NCBI GenBank assembly: GCA_025061985.1
Contig: JANXAW010000024.1
Location: forward strand, 1 to 64,000
Length of the DNA: 64,000 nt
From: Fimbriimonadales bacterium
GTDB taxonomy: Bacteria > Armatimonadota > Fimbriimonadia > Fimbriimonadales > GBS-DC
Reading direction: 5' to 3'
Made by a program: the position numbers and the translations under genes
The notes under the pieces: generated by a model
What the model saw: only the letters and a program-made list of their open reading frames with translations
Told to the model about the DNA's origin: nothing
Databases searched by the model: none
Part shown: positions 1-64,000 of the stretch, one piece after another
Layout: each line of letters starts with the position of its first letter
How positions within the stretch are numbered: position 1 is the first letter of the stretch

Positions 1-249
1 TGGGTGCTGTCGGATGTGTTCGTGCAGATAGGGCGGTTCCCCACGGATGTGTTTGATCGGATTTTGCGGCGTGTGTTTACCTATGTGTTGCCGATTGCGT
101 TCTTGGCGACGATTCCTGCAAAGGCGTTGGTCGGTGAAGCGTCGGCGGGGCTGCTCTGGTTCGCTGTGGTGTGGGCGTTAGTGTTTTTTGTGGCAGGGCG
201 GATGTTGTGGAAGTTTGCGCTGCGTAGCTACACCAGCGCGAGTTCGTAG
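1..249 (+). CDS. ABC-2 type transporter permease, C-terminal end (partial)
   Basis: The reading frame is open at the left edge, so only the last 82 or so residues are visible. They contain two hydrophobic stretches (about residues 25-42 and 50-66) and end in a basic, Ser-rich tail (RSYTSASS). The segment FTYVLPIAFLATIPAKAL followed by a second membrane helix and the final R-Y-S-S motif is typical of the C-terminus of the DUF990/COG3694 class of ABC-2 permeases, which pair with an ATPase encoded upstream and move an unidentified substrate across the inner membrane. The partner genes lie outside the window. The family call is from memory of the C-terminal pattern. Confidence 0.6.
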   Translation, partial: WVLSDVFVQIGRFPTDVFDRILRRVFTYVLPIAFLATIPAKALVGEASAGLLWFAVVWALVFFVAGRMLWKFALRSYTSASS

Positions 250-326
250 GAGTGGGCTAAAGCGAGACGCCCTTTTTAGCGAGGAGAGTGTTCCTTACTA
301 AGGCAGAAGCGCTTTTCCGATGCTCT

Positions 327-860
327 CTACTCGCGCTCGTTGGGCAGGAAATCGTCGAAAATGGGCAAGAACGGGCGCCACGCTTCGCGGGTGATTGCCT
401 TTGCGTACTGCGTTGGGCTGAGGTAGGGCACAAAATGCGGACGGCGTGGCTTGCGCAGCAGCTTCATACCTGCCTGTTGGGGCGTGCGATCGCCCTTCAG
501 CAGGTTGCAGCGGCGGCAGCATGCGACCAAGTTCTCCCACGTGTCGCCGCCGCCCATGCGGCGCGGAATCACGTGGTCTATCGTCAAGTCGCGTGAAGTG
601 TGTCCACAGTACTGACAGGTATAGTTGTCGCGTGCCAGGATAGCGCGGCGGGTGACGCGCACTTGGGGCAACGGGCGCTTTACTAGGTAGCGCAGGCGTA
701 CCACTGAGGGCGCCTCAAAGCCGCCTGACACCGTGCGGATGTAGTGCCCGTTTGTCAGCACCACTTCCGCCTTGCCCGTTAGTACCATATTCACCGCTCG
801 GCGCAGCGTGCAGATGTTCAACGGCTCATAGTTTTGGTTTAGCACCAATACCTCAGCCAT
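327..860 (-). CDS. HNH endonuclease family protein
   Basis: A 177-aa protein with the standard architecture of small bacterial HNH proteins that begin with a [11 protein letters not shown]-type N-terminus. A zinc-knuckle and HNH core follow: Cys82-x2-Cys85, Asp95-His96, Asn110, Cys115-x2-Cys118, Asn119 and the KGD tail. The metal-binding and catalytic His/Asn residues are intact, so nuclease activity is plausible. The biological target is unknown for this family, and no restriction methylase or phage gene is adjacent. GAGGAGG lies 10 nt upstream of the ATG. The likely -10 box is about 185 nt upstream (1046-1051, minus strand), giving an unusually long leader with two competing hairpins. Confidence 0.9.
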
Positions 861-870
861 TGCAACGCAG

Positions 871-928
871 CCTCCTCAACCCCCAAATAAATGGGGGAGC
901 CGTACGCACTGGCAAGCGCAGGCTCCCC
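871..928 (-). promoter_or_regulatory. Leader with two mutually exclusive hairpins before the HNH gene
   Basis: On the minus strand the transcript can form stem A (928-921 with 901-894, GGGGAGCC/GGCTCCCC, 8 bp) or stem B (897-893 with 884-880, CCCCC/GGGGG, 8-nt loop). The two share positions 894-897, so they cannot coexist. Stem B ends 2 nt before the GAGGAGG ribosome-binding site (877-871). This is the geometry of a translational attenuator, but no ligand-binding aptamer is recognised. Confidence 0.45.
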
Positions 929-1045
929 GACATCGCGTGCAATGAAAGAGCGCGGTATCGGTAGCGCCCGCGCGTGCCAAACCAGGAGCCTGTGCTCCAA
1001 CGCGATCCGCTCAAGCTCGTTAGCCCGTGCGTAGGCACTGCGTAT

Positions 1046-1054
1046 ATTATAACC
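1046..1054 (-). promoter_or_regulatory. Promoter -10 box for the HNH gene
   Basis: The minus strand reads GGTTATAATAT, a perfect TATAAT at 1051-1046 preceded by GG as in most other promoters of this window. Transcription would start near 1039 and read a leader of about 180 nt. Confidence 0.55.
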
Positions 1055-1125
1055 GATTCCACTTGCTGGTTTCAAGCGCTGGGCTAACTTGTGCCTTCGC
1101 CCAGGGGCGGTTTTGTGGGCGCACT

Positions 1126-1134
1126 TGGTATAAT
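1126..1134 (+). promoter_or_regulatory. Extended -10 promoter for the MATE gene
   Basis: The plus strand reads TTGGTATAATC: TGnTATAAT (TG at 1126-1127, TATAAT at 1129-1134), a classic extended -10 that does not need a good -35. The predicted start near 1141 leaves about a 90-nt leader before the ATG at 1232. Confidence 0.65.
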
Positions 1135-1231
1135 CGCTACAAGTTCCTTGGCACGTGGGACAAAGTCGGGGCTCTGGTGTCGGCAAAAACGTTACGGCTG
1201 ATTGTCAGAAGCGTGTGTTTGAAGGTTGCTT

Positions 1232-2599
1232 ATGAAAGCTGCGCCTGTTGATACGGTTGCGGAGCTGCTGGCAGAAGAGCGTGTCGCACGCACAGTGTGG
1301 CGTTTGGCACTGCCCACGATGACCGCCTCGGTGGTGCAATCCGCGAACAGTTTCCTCGATCGCATCTTTGTTGGGCAGCTGGGGCCGCACGCCTTGGCGG
1401 GAGTGGGGGTGGGGAGCCAGTTGATGTTTTTGACAATGGCGTTGGCGATGGCGGTCTCTGCGGGCGCTACAGCGATTGTTGCGCGGATGGCAGGCGCAGG
1501 CGATACGGATAACCTACGCAGGGCTGCCCGCCAAGCATTAGGATTGGGATTGGTGCTGGGTGCGTGTTTCATGTTCTTGGCGTATTTGCTACTGCCTCAG
1601 ATTGTTCGCTGGTATGGCTTGGAAGCAGGGGCAGACCAGCAGGCGCGTCAGTTTCTGGCTTTGGCGTTGTTGGGCGTGCCTGCCAGCTTCCTGATGATGG
1701 GGCTGAGTGGCACTTTTCGCGGGTTGGGCGACACGCGCTCGCCAATGTACGCCAGCATTGTGGCGACACTGGTGCACATCGTAGGCGATTACCTGCTGAT
1801 TTTCGGCAAGTTTGGCTTGCCTCGGTTGGGCGTGCAAGGCGCGGGGATTGCGATGGCGATTTCGCTGTGGGCGGGCGCGTTGATGCTGTGGCTATTGCAG
1901 TGGCGTAGTGCGCGTCGTGAGCTGGCGATACCCGCATTGCCCAACTGGAGCTGGTGGTGGCGCATTTTGCGGATTGGGTTGCCTGCCTCTGCACGCACAT
2001 TCATCTATTCCACCAGCGCAGTGATGTTCACAGGCGTTTTAGCAGCTACGGCAGCAGGCACAGCAGCCGTTGCTGCGCTTCCGATCGGGCTGACAGCTGA
2101 GTCGATTGCGTTCATGCCTGGGTTTGCGTTTGCGATCGCCGCATCGGCGTTGGTAGGGCAGGCGTTGGGCGCAAGAAATGAGCGTCTTGCGGAGCGGTTC
2201 GGCTGGACGGCAGCGTGGCAATCCTGCGCCGTAATGACCACGATGGCGGTGGTGTTCTATGTGTTTGCCGAGCAGTTTGCGGGGTTATTCACTAGCGATC
2301 CCCAAGTAAAGGCGTTAGCGGTAGCGTATTTGCGCATCAACGCGCTGACGGAGCCGCTGCTGGCGTTTGGGATGACCCTAGCAGGTGCGTTGCAGGGGGC
2401 GGGCGACTCGCTAAAGGCGATGTTTGCCACGTTGCTTACGCAGTGGGTGGTGCGCATTCCGCTGGCGTATCTGCTGGCGCTGGGCTTGGGCTGGGATGCA
2501 ATCGGTGCGTGGTGGGCGATGTCGCTTAGCTCAGGCTTTAGCGGGGTGCTGATGATTGCGCTTTTTAGGCACGGCGGGTGGAAGCGGGTAAAGGTTTGA
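1232..2599 (+). CDS. MATE family multidrug/Na+ (or H+) antiporter
   Basis: A 455-aa polytopic inner-membrane protein with about twelve hydrophobic segments in two similar halves. It carries MATE/NorM hallmarks: the N-terminal VWRLALPTMTASVVQSANSF helix region, the FVGQLG motif, GTFRGLGDTR at the end of the first half and LAGALQGAGDS at the matching place in the second. Members export cationic drugs or metabolites against Na+ or H+ entry; the substrate here cannot be read from sequence. The ATG at 1232 is preferred over an in-frame TTG at 1226 because GAAGG lies 6 nt before it. It is monocistronic and convergent with the next gene, with only 30 nt between stop codons and no obvious terminator. 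Confidence 0.92.
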   Translation: MKAAPVDTVAELLAEERVARTVWRLALPTMTASVVQSANSFLDRIFVGQLGPHALAGVGVGSQLMFLTMALAMAVSAGATAIVARMAGAGDTDNLRRAARQALGLGLVLGACFMFLAYLLLPQIVRWYGLEAGADQQARQFLALALLGVPASFLMMGLSGTFRGLGDTRSPMYASIVATLVHIVGDYLLIFGKFGLPRLGVQGAGIAMAISLWAGALMLWLLQWRSARRELAIPALPNWSWWWRILRIGLPASARTFIYSTSAVMFTGVLAATAAGTAAVAALPIGLTAESIAFMPGFAFAIAASALVGQALGARNERLAERFGWTAAWQSCAVMTTMAVVFYVFAEQFAGLFTSDPQVKALAVAYLRINALTEPLLAFGMTLAGALQGAGDSLKAMFATLLTQWVVRIPLAYLLALGLGWDAIGAWWAMSLSSGFSGVLMIALFRHGGWKRVKV

Positions 2600-2629
2600 G
2601 GGCGCTCGCGGGCTGTCTCAGCTGCGTTC

Positions 2630-3493
2630 TTAGTCGGGCGGAGGCGGGAAGTCCAGCACGCGCAGGGTGATTTCCGCAAAAGCGCCAGTGCGCCTATCAA
2701 CCACGCGCAGTTGGGTAGTACCTCGGCGCAGCCCGCGGATGCGCACAGTGTCGGCACTCACTGGCTCTAACGCAGCGAGCGTGGGGTTAGCTACCCGCCA
2801 ACTTAGGTCGCCTGGTACCACTTCCCCTGTTCCAGTGTGGCGCAGTGTTGCCGTAACCGTGATCACCTCATCCACCCAAACCTCGACAGGGTTGGGGCGC
2901 ACTTCCAGCGAGTATTCGGTAAGGCGAGCGCGTACCACTACAGGGATCTCTGTATTAAGGTTGGAGCGCGCTTCGGAAACCCTAAGCTTGGTCGCACCAG
3001 CACGCACGCCAGCAACGCGCGCCGAGCGCGCGTCCAACTGCTGCACAGTGGCGATAGTTGGATCTGCGCTTGCCCAGCTAAACTGCCCTTCAAGCGTAGT
3101 ATTGGCAGTAAGGTCGCGCAGGGTAGCGGTCACAGTCGCATCCACGCCCTCAACAACTTCAATCGCAGCGGGTTCGGTCTCAATCCGATAGCGACTGAGT
3201 TCGTACTGGACGGAGCTAACCGAGCCAGCCTCAATCACAAACTCCTGCGCGATGACCTGCCCGTTCTCTAAGGTGATTTCCACGCGGATGCGGTGCGTGC
3301 CAGGCGGTAGGCTGATGCGCTGTGGGTTCTCCACGCGCTGACCGTTCAGATACACCGTAGCGTTAGGCGGGTTGCCGGTGACAGCAAGCGTGAAGGTGCT
3401 TGTGCCACCTCCACCTCCGCCGCCTGAGCATCCCCAAAAGCTCAGCGCCACCAGCACCAGCCCTAGCAGTGCCCCAGCATGCAGTCGCCGCAT
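2630..3493 (-). CDS. Lipoprotein with PEGA-like and two BIG2-type Ig-like domains
   Basis: A 287-aa secreted lipoprotein. The N-terminus has a basic-hydrophobic signal ending in a lipobox, LSFWGC, followed by a Gly-rich linker, so Cys would be lipidated. Residues about 37-95 look like a PEGA domain (NPPNATVYLNGQRV, then the LPPGTHRIRV pattern). Two tandem bacterial Ig-like (BIG2-type) repeats follow, each with a TVTATLR strand, an S-x-A-x-P-T-x-A core and an x-G-x-T-x-LRV ending. No enzymatic motif is seen; a structural or adhesive envelope role is inferred. It lies just downstream of asnS on the same strand. The ATG at 3493 is chosen over in-frame GTG codons at 3520 and 3505 because GGAG lies upstream of it and the signal peptide then begins normally. 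Confidence 0.75.
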   Translation of the reverse strand: MRRLHAGALLGLVLVALSFWGCSGGGGGGGTSTFTLAVTGNPPNATVYLNGQRVENPQRISLPPGTHRIRVEITLENGQVIAQEFVIEAGSVSSVQYELSRYRIETEPAAIEVVEGVDATVTATLRDLTANTTLEGQFSWASADPTIATVQQLDARSARVAGVRAGATKLRVSEARSNLNTEIPVVVRARLTEYSLEVRPNPVEVWVDEVITVTATLRHTGTGEVVPGDLSWRVANPTLAALEPVSADTVRIRGLRRGTTQLRVVDRRTGAFAEITLRVLDFPPPPD

Positions 3494-3521
3494 CGCCTGC
3501 TTCACTCCGTTTAGACGCACG

Positions 3522-4913
3522 CTAAAACTCGGCGTTTCCAGGGGTGCGCGGGAAGGGAATGACGTCGCGAATGTTCTTCATCCCTGTGATGTACATTAGC
3601 ATCCGCTCAAAGCCCAGCCCAAAGCCTGAATGCGGCGCAGTGCCGTACCGCCGCAAGTCCAGATACCACCAGTAGTCTTCCTCTTTCAGCCCCAGTTCGC
3701 GGATACGCTGCAGCAGTACCTCGTAGCGCTCCTCGCGCTGGCTGCCGCCAATAATCTCGCCCACGCGCGGCACTAGCACATCCATCGCCCGCACGGTTTG
3801 CCCGTCATCATTGAGGCGCATATAGAACGCCTTGACCTGCTTGGGGTAGTCGGTGACGATAACGGGCTTTTTGAAGTACTCCTCCGTGAGGTAGCGCTCA
3901 TGCTCGGTTTGTAAATCGTTGCCCCACACGGGCGGGAACTCCCAGCTGCGCGGGGCAGATTGCAGGATTTGGATCGCCTCGGTGTACGTAATCCGCTCAA
4001 AGGGCGACTCCACAACGTGCTGCAGCGTCTCCAGCACCGTGTTGTCGATGCGTTGATGGAAAAACTCCATATCCTCTTCGCAGTGGTCAAGCACGTAGCG
4101 GATAATGTACTTGAGGAACTCCTCGGCGAGGTTGGCGTTGTCGTCTAGCTCGTAGAATGCCATTTCGGGTTCTACCATCCAGAACTCGGCAAGGTGGCGC
4201 GGGGTGTTGCTGTTTTCGGCGCGGAAAGTGGGTCCGAAGGTATACACTTTGCCGAGCGCCAACGCTAATGCTTCGGCTTCCAGCTGCCCGCTTACGGTTA
4301 GGTAGGTGGGTCTGCCGAAGAAGTCCTCTCGGAAGTCCACTTTGCCGTCGGGGGTTCGGGGTAGGTGGTCTAAGTCGAGGGTGGTGACGCGAAACAGTGC
4401 ACCTGCGCCCTCGCAGTCCGAGCCTGTAATGATGGGCGTATGCACGTAGATGAAGTCGCGTTCTTGGAAGAACTTGTGGATGGCGTAGGCGAGGGCGTTG
4501 CGCACGCGAAACACGGCTCCGAAGGTGTTGCCCCGCACGCGCAGGTGGGCGATCTCGCGCAGGTACTCGAACGAGTGCCCCTTCTTCTGCATTGGGTAGG
4601 TTTCGGGGTCGGCGGTGCCGTAGATGCGCAGTTGCTGGAGTTTCAGCTCTACGGGCTGTTTCGGGGCGGGCGACTCGACCAGCGTGCCGATCGCCTCAAT
4701 GCAGGCGCCCGTGGTTACTTGGCGGAGGGTTTCTTCGGGTACAGTGCCTGCTTCTACAACGATCTGCAAGCTTTTGAGGCGCGAGCCGTCGTTGAGTTCA
4801 ATAAACGAAACGCCTTTTGAGTCGCGTCGCGAGCGCACCCAACCGCGTACCTTCAGCACACTGCCTACAGGCTCCTGATACGCCTGCTTGACAGAGACCC
4901 ATTTCGGTTCCAT
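3522..4913 (-). CDS. asnS: Asparaginyl-tRNA synthetase
   Basis: A 463-aa class IIb synthetase that charges tRNA-Asn. An N-terminal OB-fold anticodon-binding domain (about residues 18-105, starting [16 protein letters not shown]) is followed by the catalytic domain. The domain carries [11 protein letters not shown], motif 2 ([21 protein letters not shown]) and motif 3 ([15 protein letters not shown]), and ends in the AsnRS signature [11 protein letters not shown]. The Asn-specific ending and the EGAG segment separate it from AspRS and LysRS. Length is normal for the family. The ATG sits 8 nt after a GGTACAAT box (see 4922-4929), so the mRNA is probably leaderless; no Shine-Dalgarno is visible. 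Confidence 0.96.
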
Positions 4914-4921
4914 ACATGCAG

Positions 4922-4929
4922 ATTGTACC
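4922..4929 (-). promoter_or_regulatory. GGTACAAT promoter for asnS (near-leaderless)
   Basis: The minus strand reads GCAGGTACAATCTGC with TACAAT at 4927-4922. The expected transcription start (about 4915) is only about 2 nt from the ATG at 4913. Confidence 0.55.
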
Positions 4930-4965
4930 TGCTCCTTCCGAGCCGAGATGGAAAGAAGCAGCTTT

Positions 4966-5019
4966 CGTCACCCCGAGCGCAGCGAGGGGTCTCAGATTCC
5001 TCGCCCCGCTCGGAATGAC
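4966..5019 (+). repeat. Palindromic dispersed repeat (CCCCGAGCG...CGCTCGGAATGAC type)
   Basis: A 54-bp imperfect palindrome: GTCACCCCGAGCG at the left, GAGGGGTCTCAGATTCCTCG in the centre and CGCTCGGAATGAC at the right. Elements of this sequence class occur dispersed in genomes of several unrelated phyla; that statement is from memory. It is non-coding. Confidence 0.65.
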
Positions 5020-5028
5020 AAGCAAGTC

Positions 5029-5162
5029 GTCGGCGGGGACGCCGACACTACCGTAGCGTCCGCGTCTCGCGGACGGATTTCGTCGGCGGGACGCCGACAC
5101 TACAGGCTTTTTCGTCGGCAAGAATGCCGACGCTACGGTTCGCACGGGCAAGATGCCCGTGC
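5029..5162 (+). repeat. Cluster of five short perfect hairpins (GTCGGC/GCCGAC family)
   Basis: Five inverted repeats follow one another: 5029-5046 (GTCGGC/GCCGAC), 5058-5074 (GTCCGCG/CGCGGAC), 5082-5098 (GTCGGCG/CGCCGAC), 5113-5132 (CGTCGGCA/TGCCGACG) and 5142-5162 (GCACGGGCA/TGCCCGTGC). Several are followed by a CTAC word. Translated, they give the GILPV and HGQDARAT peptides that are common as false ORFs in Planctomycetes, Verrucomicrobia and relatives. A degenerate copy lies at 21679-21697. Confidence 0.75.
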
Positions 5163-5172
5163 TACGCCGTTT

Positions 5173-5277
5173 GTGTAGAACCCCACGCGCTCCGTGTGGA
5201 ACTCTACGCGCTTTGTGGAGAACTCCACGCGCTTCGCGTAGAACTCTACGCGCTCCGTGTGGAACTCTACCGCGTTT
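5173..5277 (+). repeat. Tandem repeat, five units of 21 bp
   Basis: Units start at 5173, 5194, 5215, 5236 and 5257, with a consensus close to GTGTGGAACTCTACGCGCTCC. Each unit is itself partly palindromic (GTAGAACTCTAC, GTGGAGAACTCCAC). The 21-bp period keeps frame, so both strands show long open frames with a heptapeptide repeat that should not be called as genes. Confidence 0.85.
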
Positions 5278-5301
5278 TGGGATTTGCGGGGGTTGTTGCG
5301 C

Positions 5302-5331
5302 TTGGTGTTGCATAGCGTATCAAGGTATGCT
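5302..5331 (+). promoter_or_regulatory. Promoter for the TPM-domain/LemA-like operon
   Basis: TTGGTG (5302-5307), 18 nt, then GGTATGCT (TATGCT at 5326-5331). It is followed by GGGAGG and the ATG at 5346, giving a leader of only about 8 nt that would cut into the Shine-Dalgarno, so the exact start is uncertain. Confidence 0.4.
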
Positions 5332-5345
5332 TTTGGGAGGTTCCA

Positions 5346-6548
5346 ATGCGAAGGTGTCTGCCCGTGTGGGTGCTTACGCTTTGCGCCCTATGGCTGAGCG
5401 CGCCCTTACCGAGCTGGACGCAGCCGCTAAGCCAAATCCCCAATCCGCGCCAGACCCACGGGGGGTGGGTGGTGGACATGGCGGGTGTGCTTAGCCCGCA
5501 GCAGCAGGCGCAGTTGAACCGCCTTATTAGTGCGCTGGAGCGCGAAACCCGCGCGGAAGTGGCGGTGGTCATCCTTAGGCGCACGGAAGATGCCACGCCC
5601 AAAGAGTACGCCACGGAGCTGTTCAATCGCTGGGGGGTGGGCAAGCGCGGCGAGGATAATGGCGTACTGATGCTGGTCTCGTTAGGCGATCGGCGCGTGG
5701 AGATCGAAACGGGCTATGGGATGGAGGCAATCATTCCCGATGCCGTAGCAGGCGAGATTTTGGACACGGTGGTCATCCCTCGCTTTCGTCGGGGCGATAT
5801 CGCGGGGGGCGTGATTGCGGGGGTGGAGGCGATCGCTGCGCGTATCCGACGCGCGCAAGGGCTAGACGCATACGCTCCGATTCTCGAAGATGTGCCTCCC
5901 GCTGCCCAGCCAACGACGCCTTATCTTGAGATACAGACCCCCCTTCAATCCTCACGCCCTACGCTGTCTCCGACGCTGGTGATGACCTTGCTGGTTGTAG
6001 GAGGAGGCGTGATGGTGCTGCTGGTGTGGCTGTTGCGGGAGCGCCCGCCAAAATGCCCCAGTTGCCAGCAACCGATGCAGCTGCTGGATGAGAACGCAGA
6101 CGATGCGTACCTAAACGAACTGCAGCGCACCGAAGAGCGGCTGGGCAGCGTGAACTACCTCGTGTGGAAGTGTGAGTCGTGCAACACGCTGGAGATGTTT
6201 CGCAAAGTCGCGTGGTTTAGTGCGTATAGCGAGTGCCCCAAATGCGGCGGGCATACCCTGTATGAGACGGCGCGGATTGTGCGCGAGCCTACCTACACTC
6301 GCAGGGGTTTGGAACTCATTTCTTACACCTGCAAGAACCCGCGCTGTCGCTATTCGCACGTACAGGAGCGTGTGTTGCCGCGCTTGGAGCGCGTTAGTCT
6401 TACTTGGGCTATTGACGCGGGCGACTGGTTGTCGGGAAGCAGTGGTGGTAGTCGCTCGTCAGGTGGGTTCTTTGGTGGGGGTGGCTTTGGCGGTGGTAGC
6501 TTTGGTGGCGGTAGCTCAGGCGGTGGTGGAGCGGGTCGCGGGTGGTGA
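5346..6548 (+). CDS. TPM-domain (YgcG-type) membrane protein with zinc-ribbon and Gly-rich tail
   Basis: A 400-aa protein. A signal peptide (about residues 1-26) is followed by a TPM domain (about 37-165: GGWVVDMAGVLSPQQQAQLN, EVAVVIL, NGVLMLVSLGDRRVEIETGYGMEAIIPD). A single membrane helix (about 212-233) comes next, then a cytoplasmic region with paired Cys motifs CPSC, CESC, CPKC and a CKNPRC ending like zinc ribbons, and a Gly/Ser tail (GGFFGGGGFGGG). TPM domains are known in photosystem II repair (TLP18.3/Psb32), where phosphatase activity has been reported, and in YgcG proteins of unknown role. A LemA-like gene starts 3 nt after the stop, the usual companion of this family. GGGAGG supports the ATG. 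Confidence 0.88.
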   Translation: MRRCLPVWVLTLCALWLSAPLPSWTQPLSQIPNPRQTHGGWVVDMAGVLSPQQQAQLNRLISALERETRAEVAVVILRRTEDATPKEYATELFNRWGVGKRGEDNGVLMLVSLGDRRVEIETGYGMEAIIPDAVAGEILDTVVIPRFRRGDIAGGVIAGVEAIAARIRRAQGLDAYAPILEDVPPAAQPTTPYLEIQTPLQSSRPTLSPTLVMTLLVVGGGVMVLLVWLLRERPPKCPSCQQPMQLLDENADDAYLNELQRTEERLGSVNYLVWKCESCNTLEMFRKVAWFSAYSECPKCGGHTLYETARIVREPTYTRRGLELISYTCKNPRCRYSHVQERVLPRLERVSLTWAIDAGDWLSGSSGGSRSSGGFFGGGGFGGGSFGGGSSGGGGAGRGW

Positions 6549-6551
6549 GCT

Positions 6552-7226
6552 ATGCAAGAGCGTCGCTTAGACCCTGAGCAGGCGCAGGAAGTCATCCGCG
6601 AGGCGGTGCGCCTTCAGCAGGAACAAGAGAATCGGCTGGAGCTGGAAACGCTTGAAGCCAGCGCCGCTGAGTTGGGGATTGACCCGCAACACTTGCGCGA
6701 AGCGCTCCGCCGTGTGGAACAGGAGCGTGCCCGTCGCGCCCAACGTCAGCGGGTGATGCTGATTGTGCTTGCCGTGGTTGTGGGGGCGTTTGTGCTCAAT
6801 CTGCTGGTGAGTCATTGGCTGCTCAGTCGCGCGTGGGCGGAGGTAGCGTTGCGCCGTGCTCAACTGCAGAATGTGCAACAGCGTCAGCAGAGCCTTATCC
6901 CGCGCTTAGAGCAACTCGCTCGGCAGGTTGACGAGCAGCAGCGTGCGCATTTGCAGACGCTTGCGAACGCTTTGCGCGAGAACCCGCAGGCGGTAGGCAC
7001 GCTTGCCCAAGAGCTGCTGCGCGACCCCGCCCTGCGCAACGACTGGCTGATCGTGCGCCTAATGGACGAAATCACAGGCAGTGAGAACCGCATCGCCGTT
7101 GAGCGCAAGCGCTATAATGAGGCAGTGGCTCGGTACGAGCAGCTTGCGCGACAGTTCCCTATCAACCTTGCACGCCCCTTCTTGGGCTACCCGAAGTCTG
7201 TTGAGCCATTAGGTGCAGGCTTTTGA
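6552..7226 (+). CDS. LemA-like protein with N-terminal cytoplasmic coiled-coil
   Basis: A 224-aa protein. Residues 1-60 are charged and helical with the pattern L-D-P-E-Q-A-x-E-V-I-R-x-A then AAELGIDPQHLREAL, a small module seen before membrane helices in other families. One membrane helix lies at about 68-91. The C-terminal half matches LemA: AWAEVALRRAQLQNV, SLIPRLEQLARQ and the diagnostic TGSENRIAVERKRYNEAV followed by a QFP element. It differs from classical LemA in having this cytoplasmic extension instead of a short N-terminal anchor. It is co-transcribed with the TPM gene and followed by a hairpin terminator. The function of LemA proteins is not settled. Confidence 0.75.
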   Translation: MQERRLDPEQAQEVIREAVRLQQEQENRLELETLEASAAELGIDPQHLREALRRVEQERARRAQRQRVMLIVLAVVVGAFVLNLLVSHWLLSRAWAEVALRRAQLQNVQQRQQSLIPRLEQLARQVDEQQRAHLQTLANALRENPQAVGTLAQELLRDPALRNDWLIVRLMDEITGSENRIAVERKRYNEAVARYEQLARQFPINLARPFLGYPKSVEPLGAGF

Positions 7227-7238
7227 ACCCCTTCCCAT

Positions 7239-7264
7239 CAGTTACCCCTTAGAAGGGGAAACTG
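7239..7264 (+). terminator. Hairpin terminator after the LemA-like gene
   Basis: CAGTTACCCCTT (7239-7250), AG loop, AAGGGGAAACTG (7253-7264): a 12-bp stem with one A-A mismatch, 12 nt after the stop codon. There is no U-tract, so it may work as a factor-dependent terminator or a 3' stabiliser. Confidence 0.6.
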
Positions 7265-7347
7265 AGTGGTGCCTTCTGGCTTTCCCTAGCGCTGTATTGG
7301 CTCAAAAACTGGTAATTCTCCCATTCCCCATGCTGCTGGAACCGAGT

Positions 7348-7353
7348 TATAAT
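7348..7353 (+). promoter_or_regulatory. -10 box for the PEP-CTERM gene
   Basis: GAGTTATAATCGG with a perfect TATAAT at 7348-7353; no convincing -35. The predicted leader is about 110 nt and contains the hairpin at 7414-7433. Confidence 0.45.
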
Positions 7354-7413
7354 CGGCTTGCGAGTTAGGGCGTTGTCCGGTTTCGGGCAACCTTTGAGTC
7401 TTCTATTGGTGGG

Positions 7414-7433
7414 GGGCAGAATTGCTTCTGCCC
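7414..7433 (+). promoter_or_regulatory. Perfect 8-bp leader hairpin upstream of the PEP-CTERM gene
   Basis: GGGCAGAA (7414-7421), TTGC loop, TTCTGCCC (7426-7433), in the predicted 5' leader about 24 nt before the GGAGG of the next gene. It could stabilise the mRNA or act as an attenuator; there is no further evidence. Confidence 0.4.
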
Positions 7434-7470
7434 GTGTGATAGCGCAATTGCTGAATGGAGGTGCCCGAAG

Positions 7471-8202
7471 ATGAAGCGCTACTTTGGTCTTTTGGCGCTG
7501 GCAAGTGCGCTGCTGAGTGCGGCGAGCGCCCAAACGCGGATTTACGACACTATCTACGCTGCTGGCGGTCCCCCAACACCTGACCTCCCAGGACTAACTT
7601 TTACGGGTGCGACGCCGCGGTACAATATGGGCGATGGGATTGGCGTATCTCTGAGCAGCCCCGCGCAGTTAGTGCGTTTCGACTTTGTGTTGGTTATTGC
7701 TACAGCCGTGACAAACGCCTCCGTGGATATCGAGGTGGATTTCTTCAATAGCTGGACAACGACGGGTAGTCTCACTGACCCAGCGTTCAGCGACCCTGCG
7801 GGTACGCTACGAGGGCGTGTGACTGGGATTACCACTACTGGTCCGGCAGGGTTCATCCTTACTCTTGTCCCTGATGAACCTGGCGAGAGTGTTATTTTGA
7901 ACACCAATCCGAACAAGGGCGTGTTGATCAAGCTGCGGCTGAATGGTGTCCCTAGCAACGATGCCACGGTAGGCATTGTCAACCGCCTGCCGCTCCCGGG
8001 CACTGAGGGGCTGTTGCCAGATGCCTTCTACCGTGACGTGAACGGGGATGGGGTTATTCAGATTGGTGAGGCGCGCACCTTCGCTGCACCGCGCACTCAA
8101 GACAACCTTGCGATGACGCTGTTCATTCCCGAACCTGCATCGTTGATTGCGCTGAGTGCAGGTCTGGTGGGCTTAGTTGGGCTGCGCCGCCGCAAGAAGT
8201 AG
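7471..8202 (+). CDS. PEP-CTERM sorting-signal surface protein
   Basis: A 243-aa secreted protein. A signal peptide (about residues 1-20, ending SAASAQ) precedes a Thr/Gly/Asn-rich beta-type body. An EF-hand-like loop, DVNGDGVIQIGE, lies near residue 190. The C-terminus is a textbook PEP-CTERM signal: PEPASL, a hydrophobic helix and a basic RRRKK end. Such signals are processed by an exosortase (EpsH/XrtA type), and the proteins end up in the envelope or extracellular matrix. No exosortase gene is in the window. GGAGG lies 9 nt before the ATG. The body shows no family I can name. Confidence 0.88.
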   Translation: MKRYFGLLALASALLSAASAQTRIYDTIYAAGGPPTPDLPGLTFTGATPRYNMGDGIGVSLSSPAQLVRFDFVLVIATAVTNASVDIEVDFFNSWTTTGSLTDPAFSDPAGTLRGRVTGITTTGPAGFILTLVPDEPGESVILNTNPNKGVLIKLRLNGVPSNDATVGIVNRLPLPGTEGLLPDAFYRDVNGDGVIQIGEARTFAAPRTQDNLAMTLFIPEPASLIALSAGLVGLVGLRRRKK

Positions 8203-8252
8203 CCCTCTCCGCGATCACAGGTTGCGAAGGCAAACGAGTGCCTTCCTTTGGG

Positions 8253-8277
8253 GTTCCCCCTGTCTAGCAGGGGGAAC
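8253..8277 (+). terminator. Perfect 10-bp hairpin terminator
   Basis: GTTCCCCCTG (8253-8262), TCTAG loop, CAGGGGGAAC (8268-8277), followed by TTTCAGGTTTT. It lies 50 nt after the PEP-CTERM gene and before the next promoter. It shares the CCCC...TAG...GGGG form with the hairpins at 7239 and 9542. Confidence 0.7.
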
Positions 8278-8390
8278 TTTCAGGTTTTGAGAACCCCTTT
8301 AGGGTTTCCCTGTGGAAGGGGGAACTGGGGGCTTTTAGTGAGAAGCCAGGGTAGGTCTCACTTCGTTCTCAGAATACGATTTCTGAAAGT

Positions 8391-8400
8391 GGGGTATAAT
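8391..8400 (+). promoter_or_regulatory. Promoter -10 for the dockerin-repeat gene
   Basis: GGGGTATAAT at 8391-8400 with TATAAT at 8395-8400; the start would be near 8407, leaving about a 26-nt leader that holds GGGAAAGGAGG (8415-8425). Confidence 0.6.
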
Positions 8401-8432
8401 AGGGTGAACCCCTTGGGAAAGGAGGCGTGTGT

Positions 8433-9458
8433 ATGCGACGACCAACGATGGTGTTTGGTGTGTTTGTGGCGACGGCGGCGCTGCTGTGGGCGCAGCCTGC
8501 TGATGGGCGCAACATCCCCAGCAAGTATCCCGCTCCCCTCGCTTCGCAGACCAACTACACTGGCTTTGGGGACCACGTGCAAGGTGTAGACTACGGCTCG
8601 GAGCTGAACCAACTTTTTGTGCGTCGCCAAGGCAACATGCTCTACATCGGCGTCACGGGCAACTTAGAAGGCAACGGCAACGCAATCCACTTTTACTTCG
8701 ACACGGGGCGTAGTCAGAGCAACACCTTCAACCTCACTACGGGGTGTATCAACTGCTCTGTGCAGGGGATGAGTGGGGTAGTGTTTGACCTCAATCCCGA
8801 TTATGCGCTGTGCGTAAACCGCTATGATGACCGTCAAGGCAACGATAACATTTACCTTGATTGGCACGACCTTGTGGGCAACCAATCTACCTACTTAGGC
8901 TTTGTGCGGGTTGGTTCGGGTCAGGGCATTGTTGACCAGGGCGTGTTGGCGGGCTTCGACAACTCTAATGTGCAAGGCGTTACAGACAACCCGAACAACG
9001 TTGGTGACCCTGCCACTGCTGTGAATGGGTTAGAGGTGGCAATTCCGCTGAGCCTGTTGGGCAATCCCACGGGTTCCATCCGCTTGTTTGTGATTTTGAC
9101 GGGTGGTGCAGACTTGGGCGACCCGTGCCGAGGCACTTATCTGTCGAACCAGTCGCTGCCCGCAATGAATGTCGGCACGCCCAATGTGCAGTATCCGAAC
9201 CCTGCGTGGGCGCGTTGTCCCAGCCCGCCCTTTGATTTCTTCCCCTTCAACTTCACGCAGCTTGCGGGCGATCACTTTGTGGTGATTCGGCTTGGTCCGC
9301 AGGGGGATGTAAATGGCGATGGTTGTGTGAACAACGCTGACCTGCTGATTGTGTTGTTCAACTTTGGTGGCTCGGGTCAGGGCGATGTGAACAATGACGG
9401 GGTGGTGAACAACGCAGACTTGTTAGTGGTGCTGTTCAACTTTGGTCAAGGCTGCTAA
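8433..9458 (+). CDS. Secreted protein with C-terminal dockerin-like calcium repeat pair
   Basis: A 341-aa exported protein. The N-terminal signal ends near LLWAQPADG. The central region (about residues 45-290) is a beta-rich domain of the type that describes a surface-layer or DOMON-like fold (ELNQLFVRRQGNMLYIGVTGNLE, then DHFVVIRL); the family is not certain. The last about 50 residues are two near-identical repeats, DVNGDGCVNNADLL and DVNNDGVVNNADLL, each followed by VLFNFG. This is the dockerin type I pattern with Asp/Asn calcium ligands. No cellulosomal cohesin is visible, so a generic Ca-stabilised anchoring tail is as likely as a true dockerin. The ATG at 8433 is chosen over GTG at 8427 on the 7-nt spacing to GGAGG. 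Confidence 0.75.
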   Translation: MRRPTMVFGVFVATAALLWAQPADGRNIPSKYPAPLASQTNYTGFGDHVQGVDYGSELNQLFVRRQGNMLYIGVTGNLEGNGNAIHFYFDTGRSQSNTFNLTTGCINCSVQGMSGVVFDLNPDYALCVNRYDDRQGNDNIYLDWHDLVGNQSTYLGFVRVGSGQGIVDQGVLAGFDNSNVQGVTDNPNNVGDPATAVNGLEVAIPLSLLGNPTGSIRLFVILTGGADLGDPCRGTYLSNQSLPAMNVGTPNVQYPNPAWARCPSPPFDFFPFNFTQLAGDHFVVIRLGPQGDVNGDGCVNNADLLIVLFNFGGSGQGDVNNDGVVNNADLLVVLFNFGQGC

Positions 9459-9541
9459 GCCATCACCTTTGCGCTCTTCTCTTGCTTAGGCGGGAGGGGA
9501 GATTTCGAAAGCTTACTGGCGCTGACAGCCCTCACCCCCAT

Positions 9542-9567
9542 AGCCCCTCCTCCTTAGAGGAGGGGCT
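9542..9567 (+). terminator. Bidirectional hairpin between convergent genes
   Basis: AGCCCCTCCTC (9542-9552), CTTA loop, GAGGAGGGGCT (9557-9567), an 11-bp perfect stem between the plus-strand dockerin gene and the minus-strand glycosidase. The flank CCCTCACCCCCATAG resembles a dispersed repeat of this form common in many bacteria. Confidence 0.7.
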
Positions 9568-9577
9568 GCTTTCTGGC

Positions 9578-11314
9578 TCATAGCACGCCCAGCCAGCGTA
9601 CCTGCGCCTCTTTGAGGACGCGCTTGCCATCGGGCAAGGTGTGCAAGATGCCTTGCACGGCGACGCGGTCGTCGGCAAGCAGGGGTAAGGCTGGTGAGGG
9701 CACGAGAACTTCCACTTGGGCGTCGCTTAGCGTATCGCGCACAAGCAAGGGTTGCTCAGGGCTGAGCCAGTCTTGAACAACAATCTTGCCCAGCACAGTC
9801 ACGGGGGTGCCGTCGGGCAAGTTGGCAAGGCTCTGGAGACGACGCACTATCTGCGCCGGACTTTCACCTAGCAGAATCGGTAGGTTTACGCCGATGCCTG
9901 CTGCTACATACACAGTGCTTATCGCTTGCGCAGGCAATCCTTCTGCTCGGATGAGGAGCGAGTACGTGCCTGCAGGCAGGTGCACGGCTGCGAAAAAGCC
10001 ATTGCCGTCAGTGGTGAGCGTGCGCACCAACGTGCCTGCCTGATACACTTCTACTGTTGCTCCATCTACAGGGGTCAGCCCGTTGGCGCGAAGTACTGTG
10101 CCCATCAGGTGCCCTGTGGTGGGGGCGACTTTCCACGGTAGGGGAGGCGTGGGCACCCATTCGCCGAAGTAGTTGCCCAGGGCGGTGTAGAATGCCTCCT
10201 CATAGCGGTTAGAGCCGCCTTCCACGCCTGAGCCAGAGGTTGCAGCATAGGAGAAAAAGTTCACTCCCTGCACGCGATTGCCCGCAGGGGAGGGCTGACG
10301 AGCATAGTCAATCTGGCGTAGGGTGTTCTCGATGCTGTTGAGGTAGTTGCCGATGCCCACTACGCCCATGCGCCCGTGCTGGTGGTCTTTTAGGAAGTCT
10401 GTCCAGCGACGGAAAAAGCCTGCGCGCCGCGGGTCTGCCTCGTTGTAGTACACCATCGGGATGGCGATATCCAGAATGCCCTCTTTGAGCCAGCTTTGCC
10501 AGTCTTGGAACACGGCGCGGTAGGCGGAGCGGTTCACCCAATCGGCGGCGTTTTGCGGTCCGTCGCCCCAAGTAATCAAGGCGGCGCTAACCTTTAGGTG
10601 GGGCTTGAGGGCGGTTGCCTGGGCGTAGATTTTACGCACAACTGCCGACACTTGATCCCGACGCCACTGCTGCCAGAGGGGGTCGGTCGGTTCAGGCTTG
10701 CCTGTGCGCCCATAACGGCGGTTGAACCGCTCTACACTCACGGGGTTATAGCCCCACCGCTCGCCCGTGTAGCGGATGTAGTCGAAGTGCAGCCCGTCGA
10801 TGTCGTAGCGGCGCACAATGTCCAGTGCGACTTTGGTGAACCACTCGTGGTAGAGCGGGTGTCCCCAATCGCCGCCGTAGCCCACTTCAGTGATTCGCTT
10901 GCCGTCGTAGTCTTCGGTTTGGATTTCGGGGTAGCGGTTGAGGATGTGCTTGGGGTCAGGAGGCCAGCTGGTGCCGGGCCAAAGCGGGTGGCAGTTGAGC
11001 CACACATGCACTTCGATGCGCGGCGTGCCGTTGTGCGCCTTTTCAATCAGGTATGCCAGTGCGTCGAAGCCGGGTTGCTGCTGAGGAGCAATCGGTTCTA
11101 GCTTGGAGTTGTAATGGGCGTCGCCGCGCTTGCGCACTTGCACGATGACGGCATTTAGCTTGGCAGCGCGCACGCGCTGCAGCAGCAGGTCGATTTGCTC
11201 AGGGGTGTGGATGCCTTCGTTGAAGCCGTCTACCCAAATGCCGCGAAACTCTGGTTGGGTGTGTGCGTTCGCCATCATCGCCATCCCTGCGAGAAGCGTC
11301 CACAAGGGTCGCAT
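9578..11314 (-). CDS. Secreted glycoside hydrolase-like protein (GHL10/DUF187, YddW type)
   Basis: A 578-aa exported protein. A signal peptide (about residues 1-19) is followed by a GHL10 TIM-barrel (about 22-345) with FRGIWVDGFNEGI, NAVIVQVRKRGDAHY, EVHVWLN, YDIDGLHFDYIRY and DIAIPMVYYNE. The Asp residues after the HFDYIRY strand are likely active-site residues. A carboxypeptidase-regulatory-like beta domain follows (about 388-460: GTVLRANGLTPVDGATVEVY, LPAGTYSLLI). The last 110 residues look like an OB-fold (VTVLGKIVVQDW, DDRVAVQGILHTL). The substrate is unproven for the family; peptidoglycan or polysaccharide is likely. The ATG is only 9 nt from the TACAAT box, so the mRNA is nearly leaderless. 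Confidence 0.9.
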   Translation of the reverse strand: MRPLWTLLAGMAMMANAHTQPEFRGIWVDGFNEGIHTPEQIDLLLQRVRAAKLNAVIVQVRKRGDAHYNSKLEPIAPQQQPGFDALAYLIEKAHNGTPRIEVHVWLNCHPLWPGTSWPPDPKHILNRYPEIQTEDYDGKRITEVGYGGDWGHPLYHEWFTKVALDIVRRYDIDGLHFDYIRYTGERWGYNPVSVERFNRRYGRTGKPEPTDPLWQQWRRDQVSAVVRKIYAQATALKPHLKVSAALITWGDGPQNAADWVNRSAYRAVFQDWQSWLKEGILDIAIPMVYYNEADPRRAGFFRRWTDFLKDHQHGRMGVVGIGNYLNSIENTLRQIDYARQPSPAGNRVQGVNFFSYAATSGSGVEGGSNRYEEAFYTALGNYFGEWVPTPPLPWKVAPTTGHLMGTVLRANGLTPVDGATVEVYQAGTLVRTLTTDGNGFFAAVHLPAGTYSLLIRAEGLPAQAISTVYVAAGIGVNLPILLGESPAQIVRRLQSLANLPDGTPVTVLGKIVVQDWLSPEQPLLVRDTLSDAQVEVLVPSPALPLLADDRVAVQGILHTLPDGKRVLKEAQVRWLGVL

Positions 11315-11323
11315 CGGAAGGGT

Positions 11324-11331
11324 ATTGTACC
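11324..11331 (-). promoter_or_regulatory. GGTACAAT promoter for the GHL10 gene (near-leaderless)
   Basis: The minus strand reads GATAGGTACAATACCCTTCCG then ATG; TACAAT is at 11329-11324 and the expected transcription start is about 3 nt before the start codon at 11314. Confidence 0.55.
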
Positions 11332-11362
11332 TATCAGTCGCTGTATTTGCGGGGCGGCAGAC

Positions 11363-13819
11363 TCAGTTCACAGTTTGCAAGGTAGCGACGCTGCCGTTAG
11401 GAAGGGGAATGTGCGTAGCGTTTCGATCCAAGTAGCGGGCGAGTGCGCCACGCAAGCCCTTGCACCAGGGGTTATGCGGTTCGTCGGTTAGCGCCACGAT
11501 GAGGTAATCGCGCGCACGGGTGAGTGCCACATACAGCGTGCGCAGTGACTCGGCGGTCTCATTGCGCTCTGCTTGTTCGGCGAGGTAGCGCAACGGTAGT
11601 GAGTGGTATGGCGTTGGGTGGTCGGGGCGCACGACTTGAAGTGCAATGACGCCGATATCGGCATCTACATACAGTTTGACTCCGCCCCTGTTCGGGCGGA
11701 AGCCTGTGTCTACAACAAACACGACAGGGAACTCTAGCCCTTTGGCGCTGTGTACGGTGTAGAACCGCACGACGTCGGCAGTTTCTTCGTAGGTGGGAGC
11801 GTTGCCTTCGCGATGCTCAAGGCGAGTGGTTAGCTCTAACTGCTGGGCGAACTCGTAGGGGGTAGTGGTGGGCTGGTCTAATGCCATTTGGAGCAGTTTG
11901 CGCACATTCGCGACGGCTTGCCTGCCTGCTTCGCCATGCGACAGCAATTTCGCTTCGTATTGGCTGGCTTCCAATGCGCGTGCCAAGATTGCGCCGACAC
12001 TCCAGATACCCACGCGCTGGGTAAGCGGTTCGAACCATTCGCGGAACTCGCGCAGCCGCTGGGCGTCGGAGGGGTCTAAGTCGCTTTCGTCCTCAAGGCA
12101 TAGGCGAATGGGTAGCTCGGTTTGCTCGGCGCGTAGGGCGAGGGTCATGAGAGCGTCCATGCTTAGCCCCACAAAAGGCGAGCGCAGCACGCACAGCAGG
12201 GCGAGGTCGTCTTCGGCATCGCTGAGGGCGCGAAGCAAGTTAATCAAGTCGCGCACTTCGTACTGAGTCCAGTAGCCGCGCCCGCCGCCCACCACGTAGT
12301 ACGGCACGCCAACCTCGTGGAAGGCGCGCTCAAAGTGATCCACGCGCGAGAACTGGTGGAAGAGCAGGGCAAAGTCGCCGTAGCGCGCGGGGCGCTCCGC
12401 CCCTGTCTCAGGGTCATGCACGATAAGGGATTGGTTGACAACCCAGTGGTGGATTTGGCTGGCGACGAGCTGTGCTTCGTAGGTGGTGTCGCGCCGTCGG
12501 AGGCGCCATACTTGCACGCGCGCTTCGCCATACGAGGGCGCATTTGGGCGCGTTGGTTGCAGCACCAGGTAGCGTTCGCCCCATAGGTGCTCAAACACCA
12601 GCTGCACAAACGCCAGAATGTCAGGGTGCGAGCGGAAGTTTGCTTGCAGGCGCACCACTTGTCCCCCGTTTCGGTGCGCATGCTCTTGCCAGTTTTCGAA
12701 CACGCGTGGGTCGGCGTAGCGGAAGCCATAGATCGACTGCTGGGCATCGCCCACCACCATGAGGTTGCCCCCTGCCGAGAGGATGTCGATAATCTGCGCT
12801 TGCAAGGCGTCAATGTCTTGGGTCTCGTCCACGAGGGTGTATTGGAACAGTCGCTGGTAGCGGTGGCGTACCGTGGCGGATTGGCGCAACATCTGCAGGG
12901 CGCGGATTTGCATGTCGTCGAAATCCAGCACGCTTTGCGTTTGCTTGAGTTCCTCGTAAGCCTCTAAGTACTCAATCGTCAGCTGCAGTAGGGCGAGGGC
13001 TATGTCGCGGGCGCGTTGCTCCAGCTCGATGTCAATACCGCTGGCGAGGCTACATAGGTGTGCGTAAGCAGCGCGATCGCTTTGTGCCAGCTGCTCAAGG
13101 TACGCTCGCAAGTTTTGGAGCGTGAGGGTGCTTGGATCGCTTTGGGTAACAGGGGCTGTTTGCGCAGCAGGGGATGCGATTGCCACCGCGGCTTGGCGTA
13201 GGTAGTGTGCGATGAGTGTTTCTGCGCTGGGGTAGTGCTGTGCCCAGCGGCGTAGGTCGCTCGCTGTTAGCCCGCGGTGGCGTGTGGAGTCGGCAACTTT
13301 TTTGACGATCTCGTAGAGTGCATGCAGGGGGTCGCCACGCGCGCTTTCCAGGTTCAGGTAGTCGCTGATGAGGTCAATCAGGGGGTCAGTTTCGAAGTCG
13401 CGGGGTTGTTTGAGCAGGCGGGCGAGGGCGCGGTGGAACGCCTCGCGCTTGAGGTGGTTGGCTGCAGGGCTGGGGAGTACGGCTGGCTCAGGGTCTATGC
13501 CTGCTTCGAAGGGGTTTTCTTGGAGCAGGCGTCGGCAGAGGGCATGCACGGTGTGGATGTACGCGCTTTCGATGCGGGTACGCGCTTCGCGCAAGCCGCG
13601 CTGCTCCAGCTTGCGGATGATGCGTGTTTTCATCTCGGCGGTAGCGGTGCGGGTAAAGGTGATGGTCAAAATCTGTTCTGGCTCCACGCCGCGCTCGGCA
13701 ACCAGATACACGAACCGCTCGGTTAGCACGCCTGTTTTGCCAGAGCCTGCTCCCGCTACTACCGCCAGTAATCCGTCGCCATGCTCAATCGCGGCGCGTT
13801 GCTCAGGTGTCCAGCGCAT
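11363..13819 (-). CDS. UvrD/AddA-like superfamily 1 DNA helicase
   Basis: An 818-aa SF1A helicase with all core motifs. These are Walker A GAGSGKT near residue 23, motif Ia TFTRTATAEMKTRI, Walker B variant DETQD, motif III GDAQQSIYGFR, motif IV QANFRSHPDI, motif V TVHSAKGLEFPVVFV and motif VI LYVALTRARDYLIV. SAKGLEFP in motif V and the length recall AddA/RecB-type helicases, but the C-terminal nuclease domain is absent. It probably unwinds DNA in repair or recombination. The ATG at 13819 overlaps the mutL stop codon as TAATG, implying translational coupling. An in-frame upstream extension to 13999 would lie entirely inside mutL and has a low-complexity Arg/Pro character, so it is rejected. 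It is well placed to be the unwinding partner of MutL in mismatch repair. Confidence 0.9.
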   Translation of the reverse strand: MRWTPEQRAAIEHGDGLLAVVAGAGSGKTGVLTERFVYLVAERGVEPEQILTITFTRTATAEMKTRIIRKLEQRGLREARTRIESAYIHTVHALCRRLLQENPFEAGIDPEPAVLPSPAANHLKREAFHRALARLLKQPRDFETDPLIDLISDYLNLESARGDPLHALYEIVKKVADSTRHRGLTASDLRRWAQHYPSAETLIAHYLRQAAVAIASPAAQTAPVTQSDPSTLTLQNLRAYLEQLAQSDRAAYAHLCSLASGIDIELEQRARDIALALLQLTIEYLEAYEELKQTQSVLDFDDMQIRALQMLRQSATVRHRYQRLFQYTLVDETQDIDALQAQIIDILSAGGNLMVVGDAQQSIYGFRYADPRVFENWQEHAHRNGGQVVRLQANFRSHPDILAFVQLVFEHLWGERYLVLQPTRPNAPSYGEARVQVWRLRRRDTTYEAQLVASQIHHWVVNQSLIVHDPETGAERPARYGDFALLFHQFSRVDHFERAFHEVGVPYYVVGGGRGYWTQYEVRDLINLLRALSDAEDDLALLCVLRSPFVGLSMDALMTLALRAEQTELPIRLCLEDESDLDPSDAQRLREFREWFEPLTQRVGIWSVGAILARALEASQYEAKLLSHGEAGRQAVANVRKLLQMALDQPTTTPYEFAQQLELTTRLEHREGNAPTYEETADVVRFYTVHSAKGLEFPVVFVVDTGFRPNRGGVKLYVDADIGVIALQVVRPDHPTPYHSLPLRYLAEQAERNETAESLRTLYVALTRARDYLIVALTDEPHNPWCKGLRGALARYLDRNATHIPLPNGSVATLQTVN

Positions 13820-15789
13820 TAGCTGCGTTTGAATCGCCGTTCGATATCGCTCCAGCTTAGTGTGATGGCGATCGGTCGCCCGTGTGGGCATAGGTATGGG
13901 TTTTCCGTGCGGGCGAGGTCTTCGATCAGTTTTTGCATTTCGGGCAGGCTGAGGGGGTCTCCTGCTTTCACGGCGAGTTTGCAGGCGGTTGTTGCCCACA
14001 GCTGTTCGCGGGCAGTGGACAAGCGTCGGCTCACGGCAAGCTCTGCCAGCTCATCTACGATGTCGCGCACGACTTGCACGGGGTCGCCCCGCAGCATAGC
14101 GGGCACGGCGCGCACTAAGAACGCATCTTGCCCGAATGGCTCTAGCTCAAAACCGATGGCTTGTAGCTCAGGCAGTCGCTCCTGCAGTAGTAAGGCGTCT
14201 CGGCGGCTCAGTTGCACGATTTCGGGCGTTAGCAGGTGCTGTTTGGGAACGGGCGAGGCGCCGCGCGTGCGTTGCAGCTGCTCATATAGCACGCGCTCGT
14301 GTGCCACATGCTGGTCAATCAGCACCAGTCCGTGGCGTGTGGCAGCCACGATGTAGGTGTTGCGTACTTGCCCCAAGATTTGCAGGTCGTCCAGCAGGTG
14401 GGCAAACGGTAGGTGAGCCGTGCGCAGTGGCTCTTCAGGGGCTACGCTTGCGAGTGGGTCGGTGCCTGGTTGGTGCGCTTCGGTAGTGGGAGGTATTGCC
14501 GCGAGAGAGGAGACGAGGGCAACCGTTTCATCGGGAGAGGTAGAAGGCGGTTCGCGCCTGCTTACAGCGGGCGACTCTGTGGGTGTATCAGCAGGTGGCG
14601 CGACACTCGGCGACGGCGGTGGTGGGGCTACGGTTTGGGAGGCGGGTGCGGTTGCTTGCGGGGGTAGCCCTGCCCGCTGAAGCAGGATTTGGTGGAGCGC
14701 CTCTACGCTGGGGGCAGGGCTGGGTGTGATGGTCGTAGGCTGGGAGCGGGGCGCGCTGGGGGGCAGTGCGCTGGGAATCATTCCGTGCTGCAGTAGGGCG
14801 GCGCGAACCGCGTTCACCACTGCCTCAAACACCGTCTGCTCGCGGGCAAAGCGCACTTCGATTTTGGCGGGATGCACATTCACATCCACCAAGCGCGGCT
14901 CCATTTCCACCAGTAGCACGCAGGCGGGATAGCGTTTTTCGGGGGTGAGGCTTTTGTATGCCTCATCCAGCGCGGCAGTGAGCGTTTTGTTGCGCACGGG
15001 GCGCAGGTTTACGTAGAAGTACTGGTGCTGGCGTGTGGGACGCGTTTGGTGTGGGGGCGAGACCAGCCCCCGCACGCGGATGCCGTCGCGTTCGTAGCCT
15101 ACTTCCACCATGCTTTGCACCATCTCGCGCCCCCAAATGGCGGCGACGGCTGTTAGCAAATCGCTGTTGCCAGGGGTGAAGAGCAGTTCCTGACGCTCGT
15201 GCACTAGGCGGAATGAGACATCGGGGTAGGCGAAGGCGTAGCGGGTGACGGTTTCCACGATGTGCCCTAACTCGGTGGGCACGGTTTTGAGGAACTTGAG
15301 GCGAGCGGGCACGTTGTAGAACAGATCGCGCACCGTGACGGTGGTGCCGATGGGCGCGCCGACCTCTTCTACCTGCTTGATTTCGCCCCCTTCTATGACC
15401 ACGCGCGTGCCGATATCTTCCTCAAAGGCGCGGGTGAGTAGCTCCATGCGGCTCACGCTGGCGATGCTGGGTAGTGCCTCGCCTCGGAAGCCCAGCGTGG
15501 TGATGCGGTGCAGGTCGGCGTCGGTGGCGATTTTGGAGGTAGCGTGGCGCTGCAGGGCAAGCAGGGCGTCTTCGCGGCGCATGCCGATGCCGTCGTCGCG
15601 AACGCGGATGAGACGCCGCCCGCCCATAGCGACTTCGATTTCGATACGCGTGGCGCCTGCGTCTAAAGCGTTCTCAATTAGCTCCTTGAGGGCGGAAGCA
15701 GGGCGCTCCACCACCTCCCCCGCCGCAATGCGATTGACTAACTGTTCATCCAGAACGCGGATGGGGCGGCGCTCAGGGCGTGTACGCAT
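13819..15789 (-). CDS. mutL: DNA mismatch repair protein MutL
   Basis: A 656-aa protein. The N-terminal GHKL ATPase (about residues 1-330) carries VNRIAAGEVVERPASALKEL, ENALDAGAT, DDGIGM and TLGFRGEAL. A Pro/Ser/Thr-rich linker (about 340-460) leads to the C-terminal dimerisation/endonuclease domain. That domain holds DQHVAHERVLYE near residue 490, ACKLAVKAGDPL, and a CPHGRPI element close to the end. Together these are the metal-binding motifs of nicking MutL proteins; the first motif has Val where the consensus has Ala. The start is the ATG at 15789, 6 nt after a GGTACACT box; an earlier GTG/ATG would lie upstream of the transcription start. The first gene of a two-gene operon with the helicase. 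No mutS is in the window. Confidence 0.96.
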   Translation of the reverse strand: MRTRPERRPIRVLDEQLVNRIAAGEVVERPASALKELIENALDAGATRIEIEVAMGGRRLIRVRDDGIGMRREDALLALQRHATSKIATDADLHRITTLGFRGEALPSIASVSRMELLTRAFEEDIGTRVVIEGGEIKQVEEVGAPIGTTVTVRDLFYNVPARLKFLKTVPTELGHIVETVTRYAFAYPDVSFRLVHERQELLFTPGNSDLLTAVAAIWGREMVQSMVEVGYERDGIRVRGLVSPPHQTRPTRQHQYFYVNLRPVRNKTLTAALDEAYKSLTPEKRYPACVLLVEMEPRLVDVNVHPAKIEVRFAREQTVFEAVVNAVRAALLQHGMIPSALPPSAPRSQPTTITPSPAPSVEALHQILLQRAGLPPQATAPASQTVAPPPPSPSVAPPADTPTESPAVSRREPPSTSPDETVALVSSLAAIPPTTEAHQPGTDPLASVAPEEPLRTAHLPFAHLLDDLQILGQVRNTYIVAATRHGLVLIDQHVAHERVLYEQLQRTRGASPVPKQHLLTPEIVQLSRRDALLLQERLPELQAIGFELEPFGQDAFLVRAVPAMLRGDPVQVVRDIVDELAELAVSRRLSTAREQLWATTACKLAVKAGDPLSLPEMQKLIEDLARTENPYLCPHGRPIAITLSWSDIERRFKRS

Positions 15790-15793
15790 GTCT

Positions 15794-15840
15794 ACAGTGT
15801 ACCTGACTGCTCGGATGGGGCGAAGGGGCACAGGTATAAT
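15794..15840. promoter_or_regulatory. Divergent promoter pair, mutL and GMC operon
   Basis: On the minus strand CAGGTACACT (TACACT at 15801-15796) lies 6 nt before the mutL ATG, predicting a fully leaderless message. On the plus strand CAGGTATAAT (TATAAT at 15835-15840) serves the operon starting at 15866, where GGAGGG precedes the ATG. No convincing -35 is visible for either. Confidence 0.55.
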
Positions 15841-15865
15841 CTCCTTGCTGAATGGAGGGTAGGCT

Positions 15866-16078
15866 ATGGAAGGAGAAGCAAAACAGATGCTTCGTGCGGT
15901 GAAGCTCTTGATTGCGCTCCAAATCGCCGTGCTTGTTGTGGGCTTCGTGTTGCTCTATCGTACGCAGCTGGAGATTGTACAGCGGCTAAGCAATCTCCAA
16001 CAAGAGGTGAAGCACACGAATCAGCATCTGAGCGACCTCAAGGTCGGCTTGCAGGTGCTTGTTCCAACCACGCGGTAG
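15866..16078 (+). CDS. Small single-pass membrane protein
   Basis: A 70-aa protein. Residues 10-30 form one hydrophobic helix (VKLLIALQIAVLVVGFVLLY), followed by a predicted coiled-coil (about 33-62, LEIVQRLSNLQQEVKHTNQH). GGAGGG lies 8 nt before the ATG, the gene follows a good promoter, and its stop is 1 nt from the start of the GMC oxidoreductase. Real expression is therefore likely. The function is unknown; a membrane tether or partner for the downstream flavoprotein is only a guess. Confidence 0.7.
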   Translation: MEGEAKQMLRAVKLLIALQIAVLVVGFVLLYRTQLEIVQRLSNLQQEVKHTNQHLSDLKVGLQVLVPTTR

Positions 16079-16079
16079 G

Positions 16080-17993
16080 ATGAGGGGATTGACCGCTGAC
16101 CAGAAGCAGGTGATTGCCCAGTTTGGGAGGCTGTTGTGGGGGCAGGAGGCGCAGAATGGGTGCACTGAGCGCGTGATCCAGCGCTTTGAGGAGTGGTTCT
16201 GCCGCCTTCAGCCTGAAGCGCAGTGGATGATTCGTGGAGTGCTCAACGCCATTCAGTGGCTGCCTCTGCTTTCGCCTTCACCTCGGTTGTTCAGCCACAT
16301 GTCTGATGGGCAGGCGTGTGCCTTTGTGGAGCGCATCCGCGACCCCTATCGCTTGGCAGTGTTGCGTGCGGCGAAGGGGTTATGCGGGATGAGCTTTTTG
16401 TTGGATGAGGCGTTTGAGGCACGGATAGGGTATGCGCAGCGCCCGTTGCGCGAACCGCCTTTACCGTTGCCCGCGCTGACGCCGTTGCCCGTGGTCTACC
16501 CCGACGGGGATGGGGTGGAAACAGCGGATGTAGTGGTGATCGGTTCAGGGGCAGGTGGGGCGACGGTAGCGATGCGCCTTGCCGAGGCGGGTCTACGCGT
16601 GGTGGTGTTGGAAGAGGGCGAACTCGCACATCACGTGCACACGCAGTTGCCCCTCCACGAACGGGTACGCCTGTTCTACCGTGCTAACGGGTTCACTGCC
16701 ACTGTGGGAGTGCCTCCTATTTTTCTCCCGATGGGTTGCACGGTGGGGGGAACGACTGTGGTCAACTCGGGCACCTGCTTCCGCACGCCCCCGTTCATCT
16801 TGGAGCGATGGCGGCACGCCTTTGGGGTTGTGCTGGAGCAGGAGCTTGCAGAGGCGTACTTTGAGCGGATTGAGCGCGATCTGGCTATTCAGCCTGTTCC
16901 CGACGAGGTGTTAGGTGGGAATGGGCGTGTGTTGCAGCGGGGTGCTGAGCGGTTGGGGGTGCGCCATGCGCCTCTATCGCGCCCTCAGCGTGAGTGCCAT
17001 GGCACAGGGGTATGCGCTTTTGTGTGCCCGCGTGGTGCGAAGTTGGATATGCGCCTTTCGTACTTGCCACGGGCGGTGCAGGCTGGGGCGCGGATTTACG
17101 CACGCACGCGCGCCGAGCGCATCCTTATTGAGGGCAATCGCGCCGTGGGGGTAGAGGCACAGGTGTTGGATGCGGAGCGGCAGCCCACAGGATCTCGTTT
17201 GCAAGTGCGCGCGCGGGCGGTGGTTGTGGCTGCGGGCACACTGTACACGCCCGTACTCTTGTGGCAAAGCGGGGTTCGCCATCCCCATTTGGGCAAGCAT
17301 GTGCACATCCATCCCTCGGCGAGCGTGTTCGCTGAGATGCCTGAGCGTGTGGAGGGGTGGCGTGGGGTTATGCAATCATACGGCGTGACGGAGTGGGTGG
17401 AAGAGGGCACTTTGATTGAGGCGACTTTTCCGCCGCCTGCGATTGGCTATGCGTTGCATCCTTTCCCCTTCTGGGGCGAGCGCCATCGTGCGCTGCTGGA
17501 GCGTGCTGCTTACTTGGCAGGCGTGGGCATCTTGACCGCCGACAACACCAGCTCGGGACGCATCGTGAGGCTACCGAACGGCATGCCCATACTGCGCTAT
17601 CACTTGACCGTTGCCGACCAGCGGCGGATTTTGCAGGGGATTGCGCGGGCGGCGCGCTTGCTACTGGCAGCAGGCGCGCAGGTGGTTTACACCGACCTGC
17701 CTGGCGCAGAATGCTTGCGCAGTGAGGCTGATATCGAGCAGTTCCTGAACCGTCGCTGGCATGCGGGGCATTTGAGCTTGAGCGCGTATCATCCTGCTGG
17801 CTCGTGTCGAATGGGCGAACGGGCAGACTTGTGCCCTGCTGACAGTTACGGGCGCATCCGTGGCTTTGAAGGGCTGTGGGTTGCCGACGCTAGCCTTATT
17901 CCGACACCGACAGTAGTCAACCCCCAAGTGACGATTATGATGTTGGCACACCGCGTGGCTGACGCAATCCTTCAGCAATGGAAGCACGCATAG
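16080..17993 (+). CDS. GMC-family FAD-dependent oxidoreductase
   Basis: A 637-aa flavoprotein. An N-terminal helical region of about 140 residues precedes the Rossmann motif DVVVIGSGAGGATVAMRLAEAG (near residue 147). A GMC-type mid region has PMGCTVGGTTVVNSG, and the C-terminal GMC domain has SAYHPAGSCRMG, GLWVADASLIP and NPQVTIM, containing the family's catalytic His and Asn. The Cys-rich CHGTGVCAFVCPRGAK segment near residue 310 resembles long-chain alcohol oxidase and other bacterial members of the group. It oxidises an alcohol using FAD; the substrate is unknown. The ATG at 16080 follows the previous stop by 1 nt; an in-frame TTG at 16059 inside the preceding gene is less likely. Confidence 0.88.
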   Translation: MRGLTADQKQVIAQFGRLLWGQEAQNGCTERVIQRFEEWFCRLQPEAQWMIRGVLNAIQWLPLLSPSPRLFSHMSDGQACAFVERIRDPYRLAVLRAAKGLCGMSFLLDEAFEARIGYAQRPLREPPLPLPALTPLPVVYPDGDGVETADVVVIGSGAGGATVAMRLAEAGLRVVVLEEGELAHHVHTQLPLHERVRLFYRANGFTATVGVPPIFLPMGCTVGGTTVVNSGTCFRTPPFILERWRHAFGVVLEQELAEAYFERIERDLAIQPVPDEVLGGNGRVLQRGAERLGVRHAPLSRPQRECHGTGVCAFVCPRGAKLDMRLSYLPRAVQAGARIYARTRAERILIEGNRAVGVEAQVLDAERQPTGSRLQVRARAVVVAAGTLYTPVLLWQSGVRHPHLGKHVHIHPSASVFAEMPERVEGWRGVMQSYGVTEWVEEGTLIEATFPPPAIGYALHPFPFWGERHRALLERAAYLAGVGILTADNTSSGRIVRLPNGMPILRYHLTVADQRRILQGIARAARLLLAAGAQVVYTDLPGAECLRSEADIEQFLNRRWHAGHLSLSAYHPAGSCRMGERADLCPADSYGRIRGFEGLWVADASLIPTPTVVNPQVTIMMLAHRVADAILQQWKHA

Positions 17994-18400
17994 CGACATG
18001 GGTTTTGCGCTTGTTGGGCGTTGGGTTTGCTGTGTTTGGGGTGCTGTTTGCAGTGGCCCCCGATGCGACGTTGGCTACCTTCAACCGCTGGGGGGCGTGG
18101 TTTGGTATTGAGTCGGAGCTACCGCCCAGCGGGGTTGGGCTGTGGCGCGTGTTGGCGGTGGCATACATGGTCGTGGTCACTGTGCTTGCGTTTTGGGGGT
18201 CTGCGCCTTCGCCTGCCCAGAGCGCGCTGCTTACGGTGTTGGTGGTTGCAAAAGCCACTTCTGCCTTGCTGGCGTTAGGGTTTTACCTTTGGGATCGCCC
18301 GCTGTTTATTTACCTGCTGAACTGCGTCGTGGATGGGAGTATCGCGGCGATAGTGGGGGTGTGCATCCGCTGGCTGAGGAGGGGAGCAATCCGCGAATGA
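17978..18400 (+). CDS. Conserved-type integral membrane protein
   Basis: A 140-aa protein with four hydrophobic helices (about residues 8-28, 52-73, 82-101 and 105-129). It overlaps the end of the GMC gene by 16 nt and the following gene by 4 nt (ATGA), so it is part of a tightly packed, translationally coupled operon. I do not recognise the family with certainty; small four-helix proteins of this look are often found beside GMC oxidoreductases and lipid-modifying enzymes. No catalytic motif is visible. Confidence 0.75.
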   Translation: MEARIATWVLRLLGVGFAVFGVLFAVAPDATLATFNRWGAWFGIESELPPSGVGLWRVLAVAYMVVVTVLAFWGSAPSPAQSALLTVLVVAKATSALLALGFYLWDRPLFIYLLNCVVDGSIAAIVGVCIRWLRRGAIRE

Positions 18401-19413
18401 GGCATCCCCTTGTATTTCCCGCTGTTCAGTGGAACCGTCCGCGCTGGCGTGGGCAACGTGGCTTTTATGAGGTGTATTTTCTCAAGGCGAATGTGCCTGA
18501 ACAGGGCTTTGCTGTATGGCTTCGCTATACGCTGCTTGCGCCGCGCGCTGCTCCGCCCAAAGCCGAGCTGTGGGGGTTTGTGTTCGATCACCGTTGCCCA
18601 GAGCGCAACTGGGGCACGAAGCAGGTGCTACCAGTAGCTGACACGAACTGGCGCGAGTGCGAGTTGCCCCTTCGAGTGGGTGAGGGCAACGTGATGGACC
18701 ACAACCTCGCGCAGGGGTCGCTTGGTGCTCACGAGGCGGGGCTCCGCTGGCAGCTCGAGTGGACGCCCGCTCCGCAGGGGGTGGGCTTGTTTCCGATGCG
18801 TTGGATGTACTTTTTGCCTTTGCCGCGCACCAAGTATCTTTCGCCCAATTGGGATGCGCGCTTTTTTGGAACCATAGCTTTTGGCGATACGCTTGTAGCG
18901 CTTCATGGAGCGCCCGCGCAACAGGCACATCTGTGGGGGACGCAGTACGCGGAAGAGTGGTTCTGGGCGCACTGCAACGCTTTTGAGGACCCTCCTGATG
19001 CCGTGTTTGAGATGCTCGTTGCCTCGGCGCGCTTAGGCGCGCGCTCGTTGCGATTGGGGATGCTGTGCTTGCGCGTGGGGCAGCAGTTTTATGCCTTGCG
19101 ACGATGGCGCGCGTGTCGCGCGATGCAAGCGGCGGGTGAGGTTGGGAGGTGGGAATTTGTGGCGGAGCAGGACGATTTTCGCGTGGAAGGAACGGTTAGG
19201 GTGGAGCCACACCACCTTTTGGGGGCGTGCTACGAGACGCCTGCGGGCGGTAGGCGCTACTGCCACAACACGAAGGTTGGGGATCTTCAGCTGCGTTTGC
19301 TCACGCGCAAAGGCACCTTGTGGCGTGTGGAGCACTCGCTGGAAGCGCAAGGCACCTGCGCGGCGGAATGGGTTTGCCTTACGCAAGACCCTCGGGTACG
19401 CCTTTGGGTTTGA
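18397..19413 (+). CDS. AttH/tocopherol-cyclase-like (lipocalin-fold) protein, tentative
   Basis: A 338-aa protein starting at the ATG of an ATGA overlap, with GAGGAGGGG (18376-18384) about 12 nt upstream. It opens with RGFYEVYFLKAN, then FAVWLRYTLLAP and ELWGFVFDH. It is rich in Trp/Phe beta strands, with a second similar half (DDFRVEGTVRVEPH, then CHNTKVGDLQLRLL). This pattern recalls the AttH / hydroxyneurosporene-synthase / tocopherol-cyclase-like group that binds or modifies lipids. No signal peptide is visible. With a GMC alcohol oxidase and a membrane protein in the same operon, a lipid or isoprenoid oxidation pathway is a fair inference, not a proven one. The frame is also open upstream to 18142, inside the preceding gene; that part is not coding. 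Confidence 0.6.
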   Translation: MRHPLVFPAVQWNRPRWRGQRGFYEVYFLKANVPEQGFAVWLRYTLLAPRAAPPKAELWGFVFDHRCPERNWGTKQVLPVADTNWRECELPLRVGEGNVMDHNLAQGSLGAHEAGLRWQLEWTPAPQGVGLFPMRWMYFLPLPRTKYLSPNWDARFFGTIAFGDTLVALHGAPAQQAHLWGTQYAEEWFWAHCNAFEDPPDAVFEMLVASARLGARSLRLGMLCLRVGQQFYALRRWRACRAMQAAGEVGRWEFVAEQDDFRVEGTVRVEPHHLLGACYETPAGGRRYCHNTKVGDLQLRLLTRKGTLWRVEHSLEAQGTCAAEWVCLTQDPRVRLWV

Positions 19414-19464
19414 GGGTTTTCTGTTTTTGGGGTTGGCACCTATGGGGCAATTTTGGTAGGGCAA

Positions 19465-19491
19465 CCCCTCTCCACGCGAGGTGGAGAGGGG
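19465..19491 (+). terminator. Bidirectional hairpin between convergent genes
   Basis: CCCCTCTCCAC (19465-19475), GCGAG loop, GTGGAGAGGGG (19481-19491), an 11-bp perfect stem between the GMC operon and hppA, which are convergent. Confidence 0.7.
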
Positions 19492-19502
19492 ACGGAAAGC
19501 GA

Positions 19503-21494
19503 TTAGAACATCGGCGCAAACACCAGCGCTACGATACTCATCAGCTTGATGAGGATGTTCATGCTGGGACCTGTGGTGTCTTTGAAGGGGTCGCCGACGG
19601 TGTCGCCCACGACGGTAGCTTTGTGCACATCGCTGCCTTTGCCACCCTCGTGCCCTTCTTCTACGTACTTTTTGGCGTTATCCCACGCGCCGCCAGCGTT
19701 TGCCATCATCAGCCCTGTGACGACGCCCATGCCGAGCGCGCCTGCCAAGAAGCCGCCCAGCGCCTCCGCGCCCAGCAAGAAGCCGACCACCAAAGGCACA
19801 ATCACGGCGATTGCGCCAGGCAGAATCATTTCGCGTAGTGAGGCTGCCGTCACGATGTCGATGCAGCGGTTGTAGTCAGGCTTGCCCTTACCCTCCAGCA
19901 AGCCCAGCTCGCGGAACTGGCGGCGCACCTCGGCTACCATCTGGTCGGCGGCGCGGCTCACTGCTTTGAGCGTGAGCGCAGCAAATAGGCTGGGCATGGC
20001 AATCCCAATTAGCAAGCCCATCAGCGTGAAGGGGTTCGCGAGGTTGATTGCTTGCAACCCCGTTTGGCTCTGGTAGGCAGCAAACAGCGCCAGTGCCGTT
20101 AGCGCCGCGCTACCAATCGCGAAGCCCTTGCCGATGGCTGCGGTTGTGTTGCCCAGCGCATCGAGCTTGTCGGTGATTTTACGCACGCTCTCGCCAAAAC
20201 CCGCGACTTCGGCGATTCCACCTGCGTTGTCGGCAATTGGGCCGTAGCTGTCGGTGCTCATCACGATGCCGATGGTCGCCAGCATGCCCACGCCTGCCAG
20301 CGCGATGCCGTACAAGCCGCTGCTCTCGTAGGCAACCCAGATTGCAGCAGCGATGCCGATTAGGGGCAACACCGTGCTAAGGTAGCCGACTGCAACGCCC
20401 GAAAGGATGTTCGGCGCAACGCCGAATCGCGAGGAACGGGCGATGCTGCGAATCGGCGGGCCGCTGGTGTAGTACTGGCTTACGCCACCGATAAACACTC
20501 CCGCAAGCAACCCCGCTAGTACCGCCCAGTAGGGCGCAAGGCTACCCACTAGCCAGTTAGTGATCGCTGCCGCGCCCACGATGAACAGCAGAATCGACAC
20601 AATCGTGGCGCTGTTGAGGGCAATCTGCGGGTCTAAGTTGCGGAAGGTGCGGATTGAGAACACACCCAACACGGAGGCAATCAGCCCGAACGCAATGAGC
20701 GCAATCGGCAGAAGGACGTAGGGGATGGGGTTGTCTTTGTAGAAGGTCACGGCTATGACCGCGGCGGCGATGACAGAGCCGACGTAGCTTTCAAATAGGT
20801 CTGCGCCCATGCCTGCGGTGTCGCCTACGTTGTCGCCCACGTTGTCGGCGAGCACAGCGGGGTTGCGTGGGTCGTCTTCGGGGATGCCCGCTTCCACTTT
20901 GCCGACGAGGTCGGCGCCCACATCGGCGGCTTTAGTGTAAATGCCGCCCCCCACGCGGGCGAACAACGCGACCGACGAGGCACCCATCGAGTAGCCCGTA
21001 AGGTACTGCGCCAGCGTGGTGAGGTTCGATTGACCCAGCAGCACAATCAGCCCGATGCCCAGCAGTCCCAGGGCTGCCACTGCTAGCCCCATCACGGAGC
21101 CGCCTGTAAACGCCACCACTAAGGCTTCGCCCATCCCACCTGTGCGCGCTGCCTCTGTGGAGCGCACGCCACTACGGGTGGACGCCTTCATCCCAATGAA
21201 GCCCGCCAGCATCGAGCTGAATGCTCCAAACAAGTAAGCAACTCCGATAAGGGGTGCGTTTTGATAAAATGCGAAGGTAAGCACCGCAAACATTATTAGC
21301 GCAAATAAAGTAATCGCTATATATTCGCGCTTGAGGAAGGTCATCGCGCCGTCGTGGATGGCTTGGGCGTAGGAGCGCATAGTTTCGTTGCCGTCGGGAC
21401 GGCGCGTAACAGCCCAGTAGTTCAATCCCGCAATCAAAATGCCTGCTCCACCCAGTATAGGTGCAGCATACGGGATGAGTTGCGAGACTTCCAT
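19503..21494 (-). CDS. hppA: K+-dependent membrane-bound pyrophosphatase
   Basis: A 663-aa integral membrane protein of about sixteen helices that couples PPi hydrolysis to Na+ or H+ export. The substrate-binding loops are intact: [21 protein letters not shown] near residue 190, [21 protein letters not shown] near 225 and the C-terminal [16 protein letters not shown] and the Ala/Gly pair in [13 protein letters not shown] (near residue 447, where K+-independent enzymes have Lys) place it in the K+-dependent group. Whether it pumps Na+, H+ or both cannot be settled by eye. The start is the ATG at 21494 after AGGAGGG. An upstream ATG at 21536 lies only 4 nt from the -10 box and cannot be in the transcript. 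Monocistronic. Confidence 0.96.
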
Positions 21495-21540
21495 ATTTGC
21501 CCTCCTCCTTCGTTGTGGTTTTTTGCAAGGAAGCATACAA

Positions 21541-21548
21541 AGTATACC
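21541..21548 (-). promoter_or_regulatory. GGTATACT promoter for hppA
   Basis: The minus strand reads CTATAGGTATACTTTG with TATACT at 21546-21541. The expected start near 21534 gives a leader of about 40 nt that contains AGGAGGG. Confidence 0.55.
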
Positions 21549-21678
21549 TATAGGGGTGAGGGTGCTACTGCTGGGGGTGGGCTGGTGCGTTTGCTTCTGC
21601 AGCTTGGGCGGGCATCGAACGTGCTTCCAGACGGCTCAAGCTGTTTCAGTGCAGACGAAGCCGACTTGACAACTTGCC

Positions 21679-21697
21679 GTCGGCGGGACGCTGACGC
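21679..21697 (+). repeat. Degenerate copy of the GTCGGC hairpin repeat
   Basis: CGTCGGCGGGACGCTGACG, one mismatch from a perfect palindrome and nearly identical to the copy at 5081-5098; it is followed by CTACG as in the main cluster. The rest of the gap 21549-21785 shows nothing else I can name. Confidence 0.55.
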
Positions 21698-21785
21698 TAC
21701 GCTTAGGCGAGACGCTCAAGCCACTGATGAGCTTGGACGGCGCAGCTGCTAACGCTATGGAAGGGTGTAGCTTTGGAGAGCCAGA

Positions 21786-21793
21786 GGTATACT
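21786..21793 (+). promoter_or_regulatory. GGTATACT promoter for the FadN-like gene
   Basis: CAGAGGTATACTCTT with TATACT at 21788-21793; about 17 nt of leader containing CGGAGG (21804-21809) before the ATG at 21817. Confidence 0.55.
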
Positions 21794-21816
21794 CTTGCCG
21801 TCAACGGAGGCGTTGT

Positions 21817-24144
21817 ATGGTCAACGGGAATTTGCGGAAAGGGCACGCAGTGGTGCTGGGCGCAGGCACGATGGGCAGCGGTATCGCTGCGCTGCTAGCG
21901 GGCATTGGTTGGCGCGTTCATTTGTTGGATATTGACGATATCGCGCATCAAGCCCTTGAGCGGCTCACGCAGTCAGGCACTTTTTACCAGCCCGATGATG
22001 CAAAGCGTATCACCCCTGGCAATGTGGAGCGCGATTTGGATTGCGTAGCCAGTGCAGACTGGGTGATAGAGGCGATTGTGGAGCAGATTGAACCCAAGCG
22101 CGCCCTGTGGCGCGAAGTTGCGCAGCGCGTGAATCCTGAAGCGGTGCTGAGCACCAACACCTCAGGGCTGGGGATTGCGGAGATTGCCCAAGCATTGCCA
22201 GAGTCGCTGCGCAAGCGGTTTTTGGGCACGCACTTTTTCAATCCGCCGCGTGTGATGCGCTTGCTGGAGCTAATCCCCACTGAGGAGACCGACCCTGACC
22301 TTGTCACTGCGTTTACGACTTTTGCGGAGCGATTGTTGGGTAAGCGTGTGGTGCTGGCGAAAGACCGCCCTGGCTTTATCACCACGCGCATCGGGATTTA
22401 TGCGATGATGCAGGCGCTGGTCAGCGCCATTCGGCACGGGATCACGCCCGAGGAGGCGGATGCCCTGCTTGGACCGCTCGTCGGTCGCCCGCGCAGTGGG
22501 GTGTTCCGCCTTACGGACATCGTAGGGCTGGATATCGCGCACAATATCGTGCGCAATCAAAAGGAGCGTTTGCCCGATGACCCTTACATCCAGTCGCTGG
22601 AGTTGCCCCCGCTGTGGCATGCGCTAATTGAGCAAAAGCGCCTCGGCGAGAAGACGGGCGCAGGCTTTTACAAGCGCGAGGACAAGGAGATTTTCACGCT
22701 GGACTATGCGACGCTGGAGTATCGCCCGCGTCAGGAGCCGAATTTGCCGATTGACCCGAACCTTAGCCGTGCGCCGCTGCCTGAGCGGTTGCGTGCCCTG
22801 CTGAACCTGCCTGACCGCTATGGAGCGTTTTTCCGCGAGGCGTTCCTGCTGCCGTTGGCGTATGGCGCCGATGTAATGCCCGATGTTGCGTACGACATCC
22901 CCTCAATGGATATGGCGATGCGCCTCGGCTACAACTGGGAGCTGGGTGTGTTTGAAACATGGGACGCGCTTGGCGACGCGGGGCGCGAAGCATTAGCGCA
23001 GCTGAACCTGCCACACGAGCCGTCTACGCTCCACATGCTCCGCAACGCTGGACTTAAAACCTTCTACACCACGCGCGGCGCCAGCCGTTACTACTTTGAA
23101 CCACGCGACGAGCAGGGGGACTATGCACCGTTGCTGAACCCGCCCTTCTTCATTCGGTTGGATGACCTTGCGGCGGCAGGCAAGGTGATTGCCGAAACGT
23201 CCGAATGTCGCGTGATTGACCTTGGCGACGATGTGGCGTGCGTAGAGTTCCGCACAAAGGCGAATGTGCTTACCCCCAGCTTGATGGAGTTCGTGATTGA
23301 GTTCCTGCAGCGGGCGGAACGCAACCATGTGGGCGTGGTGATTGGCAATCAGGGGCGGATGTTCTCCGCAGGTTTTAACTTGAACCTGTTTGTGGAGTAC
23401 ATCACCAAGCAGGATTGGCAAGGGTTGGAGCGCGGGCTGCGGCTGCTGCAGGAGCTGAGCCAGCGCATTCGCTACTGCGGCGTGCCTGTGGTGGCTGCTA
23501 TTCACGGCTACGCGCTGGGCGGTGGGCTGGAGGTGGTGCTTCCCTGTGCTCATGTGCACGCGCATGTGGATACAGGCATAGGCTTGCCTGAGGCAGCGGT
23601 GGGCTTGATGCCCGCAGGAGGCGGCACGACGCTGATGACTCGTCGTGCCCTGCAAAACCTGCCTCCCGAAGCAGACCCTGTGCCACACTTGCGTCAGCCA
23701 TTCCTGACCCTCGCCTATGGCAAGCGAAGCGCAAACGCCTTCGAAGCCTACCGTTTGGGCTTCTTGCGCGAGTGCGATACCCTCTGCTGGAACATTGATC
23801 GCCTGCTTTACGAGGCGAAGCAGCACGTGCTGGCACTGTCGCGGGCAGGCTATCGCCCGCCTGAGCCTACGCCGATCCTTGCGGTGGGCATCAACGGCTA
23901 CAGCCGCCTGATGATGGAGGTGCACTGGATGCACCAAGCGGGGCAAATCACTGACCACGACCGCCTTATTGCCGAAAAAATCGCCTATGTGATGACAGGC
24001 GGCGACCTGCGCGACGCGATGCCCTTGCCTGAGGAGCATTTCCACGCGCTTGAGCGCGAAGTGTTCATTGAGCTTTGCAAGACCGAAAAGACCCTAGCGC
24101 GCATCAAGCATATGTTGGAGACGGGCAAGCCGTTGCGCAACTAA
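21817..24144 (+). CDS. 3-hydroxyacyl-CoA dehydrogenase / enoyl-CoA hydratase fusion (FadN-like)
   Basis: A 775-aa bifunctional beta-oxidation enzyme with the dehydrogenase domain first. The NAD-binding motif VLGAGTMGSGIAALLAG starts near residue 11. STNTSGLGIAEIAQ and FLGTHFFNPPRVMRLLELI follow, and the C-terminal dehydrogenase part has GAGFYKRE. Residues about 480-690 form the crotonase domain, with the oxyanion-hole segments GRMFSAGFNLNLF and AIHGYALGGGLE. This order (dehydrogenase then hydratase) matches B. subtilis FadN, not E. coli FadB, where the hydratase is N-terminal. No thiolase or acyl-CoA dehydrogenase gene is adjacent, unlike fadNAE. The ATG at 21817 is chosen because it follows CGGAGG; an earlier in-frame start at 21727 lies upstream of the promoter. 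Confidence 0.92.
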   Translation: MVNGNLRKGHAVVLGAGTMGSGIAALLAGIGWRVHLLDIDDIAHQALERLTQSGTFYQPDDAKRITPGNVERDLDCVASADWVIEAIVEQIEPKRALWREVAQRVNPEAVLSTNTSGLGIAEIAQALPESLRKRFLGTHFFNPPRVMRLLELIPTEETDPDLVTAFTTFAERLLGKRVVLAKDRPGFITTRIGIYAMMQALVSAIRHGITPEEADALLGPLVGRPRSGVFRLTDIVGLDIAHNIVRNQKERLPDDPYIQSLELPPLWHALIEQKRLGEKTGAGFYKREDKEIFTLDYATLEYRPRQEPNLPIDPNLSRAPLPERLRALLNLPDRYGAFFREAFLLPLAYGADVMPDVAYDIPSMDMAMRLGYNWELGVFETWDALGDAGREALAQLNLPHEPSTLHMLRNAGLKTFYTTRGASRYYFEPRDEQGDYAPLLNPPFFIRLDDLAAAGKVIAETSECRVIDLGDDVACVEFRTKANVLTPSLMEFVIEFLQRAERNHVGVVIGNQGRMFSAGFNLNLFVEYITKQDWQGLERGLRLLQELSQRIRYCGVPVVAAIHGYALGGGLEVVLPCAHVHAHVDTGIGLPEAAVGLMPAGGGTTLMTRRALQNLPPEADPVPHLRQPFLTLAYGKRSANAFEAYRLGFLRECDTLCWNIDRLLYEAKQHVLALSRAGYRPPEPTPILAVGINGYSRLMMEVHWMHQAGQITDHDRLIAEKIAYVMTGGDLRDAMPLPEEHFHALEREVFIELCKTEKTLARIKHMLETGKPLRN

Positions 24145-24150
24145 GGGTAG

Positions 24151-25710
24151 GTGTCGCAGGGCGCGATGCAGCAGCGTGGCGCGCACGAGCTGGTGCTAAT
24201 CTTGGACTTTGGTGGGCAGTACACGCAACTGATTGCGCGGCGCGTGCGCGAGTGTCAGGTGTTTTGCGAGATCGTGCCCTACGACACGCCTTTGGTCGCG
24301 CTTAAGGCGCGTCAGCCGAAGGGGATTATCCTTTCGGGCGGACCTGCTAGCGTGTACGAGCCGAATGCGCCGCGCGTAGACCCCGAGCTGTTCACGCTGG
24401 GCATCCCTGTGTTGGGCATTTGCTACGGGCATCAGCTGATGGCGCACCTGCTGGGAGGCGTGGTGTCGCCTGCACCGCAACGTGAGTACGGGCGCACGCT
24501 ATTAACCGTAGTGCACGCCGAGCCTCTGTTTGAGGGGCTGGACTTTCACTTGACCTGCTGGATGAGCCACGGCGATCGCGTGGAAACGCCCCCCGCAGGC
24601 TTTACAGTGTTGGCTGAGACCGAGAACACGCCCGTAGCGGCGATGGGCGACTTGCAACGCAACCTGTTCGGCGTGCAGTTCCACCCTGAAGTAGCACACA
24701 CGCCGTTTGGGATGCACCTGCTGCGCAACTTCCTCTACAAGGTCTGCGGCTGCAGGGGCGACTGGACGACACGCAACTTTATTGAGGAGAGCATCGCTGC
24801 CATTCGTGCGCAGGTAGGGAACGAGCGCGTGCTGTGCGCCGTAAGCGGCGGCGTGGACTCGTGCACGGTGGCGGCGCTGGTGCAGCGTGCGGTGGGCGAC
24901 CAGCTGACGGCAATCTTCGTTGACCACGGGCTACTGCGCAAAGGCGAGGCGGAGCAGGTGCGCACGCTGTTTACGCAACATTTTCCCAGCCGACTGATTT
25001 TTGTGGACGCGCGCGAGCGATTTTTGAACCGTCTCCGCGGGATTACTGACCCAGAGCAGAAGCGTAAAGTGATTGGCGAGGAGTTCGTGCGCGTGTTTGA
25101 AGAGCATGCCGACGCGATTGGGCAGTGTCGCTTCTTGGCGCAGGGAACCCTCTACCCCGATGTGATTGAAAGCGGTACGCGCCTCGCAGCCAAAATCAAA
25201 ACGCACCACAATGTGGGCGGGCTGCCTGAATGGATGCGGATGGAGCTAATTGAGCCGCTGCGCTACTTGTTCAAAGACGAGGTGCGCCGTGTTGCGCTGG
25301 AGTTGGGCTTGCCTGAGGAAATCGTATGGCGCCAGCCGTTCCCTGGACCGGGCTTGGCAGTGCGTGTGTTGGGTGAAGTTACCGCCGAGAAGCTGGAGAT
25401 CGTGCGCGAAGCCGATGCTATTCTCAACGAGGAGTTGCAGCGCACAGGGTGGGCGCGCCGGGTGTGGCAGGCGTTTGCGGTGCTGCCCGATGTGCGTAGC
25501 GTGGGCGTGATGGGTGACCAGCGTACCTATCAGTACCCCATTGTGCTGCGCGTGGTGCATAGCGAAGATGCGATGACCGCTGCACCTGCTGAGTTGCCGT
25601 GGGACTTGCTGCTGCGGATTGCCAATCGCATCACCAACGAGGTGGCGGGAGTCAACCGCGTGCTGTATGACCTCAGTTCCAAACCGCCTGCTACGATTGA
25701 GTGGGAATGA
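24151..25710 (+). CDS. guaA: GMP synthase (glutamine-hydrolysing)
   Basis: A 519-aa enzyme converting XMP to GMP. The class I amidotransferase domain comes first ([36 protein letters not shown] with the nucleophilic Cys, [14 protein letters not shown]). The ATP-pyrophosphatase domain follows ([16 protein letters not shown]), then the dimerisation domain with [15 protein letters not shown] and the canonical ending [11 protein letters not shown]. It begins 6 nt after the FadN-like gene and may be co-transcribed. The GTG at 24151 has AAGGG 5 nt upstream; the ATG at 24166 is a real alternative (AGGG upstream) and would shorten the protein by 5 residues. Confidence 0.97.
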
Positions 25711-25725
25711 TCGGTCTGGTATAAT
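25697..25725 (+). promoter_or_regulatory. TTGAGT-17-TATAAT promoter for the Ycf45-like ATPase / tmk
   Basis: TTGAGT (25697-25702), exactly 17 nt, then TATAAT (25720-25725) within CTGGTATAATTTG, also an extended -10. The expected start near 25732 leaves about a 6-nt leader before the ATG at 25738. The -35 lies in the end of guaA. Confidence 0.7.
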
Positions 25726-25737
25726 TTGCCTGCACCT

Positions 25738-27375
25738 ATGGCAGAACGAACAAAGGCATCTTCTATGGGGAAGACCGCAACGCCTTCTGTTGCGCAGCAG
25801 ACCTTTGCTGATGAGTTGAACGCGCTGTTGGATGTGTTGCCCCCCACCATTCGCCAGTGGTTGGAGGAGCAGCCTGACCTTGACGAGTTGCTGGAGGTGG
25901 TGCTGGACTTAGGGCGCATGCCCGAAGCCCGCTTCATGAAGCGCACCATCCGCCTTGAGGGCGTGCAGGTGGAGGAATATGACATCCAGTATGTAGCGGA
26001 TCGCATCGGGCAGTTCGGCAAGGACAACCGCGCGGGCATTCCGCGCACCTTGCACCGCATCTCCGCTATTCGCAATCGTCAAGGCAAAATCGTCGGGCTG
26101 ACCTGCCGCGTAGGGCGTGCTGTTTTCGGCACGATTGATATCATCCACGACATTATCGCCTCAGGCAGGAATGTGTTGCTGTTGGGCAAGCCGGGCGTGG
26201 GCAAGACGACGCGCCTGCGCGAGGTCGCGCGCGTGCTTGCCGATGAGTACGACAAGCGCGTAATCGTTGTGGACACCTCCAACGAGATTGGGGGCGATGG
26301 CGACATTCCGCACCCAGGCATTGGCTTTGCGCGGCGGATGCAAGTGCCCGAACCCAGCTTGCAGCACGCCGTGATGATTGAAGCCGTAGAGAACCACATG
26401 CCTGAGGTCATCATCATTGACGAGATTGGCACGGAGCTGGAAGCCTATGCTGCCCGCACGATCGCCGAGCGCGGCGTGCAGCTGATTGGCACGGCGCACG
26501 GCACGACCTTAGAGAACCTGCTGATGAACCCGACTTTGTCCGACTTGGTAGGCGGTGTGCAGACCGTAACGCTTTCGGACGAGGAGGCGCGTCGGCGCGG
26601 CACGCAAAAGACGGTGCTGGAGCGCAAAGCCCCGCCCACCTTTGATGTGGTGATTGAGATTTTGGACTTCCACCGGCTGGCAATTCACCACGACGTAGCG
26701 CAAACGGTTGACCGCATGCTGCGCGGGATCCCGCCGCGCCCTGAAATCCGTGTGCAGACCGACCATGGTTATGAGGTGGTGCAGCGTAGCGATCTTCCGT
26801 CGCGCTTTGCGCCGCAAGCCCGAGAGCCTGAGCCGATAGCGGAGCCGACGCCTCCACGCACTGTAGCAGTGGTCGGTGGCGAGACCAAGCGCACGCCAAC
26901 GCGCATATTTGCCTACGGCGTCAGTCGCAGCCGATTAGAGAAGGCGTTGCGCGAACTGCGCGTGCCTGCCTACACCGCGCGTGATGTTTCAGATGCCGAC
27001 GCGATGGTGGTGCTTCATGCTACGTTCCAGCGTCGCCCGCCCAAGGTGCGTGAGGCGTTGCAGCGCAACATCCCGATCGCTATCGTGCGCAGCAACACCT
27101 ACGCGCAGCTGCTGAATGCCGTGCGCGAGTTGTTCCACAAACCTCAGCCAGACGAATCGGCGGAGGAGCGCGCGTTGCGCGAAGCGGAAGAGGGCGTGGA
27201 GTACGTGTTGGCAACCGCTGAACCCTACGAACTCTCGCCCCAAAACAGCTACCTACGCCGCTTGCAGCATCAGCTCATTGAGAAGTACCGCCTGCTGTCG
27301 GAAAGTGTGGGCGAGGAGCCGTATCGCCGCGTGCGCATCCTGCCCATTTACACCGACGCCCCGCGCGAAGACTAA
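25738..27375 (+). CDS. Ycf45/SpoIIIAA-like AAA ATPase
   Basis: A 545-aa P-loop ATPase. The N-terminal ring domain (about residues 20-110) holds [15 protein letters not shown] and [17 protein letters not shown]. The ATPase core follows with Walker [19 protein letters not shown] (near 150), [10 protein letters not shown], Walker [15 protein letters not shown] and [14 protein letters not shown]-terminal region (about 380-530) has an SRSRLEKAL / [16 protein letters not shown] segment. This layout is that of the cyanobacterial and plastid Ycf45 proteins and resembles the sporulation ATPase SpoIIIAA. The role in bacteria is not established. The ATG at 25738 follows the promoter by 12 nt; ATG 25768 is an alternative. 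The stop overlaps tmk as TAATG. Confidence 0.88.
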
Positions 27376-27998
27376 TGCTCCGCGCACGGTTCATCACCTT
27401 TGAAGGCATTGAGGGCGCAGGGAAAACCACCTTGGCGCAGCACTTGGCCCAGTGGCTGCAAGCCCAGGGCGTTCCTGTGTTGCTGACGCGCGAACCTGGC
27501 GGCAGCCCTATGGGGGCATCCCTGCGCTCCGTGCTCTTGCACGCGACCATAGACCCCTACACTGAGCTGTTTTTGTTTTTAGCGGACCGACGCGAGCATA
27601 CCTTGCGCGTTATTCTGCCTGCGCTACAGGCAGGCACGTGGGTGCTGTGCGACCGCTATGCAGACTCTACGCTCGTCTATCAGGGCTATGGGCGCGGCTT
27701 GGATCTTGCGCTCATTCGCCAACTGAACGCGATCGCCACCAGTGGGCTAACACCCGATCTGACCGTGCTGATAGACCTGCCTGTGGAGCTCGCGCTCGCG
27801 CGTGCGAACACCCCCACTCGCTTCGAAGCCGAAAGCAGGACGTTCCACCAGCGCATCCGCGAGGGGTATCTGCAAGAGGCAGCGCGTGCCCCCGAACGCT
27901 TCCTAATCCTTGATGGGCAAGCGCCTTTAGCTCAGCTCTTGGAGCAGGTGCGACAAGCCCTACAGACATGGCTCCTACGCGAGCCTGATGCGAAATAG
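27375..27998 (+). CDS. tmk: Thymidylate kinase
   Basis: A 207-aa dTMP kinase. FITFEGIEGAGKTTLAQHLA contains the P-loop (residues about 11-19), LLTREPGGSPMG is the dTMP-binding DR/REPGG motif, and LCDRYADSTLVYQGYGRGLD carries the DRY motif. The LID region ends in FHQRIREGYLQEA. Length is normal. The start codon overlaps the previous stop (TAATG), so expression is coupled to the Ycf45-like ATPase. Confidence 0.96.
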   Translation: MLRARFITFEGIEGAGKTTLAQHLAQWLQAQGVPVLLTREPGGSPMGASLRSVLLHATIDPYTELFLFLADRREHTLRVILPALQAGTWVLCDRYADSTLVYQGYGRGLDLALIRQLNAIATSGLTPDLTVLIDLPVELALARANTPTRFEAESRTFHQRIREGYLQEAARAPERFLILDGQAPLAQLLEQVRQALQTWLLREPDAK

Positions 27999-28061
27999 CA
28001 GGAGCCCAGCCGAAAGCGTCGAACCTCCCACTGCAGGAAATCCCTTCATGGAGGAGCGCCC

Positions 28062-29057
28062 ATGGACAAGGTACGCTTGGGAATAATCGGCAGTGGTGGC
28101 ATGGCGCGCCACCACATCAACATTTTGCAGGAAGTGAGTGAAGCGGAGATTGTGGCGATTACCGAGCCGAGCCAAGACCAGCGGAATGCCACTCTTCAGC
28201 GATTCCCGGACCTGCAAAACGTGCCGTTTTTCGATGACTATCGTGAAATGCTGGAGAAAGTTGCGCTCGATGGCGTGCTCATTATCACGCCCCACACCCT
28301 GCACTTTGAGCAGGCAATGGCAGCTCTGGACAAGGGGCTGCACGTGATGATTGAAAAGCCGATGGTGTGCACGCTTGAGCACGCCCAAGCGCTAGTGCGT
28401 CGGTTCCGCGAAACAGGCAAAGTAGGGTTAGTGGCGTATCAGCGACACTACATTCCGATCTACCGATACGTATACGAAGGTATTCGCCGGGGCGAAATTG
28501 GCGAGGTGCATTTTGTGCAGGCCATTAACTTGCAACATTGGCTGTATCTTACAAGCAACACATGGCGTCAGGATCCTGCGCTTTCTGGGGGCGGGCAGAT
28601 TAACGACACTGGCTCGCACTTAGTGGACTTCCTCACTTGGATTGTGCCCGCGCCTGCCACAAAGGTCAGCGCTTATATGCAGTACTTTGACCGCAAAGTT
28701 GATATCAACTCTGCGCTGGCATTTGAGTTTGCCAACGGCACGATTGGTAACCTCTCGGTGATTGGCAGCACGACGGTTGGCTGGCAGGAAGAGATCACGG
28801 TTGTGGGGAGCGAGGCGACCTACCTGATTCGGCAAGATCAGTTGGAAATTGTGGATGCGCGCGGCAACCGCTATCGCCCTGAGCAACTCCCTGCTGGTTC
28901 GCAGCCCGTAATCAACTTTGTGAACGCGATTTTGGGGCGTGAAGAGGTGCAATCCAAGCCTGAAGATGGGCTGCGCGTGATCGCCTTTACCGAGGCGGCG
29001 TGGGAGTCGGCGCGTCAAGGCGGCGTACCCGTACCTGTGCCACAGCCTACGATATGA
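28062..29057 (+). CDS. Gfo/Idh/MocA-family NAD(P)-dependent oxidoreductase
   Basis: A 331-aa dehydrogenase. The N-terminal Rossmann domain has GIIGSGGMARHHINIL, then NVPFFDDYREML. The catalytic HVMIEKPMVCTLEHA (EKP motif near residue 95) is followed by the C-terminal alpha/beta domain with YQRHYIPIYRYV, SGGGQINDTGSHLVDFLTW and IAFTEAAWESAR. The GGQINDTGSH motif supplies the usual catalytic His. Members oxidise sugars, inositols or related polyols; the substrate is not predictable here. GGAGGAG lies 8 nt before the ATG. It stands alone between tmk and the pilin operon. Confidence 0.92.
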   Translation: MDKVRLGIIGSGGMARHHINILQEVSEAEIVAITEPSQDQRNATLQRFPDLQNVPFFDDYREMLEKVALDGVLIITPHTLHFEQAMAALDKGLHVMIEKPMVCTLEHAQALVRRFRETGKVGLVAYQRHYIPIYRYVYEGIRRGEIGEVHFVQAINLQHWLYLTSNTWRQDPALSGGGQINDTGSHLVDFLTWIVPAPATKVSAYMQYFDRKVDINSALAFEFANGTIGNLSVIGSTTVGWQEEITVVGSEATYLIRQDQLEIVDARGNRYRPEQLPAGSQPVINFVNAILGREEVQSKPEDGLRVIAFTEAAWESARQGGVPVPVPQPTI

Positions 29058-29358
29058 TCAGAACCGAGTGGCGCAAACCTTTGTAGAAACTGGCTAGGGA
29101 TGCAAAGGGGCTATTGCAACGTCGGTGTCCTGCTGGCGCGCTTGCTAAGCGGGCAAGCTTTTGTGACGTCAGCAAGGCGCCGACGCACTCGCTGGGAGAG
29201 CAAAGATACCTCCTGCAGCATAATAGTAGCTCTTGAGCACACCTGTTTGGGTAGCGTCAGCAGGAAACCGTAACGCATGCCATAATCATAGGGGAACCTG
29301 AGGCCCGAAAACTGCTGTCTAATCGAAGAAGCGAGGAGGAAAACGAAGGGGCACGACG
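29058..29358 (+). other. Intergenic region upstream of the pilin operon
   Basis: 301 bp without a plausible gene. Two possible -10 boxes are visible, CATAAT at 29219-29224 and CATAAT at 29281-29286; neither has a good -35. The segment 29117-29190 holds GC-rich partial inverted repeats. GAGGAGG and GAAGGGG lie shortly before the ATG at 29359. The main promoter of the 20-kb operon should lie here. Confidence 0.4.
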
Positions 29359-30162
29359 ATGAGGCGAGGCTTTACGCTGGTGGAGCTGCTGACGGTCATT
29401 GCGATCATCGCGATTTTGGCAGCGATCATCTTTCCTGTCGCGGGCACGGTGCGTGAAAATGCGCGACGCAGTCGCTGCATGGCAAACCTGAGCCAGATCT
29501 ACGTGGCGTTGCAAACCTACAAGGAGGATTTCCGCGCCTATCCGTTCGTGTTGGGAGCGTATGCGGTGGATGCAAATGGCAACCCTACCTGTGATCCTTC
29601 GAGAGCTGTTCCCTTCGACCGTGCCCCGAAGCCCCTGGGGAGCTACCTTAAAAACGACGAGATCTTCCACTGCCCGAATAACCCGATTGACGACAAGCGT
29701 TCGGTTGTGCGAGCGATTTACCCGCGAGGGCACGCGCTAGCAGGCCAACCTGTACGCTTCGGCACCGGGCGTCCAGATAGCCCTGAGGTTTGCTTCTACG
29801 CTTACGATAGCTACTCCATTGGGCGTGTACCGCGCGGCAACGACTTTGTCTACGAGCTACGCTATACCCTCTTTTGGTCAAACCAGAGCCTAAACGAGGC
29901 GGAGAACAGGCTGAGGGGGACAGATTACGGCAGAGGCTACTATGACGAACCAGTAGGTCCCAAAGGCACGGACAACCCCCGCCAGCTCGGTTATCGCAAC
30001 CCCGACACGACCACTGTGGTGACTTGGTGCACTTATCATCGTTCATATCGTGGTGATACGCCGGTGCGCGCGAAGGACGACATCGTGTTGTTCCTTACGG
30101 GGAACGTGAAAGTGGTCGACTCGCAGCAGATGTTCCAGTTGCCCTACTTGATGTATCCGTAG
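29359..30162 (+). CDS. Type IV prepilin-like protein (GspH/FimU-position minor pilin)
   Basis: A 267-aa protein with a very short leader, RRG, then the canonical class III signal FTLVELLTVIAIIAILAAIIFP (cut after Gly; Glu at +5). The mature part starts with the helical VRENARRSRCMANLSQIYVALQTYK that is typical of DUF1559-type and GspG/H-like pseudopilins. It ends in LFLTGNVKVVDSQQMF. It is the first gene of the operon. GAAGGGG lies 7 nt before the ATG. It would be processed by a prepilin peptidase and incorporated into, or initiate, a pilus or pseudopilus; no PilB, PilC or PilD gene is in the window. Confidence 0.88.
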   Translation: MRRGFTLVELLTVIAIIAILAAIIFPVAGTVRENARRSRCMANLSQIYVALQTYKEDFRAYPFVLGAYAVDANGNPTCDPSRAVPFDRAPKPLGSYLKNDEIFHCPNNPIDDKRSVVRAIYPRGHALAGQPVRFGTGRPDSPEVCFYAYDSYSIGRVPRGNDFVYELRYTLFWSNQSLNEAENRLRGTDYGRGYYDEPVGPKGTDNPRQLGYRNPDTTTVVTWCTYHRSYRGDTPVRAKDDIVLFLTGNVKVVDSQQMFQLPYLMYP

Positions 30163-30245
30163 CGCGCGTCTGCCGTAGGGGTAGCTAAGCCGGAGGTGGC
30201 AATGAGCTGCCCCAAAATGATAAGCAGTCTGGGAGGCGATAACTG

Positions 30246-32069
30246 ATGGTGGGCGTGGGTAGGCAACGGCGCGGCGCCTCGCTGGTCGAGGTGCTGGTGG
30301 TTGTTAGCATTTTAGCGCTGGCGATTTTAGTGTTTATTCGCCTGTACCCGAGTGGCTTTTTAGCATTGAAGCGCTCGGGCCAGAGCGATGCGGCGACGCG
30401 CCTTGCCCAGCAGGAGTTGGAGCGGCTGCGCACTCGTGCCGAGAACCTGCCGCGCGTCATCGCCCCCGTCCGCTATGAGTTCAGCGCAAATAGGGCAGTG
30501 CTTGTAGTAGACCCAACAATCTACCCCGATGACTTAAGCACGCAGTCGGACATAGAGGGACGGGTGCCTGCGCAGTATGCCAGCGGCGTGAACCGTTTTC
30601 GGCGCATCATTGGCGAGCGCGTCACGCTGGGGCAGCCCGGACTTGCCATAGGGCGCCAAGATGAGCTAACCGACGGCATCGTGTACACCACGCTGTTTGC
30701 GCCAATCGCTCAAAGACCAGACGACAGCGGCACGTACAACTACTACCTAACCGTGACAGGCGCACCTCTGCGCCGACTGGTACTAGATTCGGAGTTTCAG
30801 CAGCCTGACATTCGCTCTTTTGAGTACGGTATCGACTACGAGGAAGGGCGCGTGCTACTACGCCCATTGCCTGACCGCCGGATCAGCTATCAGGTGGAGT
30901 TCTCGGTGACATACGTGCCTGAAGAAGATAACTCTGGGGGGCGACCAAGAACTTTCTTGGTTACGAACGAAATCACACTCCCTCCCACAGATCCGCCTGT
31001 GGCTCAGTGGGTTGACCTACGCTTGGGCGACACCCCCGTGAGCCAGTTGCGAGGATTTTCAGGAGTTGTGCCCTACTCGGACGTAGTAGCTCGCATGTTT
31101 GAACGGCTGGACATCGACGCGCCGTGGCACCCCACAGACCCGTACCAGTACAAAGTGCTAAACCCGCTGACGGGCACAATTCTTATCAATCCTGCTGCGT
31201 CGGGCTACTATGAGCGGTATTGGCGCGGCGTGCGCCCACTGCAGGCTTATGTGAACTACTTCGTCCACGACTGGACAATCCTGCGCGAGGAGTTTGTGGT
31301 GCCCCCGTCGGGGCGTATCCGCCTGACCTTCGGCGACCTCAAGCAATTCGGCGACATCTTAGCTGACCAGACCGAGCATAGGGGCATGGGCATAGGGCGC
31401 GATGTCGGCTACGAGGGAGACGAGTCGCAAGCGGATCTAATCATTGTGGACATGCTCACGGGGCGCGCCGCCTACTTTAGGAGAGGTATGCAGATGGACT
31501 TAGGTAGCCGCCCTGACTTGCTGCCAGATCTGCAAGCAAACATTGACTATGGCGCGGGCATCATCACTATCGGCAACCGACGAATGCATGGGCGCAAGAT
31601 TCGCGTGCTCTACCAAGTGCACGAGGAGTGGGCGATTTCGGTGCAAAAAGCTGCTGATCGCTACGATTTGGTAGCCGACCGTGACGCTGTCACTGTGGAC
31701 ACGTGTTGGTACAACTGGCGCGACGCTATTCGCGGCGTAGAGAGCGACGATACGCGACGCCTTTACTTTAGCCCCAGCGAGGCGGGCAAGACCGTGCTGC
31801 TGCGCGAGTATTGGTACGTTGATGGCGCTGGTCGCACGCGTCGCGGTACAAACGGCGTGTTTCGCATCAGCAACGCGCCCGACGAAACTGGGCTGGTTTA
31901 CATTGACCTAAGAGACGGGCATCCTGATGCAAAGCGCTGGGACCCAAGCGTAACAGGGCAAGCCATACGCGGTGTGCAAGGGCTTTCGCTCAAGGTGCGC
32001 GTTACCTACGAGCCGCCCGGGCGCCGCGTGCGTACCGACTTTGACTTGTTGTTGCCCGCTAGGGATTAG
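30246..32069 (+). CDS. Oversized minor prepilin (GspI/PilV-like)
   Basis: A 607-aa protein. The N-terminus RRGASLVEVLVVVSILALAIL is a prepilin signal (Gly then A-S-L-V-E, Glu +5). It is followed by a helical ATRLAQQELERLRTRAENLP segment resembling GspI/PilV. GspI and PilV are usually 110-190 aa, so about 450 extra residues are present. The extra part is beta-rich, contains several VRVTYEPP / VEFSVTYVPEED-like strands and repeated TYDLVAD-type blocks, and shows no enzyme motif. It sits second in the operon. GGGAGG lies 9 nt upstream of the ATG. Confidence 0.85.
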   Translation: MVGVGRQRRGASLVEVLVVVSILALAILVFIRLYPSGFLALKRSGQSDAATRLAQQELERLRTRAENLPRVIAPVRYEFSANRAVLVVDPTIYPDDLSTQSDIEGRVPAQYASGVNRFRRIIGERVTLGQPGLAIGRQDELTDGIVYTTLFAPIAQRPDDSGTYNYYLTVTGAPLRRLVLDSEFQQPDIRSFEYGIDYEEGRVLLRPLPDRRISYQVEFSVTYVPEEDNSGGRPRTFLVTNEITLPPTDPPVAQWVDLRLGDTPVSQLRGFSGVVPYSDVVARMFERLDIDAPWHPTDPYQYKVLNPLTGTILINPAASGYYERYWRGVRPLQAYVNYFVHDWTILREEFVVPPSGRIRLTFGDLKQFGDILADQTEHRGMGIGRDVGYEGDESQADLIIVDMLTGRAAYFRRGMQMDLGSRPDLLPDLQANIDYGAGIITIGNRRMHGRKIRVLYQVHEEWAISVQKAADRYDLVADRDAVTVDTCWYNWRDAIRGVESDDTRRLYFSPSEAGKTVLLREYWYVDGAGRTRRGTNGVFRISNAPDETGLVYIDLRDGHPDAKRWDPSVTGQAIRGVQGLSLKVRVTYEPPGRRVRTDFDLLLPARD

Positions 32070-32119
32070 GTGAAACCTATGCCCAGTGATTTGAGTCTAT
32101 GGAGGTGGAGAAGGGCCTG

Positions 32120-33985
32120 ATGCGAGGTTGGCAGGCGCATTGGAAGGTGGGCTTTACGCTGGTGGAGCTGCTGGTGGTGATTGCGATCACCGCCATTTTG
32201 CTGGGTCTGTTGCTTATCCCGCTGGTGCGAGGGTTCCAGCTCACGCGCCAAGGGCAGGCGCAAGCGCAAGCACAAGATGTGATACGCCTTGCCCTAAGCC
32301 AACTCAGCAGCGACCTCAAACGCGCCGCCTACGTGTTCGACTGCTCCGACCGCATTATATATTTGCCTGTGCGCGACCGTAACGGCACGGTCGTGAGGGT
32401 CCCGATGCGCCACGCGATCATCGATATGGTCGCTCCTGCTTACGGCGACCCTGCTCAAGAGTCAAACGATCCCACCTCGGATATTCCCATCGGTCCCAAC
32501 GGGGAACCTGATGCGGAGCTGGCGATCCCTATTTCACCTGGGCGCACGATTATCCGCTATTTCATCGGGCTAATGGACAATGAAGCCCCTTACCTGAATC
32601 CTGAGGAGACGCGATTTGTAGAGGCCACTCAGCGCGAGAACTATGCGATTTTGTACCGCGCAGAATTTCGGCTTTATGTGCGCGACGGCGATCGGTGGGT
32701 ACTCAATCGTGAGCTGTTTGATCGCATTGAAGATTTGTTTGACCCGAACTTCTTCTACAGCAATGATCCTCGCCGGCGGGCAGCGTGGCGTCGAATTGCC
32801 AAGCCTATCGTACCGCTGGGGCAAGTGGATATGGTAAACGTGACCTACACTCAAGATGGTCGCCCTCAGGTGGAGCCGCTGGTGCAGCTGGCGCCTGCGC
32901 TTGTGGTCAATCAAACAGGGGCTCCTGTGGGCGCTGAGACGCTGAGCGATGAGGGCGTAGGCACTGCCCCTGTGCAGGTGCGCTTCCCGATCGGACTGTG
33001 GGATATTAGCCCTGAAAGCTTTCGGTTAGTGGTATTTCGCAGTCGCCCTGATGCGCTGCGCTATGGACAGCCACTGCGCTACTTCTACACTGCCTATGAC
33101 GCCGAGGACCACCAATGGTACTTGCGCTACTATCGCGCTACCCCTGATGGGCAAGTCACTGATGTGCCCGTTGCAAACCTTACTGCGCTGCGGGATATGG
33201 CACACGGCAACGCTGCTGCTACCCCCTGGCTCAACACCAGCCTCGACTATTTCACAGAAGCGGAGCCAATGGCGTTTTACGTAAACACGGAAGCGGGGCT
33301 TATCGATATGGCGATCCCGTGGTGGTTCAGCTATCCTGCAGGGGGGGTCTCTTTCAAAACGGGCGAATACCTGACCCCGTTCCAAGACCCTAGGCCCGAT
33401 ACCACCACTATCAACGGGCGTTTCAACGCTGCCTATCAGGCTGACCCAGAGAACGCGCCGAATGCGCGGCGGTACGTGTCGCTGCTGGATCTCAACAACG
33501 ATGGCGCGCTCGATGACTATCGCCAGAACTATCTGGCGTTGCCGACCGCCTCGTTAGTGCCCGGCTCGGAAGTTGTGATTGGACCCGACCAGCGTCCTGG
33601 TCCGAACTTCGGCAAGCCCGTTCGCTATCAGCGCGTGCCCTCGGCAACCGCTAGCCCAGGCCCAAACCAGTATCGCATCCTTTACCAGGATGTAGTGCCG
33701 TTCGAGGAAGTGCGCAGCACAATGGGGTTTGTGCCCCAGTTGCTGCGGGGGTATATTGAGTTTTACAGCGACCCCCAAACGCCTCTTCCTCCAAATTCGC
33801 AGATTGTGGTGACCTTTTACTATCGTTTCAACTTACCGACGGACACTTATGTGGCGGACTATCAGACGCGGCGCTTGATGAACCTTAAGGTGGGGCTGAA
33901 GCTTTATGGCGCGGAGCGCCCAGTCAGCTATAGCCTTACGACACAGCTGGAGGTGCCAAACATTGTGCAAGTACGGGGTCGATAA
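32120..33985 (+). CDS. Oversized minor prepilin (GspJ/PilW-like)
   Basis: A 621-aa protein. The signal VGFTLVELLVVIAITAILLG is canonical (Glu +5). QDVIRLALSQLSSDLKRAAYVF follows, the helix typical of GspJ and PilW, which are usually 200-350 aa. A later segment, DLNNDGALDD (residues 457-466), is a DxNxDGxxD calcium-type loop. The rest is beta-rich with no recognised enzyme. The ATG at 32120 is preferred over ATG 32099 because AAGGG (32113-32117) sits just before it and the leader is then a normal length. Its stop is 1 nt from the next start. Confidence 0.85.
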   Translation: MRGWQAHWKVGFTLVELLVVIAITAILLGLLLIPLVRGFQLTRQGQAQAQAQDVIRLALSQLSSDLKRAAYVFDCSDRIIYLPVRDRNGTVVRVPMRHAIIDMVAPAYGDPAQESNDPTSDIPIGPNGEPDAELAIPISPGRTIIRYFIGLMDNEAPYLNPEETRFVEATQRENYAILYRAEFRLYVRDGDRWVLNRELFDRIEDLFDPNFFYSNDPRRRAAWRRIAKPIVPLGQVDMVNVTYTQDGRPQVEPLVQLAPALVVNQTGAPVGAETLSDEGVGTAPVQVRFPIGLWDISPESFRLVVFRSRPDALRYGQPLRYFYTAYDAEDHQWYLRYYRATPDGQVTDVPVANLTALRDMAHGNAAATPWLNTSLDYFTEAEPMAFYVNTEAGLIDMAIPWWFSYPAGGVSFKTGEYLTPFQDPRPDTTTINGRFNAAYQADPENAPNARRYVSLLDLNNDGALDDYRQNYLALPTASLVPGSEVVIGPDQRPGPNFGKPVRYQRVPSATASPGPNQYRILYQDVVPFEEVRSTMGFVPQLLRGYIEFYSDPQTPLPPNSQIVVTFYYRFNLPTDTYVADYQTRRLMNLKVGLKLYGAERPVSYSLTTQLEVPNIVQVRGR

Positions 33986-33986
33986 G

Positions 33987-36629
33987 ATGCGTATGCGAAC
34001 TGCGCGTGGTCAAACGCTGATTGTGGCGCTGCTGGTAAGCTTTGCGCTGCTGATTGTGGGCGGCGTGTTCATTGCTCTCATTGCGCGCAACCTTCTCAAT
34101 GTTCGCCAAGCGCGTGAGCGCCTCAGCGCAGAGTACTTTGCCGAATCGGGCTTGCAGTTTGCAATTGACCAGTTGGTACGCAGCGAGTTCGGCGCAGACT
34201 GGCGTCCTATCCCCGACAACATCACCAACCCAGAAGACCCCGACTACTTCTGGCTCAAGCCTTATGACCCCGCAACGGGCACAGGCGGATTCACGCGCAT
34301 CAACTTGGAAGGCGGGCGCGCTCTTATTCGCGTCTCTTACCAGCCTTCAGGCACGGTGCATCAACAGCCCGTTATCAAGATTGAGTCGATTGGGCGTGTA
34401 GGCATCGTGGATCGGAACGATCCCTCCACTTTTCGCTTAGCTGACCGCGTGCAGCGTGCGGAGCGCGTCGCCTACATGCAGATTGGCACGATCGATTACT
34501 TGCGGTTTGTGATGAATCGCGAGCAACGGGGTACCTTGATGGACATCGGCGTGCCTAGCATTGGGCTGCTGGATAGGCAAGGGCGTGAGATTCCTTACCG
34601 CACCCTTTTGGGCGAACTGCTCAGTGGGAGCCTTACGGAGCACGGCTTAGGCGGTGGCTCGATCTATGTCAACGGCAACCTACGATTTAGTGGGCATGTG
34701 CAGATTGCGATAGATCCTGAGCGGGGGGAGCGGGTGTATGTGGCAGGGGAGGTGGTTCACAGTGAGGGCGCGCGCGTGGAGCTGATTACCCCACAAGGCA
34801 CTTTCTTGCTTCCTCACAGTCGTGATCCGAACTTTACCACTGCGGGTGGGCTTTACCGCGATGGACGCCCATTGACTGCTGCTGACGGGTACCCGCGCGC
34901 AATCGCCTATTTGGAGCCTCCCCGCATTGATGTGGAAGACCCCGCCACAAACCTGCCGCGCTATGTGGCTGCCACGCGCGAGTCGGGTATCTGGCGTCAA
35001 CGCAGCGACGGCACGTGGTTCAATACGGGCCAGTATGGCTATGGGCGCGGCATTTACATCAACAACGCGCAAGACATCCAGCAAGAGAGCCGCGCGATTT
35101 TGGGAGGCTACACGCTGCGGGGCGACTGGCTCAACCCCGGCAAATCGCGCTACTGGAATGGACCCTTCTATGAGCCTCCAGGCGTTTTCATTGAGCTAAT
35201 AGAAATCCCCAATCCCGACGGCACTATCAGGGTACAGGGCTTTCGCATCACGCGCAACCAAGCCGATCCGCGCGACGTGTGGTTTGATCCTCGCACGGGA
35301 CGGCCCACAAACCTCAAGACGATGAGCTTCTTCTTCCGTAACCCGAATGATCCAAATGACCCCACGCTCAACAACGAACTTACTTGGGACGATCGCACCT
35401 TCGACGTGCCCTTCAACGGCGTAATCTACGCCGAGGGCAACGTGCGCATCAAAGGGCGCATCCCCTCAGGCAGGCAAATCACGATTGTCACCAACGGCAC
35501 CGCATACATTGAGGGCAACATCGTCAAGGGCAACAAGCGATCGGCGTTAGCTATTCTCGCAAAGGACTACGTGTGTGTGAATACTACGCAGTTCCTCCAG
35601 CGCACTTTTGACAGCCCTGCCGAAGCAAAGGGCGATCCGACGAACCCAGAGGCGCCATACTTTTTCACCGTGCTGCCCGAGCAGCCGATGCGCTTGGTAT
35701 TCAGTTTTGGCATAGATCCGCAGCAATACACTGGTAACTTCGGGGGAATTTGGCTCCTCTTGCGCCACGCTACCAGCGCTACCGGAGGTGGTTCGTTTGT
35801 CAATCTGCTGATCAATCCTGCATGGTTTGAGAACGCGAACTATGACCCCTACTATCCCTTCGGAGTGGTCAGCGATGCGCGTGTGTTGCCCTTAGGGGGC
35901 AGCCCGCTGCAAGTCTACCCAAACTATGAGCAGAGGGCTATCCGATTGGTGCCTCCCCCTAGCGGTGCAAGGTACTTGCTGATTCCCGACCCTGGCGTAC
36001 CGAACCTATTGCAGCTCCAGCTGCATCCGCTTTCGAACGTGAGGGGTTTCCAACTGCCTGCGGGGAATGCGCCGTACCTAATAAGCGCCGCTGCGGTGCA
36101 GCCGTTGGACATTCGCATTGAGGCGGCTTTATTTGCCCAAGAGGGCTGCTTCTTCGTCATTCCGGGCTACTGGTTCAACACGAACCCTCAGGACACGCGC
36201 GCTAATTATGAGCGCACGCGCAAACGCTTTGAGGGTATAGTTTCGGATGAGTTCCCGTTCTACGGAGAGCCGCTAGACATCCGCATTACGATTGTAGGTT
36301 CGATTGCCGAGAACTTCACGGCGCCGCTGGGCGACCAGACCGAGTGGCTACGGCGCTGGGGTTGGATCCCACGCTTTTATGGCAGCTCGGGCTTTCAGAT
36401 TCCTGATCAGCATCAGTATTACTTCCATGATCGGGAAGGGCGGTACGCGGTGAACCTGTTTATGCGGTATGATCCTGTGTTCCGTCCGAGGGTGGGTTCG
36501 GAGCCTCTGCGCGTGGCGTATGACGCAACTCAAGATCCGTCGGGGCAGCATCCGGGCAGGTTTTTGCCGCCGCTACCGCGACTGCCCGTGTGCCCGAAAC
36601 CGATTTACATTGGCGATGTTCGTCCCTAA
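33987..36629 (+). CDS. Oversized GspK/PilX-like minor prepilin without Glu5
   Basis: An 880-aa protein. The N-terminus ARGQTLIVALLVSFALLIVGG has the prepilin Gly and hydrophobic stretch but Val, not Glu, at +5, as in GspK and PilX. LSAEYFAESGLQFAIDQLV follows, typical of that group. The body has beta-solenoid-like repeats: SIYVNGNLRFSGHV, VIYAEGNVRIKGRI, GTAYIEGNIV. GspK is about 330 aa and PilX about 190 aa. It is the fourth gene of the operon, exactly where GspK/PilX stands in minor pilin clusters. The start is the ATG at 33987 directly after the previous stop; in-frame upstream codons lie inside the preceding gene. Confidence 0.85.
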   Translation: MRMRTARGQTLIVALLVSFALLIVGGVFIALIARNLLNVRQARERLSAEYFAESGLQFAIDQLVRSEFGADWRPIPDNITNPEDPDYFWLKPYDPATGTGGFTRINLEGGRALIRVSYQPSGTVHQQPVIKIESIGRVGIVDRNDPSTFRLADRVQRAERVAYMQIGTIDYLRFVMNREQRGTLMDIGVPSIGLLDRQGREIPYRTLLGELLSGSLTEHGLGGGSIYVNGNLRFSGHVQIAIDPERGERVYVAGEVVHSEGARVELITPQGTFLLPHSRDPNFTTAGGLYRDGRPLTAADGYPRAIAYLEPPRIDVEDPATNLPRYVAATRESGIWRQRSDGTWFNTGQYGYGRGIYINNAQDIQQESRAILGGYTLRGDWLNPGKSRYWNGPFYEPPGVFIELIEIPNPDGTIRVQGFRITRNQADPRDVWFDPRTGRPTNLKTMSFFFRNPNDPNDPTLNNELTWDDRTFDVPFNGVIYAEGNVRIKGRIPSGRQITIVTNGTAYIEGNIVKGNKRSALAILAKDYVCVNTTQFLQRTFDSPAEAKGDPTNPEAPYFFTVLPEQPMRLVFSFGIDPQQYTGNFGGIWLLLRHATSATGGGSFVNLLINPAWFENANYDPYYPFGVVSDARVLPLGGSPLQVYPNYEQRAIRLVPPPSGARYLLIPDPGVPNLLQLQLHPLSNVRGFQLPAGNAPYLISAAAVQPLDIRIEAALFAQEGCFFVIPGYWFNTNPQDTRANYERTRKRFEGIVSDEFPFYGEPLDIRITIVGSIAENFTAPLGDQTEWLRRWGWIPRFYGSSGFQIPDQHQYYFHDREGRYAVNLFMRYDPVFRPRVGSEPLRVAYDATQDPSGQHPGRFLPPLPRLPVCPKPIYIGDVRP

Positions 36630-36641
36630 GGGGTGAAGCGT

Positions 36642-39600
36642 ATGGTGCGAACGCAGTGGATGGTGGGTAGCATATTGGCAATGTTGGTTGCCATCGCCTA
36701 TGCAGATGGGCGTGGCTATGAAGCGCGCACAGTCACAGTCAACGCAGGTGTGGTGGTGTTTGGCTCAAACGACGCCTATGCGCGCGATCTATACACCTTT
36801 TACGTGATGGAGCGACGCAGTGACCTTAAGCCGCTGGGGTTGGTGTTTCGCAATCCGTTCGCTCCTACGCGCGATGCTAACAATCGTCCCGTTACGCGCA
36901 ACCATGCGTTGTATTGGCAAGTAGATGTTGCTCGTCTAAACGACAGCCAGCTTGCCCGCTACCACATTTTGCTGCTGAGTCGCACCAGTTGGGACGGAAT
37001 GACACTTGAAATCCGCGAAAAGTTGCGCCGCTTTGTGGATGGTGGGGGGACGCTGTGGATCGATGTGCCGTCGCAGGGCACGGGGGGCAGGCTCTGGTTT
37101 CCAGAGGTGGAGCTCAGCTCTGCTTCTGGAGCGGTCAATGTCGTGAACCTGAACCATCCGCTGCTGCGGGGCTACTATGTGTTGTCGCCTGCGGAAGTGG
37201 CTCGCTTGGGGCTACGTGGGCGCGGCTTCAGCGCTGCCACTTTGGACATCCGTGCTAATCGCCCCGTGCTGCAAGTGGTTACGGCAGTGGGCGAGGCTCC
37301 TGTGATCGCAGCGGTCACCTACGGTTCGGGGCGGATCGTGGTTAGCGCAGCGGGGATTGCAGCTGCCATGAATGCGCCGCTTAGCCCGACGGGCGATATT
37401 GTGCCAGAGGCACCTGAGTTAGCGATGGAGGCAGTGCCCGAGTTGGAGCTTAAGTTCGCCTACAACCTTGTGCGTTGGGCGGGTGCGGGCACGCGCGAAG
37501 CCTTCAACCAGCGCCGAGCGAACGCAGTTGCCGAGCAATATGGCGCGCCGTTGGGCATCCGCTGGCGCGTACAAGGGGGCGGCTACACCCAGCGAAGCGG
37601 CAGCGCAGTGGTCTATGGCGGGTTGGTGTTTGTAGTCAGAGGCAATGAGCTTATCTGCTACGATGCTGTACCGCGCCGCGACTTGGATGGCGACGGGCGT
37701 GCCGATGATGGCGCCCTGGACTTCGAGCGGGGCGAGATGTTTGACTGTGTTTGGAGAGTATCGCTTCGGACGCAGCGCGTATCGCCCCCTGTAGTCGTGG
37801 AGAACCCTCAAGGGATACAGGTGGTGGTTGCTACCGATGAGGGGGTGGAGGCGTACTGGGCTTTACCACGCGGTGCGGGTGGGCGCGTTCCCGATACAGG
37901 TCAGCAAGCCTGGTCCATATCAGCGCCTGTTGTCCTGGGAAGGAACCTGCCGCACCTGGTGCGCGGAGGTTATCCAGCGCCAGTTGTGGTAGACAACGCG
38001 TTGCTCCTTGTGCCCTTGTCGTATCAGGCAGGCACGCGCGTAACGGCAGGCTTTTACGCGGTGTTGCTTTCGAATCCACCCAGAGTAGTTACCTCTGCGA
38101 GCGTTCCGTTTGGTGAGTGGATACAGCCTCACCCAAACGGTGGTAGCTCCATAGGCGAGTGGATCTTGCCTCCCGTGGCGGGCTACGTGCCCAATTTGGG
38201 GCAGGGAGGTGGCAACGATTTCGTCGTCTACTTCGGCGTGCGCGACGCTGTCGGTACGGACGCGCATGTTGAGGGTGTTCGCGCGTTGTGGATTGGCGCC
38301 AAGGGCGAGATTTTGGAGCCGATTGTGCGCAACGGCGTGTTCCAAAACGCCTTTCGCTCGCGGATTACGGGGCACGCTCGCTTCTTCGCCAACCCCGACG
38401 GCACCGCTGACCTCAGCAATCCATTACACCCACGCGTGTACCTAATCGACCGCGCCACTGGCGCAGTCATAGAGGAAGTCACTGAACAATGCCTGTTCAA
38501 CGTTGGTCCTCAGAACCAAGTTGCTCAGGGACAAGTGTTCATTCGAGGCTCTCTACCTCGTGATGTTACGCGGGATGCTGCTTTGGTGATTGACTACTAT
38601 ATCGACTGGGGCTCTGTGCGAGGCGATGCGCGGGCGCTGTTTCGCACCTATGCCACCTTGCCCAGCTACTCTACTACCAGCCCAACTGTGCCTCCGCAAC
38701 GCCTGCAAGGCTACACCCTTGCTCCCAATGGCATCCTCTATATCACTACTGGTACCGAGGAGACCGACCCTGACAGAGCGAATGGCAACATTATCGCCCT
38801 GCAAGAGCAATCTGCTGTTCTTACGCAAGGGGGTGGGGGTGGTACTCAAGCGCGCAGTGGTTCGCGGGTGCTCTGGCGCTGGCAATCACACGGTGGCTAT
38901 AAACAGCCCATACCGGGGCAAGGATTGCAGGAAGTAACTGTGCCCGCCAGCACTATCTACAGGGAACCGAACGAAACCTTTATGCGGCTCGCTGCGAACT
39001 TGCTTGACTTCCGTCATAGCGCTGCTGCGAGCCTAGGGGGCAATCAAGCACGCCAGTGGATGAATTTCACTTTCAGACATGCACCTATCTACTACGATGG
39101 AGCTGTCTATGCTATTGGCGAGGGCGAGTTCCGCATTGGTCCGTTCAGCCGCCCATACACTGTCTTGGTCGCCTTAGATGCGGAGCCAGGTCTGTTTGTC
39201 GTACCCGTGGGGGCTCCAATAGGCTACTCCGACAACTTCCGAGTAAGCCTTCAGCAGCGGGATTACGCGCGTTCGGGGGCGAGCCCGATCAACAACGTTT
39301 CCTCCGTCCTGAGCTACGAGGCACGTAACCCAATACCTGATGCCAAAGTGGACTTCGCCACGGGGCAGATTCGGATTGAGAGCTTCGCACGTGGCGACCC
39401 CGCAACAGGGCGCATCAACCTCATTGACAATGTGCTGAGCATTTCGCAGCCTGTGGTGGTTAGCTTCGGCACTCCGCAGATCAACTCTACCTTCGTTCCA
39501 AAAGACCAACTTTTGAACTGGGACAATCTGCGCTGGTATGGGGTGCTGTTGCTTGGCAAGCCGATTGTCCAACCCGTGGTGGTGGGGGACAACGTGTACA

Positions 39601-41366
39601 TGCCGATGCTATTTGTGAATCCGATTCAGGTCTCGCAGACATTTGTGGGCATGATGGCGTTGGCGGCGGATCCGTATCCGCTTCAGCCCGACTTGCCACA
39701 ACGCCAAGCTCAGGCGGGGGTCATCCCACGTGCCAGTCTCCAAAATCCACTTCGCTACCGATCTATTGTCCGCTGGCCTTATGTGGATGACCTTGGCGCT
39801 CAGTTTGAAGGAGGGGATTTGGATCTGCCGGCATTGTTCGAGTTGCTGTACAATCGGTTTGCGGAGAACTTTGAGCAAGGCAGCGATGCTTCCTCGATTG
39901 CCGTAGGCGAAGGGCTGATGCTGGTGAGCATTGCGGGCGAGTTGCGCGCTTATAGTCGCCAAAGCACAATCATCGCCGATGAGAACCGCCTAGTAGAGGT
40001 GGACACTGCAGGGCGTGTCGTATGGTCAACGGAGAACACTCAGCTGGACGTGTACACTGGTTCGCGCGTTCCCAGCAAGCTGCGCTATGCCCTGACGCCC
40101 AACGCCCGCGTGTACCGCTACAGTGAGAATGAGTTCTTGGTGGTAGAGCCAGAGCGCAACCGCGTGGTCATCATTGACCGCGCTGGGTCAGAGGTACGCA
40201 CGATCACCCGCTTTATCCCTGACCAAGTGGTGCTGCGCGACGAAGCAACAGGGCAGGTCACGGGAGTGGTCAATCTGCGTGCGGCTGGTGCGTTCAGCTC
40301 CAACTACTACAGTGGCGCTCCAGAGACCTTGCGCAACCCCACTGATGTTACGGTGTGGACAGAGTTCGTACCTGCTGCGCGCAACCCCTTCGCAGAACAT
40401 AGAGAGCTGGAGTACTGGATCCACTACACGATCACAGATGCAGGGAACGCGCGCGTTGTGGATATCGTCGATCGATATGAGGTTGACCCACGCACCTTTA
40501 CCGTAGGTGGGCCTGTACGCCATTCGCAGCTGGGCGAGATGCTAGGTGTGCTTTACTGGATGACACCTTCTCAACGCTTAGGTCGCAACTATCGCTATGT
40601 GGCTGCCCAGCGGTTTGAATACTGGGACGGCAGCCAGACGCGGATTGGCTTTGTCACCGTTGTGCAAAACCTTGCAGAGGGGGCGTTCGAGGCCACGGGC
40701 ACTTTAGACCCGTTGGATCCAAGCACCCCGCATGCAGGGATGCTTACCATTCAGCTTGTTGTGAATGGGCGCGATCAGACGCTGTTTATCCGCCGAATGC
40801 GCCTGCCCGACGGGAAAGCTGTGCCCATCCTCGGCCCTGTGGCTATCGATGTGAGCAAACGCAGCGCAAGTGGCCAAGGAACCACAGGGCTGTACCTGCT
40901 GCTTACGACCAGCACAGGCATCTATGAGCTACAGGTTCCTCTCACGGAGAATATCCGCGACACCCTGCCCGTCACGTGGATGCTACCCAGCGAAGTCTTC
41001 GCAACCAATGTACGCACGCAGATTAGCGGGCAGGACTTAGTGCTCAGACCCGATGGCACTCCTGAATATCCAATCTTGCTGCGAGCGCGTCAGGCTCGGT
41101 ATTTAGACAACGGGAACGTGCTGGTCGTAAACGCCTACGAAGGTGAAACTCGGGTCTTAGTCCGAAGAGAAGGTAACACGGTCGTAGCTGAGCCACGCGC
41201 CTACTTCGGCGAGGTGTTTGAGATAAAAGGTGCCGATTACGACCCACAAGCCGAGGGGCTGGGCTTTAAGTACAGCTCCATTGTATGGAGCACTTTGGAT
41301 AACCCAGAGATGAGTGGCTCTTACTCGTTGCGCAAGCCTAGTTCTGCCGATCGAGGAGGTTTCTGA
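36642..41366 (+). CDS. Giant secreted beta-propeller-type protein (PilY1-position, first)
   Basis: A 1574-aa protein. A signal peptide (about residues 1-22, ending in AIAYADG) is followed by an N-terminal alpha/beta domain resembling amidotransferase-like or VWA-like folds (YHILLLSRTSWDGM, then FVDGGGTLWIDVPS). A long beta-rich body contains propeller-like blades (GGLVFVVRGNELICYDA, GELRAYSRQS, then VDTAGRVVWSTEN). A DLDGDGRADD calcium-type loop starts at residue 347. It has no membrane anchor or sorting signal at the C-terminus. The position directly after the PilX-like gene is where PilY1 is found in Gram-negative tip operons; sequence kinship to PilY1 is not shown. The ATG at 36642 has AAGGGG 8 nt upstream. 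Confidence 0.7.
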   Translation: MVRTQWMVGSILAMLVAIAYADGRGYEARTVTVNAGVVVFGSNDAYARDLYTFYVMERRSDLKPLGLVFRNPFAPTRDANNRPVTRNHALYWQVDVARLNDSQLARYHILLLSRTSWDGMTLEIREKLRRFVDGGGTLWIDVPSQGTGGRLWFPEVELSSASGAVNVVNLNHPLLRGYYVLSPAEVARLGLRGRGFSAATLDIRANRPVLQVVTAVGEAPVIAAVTYGSGRIVVSAAGIAAAMNAPLSPTGDIVPEAPELAMEAVPELELKFAYNLVRWAGAGTREAFNQRRANAVAEQYGAPLGIRWRVQGGGYTQRSGSAVVYGGLVFVVRGNELICYDAVPRRDLDGDGRADDGALDFERGEMFDCVWRVSLRTQRVSPPVVVENPQGIQVVVATDEGVEAYWALPRGAGGRVPDTGQQAWSISAPVVLGRNLPHLVRGGYPAPVVVDNALLLVPLSYQAGTRVTAGFYAVLLSNPPRVVTSASVPFGEWIQPHPNGGSSIGEWILPPVAGYVPNLGQGGGNDFVVYFGVRDAVGTDAHVEGVRALWIGAKGEILEPIVRNGVFQNAFRSRITGHARFFANPDGTADLSNPLHPRVYLIDRATGAVIEEVTEQCLFNVGPQNQVAQGQVFIRGSLPRDVTRDAALVIDYYIDWGSVRGDARALFRTYATLPSYSTTSPTVPPQRLQGYTLAPNGILYITTGTEETDPDRANGNIIALQEQSAVLTQGGGGGTQARSGSRVLWRWQSHGGYKQPIPGQGLQEVTVPASTIYREPNETFMRLAANLLDFRHSAAASLGGNQARQWMNFTFRHAPIYYDGAVYAIGEGEFRIGPFSRPYTVLVALDAEPGLFVVPVGAPIGYSDNFRVSLQQRDYARSGASPINNVSSVLSYEARNPIPDAKVDFATGQIRIESFARGDPATGRINLIDNVLSISQPVVVSFGTPQINSTFVPKDQLLNWDNLRWYGVLLLGKPIVQPVVVGDNVYMPMLFVNPIQVSQTFVGMMALAADPYPLQPDLPQRQAQAGVIPRASLQNPLRYRSIVRWPYVDDLGAQFEGGDLDLPALFELLYNRFAENFEQGSDASSIAVGEGLMLVSIAGELRAYSRQSTIIADENRLVEVDTAGRVVWSTENTQLDVYTGSRVPSKLRYALTPNARVYRYSENEFLVVEPERNRVVIIDRAGSEVRTITRFIPDQVVLRDEATGQVTGVVNLRAAGAFSSNYYSGAPETLRNPTDVTVWTEFVPAARNPFAEHRELEYWIHYTITDAGNARVVDIVDRYEVDPRTFTVGGPVRHSQLGEMLGVLYWMTPSQRLGRNYRYVAAQRFEYWDGSQTRIGFVTVVQNLAEGAFEATGTLDPLDPSTPHAGMLTIQLVVNGRDQTLFIRRMRLPDGKAVPILGPVAIDVSKRSASGQGTTGLYLLLTTSTGIYELQVPLTENIRDTLPVTWMLPSEVFATNVRTQISGQDLVLRPDGTPEYPILLRARQARYLDNGNVLVVNAYEGETRVLVRREGNTVVAEPRAYFGEVFEIKGADYDPQAEGLGFKYSSIVWSTLDNPEMSGSYSLRKPSSADRGGF

Positions 41367-41369
41367 GCG

Positions 41370-44300
41370 ATGATGGGGCGAGCACTGTTTGGGGTTGTGG
41401 CTATGCGCTCTCTGTTGGTGGGGTTGCTGACAGGCGTCTTTGCGGTGCTTGCTGCTCAAGATAGTTGGCACACGCATCGGGGTAGCGAGCAACGCACGGG
41501 CACCACTACGAACGCACGCGCTAGCGCCGTGAGCCTGCTACTGGCGTGGACTTATCCACCCGCTGAATCGGTGCGTGCGCCTTTGGTGGTGGATAACGAT
41601 TCGGCGTTAGCGGGTCCGGTGGTAGGCGAGTGGCTCATCCCCAGCCCTGCAGAGCGGGCGTCGGATCCTTATCTCGCCAATCCCGATACGACAGAGCCAT
41701 ATCGTTATGCCTTCTGTGTTCGTGAAGGGGAAAACGCTCCAATTGCTGAGTTCGCTTGGCTGAGCGGTGCCTTGCCCGCTGGTTACTATCGGGTTTATGT
41801 GTACATTCCTGCTGTCCCAACTCGCCCTCGAGGTCAGAGCGCGCTAAATGCTAGCCGTGCAGAATATGTGATTGCCGATGGTTTTGGGGTCACCACGGTT
41901 TACCTTGACCAGACGGTAGGCGGCTGGCGACCTCTTGGGGATCGTTCGTTCTATCATGACGGCAGCTCTAACGGCATCAAAATCACGCTGCGCAACGTCA
42001 TTCGTCGGGATAGCCCCGACTATGACGCGCAGGAGCCTGTGATCGTTGTTGCGGACGCAGTGCGCTTTGTACCTGACTATGGCACTGTGCAAGCCTCGCC
42101 TGTAGTGATCCGCCACCCGCTGGATCCTACCCGCCACCTGGTCTACATCGTAAACGGTAACGGTACTCTCACTTGCATAGAGAACCCCATTGGCACGCGC
42201 GAGGCGCGCGTGCGCTGGACTTTGCGCCTGCCTGATTTGCCCGAGCAAGCGCACGGCATCATCTACGACACACGCAGTCCTGACTTCACGCCCGGACTGT
42301 TCTCAGGAGACAACCTCCTACCAGACGCCTACAGTCCAACCTACTACGAGATTGCTCCCACAAACGACCCGAATAACATTCAGCGCGCTTATTGGCGCGT
42401 GCGTGTGCCAACAACAGGGCAATACTACGTAGAGGCGTGGTTCCCTTCGAGCGTTGACAACGCTCGTCAAGCAGAGTATGTGATTGAGCATGAGCAAGGC
42501 GAATTGCGCGTGCGCGTTGATCAGCGATTTGGCGGGCGGTGGGTACGCCTGAACAACACGCCTGTAGAACTGCGCGCGGGCAGAACTTATGAGATTGAAG
42601 TCAACAACTACTCTCCTGAGGATGTTGCTGCAGGCGCGCGGCGCGTAATTGCCGACGCCATCCGCTTGCTAAGGGCAGATGGGTTGGATCGCGGAAGCTA
42701 TTCCACGCCTGCGGTAGGGGAGGTACGCATTCTCGACGGTGGCTCGGTTCAAACGCGCTGGGTGGTCTTCCTTGGAGCTCAAAATGGCGCGATTTACGCC
42801 ATAGATGCCTTGGGTGATGGCGAAAACAACACCCAACGGGGCGAAACTAAGATTTACTGGGTGATCAAGCCAGACAATACCGCAAGCTTCAGCTACGCAT
42901 CACCGCTCATTATTGGAAACGATCGCCTAGTCATTGGGAACCCCAATGGTTCAGTATACTTGATCAGAACTGATTTAGACCCCAACAACGAGGACACCTA
43001 CTTCGTTTGGGAGTATCGGCGCCCTGGTGCGGCGTTTGTGTCCACGCCCGCCTATAGCCCCGAAACGGGTTTAGTGTACATCGGCAGCATTGAAGGCGGC
43101 AATCTGTTTGGGCGCTTGATTGCCTTAGACCCATCTCGTACGGATGACCCGCGTACTCCAGATGTGGATGAGCGCGTGGCGTGGACTTACCCGAAAGAGG
43201 TGAACAACTTCATAGAACCTATCACCGCAACGCCTGCGGTGGCGTTAGGGCGGGTCTACGTCACGACGGGCGGCTTGAATGGCGGGCGGTTGTACGCTGT
43301 AGACGCCCGAACGGGACAGCTGAAGTGGGCGCAACCGAGCCTTGATGCACCGCGCATCCCGCAGTTCAGCTTCTTCCACAGCTCTCCGCTGGTAGTGCCC
43401 AACGCCCCCTACGACGACGGCGATACGAGGCCCATCGTCTACGTAGCAGGAGAGATTGGCCATGTGATCGCCTTCGATGCTGAGGATGGGAGGTTGATTT
43501 ACATTAGCGAGAGTTTAGGATCGGCGGTTTACAGCTCGCCCATCTTCACGAACATTCAAGATACTGATGCGGAGGGGGATGTGCTGGCAGCGCGTCCCGC
43601 AGTTGTGGTGGCGACCAACGCGGGCAAGCTCCTTGCACTACACGCCGATGACCTGACCAACGCGCGCGGTGGGAAAGCCTTCGAGGGGTGGGATCTCTAC
43701 GCCGAGACGGTATTTGCCTCGCCTGCCGTGTTGGATGGATGGCTTTACGCCGCGGATGACGACGGGATTGTGTACGCCTTCAATGTGCAGGGAGTGGCTG
43801 CTGCTCCGCCTGAGAGTGGGTTAGGTGAGGTCATTCGCGATCCAACGCGCAGCACAACGGAAGACGGGGGCGACTACAGTAAGCTACGCATCACTGTCAC
43901 AACCAGTAGGGAAGATGCAGATGCTGTGCGCGAGGGGCGTCTGCTACCAGAGCGAGTCAGGCCCGAGTATCCCGCAGCGCTGGAGTGGGGCGATCGGATT
44001 TATGTCATTGCGTGGAACTTCAGGCAAGGCACAATCCCGCGTACTATACGGGTGCAGCTTAGGGGACCAGGCAACTCGCGTGCTGAGTTAGCGCTTCAAG
44101 CCCGTCGCCACCGACGAAACCCTGATGATCCTAACTCGGAGTACTTCGTGGCGGTTGGTGAGTTCAGCATTGTGCCATCGAGCACAAACTTCTACACGCC
44201 CGGGCAGAAGTACACCTTAGAGGTCTCTGTTGATGGCGCGTTCTCATGGACAGCCGACCTATGGCGAGAGACCCCCGAAATTGATCGCCCCAGCCGAGGG

Positions 44301-47300
44301 GACAGCACCCAGCCTGAGCCAGGCGAGCCAGCGACAGGGTTCTTCCGAGAGGTGGGCTGGCGATTTGGAGTGGCGAACCCGATCGGCGTGGAGGGAGTGC
44401 CCGGCGAAATCATTGGCTTGGGCAGTGCGGCGGAGAACTTGTTCAACGGTAATGCCGAGGGTGACGATGACCCGCTGCGCCCAACGCGGCGCGTGCATAC
44501 GCGCTTCTCAGGCAGTCATCGTGTCGGGCCAGGCGAACATGGCAAGACGGTAGAGGGCGAGTTTCGCGTGTTTGACCGTCGTCGCCCGCTGACTAGCCAT
44601 CCCGTACCTTTCCAGCTCACCATACGTGCTCTTGCAGGAGATCTTGGCTGGCAGCTGGGGCAAATGCCTATCCGCCCCTTGCCGTGGGAAATCATGCCTG
44701 TGCCGCGCAACAACATCAGCCCTGACTATCCTGACATCTCTGCGCGTCAGATGCAGCTGCTTATCGACGGCGCGACCGAGTTGCAGCGCGCTGCGCGCCC
44801 AGTATACAGCACTGGCAACCAAGTGGTGGTGCGCGTCCACGTGCCACGCTTCCAGCCAGCAAACCTGGGCGGCTACGACGGAGGCACCGTCATCTTCTAT
44901 GATGCCAACGGCAATGGACGCCTCGATCGGCTGGAGAACATTACCGACGTAGACGCAACGCGCAACCTAATGGCGGAAGCCTATCGTGTCGTAAACACGG
45001 TTGTTGCCGTGGCTGTGGACGAGCGGATGTTCGTAGAAGAGCAGACGATTGATTTCGGGGCGTTGCCTGGAGGCTTCGGCTTCAACTGGGGTGCATTGTT
45101 TGCTAACGTGCCCAGCTCTGAGTTCGATCCCAACAACCCCATATTTGAGCCGTTCTGGAAGCCGTTTACGGTGCGCAACGAGGGCAATGTGAACCTTTAC
45201 CCCGTGTACTTGGGCAAGGCGTTTGGCAGTCCGCTGGGCACGGAGTACCTCTACTCGGATACCACCAGCTTCTTCGCGCGCATCCCCGTGTGGACAACCG
45301 TGGTCAGTACGCTTGACCCGCGCTTCTGGCCGCAACAGAACCCCTTCTATCCAACAAACAGTCAGCCTTACCCTGTGCTGCAAAAGCCGCAGGTGGGCGA
45401 CTACACGGCGACCACACTCACTATCCCTGCGGTACCTCCGCGTCGTCCCGCAGGCCCAGAGGTACGGGTGACGCCTGTCAAGCCGCGCGTATCCATTGCG
45501 ATACCGCCCTTCCAGCCGTTGGGGGTCTATTCGCAGTTGGTGTCGCCGTATCAGCACAACGGCAACCCCAACCAAAACGTGGGCGTGGTGAATGGTACGT
45601 TCGCCACGCCGCCAATGCGCCTTGTGGTGCGGGTGCGTGAGACACAACTTACGGGCAGCACAAACCGCGGCGTCAAGCCGATGATAGACGATGTGCCTGC
45701 GCCCGACGCACCACGCCCCAGCGACATTACGCCCGTTGCCTTCCGCGATCCTACCACAGGCAGATTGCACCTGTACTGGGCGAGCAACCGCCACGATCCA
45801 ATCGACCGTCCGAACAACTTCTACCTCTACAAAGCCACGCTCAACTGGAACATCAACCTCACTCAAGATGGCGTGCGCACAACCAACGGTTGGCAACCTA
45901 GCTCTGACGCTCGGTGGTGGGGCGAGGTGTTTGGACCGTACCCAAACGACCCGAACGGCACCTTATTCATCAGGGCGCTGGGGCTGGACCGACCACTTAC
46001 TGCGTCTGAGCTGGCAACCATCAAACACCATCGCCCGTATGTCTACCTCACTGATGCTGCACCGTTTCTGTTCTGGACAGGTGAGATCACTGTACTCAAC
46101 CAGCGGTATGAGTTGCTGTTCTATGTGCGTTTGAACCCTGCCACAGGTTTGCCAGAGGGCGAGATTCGCACCGTTCCGCTAGACCCCACAGTGCCGCGCC
46201 GAAGCCTTGCGCTCGCGGGCGTACCGCAAGTGGGGCATTGGCTGTTCTATGTAGCAGCCCCTGTGGGGCGAAGTGGAATCTTCTACATCGCCTCGCCCGA
46301 TGAGCGCTTTAACACGTGGCAACTTATCCGCCGACAACCTTCCGAGCAGCGGTTGCCCCTTTCGGGCATCGTACGCAGTGTAGAGAGCGTAGGGGCGAAC
46401 ATATACACAGTATTCGCTGACCCGAACAATCCCGAGAGTGGCTTCGTGCGCTTTGCCGATGTCTTCTTCATTGGCGTGGCAGGCGACCAGAGCCAGCCCG
46501 ACGTGCTGATGCAGCGCTTCTTTATCAACCCCCGAAATCGCACGCTTGTACCTCTTACTGATCGGCGCGCGCGCGAGGCTATCTCGGAGCAACTGCTGTC
46601 GCGCTACATTGCTCTTGTGGTAGACGAGGTGGCGCGCAAGGAGCCAGGGCAAAATGTGTGGCGCGCACGCCACCTGGATTGGGTTGCGCTTACGGGCGAA
46701 TGGAACCGCAATCCGCAGCAACCAGATTTGGACATCAAAGTCAACGGTGTCTCGATTCTTCAAGAACGCGACCCGAGCAACCCTGCTCAGCTGCGCCTGC
46801 AACGCCCTGTGGTAGATCCACAAACAGGCTTGATGCAGTTTACATACAACCACTTGCAGAATGGGCTACTCATCCCGCGTGGACGCATCTTGGTAGATCC
46901 GGCGAATGGCACGATTCGCTTCGTAGATATGGCGCCACGCGAGCGCGATGTGGTCACGGTGACTTATCGTCCGCGCGTGTACCGTGTGAGCGAGCTTCCG
47001 ATTGGCTCTGTGGGCAGCTATTCGCAACTGCGCGTGGTGTTCCAGCGCACGATGAACCCACGCCACACCACCCCGAGCGTGGGTCGCTCCCCTGTGCGCA
47101 AGGGGAACTACAACCGTGTGTGCGAGATTGGCGACCGTCCGACGGTGGATCGCGTGTGGCTCTTCTTCCGTCGCAGCGCGCCCGCGCCTAACAGTTCGGG
47201 TAGCTTCTTCTTCAAGACGCTGCGTCCTGGCATTCGTCTCAGAGCGCCTATTCTCACCGAGCGTGGGCGACTGCCGCTGCAGCCAAGCGCTGAGGTGGTG

Positions 47301-47789
47301 CGCGGAGTGAACCATGCGACGGTACACTTGGAGGGGGTGAACCCGCCTAATGCTACCTTGAGCTTCTACGAGTACGATGCGCAACGGGGCAACATTTACT
47401 TCACCGCTGCCGACTTGGGTAAGCAGGTGCGTGTGCGTTACCTTACCCTCACACGCAATCCAAACGGGCAGGTGGTAGAGGAAGTGGTAGAGGAGACTCA
47501 CGTAGTGCGCTGGATTGACGAGGGCAACTTGCCACGCGGGCTGGGGGTAGACGTGGAGTATACCTCGCCCGTGCCGATTGACTTGCCCACGAATGAGCTG
47601 TACCTGTGGGCGATGCCCAACCTTGAGTTCCGCAACACGAATATCAGTCTATTCAATGACCAGTACGGCGGGCTGGATGAGGCGCTGCTGCTATTTTGGA
47701 GCAGCACGCGCAACGGCGTAGGGAACATCTACGGTGCTGCGTTGCAACCGCGCTTCTACGCCAGCCCCTACGATCCCGACCGCGACTAA
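41370..47789 (+). CDS. Giant secreted PQQ-type beta-propeller protein with two golvesin-like domains
   Basis: A 2139-aa protein, the largest in the window. A signal peptide (about residues 1-30, ending VFAVLAAQD) is followed by two golvesin-C-like domains (about 85-232 and 320-438: YYRVYVYIP, AEYVI, ADAVRFVPD; repeated as YYVEAWFP, AEYVI, ADAIRLLRA). A beta-propeller of roughly seven PQQ-like blades follows (about 450-805: GRLYAVDARTGQLKW, GHVIAFDAEDGRLIY, GIVYAFNVQG). An EF-hand-like DANGNGRLDRLE lies at 1178-1189. The rest is beta-rich, ending in an LYLWAMPNLEF / LLLFWSSTRNG repeat. There is no membrane anchor. GAGGAGG lies 10 nt upstream of the start. Adhesion or matrix binding at a pilus tip is inferred. 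Confidence 0.75.
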   Translation: MMGRALFGVVAMRSLLVGLLTGVFAVLAAQDSWHTHRGSEQRTGTTTNARASAVSLLLAWTYPPAESVRAPLVVDNDSALAGPVVGEWLIPSPAERASDPYLANPDTTEPYRYAFCVREGENAPIAEFAWLSGALPAGYYRVYVYIPAVPTRPRGQSALNASRAEYVIADGFGVTTVYLDQTVGGWRPLGDRSFYHDGSSNGIKITLRNVIRRDSPDYDAQEPVIVVADAVRFVPDYGTVQASPVVIRHPLDPTRHLVYIVNGNGTLTCIENPIGTREARVRWTLRLPDLPEQAHGIIYDTRSPDFTPGLFSGDNLLPDAYSPTYYEIAPTNDPNNIQRAYWRVRVPTTGQYYVEAWFPSSVDNARQAEYVIEHEQGELRVRVDQRFGGRWVRLNNTPVELRAGRTYEIEVNNYSPEDVAAGARRVIADAIRLLRADGLDRGSYSTPAVGEVRILDGGSVQTRWVVFLGAQNGAIYAIDALGDGENNTQRGETKIYWVIKPDNTASFSYASPLIIGNDRLVIGNPNGSVYLIRTDLDPNNEDTYFVWEYRRPGAAFVSTPAYSPETGLVYIGSIEGGNLFGRLIALDPSRTDDPRTPDVDERVAWTYPKEVNNFIEPITATPAVALGRVYVTTGGLNGGRLYAVDARTGQLKWAQPSLDAPRIPQFSFFHSSPLVVPNAPYDDGDTRPIVYVAGEIGHVIAFDAEDGRLIYISESLGSAVYSSPIFTNIQDTDAEGDVLAARPAVVVATNAGKLLALHADDLTNARGGKAFEGWDLYAETVFASPAVLDGWLYAADDDGIVYAFNVQGVAAAPPESGLGEVIRDPTRSTTEDGGDYSKLRITVTTSREDADAVREGRLLPERVRPEYPAALEWGDRIYVIAWNFRQGTIPRTIRVQLRGPGNSRAELALQARRHRRNPDDPNSEYFVAVGEFSIVPSSTNFYTPGQKYTLEVSVDGAFSWTADLWRETPEIDRPSRGDSTQPEPGEPATGFFREVGWRFGVANPIGVEGVPGEIIGLGSAAENLFNGNAEGDDDPLRPTRRVHTRFSGSHRVGPGEHGKTVEGEFRVFDRRRPLTSHPVPFQLTIRALAGDLGWQLGQMPIRPLPWEIMPVPRNNISPDYPDISARQMQLLIDGATELQRAARPVYSTGNQVVVRVHVPRFQPANLGGYDGGTVIFYDANGNGRLDRLENITDVDATRNLMAEAYRVVNTVVAVAVDERMFVEEQTIDFGALPGGFGFNWGALFANVPSSEFDPNNPIFEPFWKPFTVRNEGNVNLYPVYLGKAFGSPLGTEYLYSDTTSFFARIPVWTTVVSTLDPRFWPQQNPFYPTNSQPYPVLQKPQVGDYTATTLTIPAVPPRRPAGPEVRVTPVKPRVSIAIPPFQPLGVYSQLVSPYQHNGNPNQNVGVVNGTFATPPMRLVVRVRETQLTGSTNRGVKPMIDDVPAPDAPRPSDITPVAFRDPTTGRLHLYWASNRHDPIDRPNNFYLYKATLNWNINLTQDGVRTTNGWQPSSDARWWGEVFGPYPNDPNGTLFIRALGLDRPLTASELATIKHHRPYVYLTDAAPFLFWTGEITVLNQRYELLFYVRLNPATGLPEGEIRTVPLDPTVPRRSLALAGVPQVGHWLFYVAAPVGRSGIFYIASPDERFNTWQLIRRQPSEQRLPLSGIVRSVESVGANIYTVFADPNNPESGFVRFADVFFIGVAGDQSQPDVLMQRFFINPRNRTLVPLTDRRAREAISEQLLSRYIALVVDEVARKEPGQNVWRARHLDWVALTGEWNRNPQQPDLDIKVNGVSILQERDPSNPAQLRLQRPVVDPQTGLMQFTYNHLQNGLLIPRGRILVDPANGTIRFVDMAPRERDVVTVTYRPRVYRVSELPIGSVGSYSQLRVVFQRTMNPRHTTPSVGRSPVRKGNYNRVCEIGDRPTVDRVWLFFRRSAPAPNSSGSFFFKTLRPGIRLRAPILTERGRLPLQPSAEVVRGVNHATVHLEGVNPPNATLSFYEYDAQRGNIYFTAADLGKQVRVRYLTLTRNPNGQVVEEVVEETHVVRWIDEGNLPRGLGVDVEYTSPVPIDLPTNELYLWAMPNLEFRNTNISLFNDQYGGLDEALLLFWSSTRNGVGNIYGAALQPRFYASPYDPDRD

Positions 47790-47809
47790 GGTTCAGTTAG
47801 CACGGGCGA

Positions 47810-49306
47810 ATGGCGAGGCTGTTTAGGAATGGCGTAGGCGTAGTTCGCCGCCTCACCTTCTGCTGTGGGGCGGCATTTCTGCTTACAGGGCTATACGCTC
47901 AGACAGAGCCAACTCTTCAGATCCGCGCGCTACGTTATGAGTTGCGCCGCACCCCCAACGGTCACTTAGAGATAAACCTGGCGGGCAAAGTCGCCATTGA
48001 GTATCAGGGGCGTGTGCTGGAAGGCGAGGCATTTGCGCTCGACACGGAGCAGGAGCGCGTTCAGGCGCAAGCACCGTTTCGCTTTATCGCGCCCGAGGGC
48101 GTGCTTCAAGGGGAGCGCTTGGACTATTTTTATGCGCAAGGACGCGGTCGGTTTGAGGGCGTGGCAGCAGAAGTGCTGGGCGTTTACCTACGCGCCGCAG
48201 TGCTGGAGGGCGACTTAGCCGATTTCGTGGCGCAAGAGGCTTCTGTGGCGACTTGCGATCCAGTGCGCCCGCCCATCCAAGTGCAAGCGGCGCGCGTCCG
48301 CCTGCGCGACGGCGCACGCCTTACCATCAGCAGCACTCGCCTCGCCCTATATGGTAGGACAGTGCTGACCCTGCCTCAGTTGACTCTGCGGGTGCGTGAA
48401 ACGGCAGAGGTTCTGAGCTTGCCTTCGCCTGTGTATAGTCGCGAGACTGGGTGGGGTGTTCGTACCCAGCTGGAGCTACCCCTTCAAGCCAACGCTGAAG
48501 TCTGGCTTTCCAACGTGAGCTACCTGCGGGCGCTTCCTGAAACGCGCTTTGTTGCGGGCATTGCCCTGGGGCAGGGAGTGCCGAGTTTAGGGGAGCCTGA
48601 CCTGCGCTTGCGTTTTGAGCTATCCGCGCTTTACAACCTACGGGCAAGCTCCGAGCGTGGGATACTGCGACGTGCTCCCACGCTGCGATTGGAGTATTCT
48701 ACGGATGTGCGCCCGTTGCTGGCGCCACGCGAGCGGTTGCGTCTTTCACGCCGTGAGGTGGGGCTATCGCTTCCCCTGCGTGCAAGGAAGGGATTTGGCG
48801 AGCTTAGCGTGCGCTACGGCACGCTGTCGGAGTGCGTAGACACTCAGCGTAGCCCTACCTACGAGCGTGTGGTGCTGGAAGGCGAGTGGTTTCAGCCGCT
48901 TTGGACTACCTCTGCTCTACAGCTACGGCTGTGCGCATGGGGCAGCGTCGCCTCGTATGTTGGCGCAAGGCCCTACCTTTGGATACGCCCACAAGTGGAG
49001 TTGCTGGGGCAACCCTCTTCGGCATTGACGCTAATGATGGGCTATGCCCATGCCACCACGCAAAACGCAAGCCCTATCTTATCGGAGCAGCTGCAGGCGC
49101 GGCGCGAGCTAAGCCTTCGCGCTGAGTACCGACGGGGCAACGCGCGCCTCGGCGCACTGCTCAAGTACGACCTTGAGGCGCGCGAACTTTACGATGTGCA
49201 GCTGCTGGTAGGCTGGCGCGATCGGTGTATTGAGCCATACCTGTTTTGGCGCCGCGACCCAAGCGCAGTGCTGGTGGGGCTAACCCTCTCCACGCTTCGG
49301 CAATGA
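47810..49306 (+). CDS. LptD/OstA-like outer-membrane protein
   Basis: A 498-aa protein. A signal peptide (about residues 1-30) precedes an OstA/LptA-type beta-jellyroll (about 36-165: LEINLAGKVAIEYQGRVLEGEAFALDTEQERVQA, then GVLQGERLDYFYAQGRGRFEGV). The remaining about 330 residues alternate polar and hydrophobic strands in the manner of a beta-barrel (TQLELPLQANAEVWLSNVSYL, FVAGIALGQG). LptD inserts lipopolysaccharide in diderms, but this protein is shorter than E. coli LptD (784 aa). It lies 20 nt downstream of the giant propeller gene and is the last gene before a strong terminator. Its role could therefore be linked to surface display of that operon. The Shine-Dalgarno is weak. Confidence 0.75.
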   Translation: MARLFRNGVGVVRRLTFCCGAAFLLTGLYAQTEPTLQIRALRYELRRTPNGHLEINLAGKVAIEYQGRVLEGEAFALDTEQERVQAQAPFRFIAPEGVLQGERLDYFYAQGRGRFEGVAAEVLGVYLRAAVLEGDLADFVAQEASVATCDPVRPPIQVQAARVRLRDGARLTISSTRLALYGRTVLTLPQLTLRVRETAEVLSLPSPVYSRETGWGVRTQLELPLQANAEVWLSNVSYLRALPETRFVAGIALGQGVPSLGEPDLRLRFELSALYNLRASSERGILRRAPTLRLEYSTDVRPLLAPRERLRLSRREVGLSLPLRARKGFGELSVRYGTLSECVDTQRSPTYERVVLEGEWFQPLWTTSALQLRLCAWGSVASYVGARPYLWIRPQVELLGQPSSALTLMMGYAHATTQNASPILSEQLQARRELSLRAEYRRGNARLGALLKYDLEARELYDVQLLVGWRDRCIEPYLFWRRDPSAVLVGLTLSTLRQ

Positions 49307-49326
49307 CACTAACGAGCTAAAAAACC

Positions 49327-49361
49327 GAAACCGCCCCGTGGGGGACCGACGGGGCGGTTTC
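49327..49361 (+). terminator. Strong bidirectional terminator
   Basis: GAAACCGCCCCGT (49327-49339), 9-nt loop, ACGGGGCGGTTTC (49349-49361), a 13-bp perfect stem flanked by A-rich and T-containing sides. It closes both the plus-strand pilin operon and the minus-strand dehydrogenase operon. Confidence 0.85.
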
Positions 49362-49387
49362 TTCGGGGGACGGGTCGGGTGGAAGCC

Positions 49388-50758
49388 TTAGCGGAAAAAC
49401 TCGAACTCTTCTATCGCGCGCTTGATGCGCTGCAGAAATCGCCCCGCATACATCCCGTCGATGATGCGGTGGTCATAGCTTAGGCACAGGTACATCATCG
49501 GGCGGATAGCGATCATGTCGTTTATCACTACAGGCTGTTTCACAATGGCGTAGGTTCCCAAGATTGCGGTTTGCGGGTAGTTGATGATTGGTGTGCCGAT
49601 GAGCGCGCCGTAGCTGCCAGGGTTAGTGAGCGTGAAGGTTGCCCCTTGCACATCGGCGACGGTGATGGTCTTATTGCGCGCGCGGGTGGCAAGGTCTTCC
49701 AACTCGCGGGCGATTTCAATCAGCGACTTTTTGTGGGCGTCGCGGATGACGGGCACAATCAGCCCCTCCTCGCCTTTTTCGCCCAGCGCCACTGCCACAC
49801 CCATATGCACATAGTGGCGCACGATGATCTGGTCATCCTGCAAGGTGGCGTTCAGCATCGGGAACTCCAGCAGCGCGTCGGCACAGGCTTTGACGAAGAA
49901 TGGCGTGTAAGTCAGGCGCACCCCATACTGCTGCTGGAACGATTCTTTGTTGCGCTCGCGGAACTCCACCAGCTTGGAGACATCCACTTGGATGACGGTG
50001 GTGACGTGTACGGCGGTCTGATAGCTCTTGGTGAGGTGTTCCGCGATGGCTTTGCGCATGCCCACCAGCGGGATGATTTCCTCGCCTTCGCGTGGTGGGG
50101 CGGGGGTAGTTGGCGTAGGCGCAACCGCAGGAGCAGGCTGCGGCGCAACGGCTGGTGCTGTGGGCTGAGGAGCTGATTGTGGTTGAGCAGCACGCCGCGC
50201 CAAGTATGCCTCTACATCTTTGCGCGTAATCCGCCCACCAGTGCCCGTGCCAGGGATGGAAAGCAGTTCTTCTAAGCTAATGCCGTGTTCTTGGGCGATT
50301 TTGCTTACAACGGGCGAGATGAAGGGGCGCCCAGAGCGTGTTTGCCCATCTGTGCGGGGTGGTGTAGCGGGCTTTGGTGCAGGCGGTGGAGCGACTGGCG
50401 TGGGTTCTGCCTCGCCACTGTAGAAGCCGACTGCGCTTACGGGCGGTGGGGTAGAGGGTTCAGACAGCGCTGCTTCAGCAGCGGGGGTTTGGGGCATAGG
50501 TGCCTCTGCTGTTGCGCTCACCTCGGTTTCGATATATGCCAACTCTTGCCCAACTTGGACAGTCGCCCCTGCAGGGGCAAGCACTTGGCGCAGGATGCCC
50601 GAAGCAGGTGCAGGCAGCTCAGTGTTCACCTTGTCGGTCATAATCTCCACAAGTGGCTCATCTTCTTTGACTGCCTCGCCCTCCTGCTTGAGCCAGCGCA
50701 CAATCGTGCCTTCTACGATGCTCTCGCCCAGCTCGGGCATAATCACAGCTACTTTCAT
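49388..50758 (-). CDS. 2-oxoacid dehydrogenase E2 (dihydrolipoyl acyltransferase)
   Basis: A 456-aa E2 subunit. The lipoyl domain (residues 1-78) has the lipoylated Lys in MTDKVNTEL (residue 43). A Pro/Ala linker leads to the E1/E3-binding domain (about 140-176: FISPVVSKIAQEHGISLEEL), a second linker and the catalytic acyltransferase domain (about 225-456). That domain ends in YDHRIIDGMYAGRFL with the catalytic His. DKV in the lipoyl motif is common in branched-chain and acetoin-type E2 proteins. It is the third gene of the operon, 11 nt after E1beta. No E3 (lipoamide dehydrogenase) is in the window. Confidence 0.94.
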   Translation of the reverse strand: MKVAVIMPELGESIVEGTIVRWLKQEGEAVKEDEPLVEIMTDKVNTELPAPASGILRQVLAPAGATVQVGQELAYIETEVSATAEAPMPQTPAAEAALSEPSTPPPVSAVGFYSGEAEPTPVAPPPAPKPATPPRTDGQTRSGRPFISPVVSKIAQEHGISLEELLSIPGTGTGGRITRKDVEAYLARRAAQPQSAPQPTAPAVAPQPAPAVAPTPTTPAPPREGEEIIPLVGMRKAIAEHLTKSYQTAVHVTTVIQVDVSKLVEFRERNKESFQQQYGVRLTYTPFFVKACADALLEFPMLNATLQDDQIIVRHYVHMGVAVALGEKGEEGLIVPVIRDAHKKSLIEIARELEDLATRARNKTITVADVQGATFTLTNPGSYGALIGTPIINYPQTAILGTYAIVKQPVVINDMIAIRPMMYLCLSYDHRIIDGMYAGRFLQRIKRAIEEFEFFR

Positions 50759-50769
50759 CGCTACGCTCC

Positions 50770-51756
50770 TTAGTAGGCTGCCAGTTCGCGTGCTGCAGCT
50801 ACGATATCATCAACGCTGGGCAACACAAACTTCTCCAGCGGCTCGGCAAAGGGCACGAACGAATCTTTCGCCGCGACGCGCATAATCGGCGCGTCTAACC
50901 ACTCGAAAGCCTGCTCCACGATGCGCGCGGCAATCTCTGCCCCAACGCCCCCCGTCTTGGGCGCCTCGTGTACTATTAATACCCGACTGGTCTTGCGCAC
51001 GGACTCTAAAATCGTGTCCATGTCCAGCGGCTTGATGGTGCGCAAGTCAATCACTTCCAGCGAGATACCCTCGCGTTCTAAGCGTTGTGCGGCTTCTAAG
51101 GCGAAGTGTACCATTGCGCCGTAGGTGATTACGGTGATGTCGTTGCCGTACCGACGGATGCGGGCTTCGCCCAGTCTGACGATGTAATCCTCGTGTGCGT
51201 CGGGGATGGGTCCCTTGATGCGTCGGTAGAGGTACTTGTGTTCGAAAAACAGCACAGGATTGTTGTCGCGGATGGCGGCTTTCATTAGCCCGTAGGCATC
51301 GTCGGGAAAGGCGGGTTGCACGACTTTCAGACCGGGCACATGGAAAAACCACGCCTCATACTGCTGGCTATGGTAGAGGCTGCCGCCCACGTAGCCCCCT
51401 GAGGGACCGCGGATCACGATGGGCATCGGGGTCTTGCCACCGGAGCGATAAAGGTAGGTAGCAGCGACATTCACTACTTGGTCAAAGGCGTAAGAGATAA
51501 AGTCAATGAACTGCATTTCGGCGATGCCGCGTTTGCCGACGGCGGCTGCGCCCACACAGACGGCAATAATTGCAGTCTCGGAGATGGGGGCATCAATAAC
51601 GCGGTTAGGACCGAACCGAGCTAAAAAGCCTTCTGTGACGCCGAACGCCCCGCCCATGCGCCCGATGTCCTCGCCGATGATGAACACATTCGGGTCGCGC
51701 TCCATCTCTTCCCACATCGCGAGGCGGATTGCTTCCAGAAAGGTCACTTCACGCAT
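50770..51756 (-). CDS. 2-oxoacid dehydrogenase E1 component, beta subunit
   Basis: A 328-aa protein of the transketolase-like E1beta family. REVTFLEAIRLAMWEEMERD, IGEDIGRMGGAFGVTEGF, DAPISETAIIAVCVGAA and a C-terminal LIVHEAPKTGGVGAEIAARI with VPFAEPLEKFVLP are all in the usual places. The length matches the family (about 325 aa). With E1alpha it forms the thiamine diphosphate-dependent decarboxylase; pyruvate, branched-chain 2-oxoacids or acetoin are possible substrates. The gene overlaps E1alpha by 13 nt. Confidence 0.95.
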   Translation of the reverse strand: MREVTFLEAIRLAMWEEMERDPNVFIIGEDIGRMGGAFGVTEGFLARFGPNRVIDAPISETAIIAVCVGAAAVGKRGIAEMQFIDFISYAFDQVVNVAATYLYRSGGKTPMPIVIRGPSGGYVGGSLYHSQQYEAWFFHVPGLKVVQPAFPDDAYGLMKAAIRDNNPVLFFEHKYLYRRIKGPIPDAHEDYIVRLGEARIRRYGNDITVITYGAMVHFALEAAQRLEREGISLEVIDLRTIKPLDMDTILESVRKTSRVLIVHEAPKTGGVGAEIAARIVEQAFEWLDAPIMRVAAKDSFVPFAEPLEKFVLPSVDDIVAAARELAAY

Positions 51757-52802
51757 CGCGACACCCCCGCATGCTCGTCGTAGATGTCTTCTAAGGCGGT
51801 ATGTGGCTCAGGGTCGGGCGCGTTGATGGCGTACTCGATTGCGCGCTGGATTTGCTCGGCTATGTCGGTGGGCGGGTTCGGTAGCTCTTCCTCTGTAAAT
51901 AGTCCCGTGCTAAGCAAGTAGGTGCGGAAGCGAGGGATGGGGTCACGCTTCTCCCACATCTCAATTTCGGCAACGGGGCGGTATTGGCGCGCGCGGGTCT
52001 CGTCATGGTCGGCGTGCCCCAAAAGGCGATAGGTTACGCATTCAATCAGCACAGGTCCCTTGCCTGCGCGCGCGTGCTCTAAGGCGTCGCACATCGCATC
52101 GTACACTTCAAGCACGTCGTTTCCGTCAATGCTATACCCAGGGATGCCGTAGCCTAGAGCGCGTTCAGCGACGGTTTCCGTAGGCACTTCCAGCTCCACA
52201 GGCGTGGAGTAGGCGTACTGGTTGTTCTCCACAACTACGATCAAGGGCAGTTTATGTACGGCGGCGAAGTTCAGCCCTTCGTGGAAGGGACCCGTGGCTG
52301 TAGCGCCTTCGCCCGTGTAGGCGACCAGCACGCGGTCGTGCCTACCGTCCATTCGTTGTGCCCACAGCACGCCACACGCTACGGCAATCGTAGACCCCAG
52401 CATGCTGGTGGAATGGATGATGCCTTTGGAGATATCGCCCATGTGGCTCCACGAGTCTTTGCCGCGTGTTGGGGCTTCTGCTTTGCCCCACACTTGGCAC
52501 ATTACCTCTTCCAAGCGCATCCCGCGAAAGACGAACACGGGCATATCCCGATGGATGGGGGAGACAAAGTCGTCTTCGCGGAGGGGATACGTGGTGCCTA
52601 CCATGATCGCTTCTTGCCCGCGCGAGCTGTACACATTCCCGCGGCGCAGGCGCCCTTTTTTCTTTGCATCGTAAAGCGCTTCGTCAAATAATCTTGCAAA
52701 CCAAAGCCGACGGTAAATCTCCAATAAATCCTGCTTCGTTAATCGCTCGTGATGGGCTGTAACGTGCTGTCCATTCCTCACCAACGGGCTTACGGTGCTC
52801 AA
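51744..52802 (-). CDS. 2-oxoacid dehydrogenase E1 component, alpha subunit (TTG start)
   Basis: A 352-aa E1alpha. YSSRGQEAIMVGTTYPLREDDFV opens the substrate channel. HMGDISKGIIHSTSMLGSTIAVACG contains the SMLG segment. AYTGEGATATGPFHEGLNFAAV...VVENNQYA is the thiamine diphosphate motif, here GEG where most members have GDG. CVTYRLLGHADHDETR carries the conserved phosphorylation-loop region. The start is a TTG at 52802, preceded by AGGAGG at a 7-nt spacing and by a GGGTATAAT promoter. E1alpha-E1beta-E2 form a compact operon ending at the 49327 terminator. Confidence 0.94.
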   Translation of the reverse strand: MSTVSPLVRNGQHVTAHHERLTKQDLLEIYRRLWFARLFDEALYDAKKKGRLRRGNVYSSRGQEAIMVGTTYPLREDDFVSPIHRDMPVFVFRGMRLEEVMCQVWGKAEAPTRGKDSWSHMGDISKGIIHSTSMLGSTIAVACGVLWAQRMDGRHDRVLVAYTGEGATATGPFHEGLNFAAVHKLPLIVVVENNQYAYSTPVELEVPTETVAERALGYGIPGYSIDGNDVLEVYDAMCDALEHARAGKGPVLIECVTYRLLGHADHDETRARQYRPVAEIEMWEKRDPIPRFRTYLLSTGLFTEEELPNPPTDIAEQIQRAIEYAINAPDPEPHTALEDIYDEHAGVSRCVK

Positions 52803-52825
52803 GGTGCTGCCTCCTTGTAGGGGGG

Positions 52826-52833
52826 ATTATACC
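52826..52833 (-). promoter_or_regulatory. GGTATAAT promoter for the 2-oxoacid dehydrogenase operon
   Basis: The minus strand reads GATAGGGTATAATCCCCCC with TATAAT at 52831-52826. The leader is about 17 nt and holds AAGGAGG before the TTG start. Confidence 0.65.
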
Positions 52834-52842
52834 CTATCCTGC

Positions 52843-53625
52843 TTAGCCTGCTTCGCCTTCGACCTCGCCCACGGTGAGGTGCAGCTCGCTGCGCTTCTCA
52901 ATGCGTTCGATCTTGCCGTCGCGGATCCACACGATGCGGTCGGAGATGTCCAGCATTTTGAGGTCGTGGGTAGCGGAGATGATGGTTACGCCGCGCTCGC
53001 GGTTGAGTCGTTTGAGCAGCTCAATGATTTCTTTACCTGTTTTGAGGTCTAAGTTGCCTGTTGGTTCGTCGGCGAGGATGATGGAGGGGTTGTTTGCAAG
53101 CGCGCGGGCGATTGCTACGCGCTGCTGCTGACCGCCTGAAAGCTCGGTGGGCTTGTGATGGAGCCGTCCGCCCAACCCCACCAGCGTGAGCAGCTCAACG
53201 GCGCGATCCCGCGCCTCGTCAGTGTTGACCCCCGCGAAAATCATCGGTAGCATCACATTCTCCAGCGCCGTCATCACGGGGATGAGGTTGAAGGTCTGAA
53301 AGATGTAGCCGATGCGGTGGCAGCGCAGGTACGCCAGCTCCTGCGGGTCTAACTGCGCCATGTCCACATCGTCAATAAACACCGAGCCAGAGGTGGGCTT
53401 GTCCAGCCCGCCAATCATGTTGAACAGCGTGCTTTTGCCCGACCCTGAGGGACCCATAATGGAGAGGTACTCACCGCGGTAGACATCCAGCGTGACCCCG
53501 TCTAGAGCGCGCACAGTGAGTTTGCCCATCTGGTATTCCTTGACCAGATTGCGTACGCGCACAACAAATTCGGTCGCCCCATCGTCGCTGGCGACCTTGC
53601 CTGCGACTGCCTGCGGTTGTGCCAT
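52843..53625 (-). CDS. ABC transporter ATP-binding protein (LolD/MacB type)
   Basis: A 260-aa ATPase. Walker A GPSGSGKSTLFNMIGGLD, Q-loop FQTFNLIPVMTALENVMLPM, signature LSGGQQQRVAIARALAN, Walker B IILADEPTGNLD and the switch His in ATHDLKM are intact. LDKPTSGSV and the FNLIPVMTALENV segment are those of the LolD/MacB/FtsE class, which works with FtsX-like permeases on lipoproteins, peptides or cell-wall hydrolases. No permease gene is beside it, so the partner must be elsewhere. The ATG at 53625 lies 10 nt after a GTGTACAAT box (near-leaderless); an earlier start at 53724 would lie upstream of that box. Confidence 0.92.
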   Translation of the reverse strand: MAQPQAVAGKVASDDGATEFVVRVRNLVKEYQMGKLTVRALDGVTLDVYRGEYLSIMGPSGSGKSTLFNMIGGLDKPTSGSVFIDDVDMAQLDPQELAYLRCHRIGYIFQTFNLIPVMTALENVMLPMIFAGVNTDEARDRAVELLTLVGLGGRLHHKPTELSGGQQQRVAIARALANNPSIILADEPTGNLDLKTGKEIIELLKRLNRERGVTIISATHDLKMLDISDRIVWIRDGKIERIEKRSELHLTVGEVEGEAG

Positions 53626-53635
53626 CTCGCTTCTA

Positions 53636-53643
53636 ATTGTACA
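53636..53643 (-). promoter_or_regulatory. TACAAT promoter for the ABC ATPase (near-leaderless)
   Basis: The minus strand reads CAGTGTACAATTAG with TACAAT at 53641-53636 and TG (53644-53643) immediately upstream of the box without the spacer base of a classic extended -10. The predicted start is about 4 nt before the ATG at 53625. Confidence 0.5.
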
Positions 53644-53869
53644 CTGTTTCAGCGCGGTTTCCTGCTGTTTTTTGCTCAGTGGCTTGTGCAGTGCGACAGC
53701 AGCCAATCGTTTGGGCGGACGCAAGAAACTGCCCAGACATCGGTTGTTGGTGGGGCGCCGATACTCCAGAATCGGCGTTCTGCGTAGGCAAGCTTGGTTT
53801 GCATAGGAATGGCTTTAGCCGTGTGGCATCTGAAAGATCTTGAATAAACAGGCGCACACTACGCGACAT
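53644..53869. other. Intergenic region with hairpin repeat
   Basis: 226 bp without a credible gene. CGCCGAT (53756-53762) and ATCGGCG (53771-53777) form a perfect 7-bp stem with an 8-nt loop, and AGGAATGGCTTTAGCCGTG (from 53800) holds a GGCTTTAGCC palindrome. It looks like REP-type intergenic sequence; short open frames here have no coding character. Confidence 0.45.
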
Positions 53870-54163
53870 CTACTGCCTCCTGCTCCACAACTGAGCGCGC
53901 CCTTGGCGCAAGGCACCTTCCATCACCAAGTCCACAGGCTTGCCCAGCACCTCTTCCAAAAAGCACTTGAGCGCGAAGTAGCCGTCGTAGCCGGGAGCTG
54001 TGCGAAACCGCACCAGCAGGTCGATGTCGCTTTCAGCGTGTGCCTCATCCCGTGTGACTGACCCGAACAGCGCCAGCCGTTCCACTCCGAACCGCTTGTG
54101 CAGCGTGTGCCTGTGTGGGCGCAACGGGCGCAGCCCTCTTCGCACTTTACGCAGGGATTTCAT
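53870..54163 (-). CDS. MNT-family nucleotidyltransferase (MntA-like antitoxin), solitary
   Basis: A 97-aa protein of the minimal nucleotidyltransferase group. FGVERLALFGSVTRDEAH is followed by SDIDLLVRF, giving the GS-x10-DxD motif with both metal-binding Asp residues, and then FLEEVLGKPVDLVMEGAL. In HEPN-MNT toxin-antitoxin pairs the MNT protein neutralises a HEPN RNase by AMPylation. No HEPN gene is adjacent on either side, so this is an orphan or its partner has been lost. The ATG at 54163 is chosen; an upstream ATG at 54193 would add ten residues not typical for the family. Confidence 0.8.
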   Translation of the reverse strand: MKSLRKVRRGLRPLRPHRHTLHKRFGVERLALFGSVTRDEAHAESDIDLLVRFRTAPGYDGYFALKCFLEEVLGKPVDLVMEGALRQGRAQLWSRRQ

Positions 54164-54305
54164 TTCGTCGGTTTGTCGGCAGGAATTTTCCACCTACTCG
54201 GCGTACTTTGCCCCTTGCGGGAGGTCGCCGACGATGGACGATCTCGCCAAACGCTTTGTGGGCGAGCCGCGAGATGGAACGCAAGGCTGTGGAACCACGA
54301 AGCTG

Positions 54306-54311
54306 TATAAT
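54306..54311 (+). promoter_or_regulatory. Possible -10 box before the atypical hypothetical gene
   Basis: CTGTATAATCC with a perfect TATAAT at 54306-54311; no clear -35. The transcript would begin near 54318 and enter the region of the possible frameshifted gene. Confidence 0.4.
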
Positions 54312-54374
54312 CCAGTTGCTGACCTGCCAGCTGATGGCGTGTGTCAATCTAGACGGGAGAGGGACGGCTCGTCG

Positions 54375-54490
54375 GTGCACACATGTGGCGGTATCACCAT
54401 TCGCATCCTTCCTAACGGACGGGAGGCAGTGGTAGATTCGAACATTATATCACTTGGCTCGAGATACATGCTCCGTACAAGCTAGTCGGA
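54375..54490 (+). other. Possible displaced 5' part of the next gene
   Basis: Preceded by GGGAGAGGGA, a GTG at 54375 opens a frame reading HTCGGITIRILPNGREAVV to about 54437. The frame used by the next gene is open back to 54413 and reads EHYITWLEIHAPYKLVG just before the GTG at 54491 but has no start codon. A one-base deletion near 54440 would join the two. This is inference; see the findings. Confidence 0.35.
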
Positions 54491-55189
54491 GTGAGATTTG
54501 CGGAGCCGAAGTACAATGAGGTTATCATCTCTCCCGTTGGGCTGGTTTACCTCGAACTTGAAACGGGCACGGAGAGAAGGAGCATCTACATCGGCGATAT
54601 ACACACGTCGGGCGTAAGTGAGGTAGAAATCCTTGGACAGCAAAGCCAGCTGTATCAACCAGGGCTTCTCAACGAGATTCTTGCTCAGCCTAAGGAAACT
54701 TTCAAGCTCATAGACGAAGTCAATCGTTTCTACACAAGAGGGTCCAAGATGTCTGTGTTTTGGACGAGCCATAACCTCGCAACCGAGACAGTTCACGAAG
54801 CCGTTTCCAAAGCCGTCTCTTCGGCGATTCAGGAGAGAAACGAAAGGCTGAGTGCGCTGGCGTCAGCGCTCAAGAGCGAACTTGCGGATGCTGTCAGCAT
54901 TTTGTTTGCCAGCGCATATGGGATCGTGCCAAACCGAGAGGTGGATATCTTTGAGGTGGGGCGCGCACTACAGGCTGACGTCGGTAGCTTGCTCGGCAAC
55001 TTAGGCATTTCACACTACAGTCGAGCGGTTGTGAGGGTTGCGCCTGGAGTCGTAATAGGCTTTCTCGACAGGTTCGCTGGCTTGTATAGGTTCGGGAAGG
55101 TAGACCTAGATCGCTTTGAGGCGGTACACATTGGCAGTATTGATGTGAGAAGCGCGCCGAAGGAAGTATGGAGTATCAAGCTGAAGTAA
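54491..55189 (+). CDS. Hypothetical protein, atypical composition, possibly 5'-truncated
   Basis: A 232-aa protein from the GTG at 54491. I do not recognise it. It starts RFAEPKYNEVIISPVGLVYLEL and is mixed alpha/beta, with a central amphipathic helix (about residues 92-135, VHEAVSKAVSSAIQERNERL) and a C-terminal beta-rich part (VVRVAPGVVIGFLDRFAG). There is no signal peptide or membrane helix. Base composition is visibly lower in GC than the genes around it and codon use differs, suggesting transfer. No Shine-Dalgarno sits at a proper distance from the GTG, and coding-like sequence continues upstream in frame without a start codon, so the 5' end is doubtful. Confidence 0.5.
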   Translation: MRFAEPKYNEVIISPVGLVYLELETGTERRSIYIGDIHTSGVSEVEILGQQSQLYQPGLLNEILAQPKETFKLIDEVNRFYTRGSKMSVFWTSHNLATETVHEAVSKAVSSAIQERNERLSALASALKSELADAVSILFASAYGIVPNREVDIFEVGRALQADVGSLLGNLGISHYSRAVVRVAPGVVIGFLDRFAGLYRFGKVDLDRFEAVHIGSIDVRSAPKEVWSIKLK

Positions 55190-55231
55190 GTTGAAGTAGG
55201 AAATTCTGGAGGCATCTCAAACCAACATCTT

Positions 55232-56308
55232 GTGCTACGGCTGGCGCATACGGCGGATGTGCATTTGGGGCGCGCGTTTGGCTATTTGGGCGCTGCAGCC
55301 TCCGAGCATCAAGCGCGACTCAAGCGCGCCTTTGAGCGTGTGTTTGAGTTAGCACGCCAGCACGAGTGCCACGCTGTGCTGATTGCAGGCGACCTCTTTG
55401 ACAGCCCACGCATCAGCCGCGCGTGGCTGGAGTTTGCGCTGGCAACAATCGCAGGCGCGCGCCTGCCAACGGTGGTTATCCCCGGCAACCACGACCCTGC
55501 CGAGCGCAGCCCCTTGCGCGAGGTGAGCCTGCCCAGCAACCTGCACTATCTGCCTGCTACGCAACGCCTCACGCTTGCGCACTTAGAGTTGGAGATTGTT
55601 GCGTGCCCCGCAGGCGACGAGGCACGCTGGCAGGCATTCTTGCACCGCGATCCCAACGGCGCGTCCCTCCAAGTGGGGCTGATGCACGGCTCAATGCCCA
55701 GCGCGGGCGGGCAAGGCACGATTGCACCTGAGTGGATTGCCCAGAGCAACTTGGACTATGTCGCTTTGGGCGACTGGCACTCGCCCCAAGAGTGGACGCA
55801 GGGGCGCACGGTGTGCTGGTACAGTGGCGCGCCAGAGATGATCCTGCCCAGCCAGCGGTTGCCTGCGGTGATGGTGCTGGTAGAGCTTCGTCCGCAACAC
55901 CCTGCGCAAGTGCGCCTTCTAACTACGGGCGAGGCGCGCCCCGCAGCAGGCGCCCATGAGGGCGTTCTGGTGTGGGATATATCACGGTATGAGTCGTTGC
56001 AGGAGCTACGGGCGGATTTGCAAGCGCAGCTGATGCCTGAGACCGTCGCCACGATACGCTTGGTGGGGCAGTGGCGCGCGCCTGAGCCACTGGATGTCGC
56101 GTTGCTCACAGAGCAATTGCAGCGCCACTGCCTCTGGCTTGAGGTAGAAACCGCGCACCAAGTCGAGCCACTGACCCCGCACACCCCCTTTGAGCAGTTG
56201 CTCTTACAGGTGGCTGAGGAAGCGATTGCCCGAACTCCTGAGCAAGCACCCCTGTACCACGAGGCAACTCAGACTGCACTATACCTGCTGCGAGGAGGTC
56301 GGCTGTGA
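55232..56308 (+). CDS. SbcD/YhaO-like metallophosphoesterase (DNA repair exonuclease)
   Basis: A 358-aa calcineurin-like phosphoesterase. Metal-binding motifs are in order: DVHLGRAFG (D-x-H), LIAGDLFD (GD), VIPGNHDP (GNHD), LMHGSM (H) and ALGDWHSP (GDxH). The C-terminal about 120 residues form the capping region of SbcD/YhaO proteins. It is the nuclease partner of the SbcC-like ATPase whose start overlaps its stop (GTGA). The GTG start at 55232 is the only in-frame start near the first motif; GGAGG is about 20 nt upstream, farther than ideal, so the exact start is uncertain. Confidence 0.9.
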   Translation: MLRLAHTADVHLGRAFGYLGAAASEHQARLKRAFERVFELARQHECHAVLIAGDLFDSPRISRAWLEFALATIAGARLPTVVIPGNHDPAERSPLREVSLPSNLHYLPATQRLTLAHLELEIVACPAGDEARWQAFLHRDPNGASLQVGLMHGSMPSAGGQGTIAPEWIAQSNLDYVALGDWHSPQEWTQGRTVCWYSGAPEMILPSQRLPAVMVLVELRPQHPAQVRLLTTGEARPAAGAHEGVLVWDISRYESLQELRADLQAQLMPETVATIRLVGQWRAPEPLDVALLTEQLQRHCLWLEVETAHQVEPLTPHTPFEQLLLQVAEEAIARTPEQAPLYHEATQTALYLLRGGRL

Positions 56309-58482
56309 GGTTCATTCGATTGGTGGTTGAAGGGTACGGGCGGTTTCACGAGCCGCACGAGTTTCGCTTTGAGTCGGGGCTGAACTGCATCGTGGGAGCA
56401 AATGAGGCGGGCAAAAGCACCCTACTAAGCGCACTGCTAGATGCGCTCTACACTGTGCCCACCACAACGGCGCAGTCGGCGCGTGCCCGCATCTGTTGGG
56501 GGCATCCGCACGGTTGGCGTGTGGAGCTAGAACTGGAACTGCGGGGCACCTATGTGCGCCTATGCAAGTTTCACCCCGTGGATGACCCGCGTCGCCGCGC
56601 GGAGTTTTGGCTTGAGGTGGACGGCGAAACGCTGCAAGGCGAGGCAGCCCGCGCGCGCTGGGAGGAACTGTGGCGCGTGCCCCAAGAGGTGTACTTAGCC
56701 ACTGCCTGCGTGCGCCAGCGTGAGTTGGCGCAGCTTAGCCCCCGCAGCCTCAAATCGCTCCAGCAACAACTGCGTGAGAGCGCGGTCAACGCCGACCTCG
56801 ATCGGATTTTGAACGCCCTTGCGGCTGAGCAGCGTCGTTTGCGTACTCAAGTGGAGGAGCACCAAGTGCGCTTGGATGCCCTTAAGGAACGCCTACGCCA
56901 CGCCCGCGAAGCTGCTCGCAAGCAGCACGAGTTGCAAACGCGCCTACGCCAAATCCAAGCGGAGATTGGCTCGTTGCGCCCCAGCGTAGAGCGCGATGAG
57001 CAGCTGCTGGCGCGTTGGCACGCCTTGCGCGCTCAACAAGAGCAGTTGGAACGCCTCCAACGCCAAGCAGACGCTAACCAACGCCACTTAGAGCAGCTGG
57101 AGCGGTTAGAGCAGCGCGCTCACGCCCTCGAAGCCGAGTTGCAGACCGAGTTCGGCATCCTCACACAGCTGCCGCCAGATTTCAAAGCGCAGGTGGACGC
57201 AGCACGCCAGCGCTATGAAGAGGCGATGCGTCGCCTTGGTGTGCTAGAAGCCGAGATGCAGGCGCAGCGCCAAGCGCAGCAGCAAGCAATCGGGCGTCGC
57301 AAAGCGCGCGTGGGCTTTGCGTTCATGGGCGTTGCCTTGCTCGGTGCAAGTGCTGTGCTTTGGGGTACCTCGCCTCTTGTGGGAGCTATCGCGCTGGCGT
57401 TAGGTATCGTGGCGTTGGGGATTGCACTTTTGTGGCGTGCTCCACGCGAAACCTTCATCGCGCCATCGGCTCAGCACGCTGCGCTTCGCGAAGAAGCTCA
57501 ACATCACTGGCAGCAGCTTGTGGCGTTGCTTGCGCAAGCAGGCTTTTCCATAGAGACGCGCCCGTACAACGGCACCCCCGAAGCGCACAGTGCCCTACTT
57601 AGCCAGCAACTCCAACAGGCGTTGCACCAGTTCCACGAGCAGTGGGATAAAATGCAACGCCACCAAGCCGAGCTGGAGCGCGTGCGTCATCAGATTGAGG
57701 CACTTCAAGCCGTACACGACCCGAAAGCCCTACGCGACCAGCAGCGTGCGCTCGCTGTAGAGATTGTGGGGTTGCAAGAGCGCATCGCCCAAGAGGCGAC
57801 TTTGCGCGCTGCGCTCACGCCCGAAGCTGCACTCCGCTTAGAAGACAACCTCCGACGGATGCAGGAACAGCTACGCGCCTTGGAAGAGGAGCGTTTGCGC
57901 TGCGAAGGTGCCCTGCAAGCCCTCCCCGAAACCGAGCCTGTTGATGCGCTGGAACTGGAATATAGCCGTGCGCAGCGCGTCTTGCACCACCTTCAAACTC
58001 GCCTGCGTGTGTTGGAAGCTACCGAAGCGCTGTTGCGCGAGACCAATGCCCGCTACCTCAGCGATCTCAGCCCCCGCCTCAAGCCGAAAATTGAGCAGTA
58101 TCTGCCTACGCTTACGCTGGGGCGCTACACTCGTGCGGAGCTGGATGAGCAACTCACTTTGCAGGTGTACCATCCTGAGCGAGGCACAACCCTCTCGGTG
58201 GAGGCAGAGCAACCTGCTTGGAGCGTGGGCGTGTTAGACCAGCTCTTCTTTGCCTGCCGCTTGGGGCTATCTGACGCGCTCTCAGACGACCTGCGTTTGC
58301 CACTGCTACTGGATGAGCCTTTTGTTCACTTCGATGCCGAGCGTGCCCGTGCGGCGTTGGAGTTGCTCTTACGAATTTCGCAGCACACTCAAGTGCTGCT
58401 GTTCACGCACCACGCGCTTCCTGCCGAGTTGGAACCGCACGCCCACATTATCCGCCTTCTCCCGACCTCGAGGGTAGTATAG
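56305..58482 (+). CDS. SbcC/YhaN-like SMC-type ATPase with central membrane hairpin
   Basis: A 725-aa ATPase. The N-terminal lobe has RFIRLVVEGYGRFHEP and Walker A GANEAGKSTLLSALL (about residues 33-47). Long coiled-coils run about 160-325 and 400-590. Between them, residues about 335-383 form two strongly hydrophobic segments (FAFMGVALLGASAVLWG and LVGAIALALGIVALGIALLW) in place of a zinc-hook CxxC, which is absent. The C-terminal lobe has LPLLLDEPFVHFD and a TQVLLFTHH D/H-loop. This is the YhaN (AAA_27) architecture and is shorter than SbcC (about 1050 aa). It probably works with the upstream nuclease on DNA ends, perhaps at the membrane. Confidence 0.88.
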   Translation: MRFIRLVVEGYGRFHEPHEFRFESGLNCIVGANEAGKSTLLSALLDALYTVPTTTAQSARARICWGHPHGWRVELELELRGTYVRLCKFHPVDDPRRRAEFWLEVDGETLQGEAARARWEELWRVPQEVYLATACVRQRELAQLSPRSLKSLQQQLRESAVNADLDRILNALAAEQRRLRTQVEEHQVRLDALKERLRHAREAARKQHELQTRLRQIQAEIGSLRPSVERDEQLLARWHALRAQQEQLERLQRQADANQRHLEQLERLEQRAHALEAELQTEFGILTQLPPDFKAQVDAARQRYEEAMRRLGVLEAEMQAQRQAQQQAIGRRKARVGFAFMGVALLGASAVLWGTSPLVGAIALALGIVALGIALLWRAPRETFIAPSAQHAALREEAQHHWQQLVALLAQAGFSIETRPYNGTPEAHSALLSQQLQQALHQFHEQWDKMQRHQAELERVRHQIEALQAVHDPKALRDQQRALAVEIVGLQERIAQEATLRAALTPEAALRLEDNLRRMQEQLRALEEERLRCEGALQALPETEPVDALELEYSRAQRVLHHLQTRLRVLEATEALLRETNARYLSDLSPRLKPKIEQYLPTLTLGRYTRAELDEQLTLQVYHPERGTTLSVEAEQPAWSVGVLDQLFFACRLGLSDALSDDLRLPLLLDEPFVHFDAERARAALELLLRISQHTQVLLFTHHALPAELEPHAHIIRLLPTSRVV

Positions 58483-58501
58483 TGGGGGAGGCTGTGTTGC
58501 A

Positions 58502-60442
58502 ATGATGCGTGGGTATGGGGTTCTCTGCGCTCTTGCGCTTATCCAAGGTCTGCTTGCGAACGATGCTGCAACGCGCTTCCAGCAGGCGATTGAGAAACAT
58601 GGGGGCAGTGCTTACCGCGCCTTGGCGGAACGCGGTGTGAAACTCAGCTACGACATCACCAGCGAGTACGGTGGCAAGAGCAACGTTAAGCGAGTCGTGT
58701 GGCTCCGAGGCACTAAGCGTGTGATTGAAACCCGCTACGGTGATGATGAGGCAGTCGTAGGCTTTGACGGCACCCGCGGTTGGCGCAAAAACGAGTACCT
58801 CAGCTCCAGCATCGCCCAAGAAGAGGAGTGGAGCTTACGCGACGAGACCTACACAAACTTCGTGCAAATCCCGCACTGGCTCAGCGTAGGCACGCTCGTA
58901 GGTGGTGAGGAAAGCAGACTGCCTGACGGTCGCCCTGCTTACCGTATCACCGTGCAACTGCCTGAACCAGAGTACCAAAAGAGCCTGCCCCAAAAGCCCG
59001 ATAACAAGCTCCATTGCTATCTTGACAACGAAAACCGAATCGTAGGCATAGAGTACCAGCGCGTCAATTACGAAACAGACAAGCTCAGCAAGGTGCAGGT
59101 GGTCTATCATGGCTTTCGTGCGATGCGCACACCGCTGGGCGAAGTGGTGATGCCGATAGAGACGCGGATATTTATGGATGGGGCGCACGTAGCCACATAC
59201 TTCATGACCGCAATGGATGCCGAGACGCCGATTGACGACTCGCGTTTCCAGCGCCCGCCCCATGGTACTTCGCCCGCCGTACGCGATAACCTGCCCGTGA
59301 AAGTGCCCTTCCGCCTCAGCACTAACTCGCTCTATGTGCAGGTTTACCTCAACGGTAAGGGACCCTACTGGATTATCTACGATACGGGCGCCTCGAGCAC
59401 TTGGATTGATGACGCGATTGTCAAGGAGGCGGGGCTGGAGAAGATTCCCAATAGCGACTATTGGGCGACGCTGGTGTATGGCTCGTTCCCTTCGTATCGG
59501 GTGCGTGTTAAAAGCCTCAAGATTGGCGAGGCAGAAGTGCGCGATATTGTGATTGGCGCTGGAGCCGTGTGGCAAACGCCCCTTGGCAATGACTCCATTG
59601 ACGGCAAGCGGGTCATCGGTCTTCTGGGACGCGAAACCATCGCTGCGTTTCAGACCACTGTTGACTTTGCGGAGCGCACCATTACCTTTGAAGCCCCCGA
59701 CGCCCCGATGCCTGAGGGCGTAGTTATCCCCTTCGAGATGGCGGGTGATCACATCCTCGTGACGATGACCGTGGGGCAAAAGAACCAGCCCATCCGCATG
59801 ATTGTGGACACGGGCGCTGCGATGAACTTGTTGCCCCCTTCGTACAAGCACGACAAGAACGATGGTCCCTCAATGACCGTTGAAAAGTGGTTCAAGCGGT
59901 TGGGCGAGTTCTTCGAAGGCGACGAGTACAACTTTTTCACGGGCGATTTGCTGGTGTACCGCATCAATCGCATGCAACTGGGGCCGCTGGTGTTTTCGTC
60001 GGTGTATGCCTATCAGAAGCTGTCGGAGAACGCCCGCTCGGACACTGTGACGGCGCTTCAGACGCGCTATGGGCTACTGGGCGTGCCGATTATGCGCCAT
60101 TACAAGGTGACCTACAACTATTTCCGCGAGCAGATGGTGTGGCGCCCCAACACGGCTGCTGAGCGTGCTGCAGACAATGCTGGGTATGGCATTTGGTGGC
60201 GTCGGCAGGGCAAGGACATTGTTGTGCGGTGGGTGATGCCGATGTCCGATGCCGACCTTGCGGGCGTGAAAGCAGGCGATAAAATCGTGCTGATTGATGG
60301 GCAGTCGCCTGCTAACTGGAGCGAGAAGCAGCTGGTAGAGCGGTTGTCGTATGTGCGGGCAGGGCGTCCGCTCAAGCTCACGGTGGAGCGGGCAGGCAAG
60401 CGGTTAGAGTTCAACCTGATTGCCTCGAACTACGAGCTATAA
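58502..60442 (+). CDS. Secreted retropepsin-like aspartyl protease (two DTG motifs) with PDZ domain
   Basis: A 646-aa exported protein with a short signal peptide (about residues 1-20). An N-terminal domain (about 25-255) resembles outer-membrane lipoprotein-sorting folds. Two retropepsin units follow: IIYDTGASSTWIDD (Asp294) and MIVDTGAAMNLLPP (Asp436), each followed by a hydrophobic-Gly strand (IGLLGRETI; YGLLGVPIM). A PDZ domain (about 555-640) has GIWWRRQGKDIVVRWV, DLAGVKAGDKIVLIDGQ and LTVERAGKR. Retropepsin-like enzymes normally dimerise with one Asp each, so two in one chain suggests a pepsin-like monomer. GGGGGAGG precedes the ATG. It overlaps dapF tail to tail by 13 nt. Confidence 0.85.
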   Translation: MMRGYGVLCALALIQGLLANDAATRFQQAIEKHGGSAYRALAERGVKLSYDITSEYGGKSNVKRVVWLRGTKRVIETRYGDDEAVVGFDGTRGWRKNEYLSSSIAQEEEWSLRDETYTNFVQIPHWLSVGTLVGGEESRLPDGRPAYRITVQLPEPEYQKSLPQKPDNKLHCYLDNENRIVGIEYQRVNYETDKLSKVQVVYHGFRAMRTPLGEVVMPIETRIFMDGAHVATYFMTAMDAETPIDDSRFQRPPHGTSPAVRDNLPVKVPFRLSTNSLYVQVYLNGKGPYWIIYDTGASSTWIDDAIVKEAGLEKIPNSDYWATLVYGSFPSYRVRVKSLKIGEAEVRDIVIGAGAVWQTPLGNDSIDGKRVIGLLGRETIAAFQTTVDFAERTITFEAPDAPMPEGVVIPFEMAGDHILVTMTVGQKNQPIRMIVDTGAAMNLLPPSYKHDKNDGPSMTVEKWFKRLGEFFEGDEYNFFTGDLLVYRINRMQLGPLVFSSVYAYQKLSENARSDTVTALQTRYGLLGVPIMRHYKVTYNYFREQMVWRPNTAAERAADNAGYGIWWRRQGKDIVVRWVMPMSDADLAGVKAGDKIVLIDGQSPANWSEKQLVERLSYVRAGRPLKLTVERAGKRLEFNLIASNYEL

Positions 60443-61218
60443 TCACCTCCGTTGGCGCGCCAGGCGCCCTCGAACACTAGCACGGCGTCGCCAGTGAGCC
60501 AGAGGGTGTCATCGGCGCGCCATTCCACTTCAAGTAGCCCCCCAAGCATTTCAACGGTTGCGCGGCGCGCAAGCCGCTGCGACAAAGTCCCCGCCACTAC
60601 AATCGCGCATGCGCCTGTGCCGCACGCCAGCGTCTCGCCGACGCCACGCTCCCATACGCGCGCTCGCACCAAATCTGAGTGCACCACCTGGGCCACGGAG
60701 AGGTTGACTCCGTCGGGAAAGCGCGGGTGATGCTGGAGCGCGTGCCCACGCTCCGCCAAGGGAAAAGTTTCCAACGAGTCTGTGAACACTACCACATGCA
60801 GGGCGCCTGTGTTGACCAGCGTCCACTCAGGATCGGATAGCACCGTGGGTGTGCCCATTGCCACGGTGTATAGCCCGTCTCGGATTCGTGCGACCTGGCG
60901 CACCCCTGCAGGGGTCTCTACGCTAAGCGTGTTGGTGGGGAAGGCGTGGCGTGTCCACACATAGTGAGCTAAGCAGCGGATGCCGTTGCCGCACATGGAG
61001 GCTTCTGAGCCGTCGGCGTTGAACAGGCGCATCCGTACATCCGCTTGGTGTGACGGTTCCACAAGCAGCAGCCCATCTGCACCCACCCCGAATCGGCGGC
61101 CGCATAGCCGACGCGCTAAGGCAGGCAGGTCAAAGGCATTCAACGGCTGGCGTAGCCCATCCAGTAGCACAAAGTCGTTGCCCGCCCCTTGTAGCTTAGC
61201 GAACGGCAGAGCGCTCAC
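60430..61218 (-). CDS. dapF: Diaminopimelate epimerase
   Basis: A 262-aa enzyme converting LL- to meso-diaminopimelate for lysine and peptidoglycan synthesis. [36 protein letters not shown] (first catalytic Cys) and [14 protein letters not shown] (second catalytic Cys) are all present and in order. Length is slightly under the typical 275. It is the third gene of miaA-hfq-dapF and its start overlaps the hfq stop by 4 nt (ATGA type). It overlaps the convergent aspartyl protease gene by 13 nt. Confidence 0.96.
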
Positions 61219-61487
61219 TCCTCAAGCTCTGGCTCAACAGGCTGCTGCTGGGTACGCGCTAACGGACCATACCCCGATATTGGGCGTGAGGGCACGATTG
61301 AGGTGATGGCGTGTTTGTAGACCAACTGCACTGGCTTCCCTGGGCTTTCCAGCAGTACAGTGAAGGCATCGAAGCCACGCACAACGCCGCGCAACTGCAG
61401 CCCACCCGTGAGGTAGACCGTCACGCCAATCCCTTCCTTGCGCACCTGATTCAAAAACATATCCTGCAAGTTAATCGACTTTGGCAT
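61215..61487 (-). CDS. hfq: RNA chaperone Hfq
   Basis: A 90-aa Sm-like protein. Sm1 motif region [42 protein letters not shown] and the Sm2 [10 protein letters not shown] motif are canonical (E. coli has YKHAISTVVP). A short, acidic, Pro/Gln-rich tail (residues about 70-90) follows. It would form a hexamer binding sRNAs and poly(A). The gene follows miaA, the classic arrangement across bacteria, and overlaps it by 17 nt. Confidence 0.95.
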
Positions 61488-62424
61488 AATCGAACCCTCC
61501 CTGCTCCATCAACAGAGCCTCAATCGATTCAATCACATACGCTTTGCCGCGACTGGCATCGATCCAATGAACCCCTGGCTCCTTGCGGAACCAGGTCATT
61601 TGGCGTTTGGCGAACCGCCGGGTGTCGCGTTTCCACAGGCGCACCGCCTCGTCCCAGCTGAGGCACCCCTGAATATACCCTATCAGGTGGCGGTAGCCCA
61701 GCCCCTTCAGGGCGGGCTGCTGTGGATTATACCCTTTTTGGAGCAGTTGTTGCACCTCTTGCAGCATTCCTTGAGCAATCATTTTATCCACGCGCTCGTC
61801 GATGCGGCGGTACAGCAGGTCGCGTGGCATGGTTAGCCCGATTTTGAGGGCAGGCAGCTCGGATGGGGCGCGTTGCTGCCACTGGCTGATGGGGATGCCC
61901 GTCATCTCGTAGACTTCTAAGGCGCGCGTGATGCGCATTGCGTCATTGGGGTGGATGCGCGCTGCAGCAACAGGGTCTATTTGCTTGAGGCGTTCGTGTA
62001 AGGCGGGCGCGCCTACACGGGCTACCTCCGCCCGCCAGCGTGCGCGGATTTCTGGATCGGCAGGGGGCGGCGCTAAACTAAAGCCATGCAGCAGCACGCG
62101 GATGTACAGCCCTGTTCCCCCCACAATCAGCACGCGCTTGCCGCGGCGCTGGATGTCTTCAATCGCCTGAAGAGCCAGTTCCCGAAACCGCGCAGCCGTA
62201 AACACCTCGCTGGGGTCTGCCACATCGATTAGGTGGAACCGCACGCGCTGCTGCTCTTCAGGCGTTGGCTTAGCGGAGCCGATGTCCAGCCCGCGATAAA
62301 CCGCGCTGGAGTCGGCAGAGATGATTTCTGCATCCCAGCGCGTTGCCAACTCTATGCCTACTTCGGTCTTGCCGACTGCGGTGGGTCCCAAGATCACTAC
62401 AACCTGCTGCACAGGCTGTAGCAT
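61471..62424 (-). CDS. miaA: tRNA dimethylallyltransferase
   Basis: A 317-aa enzyme that adds a dimethylallyl group to A37 of tRNAs reading UNN codons. Key motifs: the P-loop [67 protein letters not shown] and the C-terminal [19 protein letters not shown]. The ATG at 62424 gives a standard N-terminus; the frame runs on upstream to 62499 but that part overlaps the divergent SIS gene and has no family match. It leads the overlapping miaA-hfq-dapF operon. Confidence 0.95.
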
Positions 62425-62435
62425 ACCCTGTGGCA

Positions 62436-62443
62436 GGTATAAT
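62436..62443 (+). promoter_or_regulatory. GGTATAAT promoter for the SIS-domain gene (near-leaderless)
   Basis: GCAGGTATAATCGCCCGTGCC then ATG; TATAAT at 62438-62443, start codon 10 nt later. The same bases read GATTATACC on the other strand, upstream of miaA, so the two genes may share a symmetrical promoter region. Confidence 0.6.
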
Positions 62444-62453
62444 CGCCCGTGCC

Positions 62454-63188
62454 ATGCGTACGCGATACATCCCAGAGGTGTTGCGCCTGCTTCAGGCAAC
62501 CTACGAACGCCAGCAAGAGCAGTTGCAAACCGCTGCTACTTGGATTGCCGACGCCTTGCAAGCCGATGGGCTGCTTTATGTGTTTGGTGCATCGCACGCG
62601 GGCGTCATCACAGAGGAGTTGACTTATCGTGCAGGTGGGTTGGTGCCTGTTAGCCCGATTTTCATTCCGGGGCTGACCTGTGATGTGCGCCCGATTACGC
62701 TGACCTCTGCGCTGGAGCGACTGGATGGTTATGCTGCGGAAGCGGTCAAGCATATTCCAATCAGCCCGCGGGATGTGGTGCTGGTTCATTCGGTGTCGGG
62801 GCGCAACGCGGCGCCTGTGGAGGTCGCCTTATATGCCAAGCAGTGCGGGGCGAAGGTGATTGCGCTCACCTCACTGGAATACTCGCGGTCGGTAACGCCA
62901 CGCAGTCGCACAGGCTACCGATTGTTTGAAGTGGCGGATTTGGTGATTGACAACGGAGCGCCACGCGGCGATGCGCTTGTGCATCTGGATGGCTTAGCAC
63001 AGCCCGTTGCTCCTGTATCTACTGTGCTGGGGGCGGCGTTGGTGAACGCGATTGTAGCAGAAGCGTGTGCGATTTTGCTGGAGCGCGGGATTACGCCTCC
63101 TGTGTTGATGTCGGCGAACTTAGAGGGGGGCGATGCTCATAATGCGCGGCTGATGGAGCGATACAAGGGGCGCGTGCTGTACCTATGA
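62454..63188 (+). CDS. SIS-domain protein (UPF0309 type)
   Basis: A 244-aa protein with a sugar-isomerase (SIS) fold. YVFGASHAGVITEELTYRAGG is the first phosphosugar-binding loop (about residues 39-60), and SPRDVVLVHSVSGRNAAPVEVALYAK (about 100-125) the second. GAKVIALTSLEYS and a C-terminal VSTVLGAALVNAIVAE helix complete the domain. It probably binds a phosphorylated sugar or regulator ligand; the reaction is unknown. It has no Shine-Dalgarno and a start 10 nt after the -10 box. The frame is open upstream to 62343 but that part overlaps miaA. Confidence 0.9.
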   Translation: MRTRYIPEVLRLLQATYERQQEQLQTAATWIADALQADGLLYVFGASHAGVITEELTYRAGGLVPVSPIFIPGLTCDVRPITLTSALERLDGYAAEAVKHIPISPRDVVLVHSVSGRNAAPVEVALYAKQCGAKVIALTSLEYSRSVTPRSRTGYRLFEVADLVIDNGAPRGDALVHLDGLAQPVAPVSTVLGAALVNAIVAEACAILLERGITPPVLMSANLEGGDAHNARLMERYKGRVLYL

Positions 63189-63224
63189 GGGGTACCCTCA
63201 AAACGCCCTTACTGCCGCCACCTC

Positions 63225-63232
63225 GGTATAAT
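63225..63232 (+). promoter_or_regulatory. GGTATAAT promoter for the PF04020-type gene (leaderless)
   Basis: CCTCGGTATAATCTTGCTCG then ATG; TATAAT at 63227-63232, start codon 8 nt later. The transcription start is expected about 2 nt before the ATG. Confidence 0.6.
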
Positions 63233-63240
63233 CTTGCTCG

Positions 63241-63624
63241 ATGCGGTTCCTGCTCAAGTGGCTGCTGTTTGCAGTAGCGCTGTACCTCACTTTTTGGAGC
63301 GGGGCGCTACTGGGGCTAGACATGCGTCCCAGCCCCAACTTCTTGGATAACCTGCTGATGGCGTTGCTGCTTGGGCTGGTCAACGCCTTGCTTCGGCGTG
63401 GGGTGCGACTAGCGCTTCTGCCCCTCAACTGTCTCACGCTGGGGATTGCGGGCGTGTTGGTGAACGCGCTACTATTTTGGGCGGTGTTCGCACTGGCTCC
63501 CTTCAACTTCCGTGTGGGCAACTTCTGGGCGGCGCTGTATGGAAGCATTATGTTGGGCATTATCAACGGTTTGCTGAGCGGCGTTCTCCTACCTGATGAG
63601 GACGACGAAAAACGGCGGAGGTAG
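63241..63624 (+). CDS. Phage-holin/YvlD-like four-helix membrane protein (PF04020 type)
   Basis: A 127-aa membrane protein with four hydrophobic helices (about residues 3-25, 38-50, 57-82 and 92-114) and a charged tail DEDDEKRRR. LLMALLLGLVNALLRRGVR and LPLNCLTLGIAGVLVNALLFW match the YvlD/Mycobact_memb family, distributed widely and not of phage origin. Function is unknown; in Bacillus YvlD has been linked to membrane or cell-envelope response operons. It is leaderless or nearly so, and 2 nt separate its stop from the next start. Confidence 0.85.
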   Translation: MRFLLKWLLFAVALYLTFWSGALLGLDMRPSPNFLDNLLMALLLGLVNALLRRGVRLALLPLNCLTLGIAGVLVNALLFWAVFALAPFNFRVGNFWAALYGSIMLGIINGLLSGVLLPDEDDEKRRR

Positions 63625-63626
63625 GC

Positions 63627-64000
63627 GTGTTAGCGCAACTGCTGCGGGGCTTTGCGCTCTGGATTGGCTTGTATGTGTTGCTTACGGCAACGCACTGGGG
63701 CGTCTTGCACGGTATCAACGCACTGCGCACACGTTACGAAACCGCTGTAGAGACCCGTTTAGGTGTGGAGGCTATTGACCGCGAGCCGCCTTACGGCGTT
63801 GAAGAGCGCATTATTGTGGCGTTGGACATCCAGCCCAGCCCCTACTGGCAAGAATCGTTAGGGATGAGCGCGCTAATGAGCTTGATTGTGGCGATTCTAG
63901 TGGGGATTGGTGCGCTGAGATTTAGGCGAAGCCGCGCTTTCAAACTGGCAATCACAGCACTGGTGGCAAACGGGCTGGTGTTTTACGCGTACTCGGTGCT
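63627..64000 (+). CDS. Membrane protein, C-terminus beyond the window (partial)
   Basis: A GTG at 63627 with GGAGG (63616-63620) 6 nt upstream opens a frame that runs to the end of the window (at least 124 residues). It begins with a hydrophobic helix (GFALWIGLYVLLTATHWGVL). A soluble, acidic stretch (about residues 30-72) follows, then two further helices (about 78-95 and 106-123). I do not recognise the family. It is co-directional with, and only 2 nt from, the YvlD-like gene, so the two are one operon. Confidence 0.7.
   Translation, partial: MLAQLLRGFALWIGLYVLLTATHWGVLHGINALRTRYETAVETRLGVEAIDREPPYGVEERIIVALDIQPSPYWQESLGMSALMSLIVAILVGIGALRFRRSRAFKLAITALVANGLVFYAYSV

Follow-up and report, generated by a model that had tools for sequence, protein, structure and literature searches.

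The window analysed here, a stretch of 64,000 nucleotides from a Fimbriimonadales genome (Armatimonadota; 1.35 Mb, 66% complete), contains six consecutive genes on the + strand, A-V-W-X-Y1-Y2, that are read as one operon and in which V, W and X are intact, neighbouring and uninterrupted frames arranged in tandem. The genes and their features are as follows:

29359..30162, + strand: A, small type IV pilin of 267 aa with a GspH/GspG-like N-terminus (DUF1559/SBP_bac_10), the first operon gene in relatives
30246..32069, + strand: V, PilV/GspI-like minor prepilin of 607 aa, cleavage site G^ASLVE, with Glu5
32120..33985, + strand: W, PilW/GspJ-like minor prepilin of 621 aa, cleavage site G^FTLVE, with Glu5
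33560..33754, + strand: W residues 481-545, best-conserved block of the W extension in the alignment (PGSExVxGPDQxPGPN...)
33987..36629, + strand: X, PilX/GspK-like prepilin of 880 aa, cleavage site G^QTLIV, without Glu5
34662..34808, + strand: X residues 226-274, first beta-solenoid-like block (IYVNGNLR, VYVAGEVV), from model strands and motif enrichment
35421..35582, + strand: X residues 479-532, second beta-solenoid-like block (IYAEGNVR, AYIEGNIV), from the model, the motif and conservation
35655..36137, + strand: X residues about 557-717, putative CBM-like jelly-roll sandwich, from Foldseek and the predicted model
36633..41366, + strand: Y1, giant secreted partner of 1577 aa, adjoining X in nearly all relatives
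41370..47789, + strand: Y2, giant secreted partner of 2139 aa, its order conserved in relatives

The W frame (32099-33985) encodes 628 aa from its first ATG and 621 aa when translation starts at 32120. In the X frame (33906-36629) the first ATG gives 907 aa and a later one, at 33987 and near the starts in relatives, gives 880 aa. The sizes of 607, 621 and 880 residues that a sequence-only reading of this DNA had given for V, W and X are reproduced from the frames.

Type IV minor prepilins are recognised by a class III leader, Gly or Ala at position -1, a hydrophobic helix, and Glu5 in the proteins at the I and J positions, and these features are present here. Position -1 is Gly or Ala in every aligned homolog with a residue there, and mature position 5 is Glu in 51/51 V and 52/52 W homologs and in 0/59 X homologs, all 59 of which carry I, V, L, M or A instead. 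X thus has the absent Glu5 that marks the K/PilX class. PilX and GspK lack Glu5 and are located at the extreme tip of the pilus (PMC7541494), so that the absence of Glu5 from X and its presence in V and W constitute the signature of a GspK/PilX tip subunit in X. The predicted models have the expected long alpha1 helix (residues 7-65 in X, 14-68 in W) followed by beta structure. A matches Pfam PF07596 (1.5e-07) and N_methyl (6e-07), the N-terminus of V matches TIGR02598 and TIGR02523, and that of W matches HpsC, Verru_Chthon C and GspH models. The known-family matches to V and W are confined to the first 60-70 residues, and X has no known-family match above cut-off. Profiles of X, V, W and Y1 searched against solved structures returned pilin N-termini or chance matches only, and hhalign aligned V with W over the first 66 columns only, giving no common extension domain by that route.

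The named models closest to V and W mostly span 80-360 positions, and those taken as yardsticks are far shorter than the proteins (PilV 139, GspI 101, GspJ 192, HpsC 318 and Verru_Chthon protein C 361 positions). For the N-termini of A, V and W, the Verru_Chthon cassette and cyanobacterial HpsB/HpsC rank with the closest named models, but these models are far shorter (151-361 positions) and all their scores lie far under the curated cut-offs. A codon comparison with three close relatives yields dN/dS values of 0.04-0.24 along V, W and X, extensions included, in every segment with estimable dS. The open V, W and X frames of relatives, together with purifying selection throughout, make gene fusion or frame decay unlikely, and chance fusion, which the sequence-only reading had raised against its own proposal of oversized minor prepilins, consequently fails as an explanation. 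Its other objection, the existence of normal-length orthologs in close relatives, found no example among the fetched loci. The proposal itself stands, the frames being real and far longer than the family models.

The oversized forms are widespread. X homologs occur in 60/61 close genomes, and across Armatimonadota the X profile is found in 190/201 genomes (136/140 good ones) and the V profile in 114/121 (109/115 good ones). Loci were taken from 20 genomes of the order, and 20 further loci were added to the alignments. The order A-V-W-X-Y1 is retained in 19/20 Fimbriimonadales loci, the exception being G054, and Y2 comes next in 18 of the 20 (one contig ends before Y2). In loci from other Armatimonadota families W-X-Y1 are adjacent in 18/20, the two exceptions being a contig that stops after X (L080) and a locus in which W lies away from X (L084). 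Outside the G054/G055 lineage, complete frames span about 500-710 aa for V, 510-800 aa for W and 750-1115 aa for X, with stop-to-stop frames of X reaching up to 1180 aa in the phylum profile search, and the segments of all three proteins keep steady lengths in alignments across the phylum. At W residues 481-545, 34% of columns have at least 90% identity within Fimbriimonadales. X has no match in the plasmid collection, and a contig search with a single protein as query returned near relatives only. The giant forms and the same gene order recur in nearly every sampled relative, and from their sequences giant V, W and X therefore appear to be a conserved functional component of a pilus and not species-specific adhesins.

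The sole lineage in the sampled phylum with shortened forms is that of G054 and G055, which have 1.5 Mb genomes, V of 262-318, W of 492-538 and X of 599-685 aa, and no adjoining Y genes. Their loci (L050 of G054, 3599-9022; L069 of G055, 1609-6449) retain A, V, W and X with short V/W/X and without adjoining Y1/Y2, and the lineage offers a natural test of the role of the extensions. Several other loci depart from the common layout in minor ways. A tandem pair of A-type pilin genes lies ahead of V at L037 698-3249, and tandem A is also seen in L082, L086 and L089. The Y1 of G004 is split into two frames (L032 5667-10308), which may be an assembly error or genuine, and a second X-like gene, 46% identical, occurs in a member of the genus (G002:C355:394-3054), for which duplicate and contamination are both possible.

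The AlphaFold model of X (pLDDT 88, pTM 0.88) is mostly beta after its N-terminal helix, and together with that of W (pLDDT 84.5, pTM 0.71) it bears out, with confidence, the earlier description of the extensions of these two proteins as beta-rich. That description had further assigned to X beta-solenoid repeats with the pattern V-N/E-G-N-L/V-R-x-x-G. The motif is real and enriched, with four copies in X (residues 226, 250, 480 and 506) and 73 occurrences across 38 relatives against 6.3 expected from shuffles, but it is sparse, and the solenoid is smaller than had been implied: its strands are limited to two short blocks, at about 226-274 and 479-532, and thus make up a minor part of X. Weak matches to the beta-solenoids of FapA and MinC_C appear in a few relatives. 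Much of the remaining extension consists of the CBM-like jelly-roll region and of folds without a PDB match. Foldseek relates X to CBM28, CBM22, CBM35, CBM6 and BcsB with probabilities up to 0.99, E-values of 5e-3 and weaker, and low TM-scores over the query, and a viral fold search with X gave CBM-like and tail-fibre-like matches only. The CBM-like region was placed at about residues 557-717 from the length of the alignment and the arrangement of the strands. Ligand binding by the X extension is suggested by this resemblance of predicted fold alone. For W, the PDB hits ranked first by E-value carry probabilities of about 0.1, and its extension is thus without a recognised fold. A candidate repeat, G-x-I-x-F...V-x-Y, was noticed by eye in V, W, Y1 and Y2 and carries no weight in the interpretation. 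The best-conserved segments of X outside the helix are residues 479-535 and 721-775, the block at 479-532 being the most conserved extension segment by mean residue frequency, and conservation is comparatively low in the CBM-like region.

The giant partners have their own recognisable domains. Y1 begins with a DUF4159-like alpha/beta domain (a weak match in 17/17 members) and has scattered weak propeller-type matches, and Y2 contains Golvesin_C domains (PF25275, 6.9e-25) and a PQQ-type beta-propeller (PF13360, 1.7e-09). The position of Y1 and Y2 after X is reminiscent of PilY1, but no match of either to the PilY1 family was seen: PF05567, the C-terminal beta-propeller of PilY1, gave no match in 61 genomes, a result that does not establish absence, as the search controls were equally silent. 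The genome also encodes a type IVa set comprising PilB, PilT, PilC, PilD, PilM, PilN and secretin: pilB-pilT-pilC-pilD lie together on contig C44, with pilM, a PilN-like gene slightly below the gathering score, and the secretin elsewhere on C44. PilO was not identified. In one relative (G041), pilB, pilT, pilC and pilD stand immediately upstream of the operon.

Taken from these sequence features, A, V, W and X are probably the H, I, J and K minor pilins that form the tip or priming complex of a type IVa-like pilus, with X outermost. PilD would cleave the leaders, and V, W and X would bundle through their alpha1 helices as in GspI-J-K. The large extensions of the three would project from the bundle as a single conserved head. 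X and W may contact Y1 and Y2, which would stand in for PilY1, and the head would prime assembly, stop retraction and hold a surface or extracellular polymer. The polymer is plausibly a polysaccharide, with the X CBM-like region and the Y2 Golvesin_C domains as the gripping parts, although polysaccharide as the ligand is less certain than the tip complex. The very large tip anticipated from the protein sizes is a fair inference, as the oversized prepilins sit with the partners expected at a pilus tip. A broader and more tentative proposal, which we regard as possible, is a single tip of new architecture throughout the phylum, in which three co-enlarged minor pilins with partly unmatched folds and two giant secreted partners would together replace PilY1 and make up one outsized head that has to cross the secretin.

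An alternative role for such a tip is suggested by Thermus thermophilus ComZ (554 aa), a GspK-like minor pilin in which a 380-residue beta-solenoid is inserted in the pilin sheet, and which binds DNA and has adjacent minor pilins (PMC6561018). ComZ-type pilins are characterised by DNA binding and by being needed for transformation. By analogy, the giant tip would serve chiefly to take up DNA in natural transformation, as a receptor in which the solenoid region of X binds DNA and PilT retraction imports it. The solenoid-type repeats of X, its lack of Glu5 and the two PilT-family ATPases above cut-off in the genome are consistent with this role. However, ComZ is absent from the top 50 fold hits for X, the solenoid-like blocks in the model are short, and V and W are enlarged as well, unlike Thermus PilA2 and PilA3, whose described constructs (to residues 193 and 233) have an ordinary length; we consider a DNA receptor unlikely.

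Less probable still is a pseudopilus resembling that of type II secretion, in which the V-W-X tip would load secreted proteins and Y1 and Y2 would be cargo or docking factors. The gene order H-I-J-K agrees with such a system, and one phylogeny classes Armatimonadetes filaments as T2SS (PMC6668835). Type II secretion is distinguished by the lack of a retraction ATPase and by GspL/M in place of PilM/N, but here PilT-family ATPases score well above cut-off, PilM is present and PilC is closest to the Thermus-type model; given this pil machinery, a retractile type IVa-like pilus fits better. Moreover, separate, shorter T2SSK matches lie above cut-off in 43/61 genomes, so that in most of them a K-type gene of T2SS exists besides X.

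Among named families W matches HpsC best, a pseudopilin of hormogonium polysaccharide secretion (4.5e-07, over the N-terminus only), and together with the CBM-like folds this match could point to an operon for extracellular polysaccharide export, as annotated for the cyanobacterial Hps pseudopilins. This is very improbable, since the HpsC match is limited to the common pilin helix and no polysaccharide genes were recognised adjoining the operon in the loci read. Finally, the variable, adhesin-like diversification that the sequence-only reading had entertained would make the extensions fast-diversifying species-specific adhesins, for which the lower conservation of the CBM-like region of X and of parts of V and W, relative to the remainder, could be cited, but this is the least probable account, as conservation of the extensions throughout the phylum extends to length, order and sequence, every segment being of similar length and under strong purifying selection, in one operon of constant order.

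The tip complex favoured here may be compared with several known systems. Modular pilins number more than 1200 cases in 264 architectures, the most extreme cited having 860 aa, and Streptococcus sanguinis PilB/PilC, ETEC CofB and GspK likewise carry extra tip-displayed domains on a pilin (PMC8179133). The predicted models of X and W show large extra domains, here putative functional modules. In the present case, however, three neighbours are enlarged jointly, the added parts have no domain signature (that of W no PDB fold), and they are conserved across the phylum. Thermus ComZ with PilA1-PilA3 is similar in being a solenoid-enlarged K-type minor pilin among minor pilin genes (PMC6561018), but only ComZ is enlarged there, whereas V, W and X all are here; in addition, X is larger than ComZ, has its solenoid divided into short separate blocks and carries a CBM-like region besides, and two giant secreted partners follow downstream. 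The Myxococcus priming complex of PilY1 and minor pilins resembles the operon in that a giant partner outside the pilin family is encoded together with four minor pilins (PMC7541494, PMC13190605). The Kil tips also use pilins with added domains, in spearhead heterotrimers (PMC12075869), but unlike A-V-W-X they belong to a Tad system, have several alternative forms and occur in myxobacteria only. Modular pilins and the inserted solenoid of ComZ are thus already known; the joint enlargement of V, W and X, its conservation across the phylum and the unmatched fold of W are new. In the open PMC literature, the titles and abstracts listed for Armatimonadota type IV pili and pilins, Verru_Chthon and pilus tips do not describe these proteins. 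Minor pilins were omitted from a large survey owing to poor sequence alignment (PMC6668835). Modular pilins that lack domain signatures were expected to escape detection (PMC8179133). A-V-W-X appears to be such a case, a tip set retained across a phylum.

Tip complexes determine what a pilus grips, and the size of this one raises the question of how so large a head would pass through the secretin pore. In Myxococcus, function was lost when PilY1.3 or PilW3 carried an sfGFP fusion, possibly because passage was blocked (PMC7541494). Fimbriimonas ginsengisoli is cultivated and is reported to be fimbriated and non-motile (PMC4072686), which makes the passage question testable.

As a separate observation on contig C44 of the window's own genome (L103:5700-8149, G000), the secretin is apparently split, a 261 aa STN/N0-domain protein being encoded directly before a secretin frame of 536 aa.
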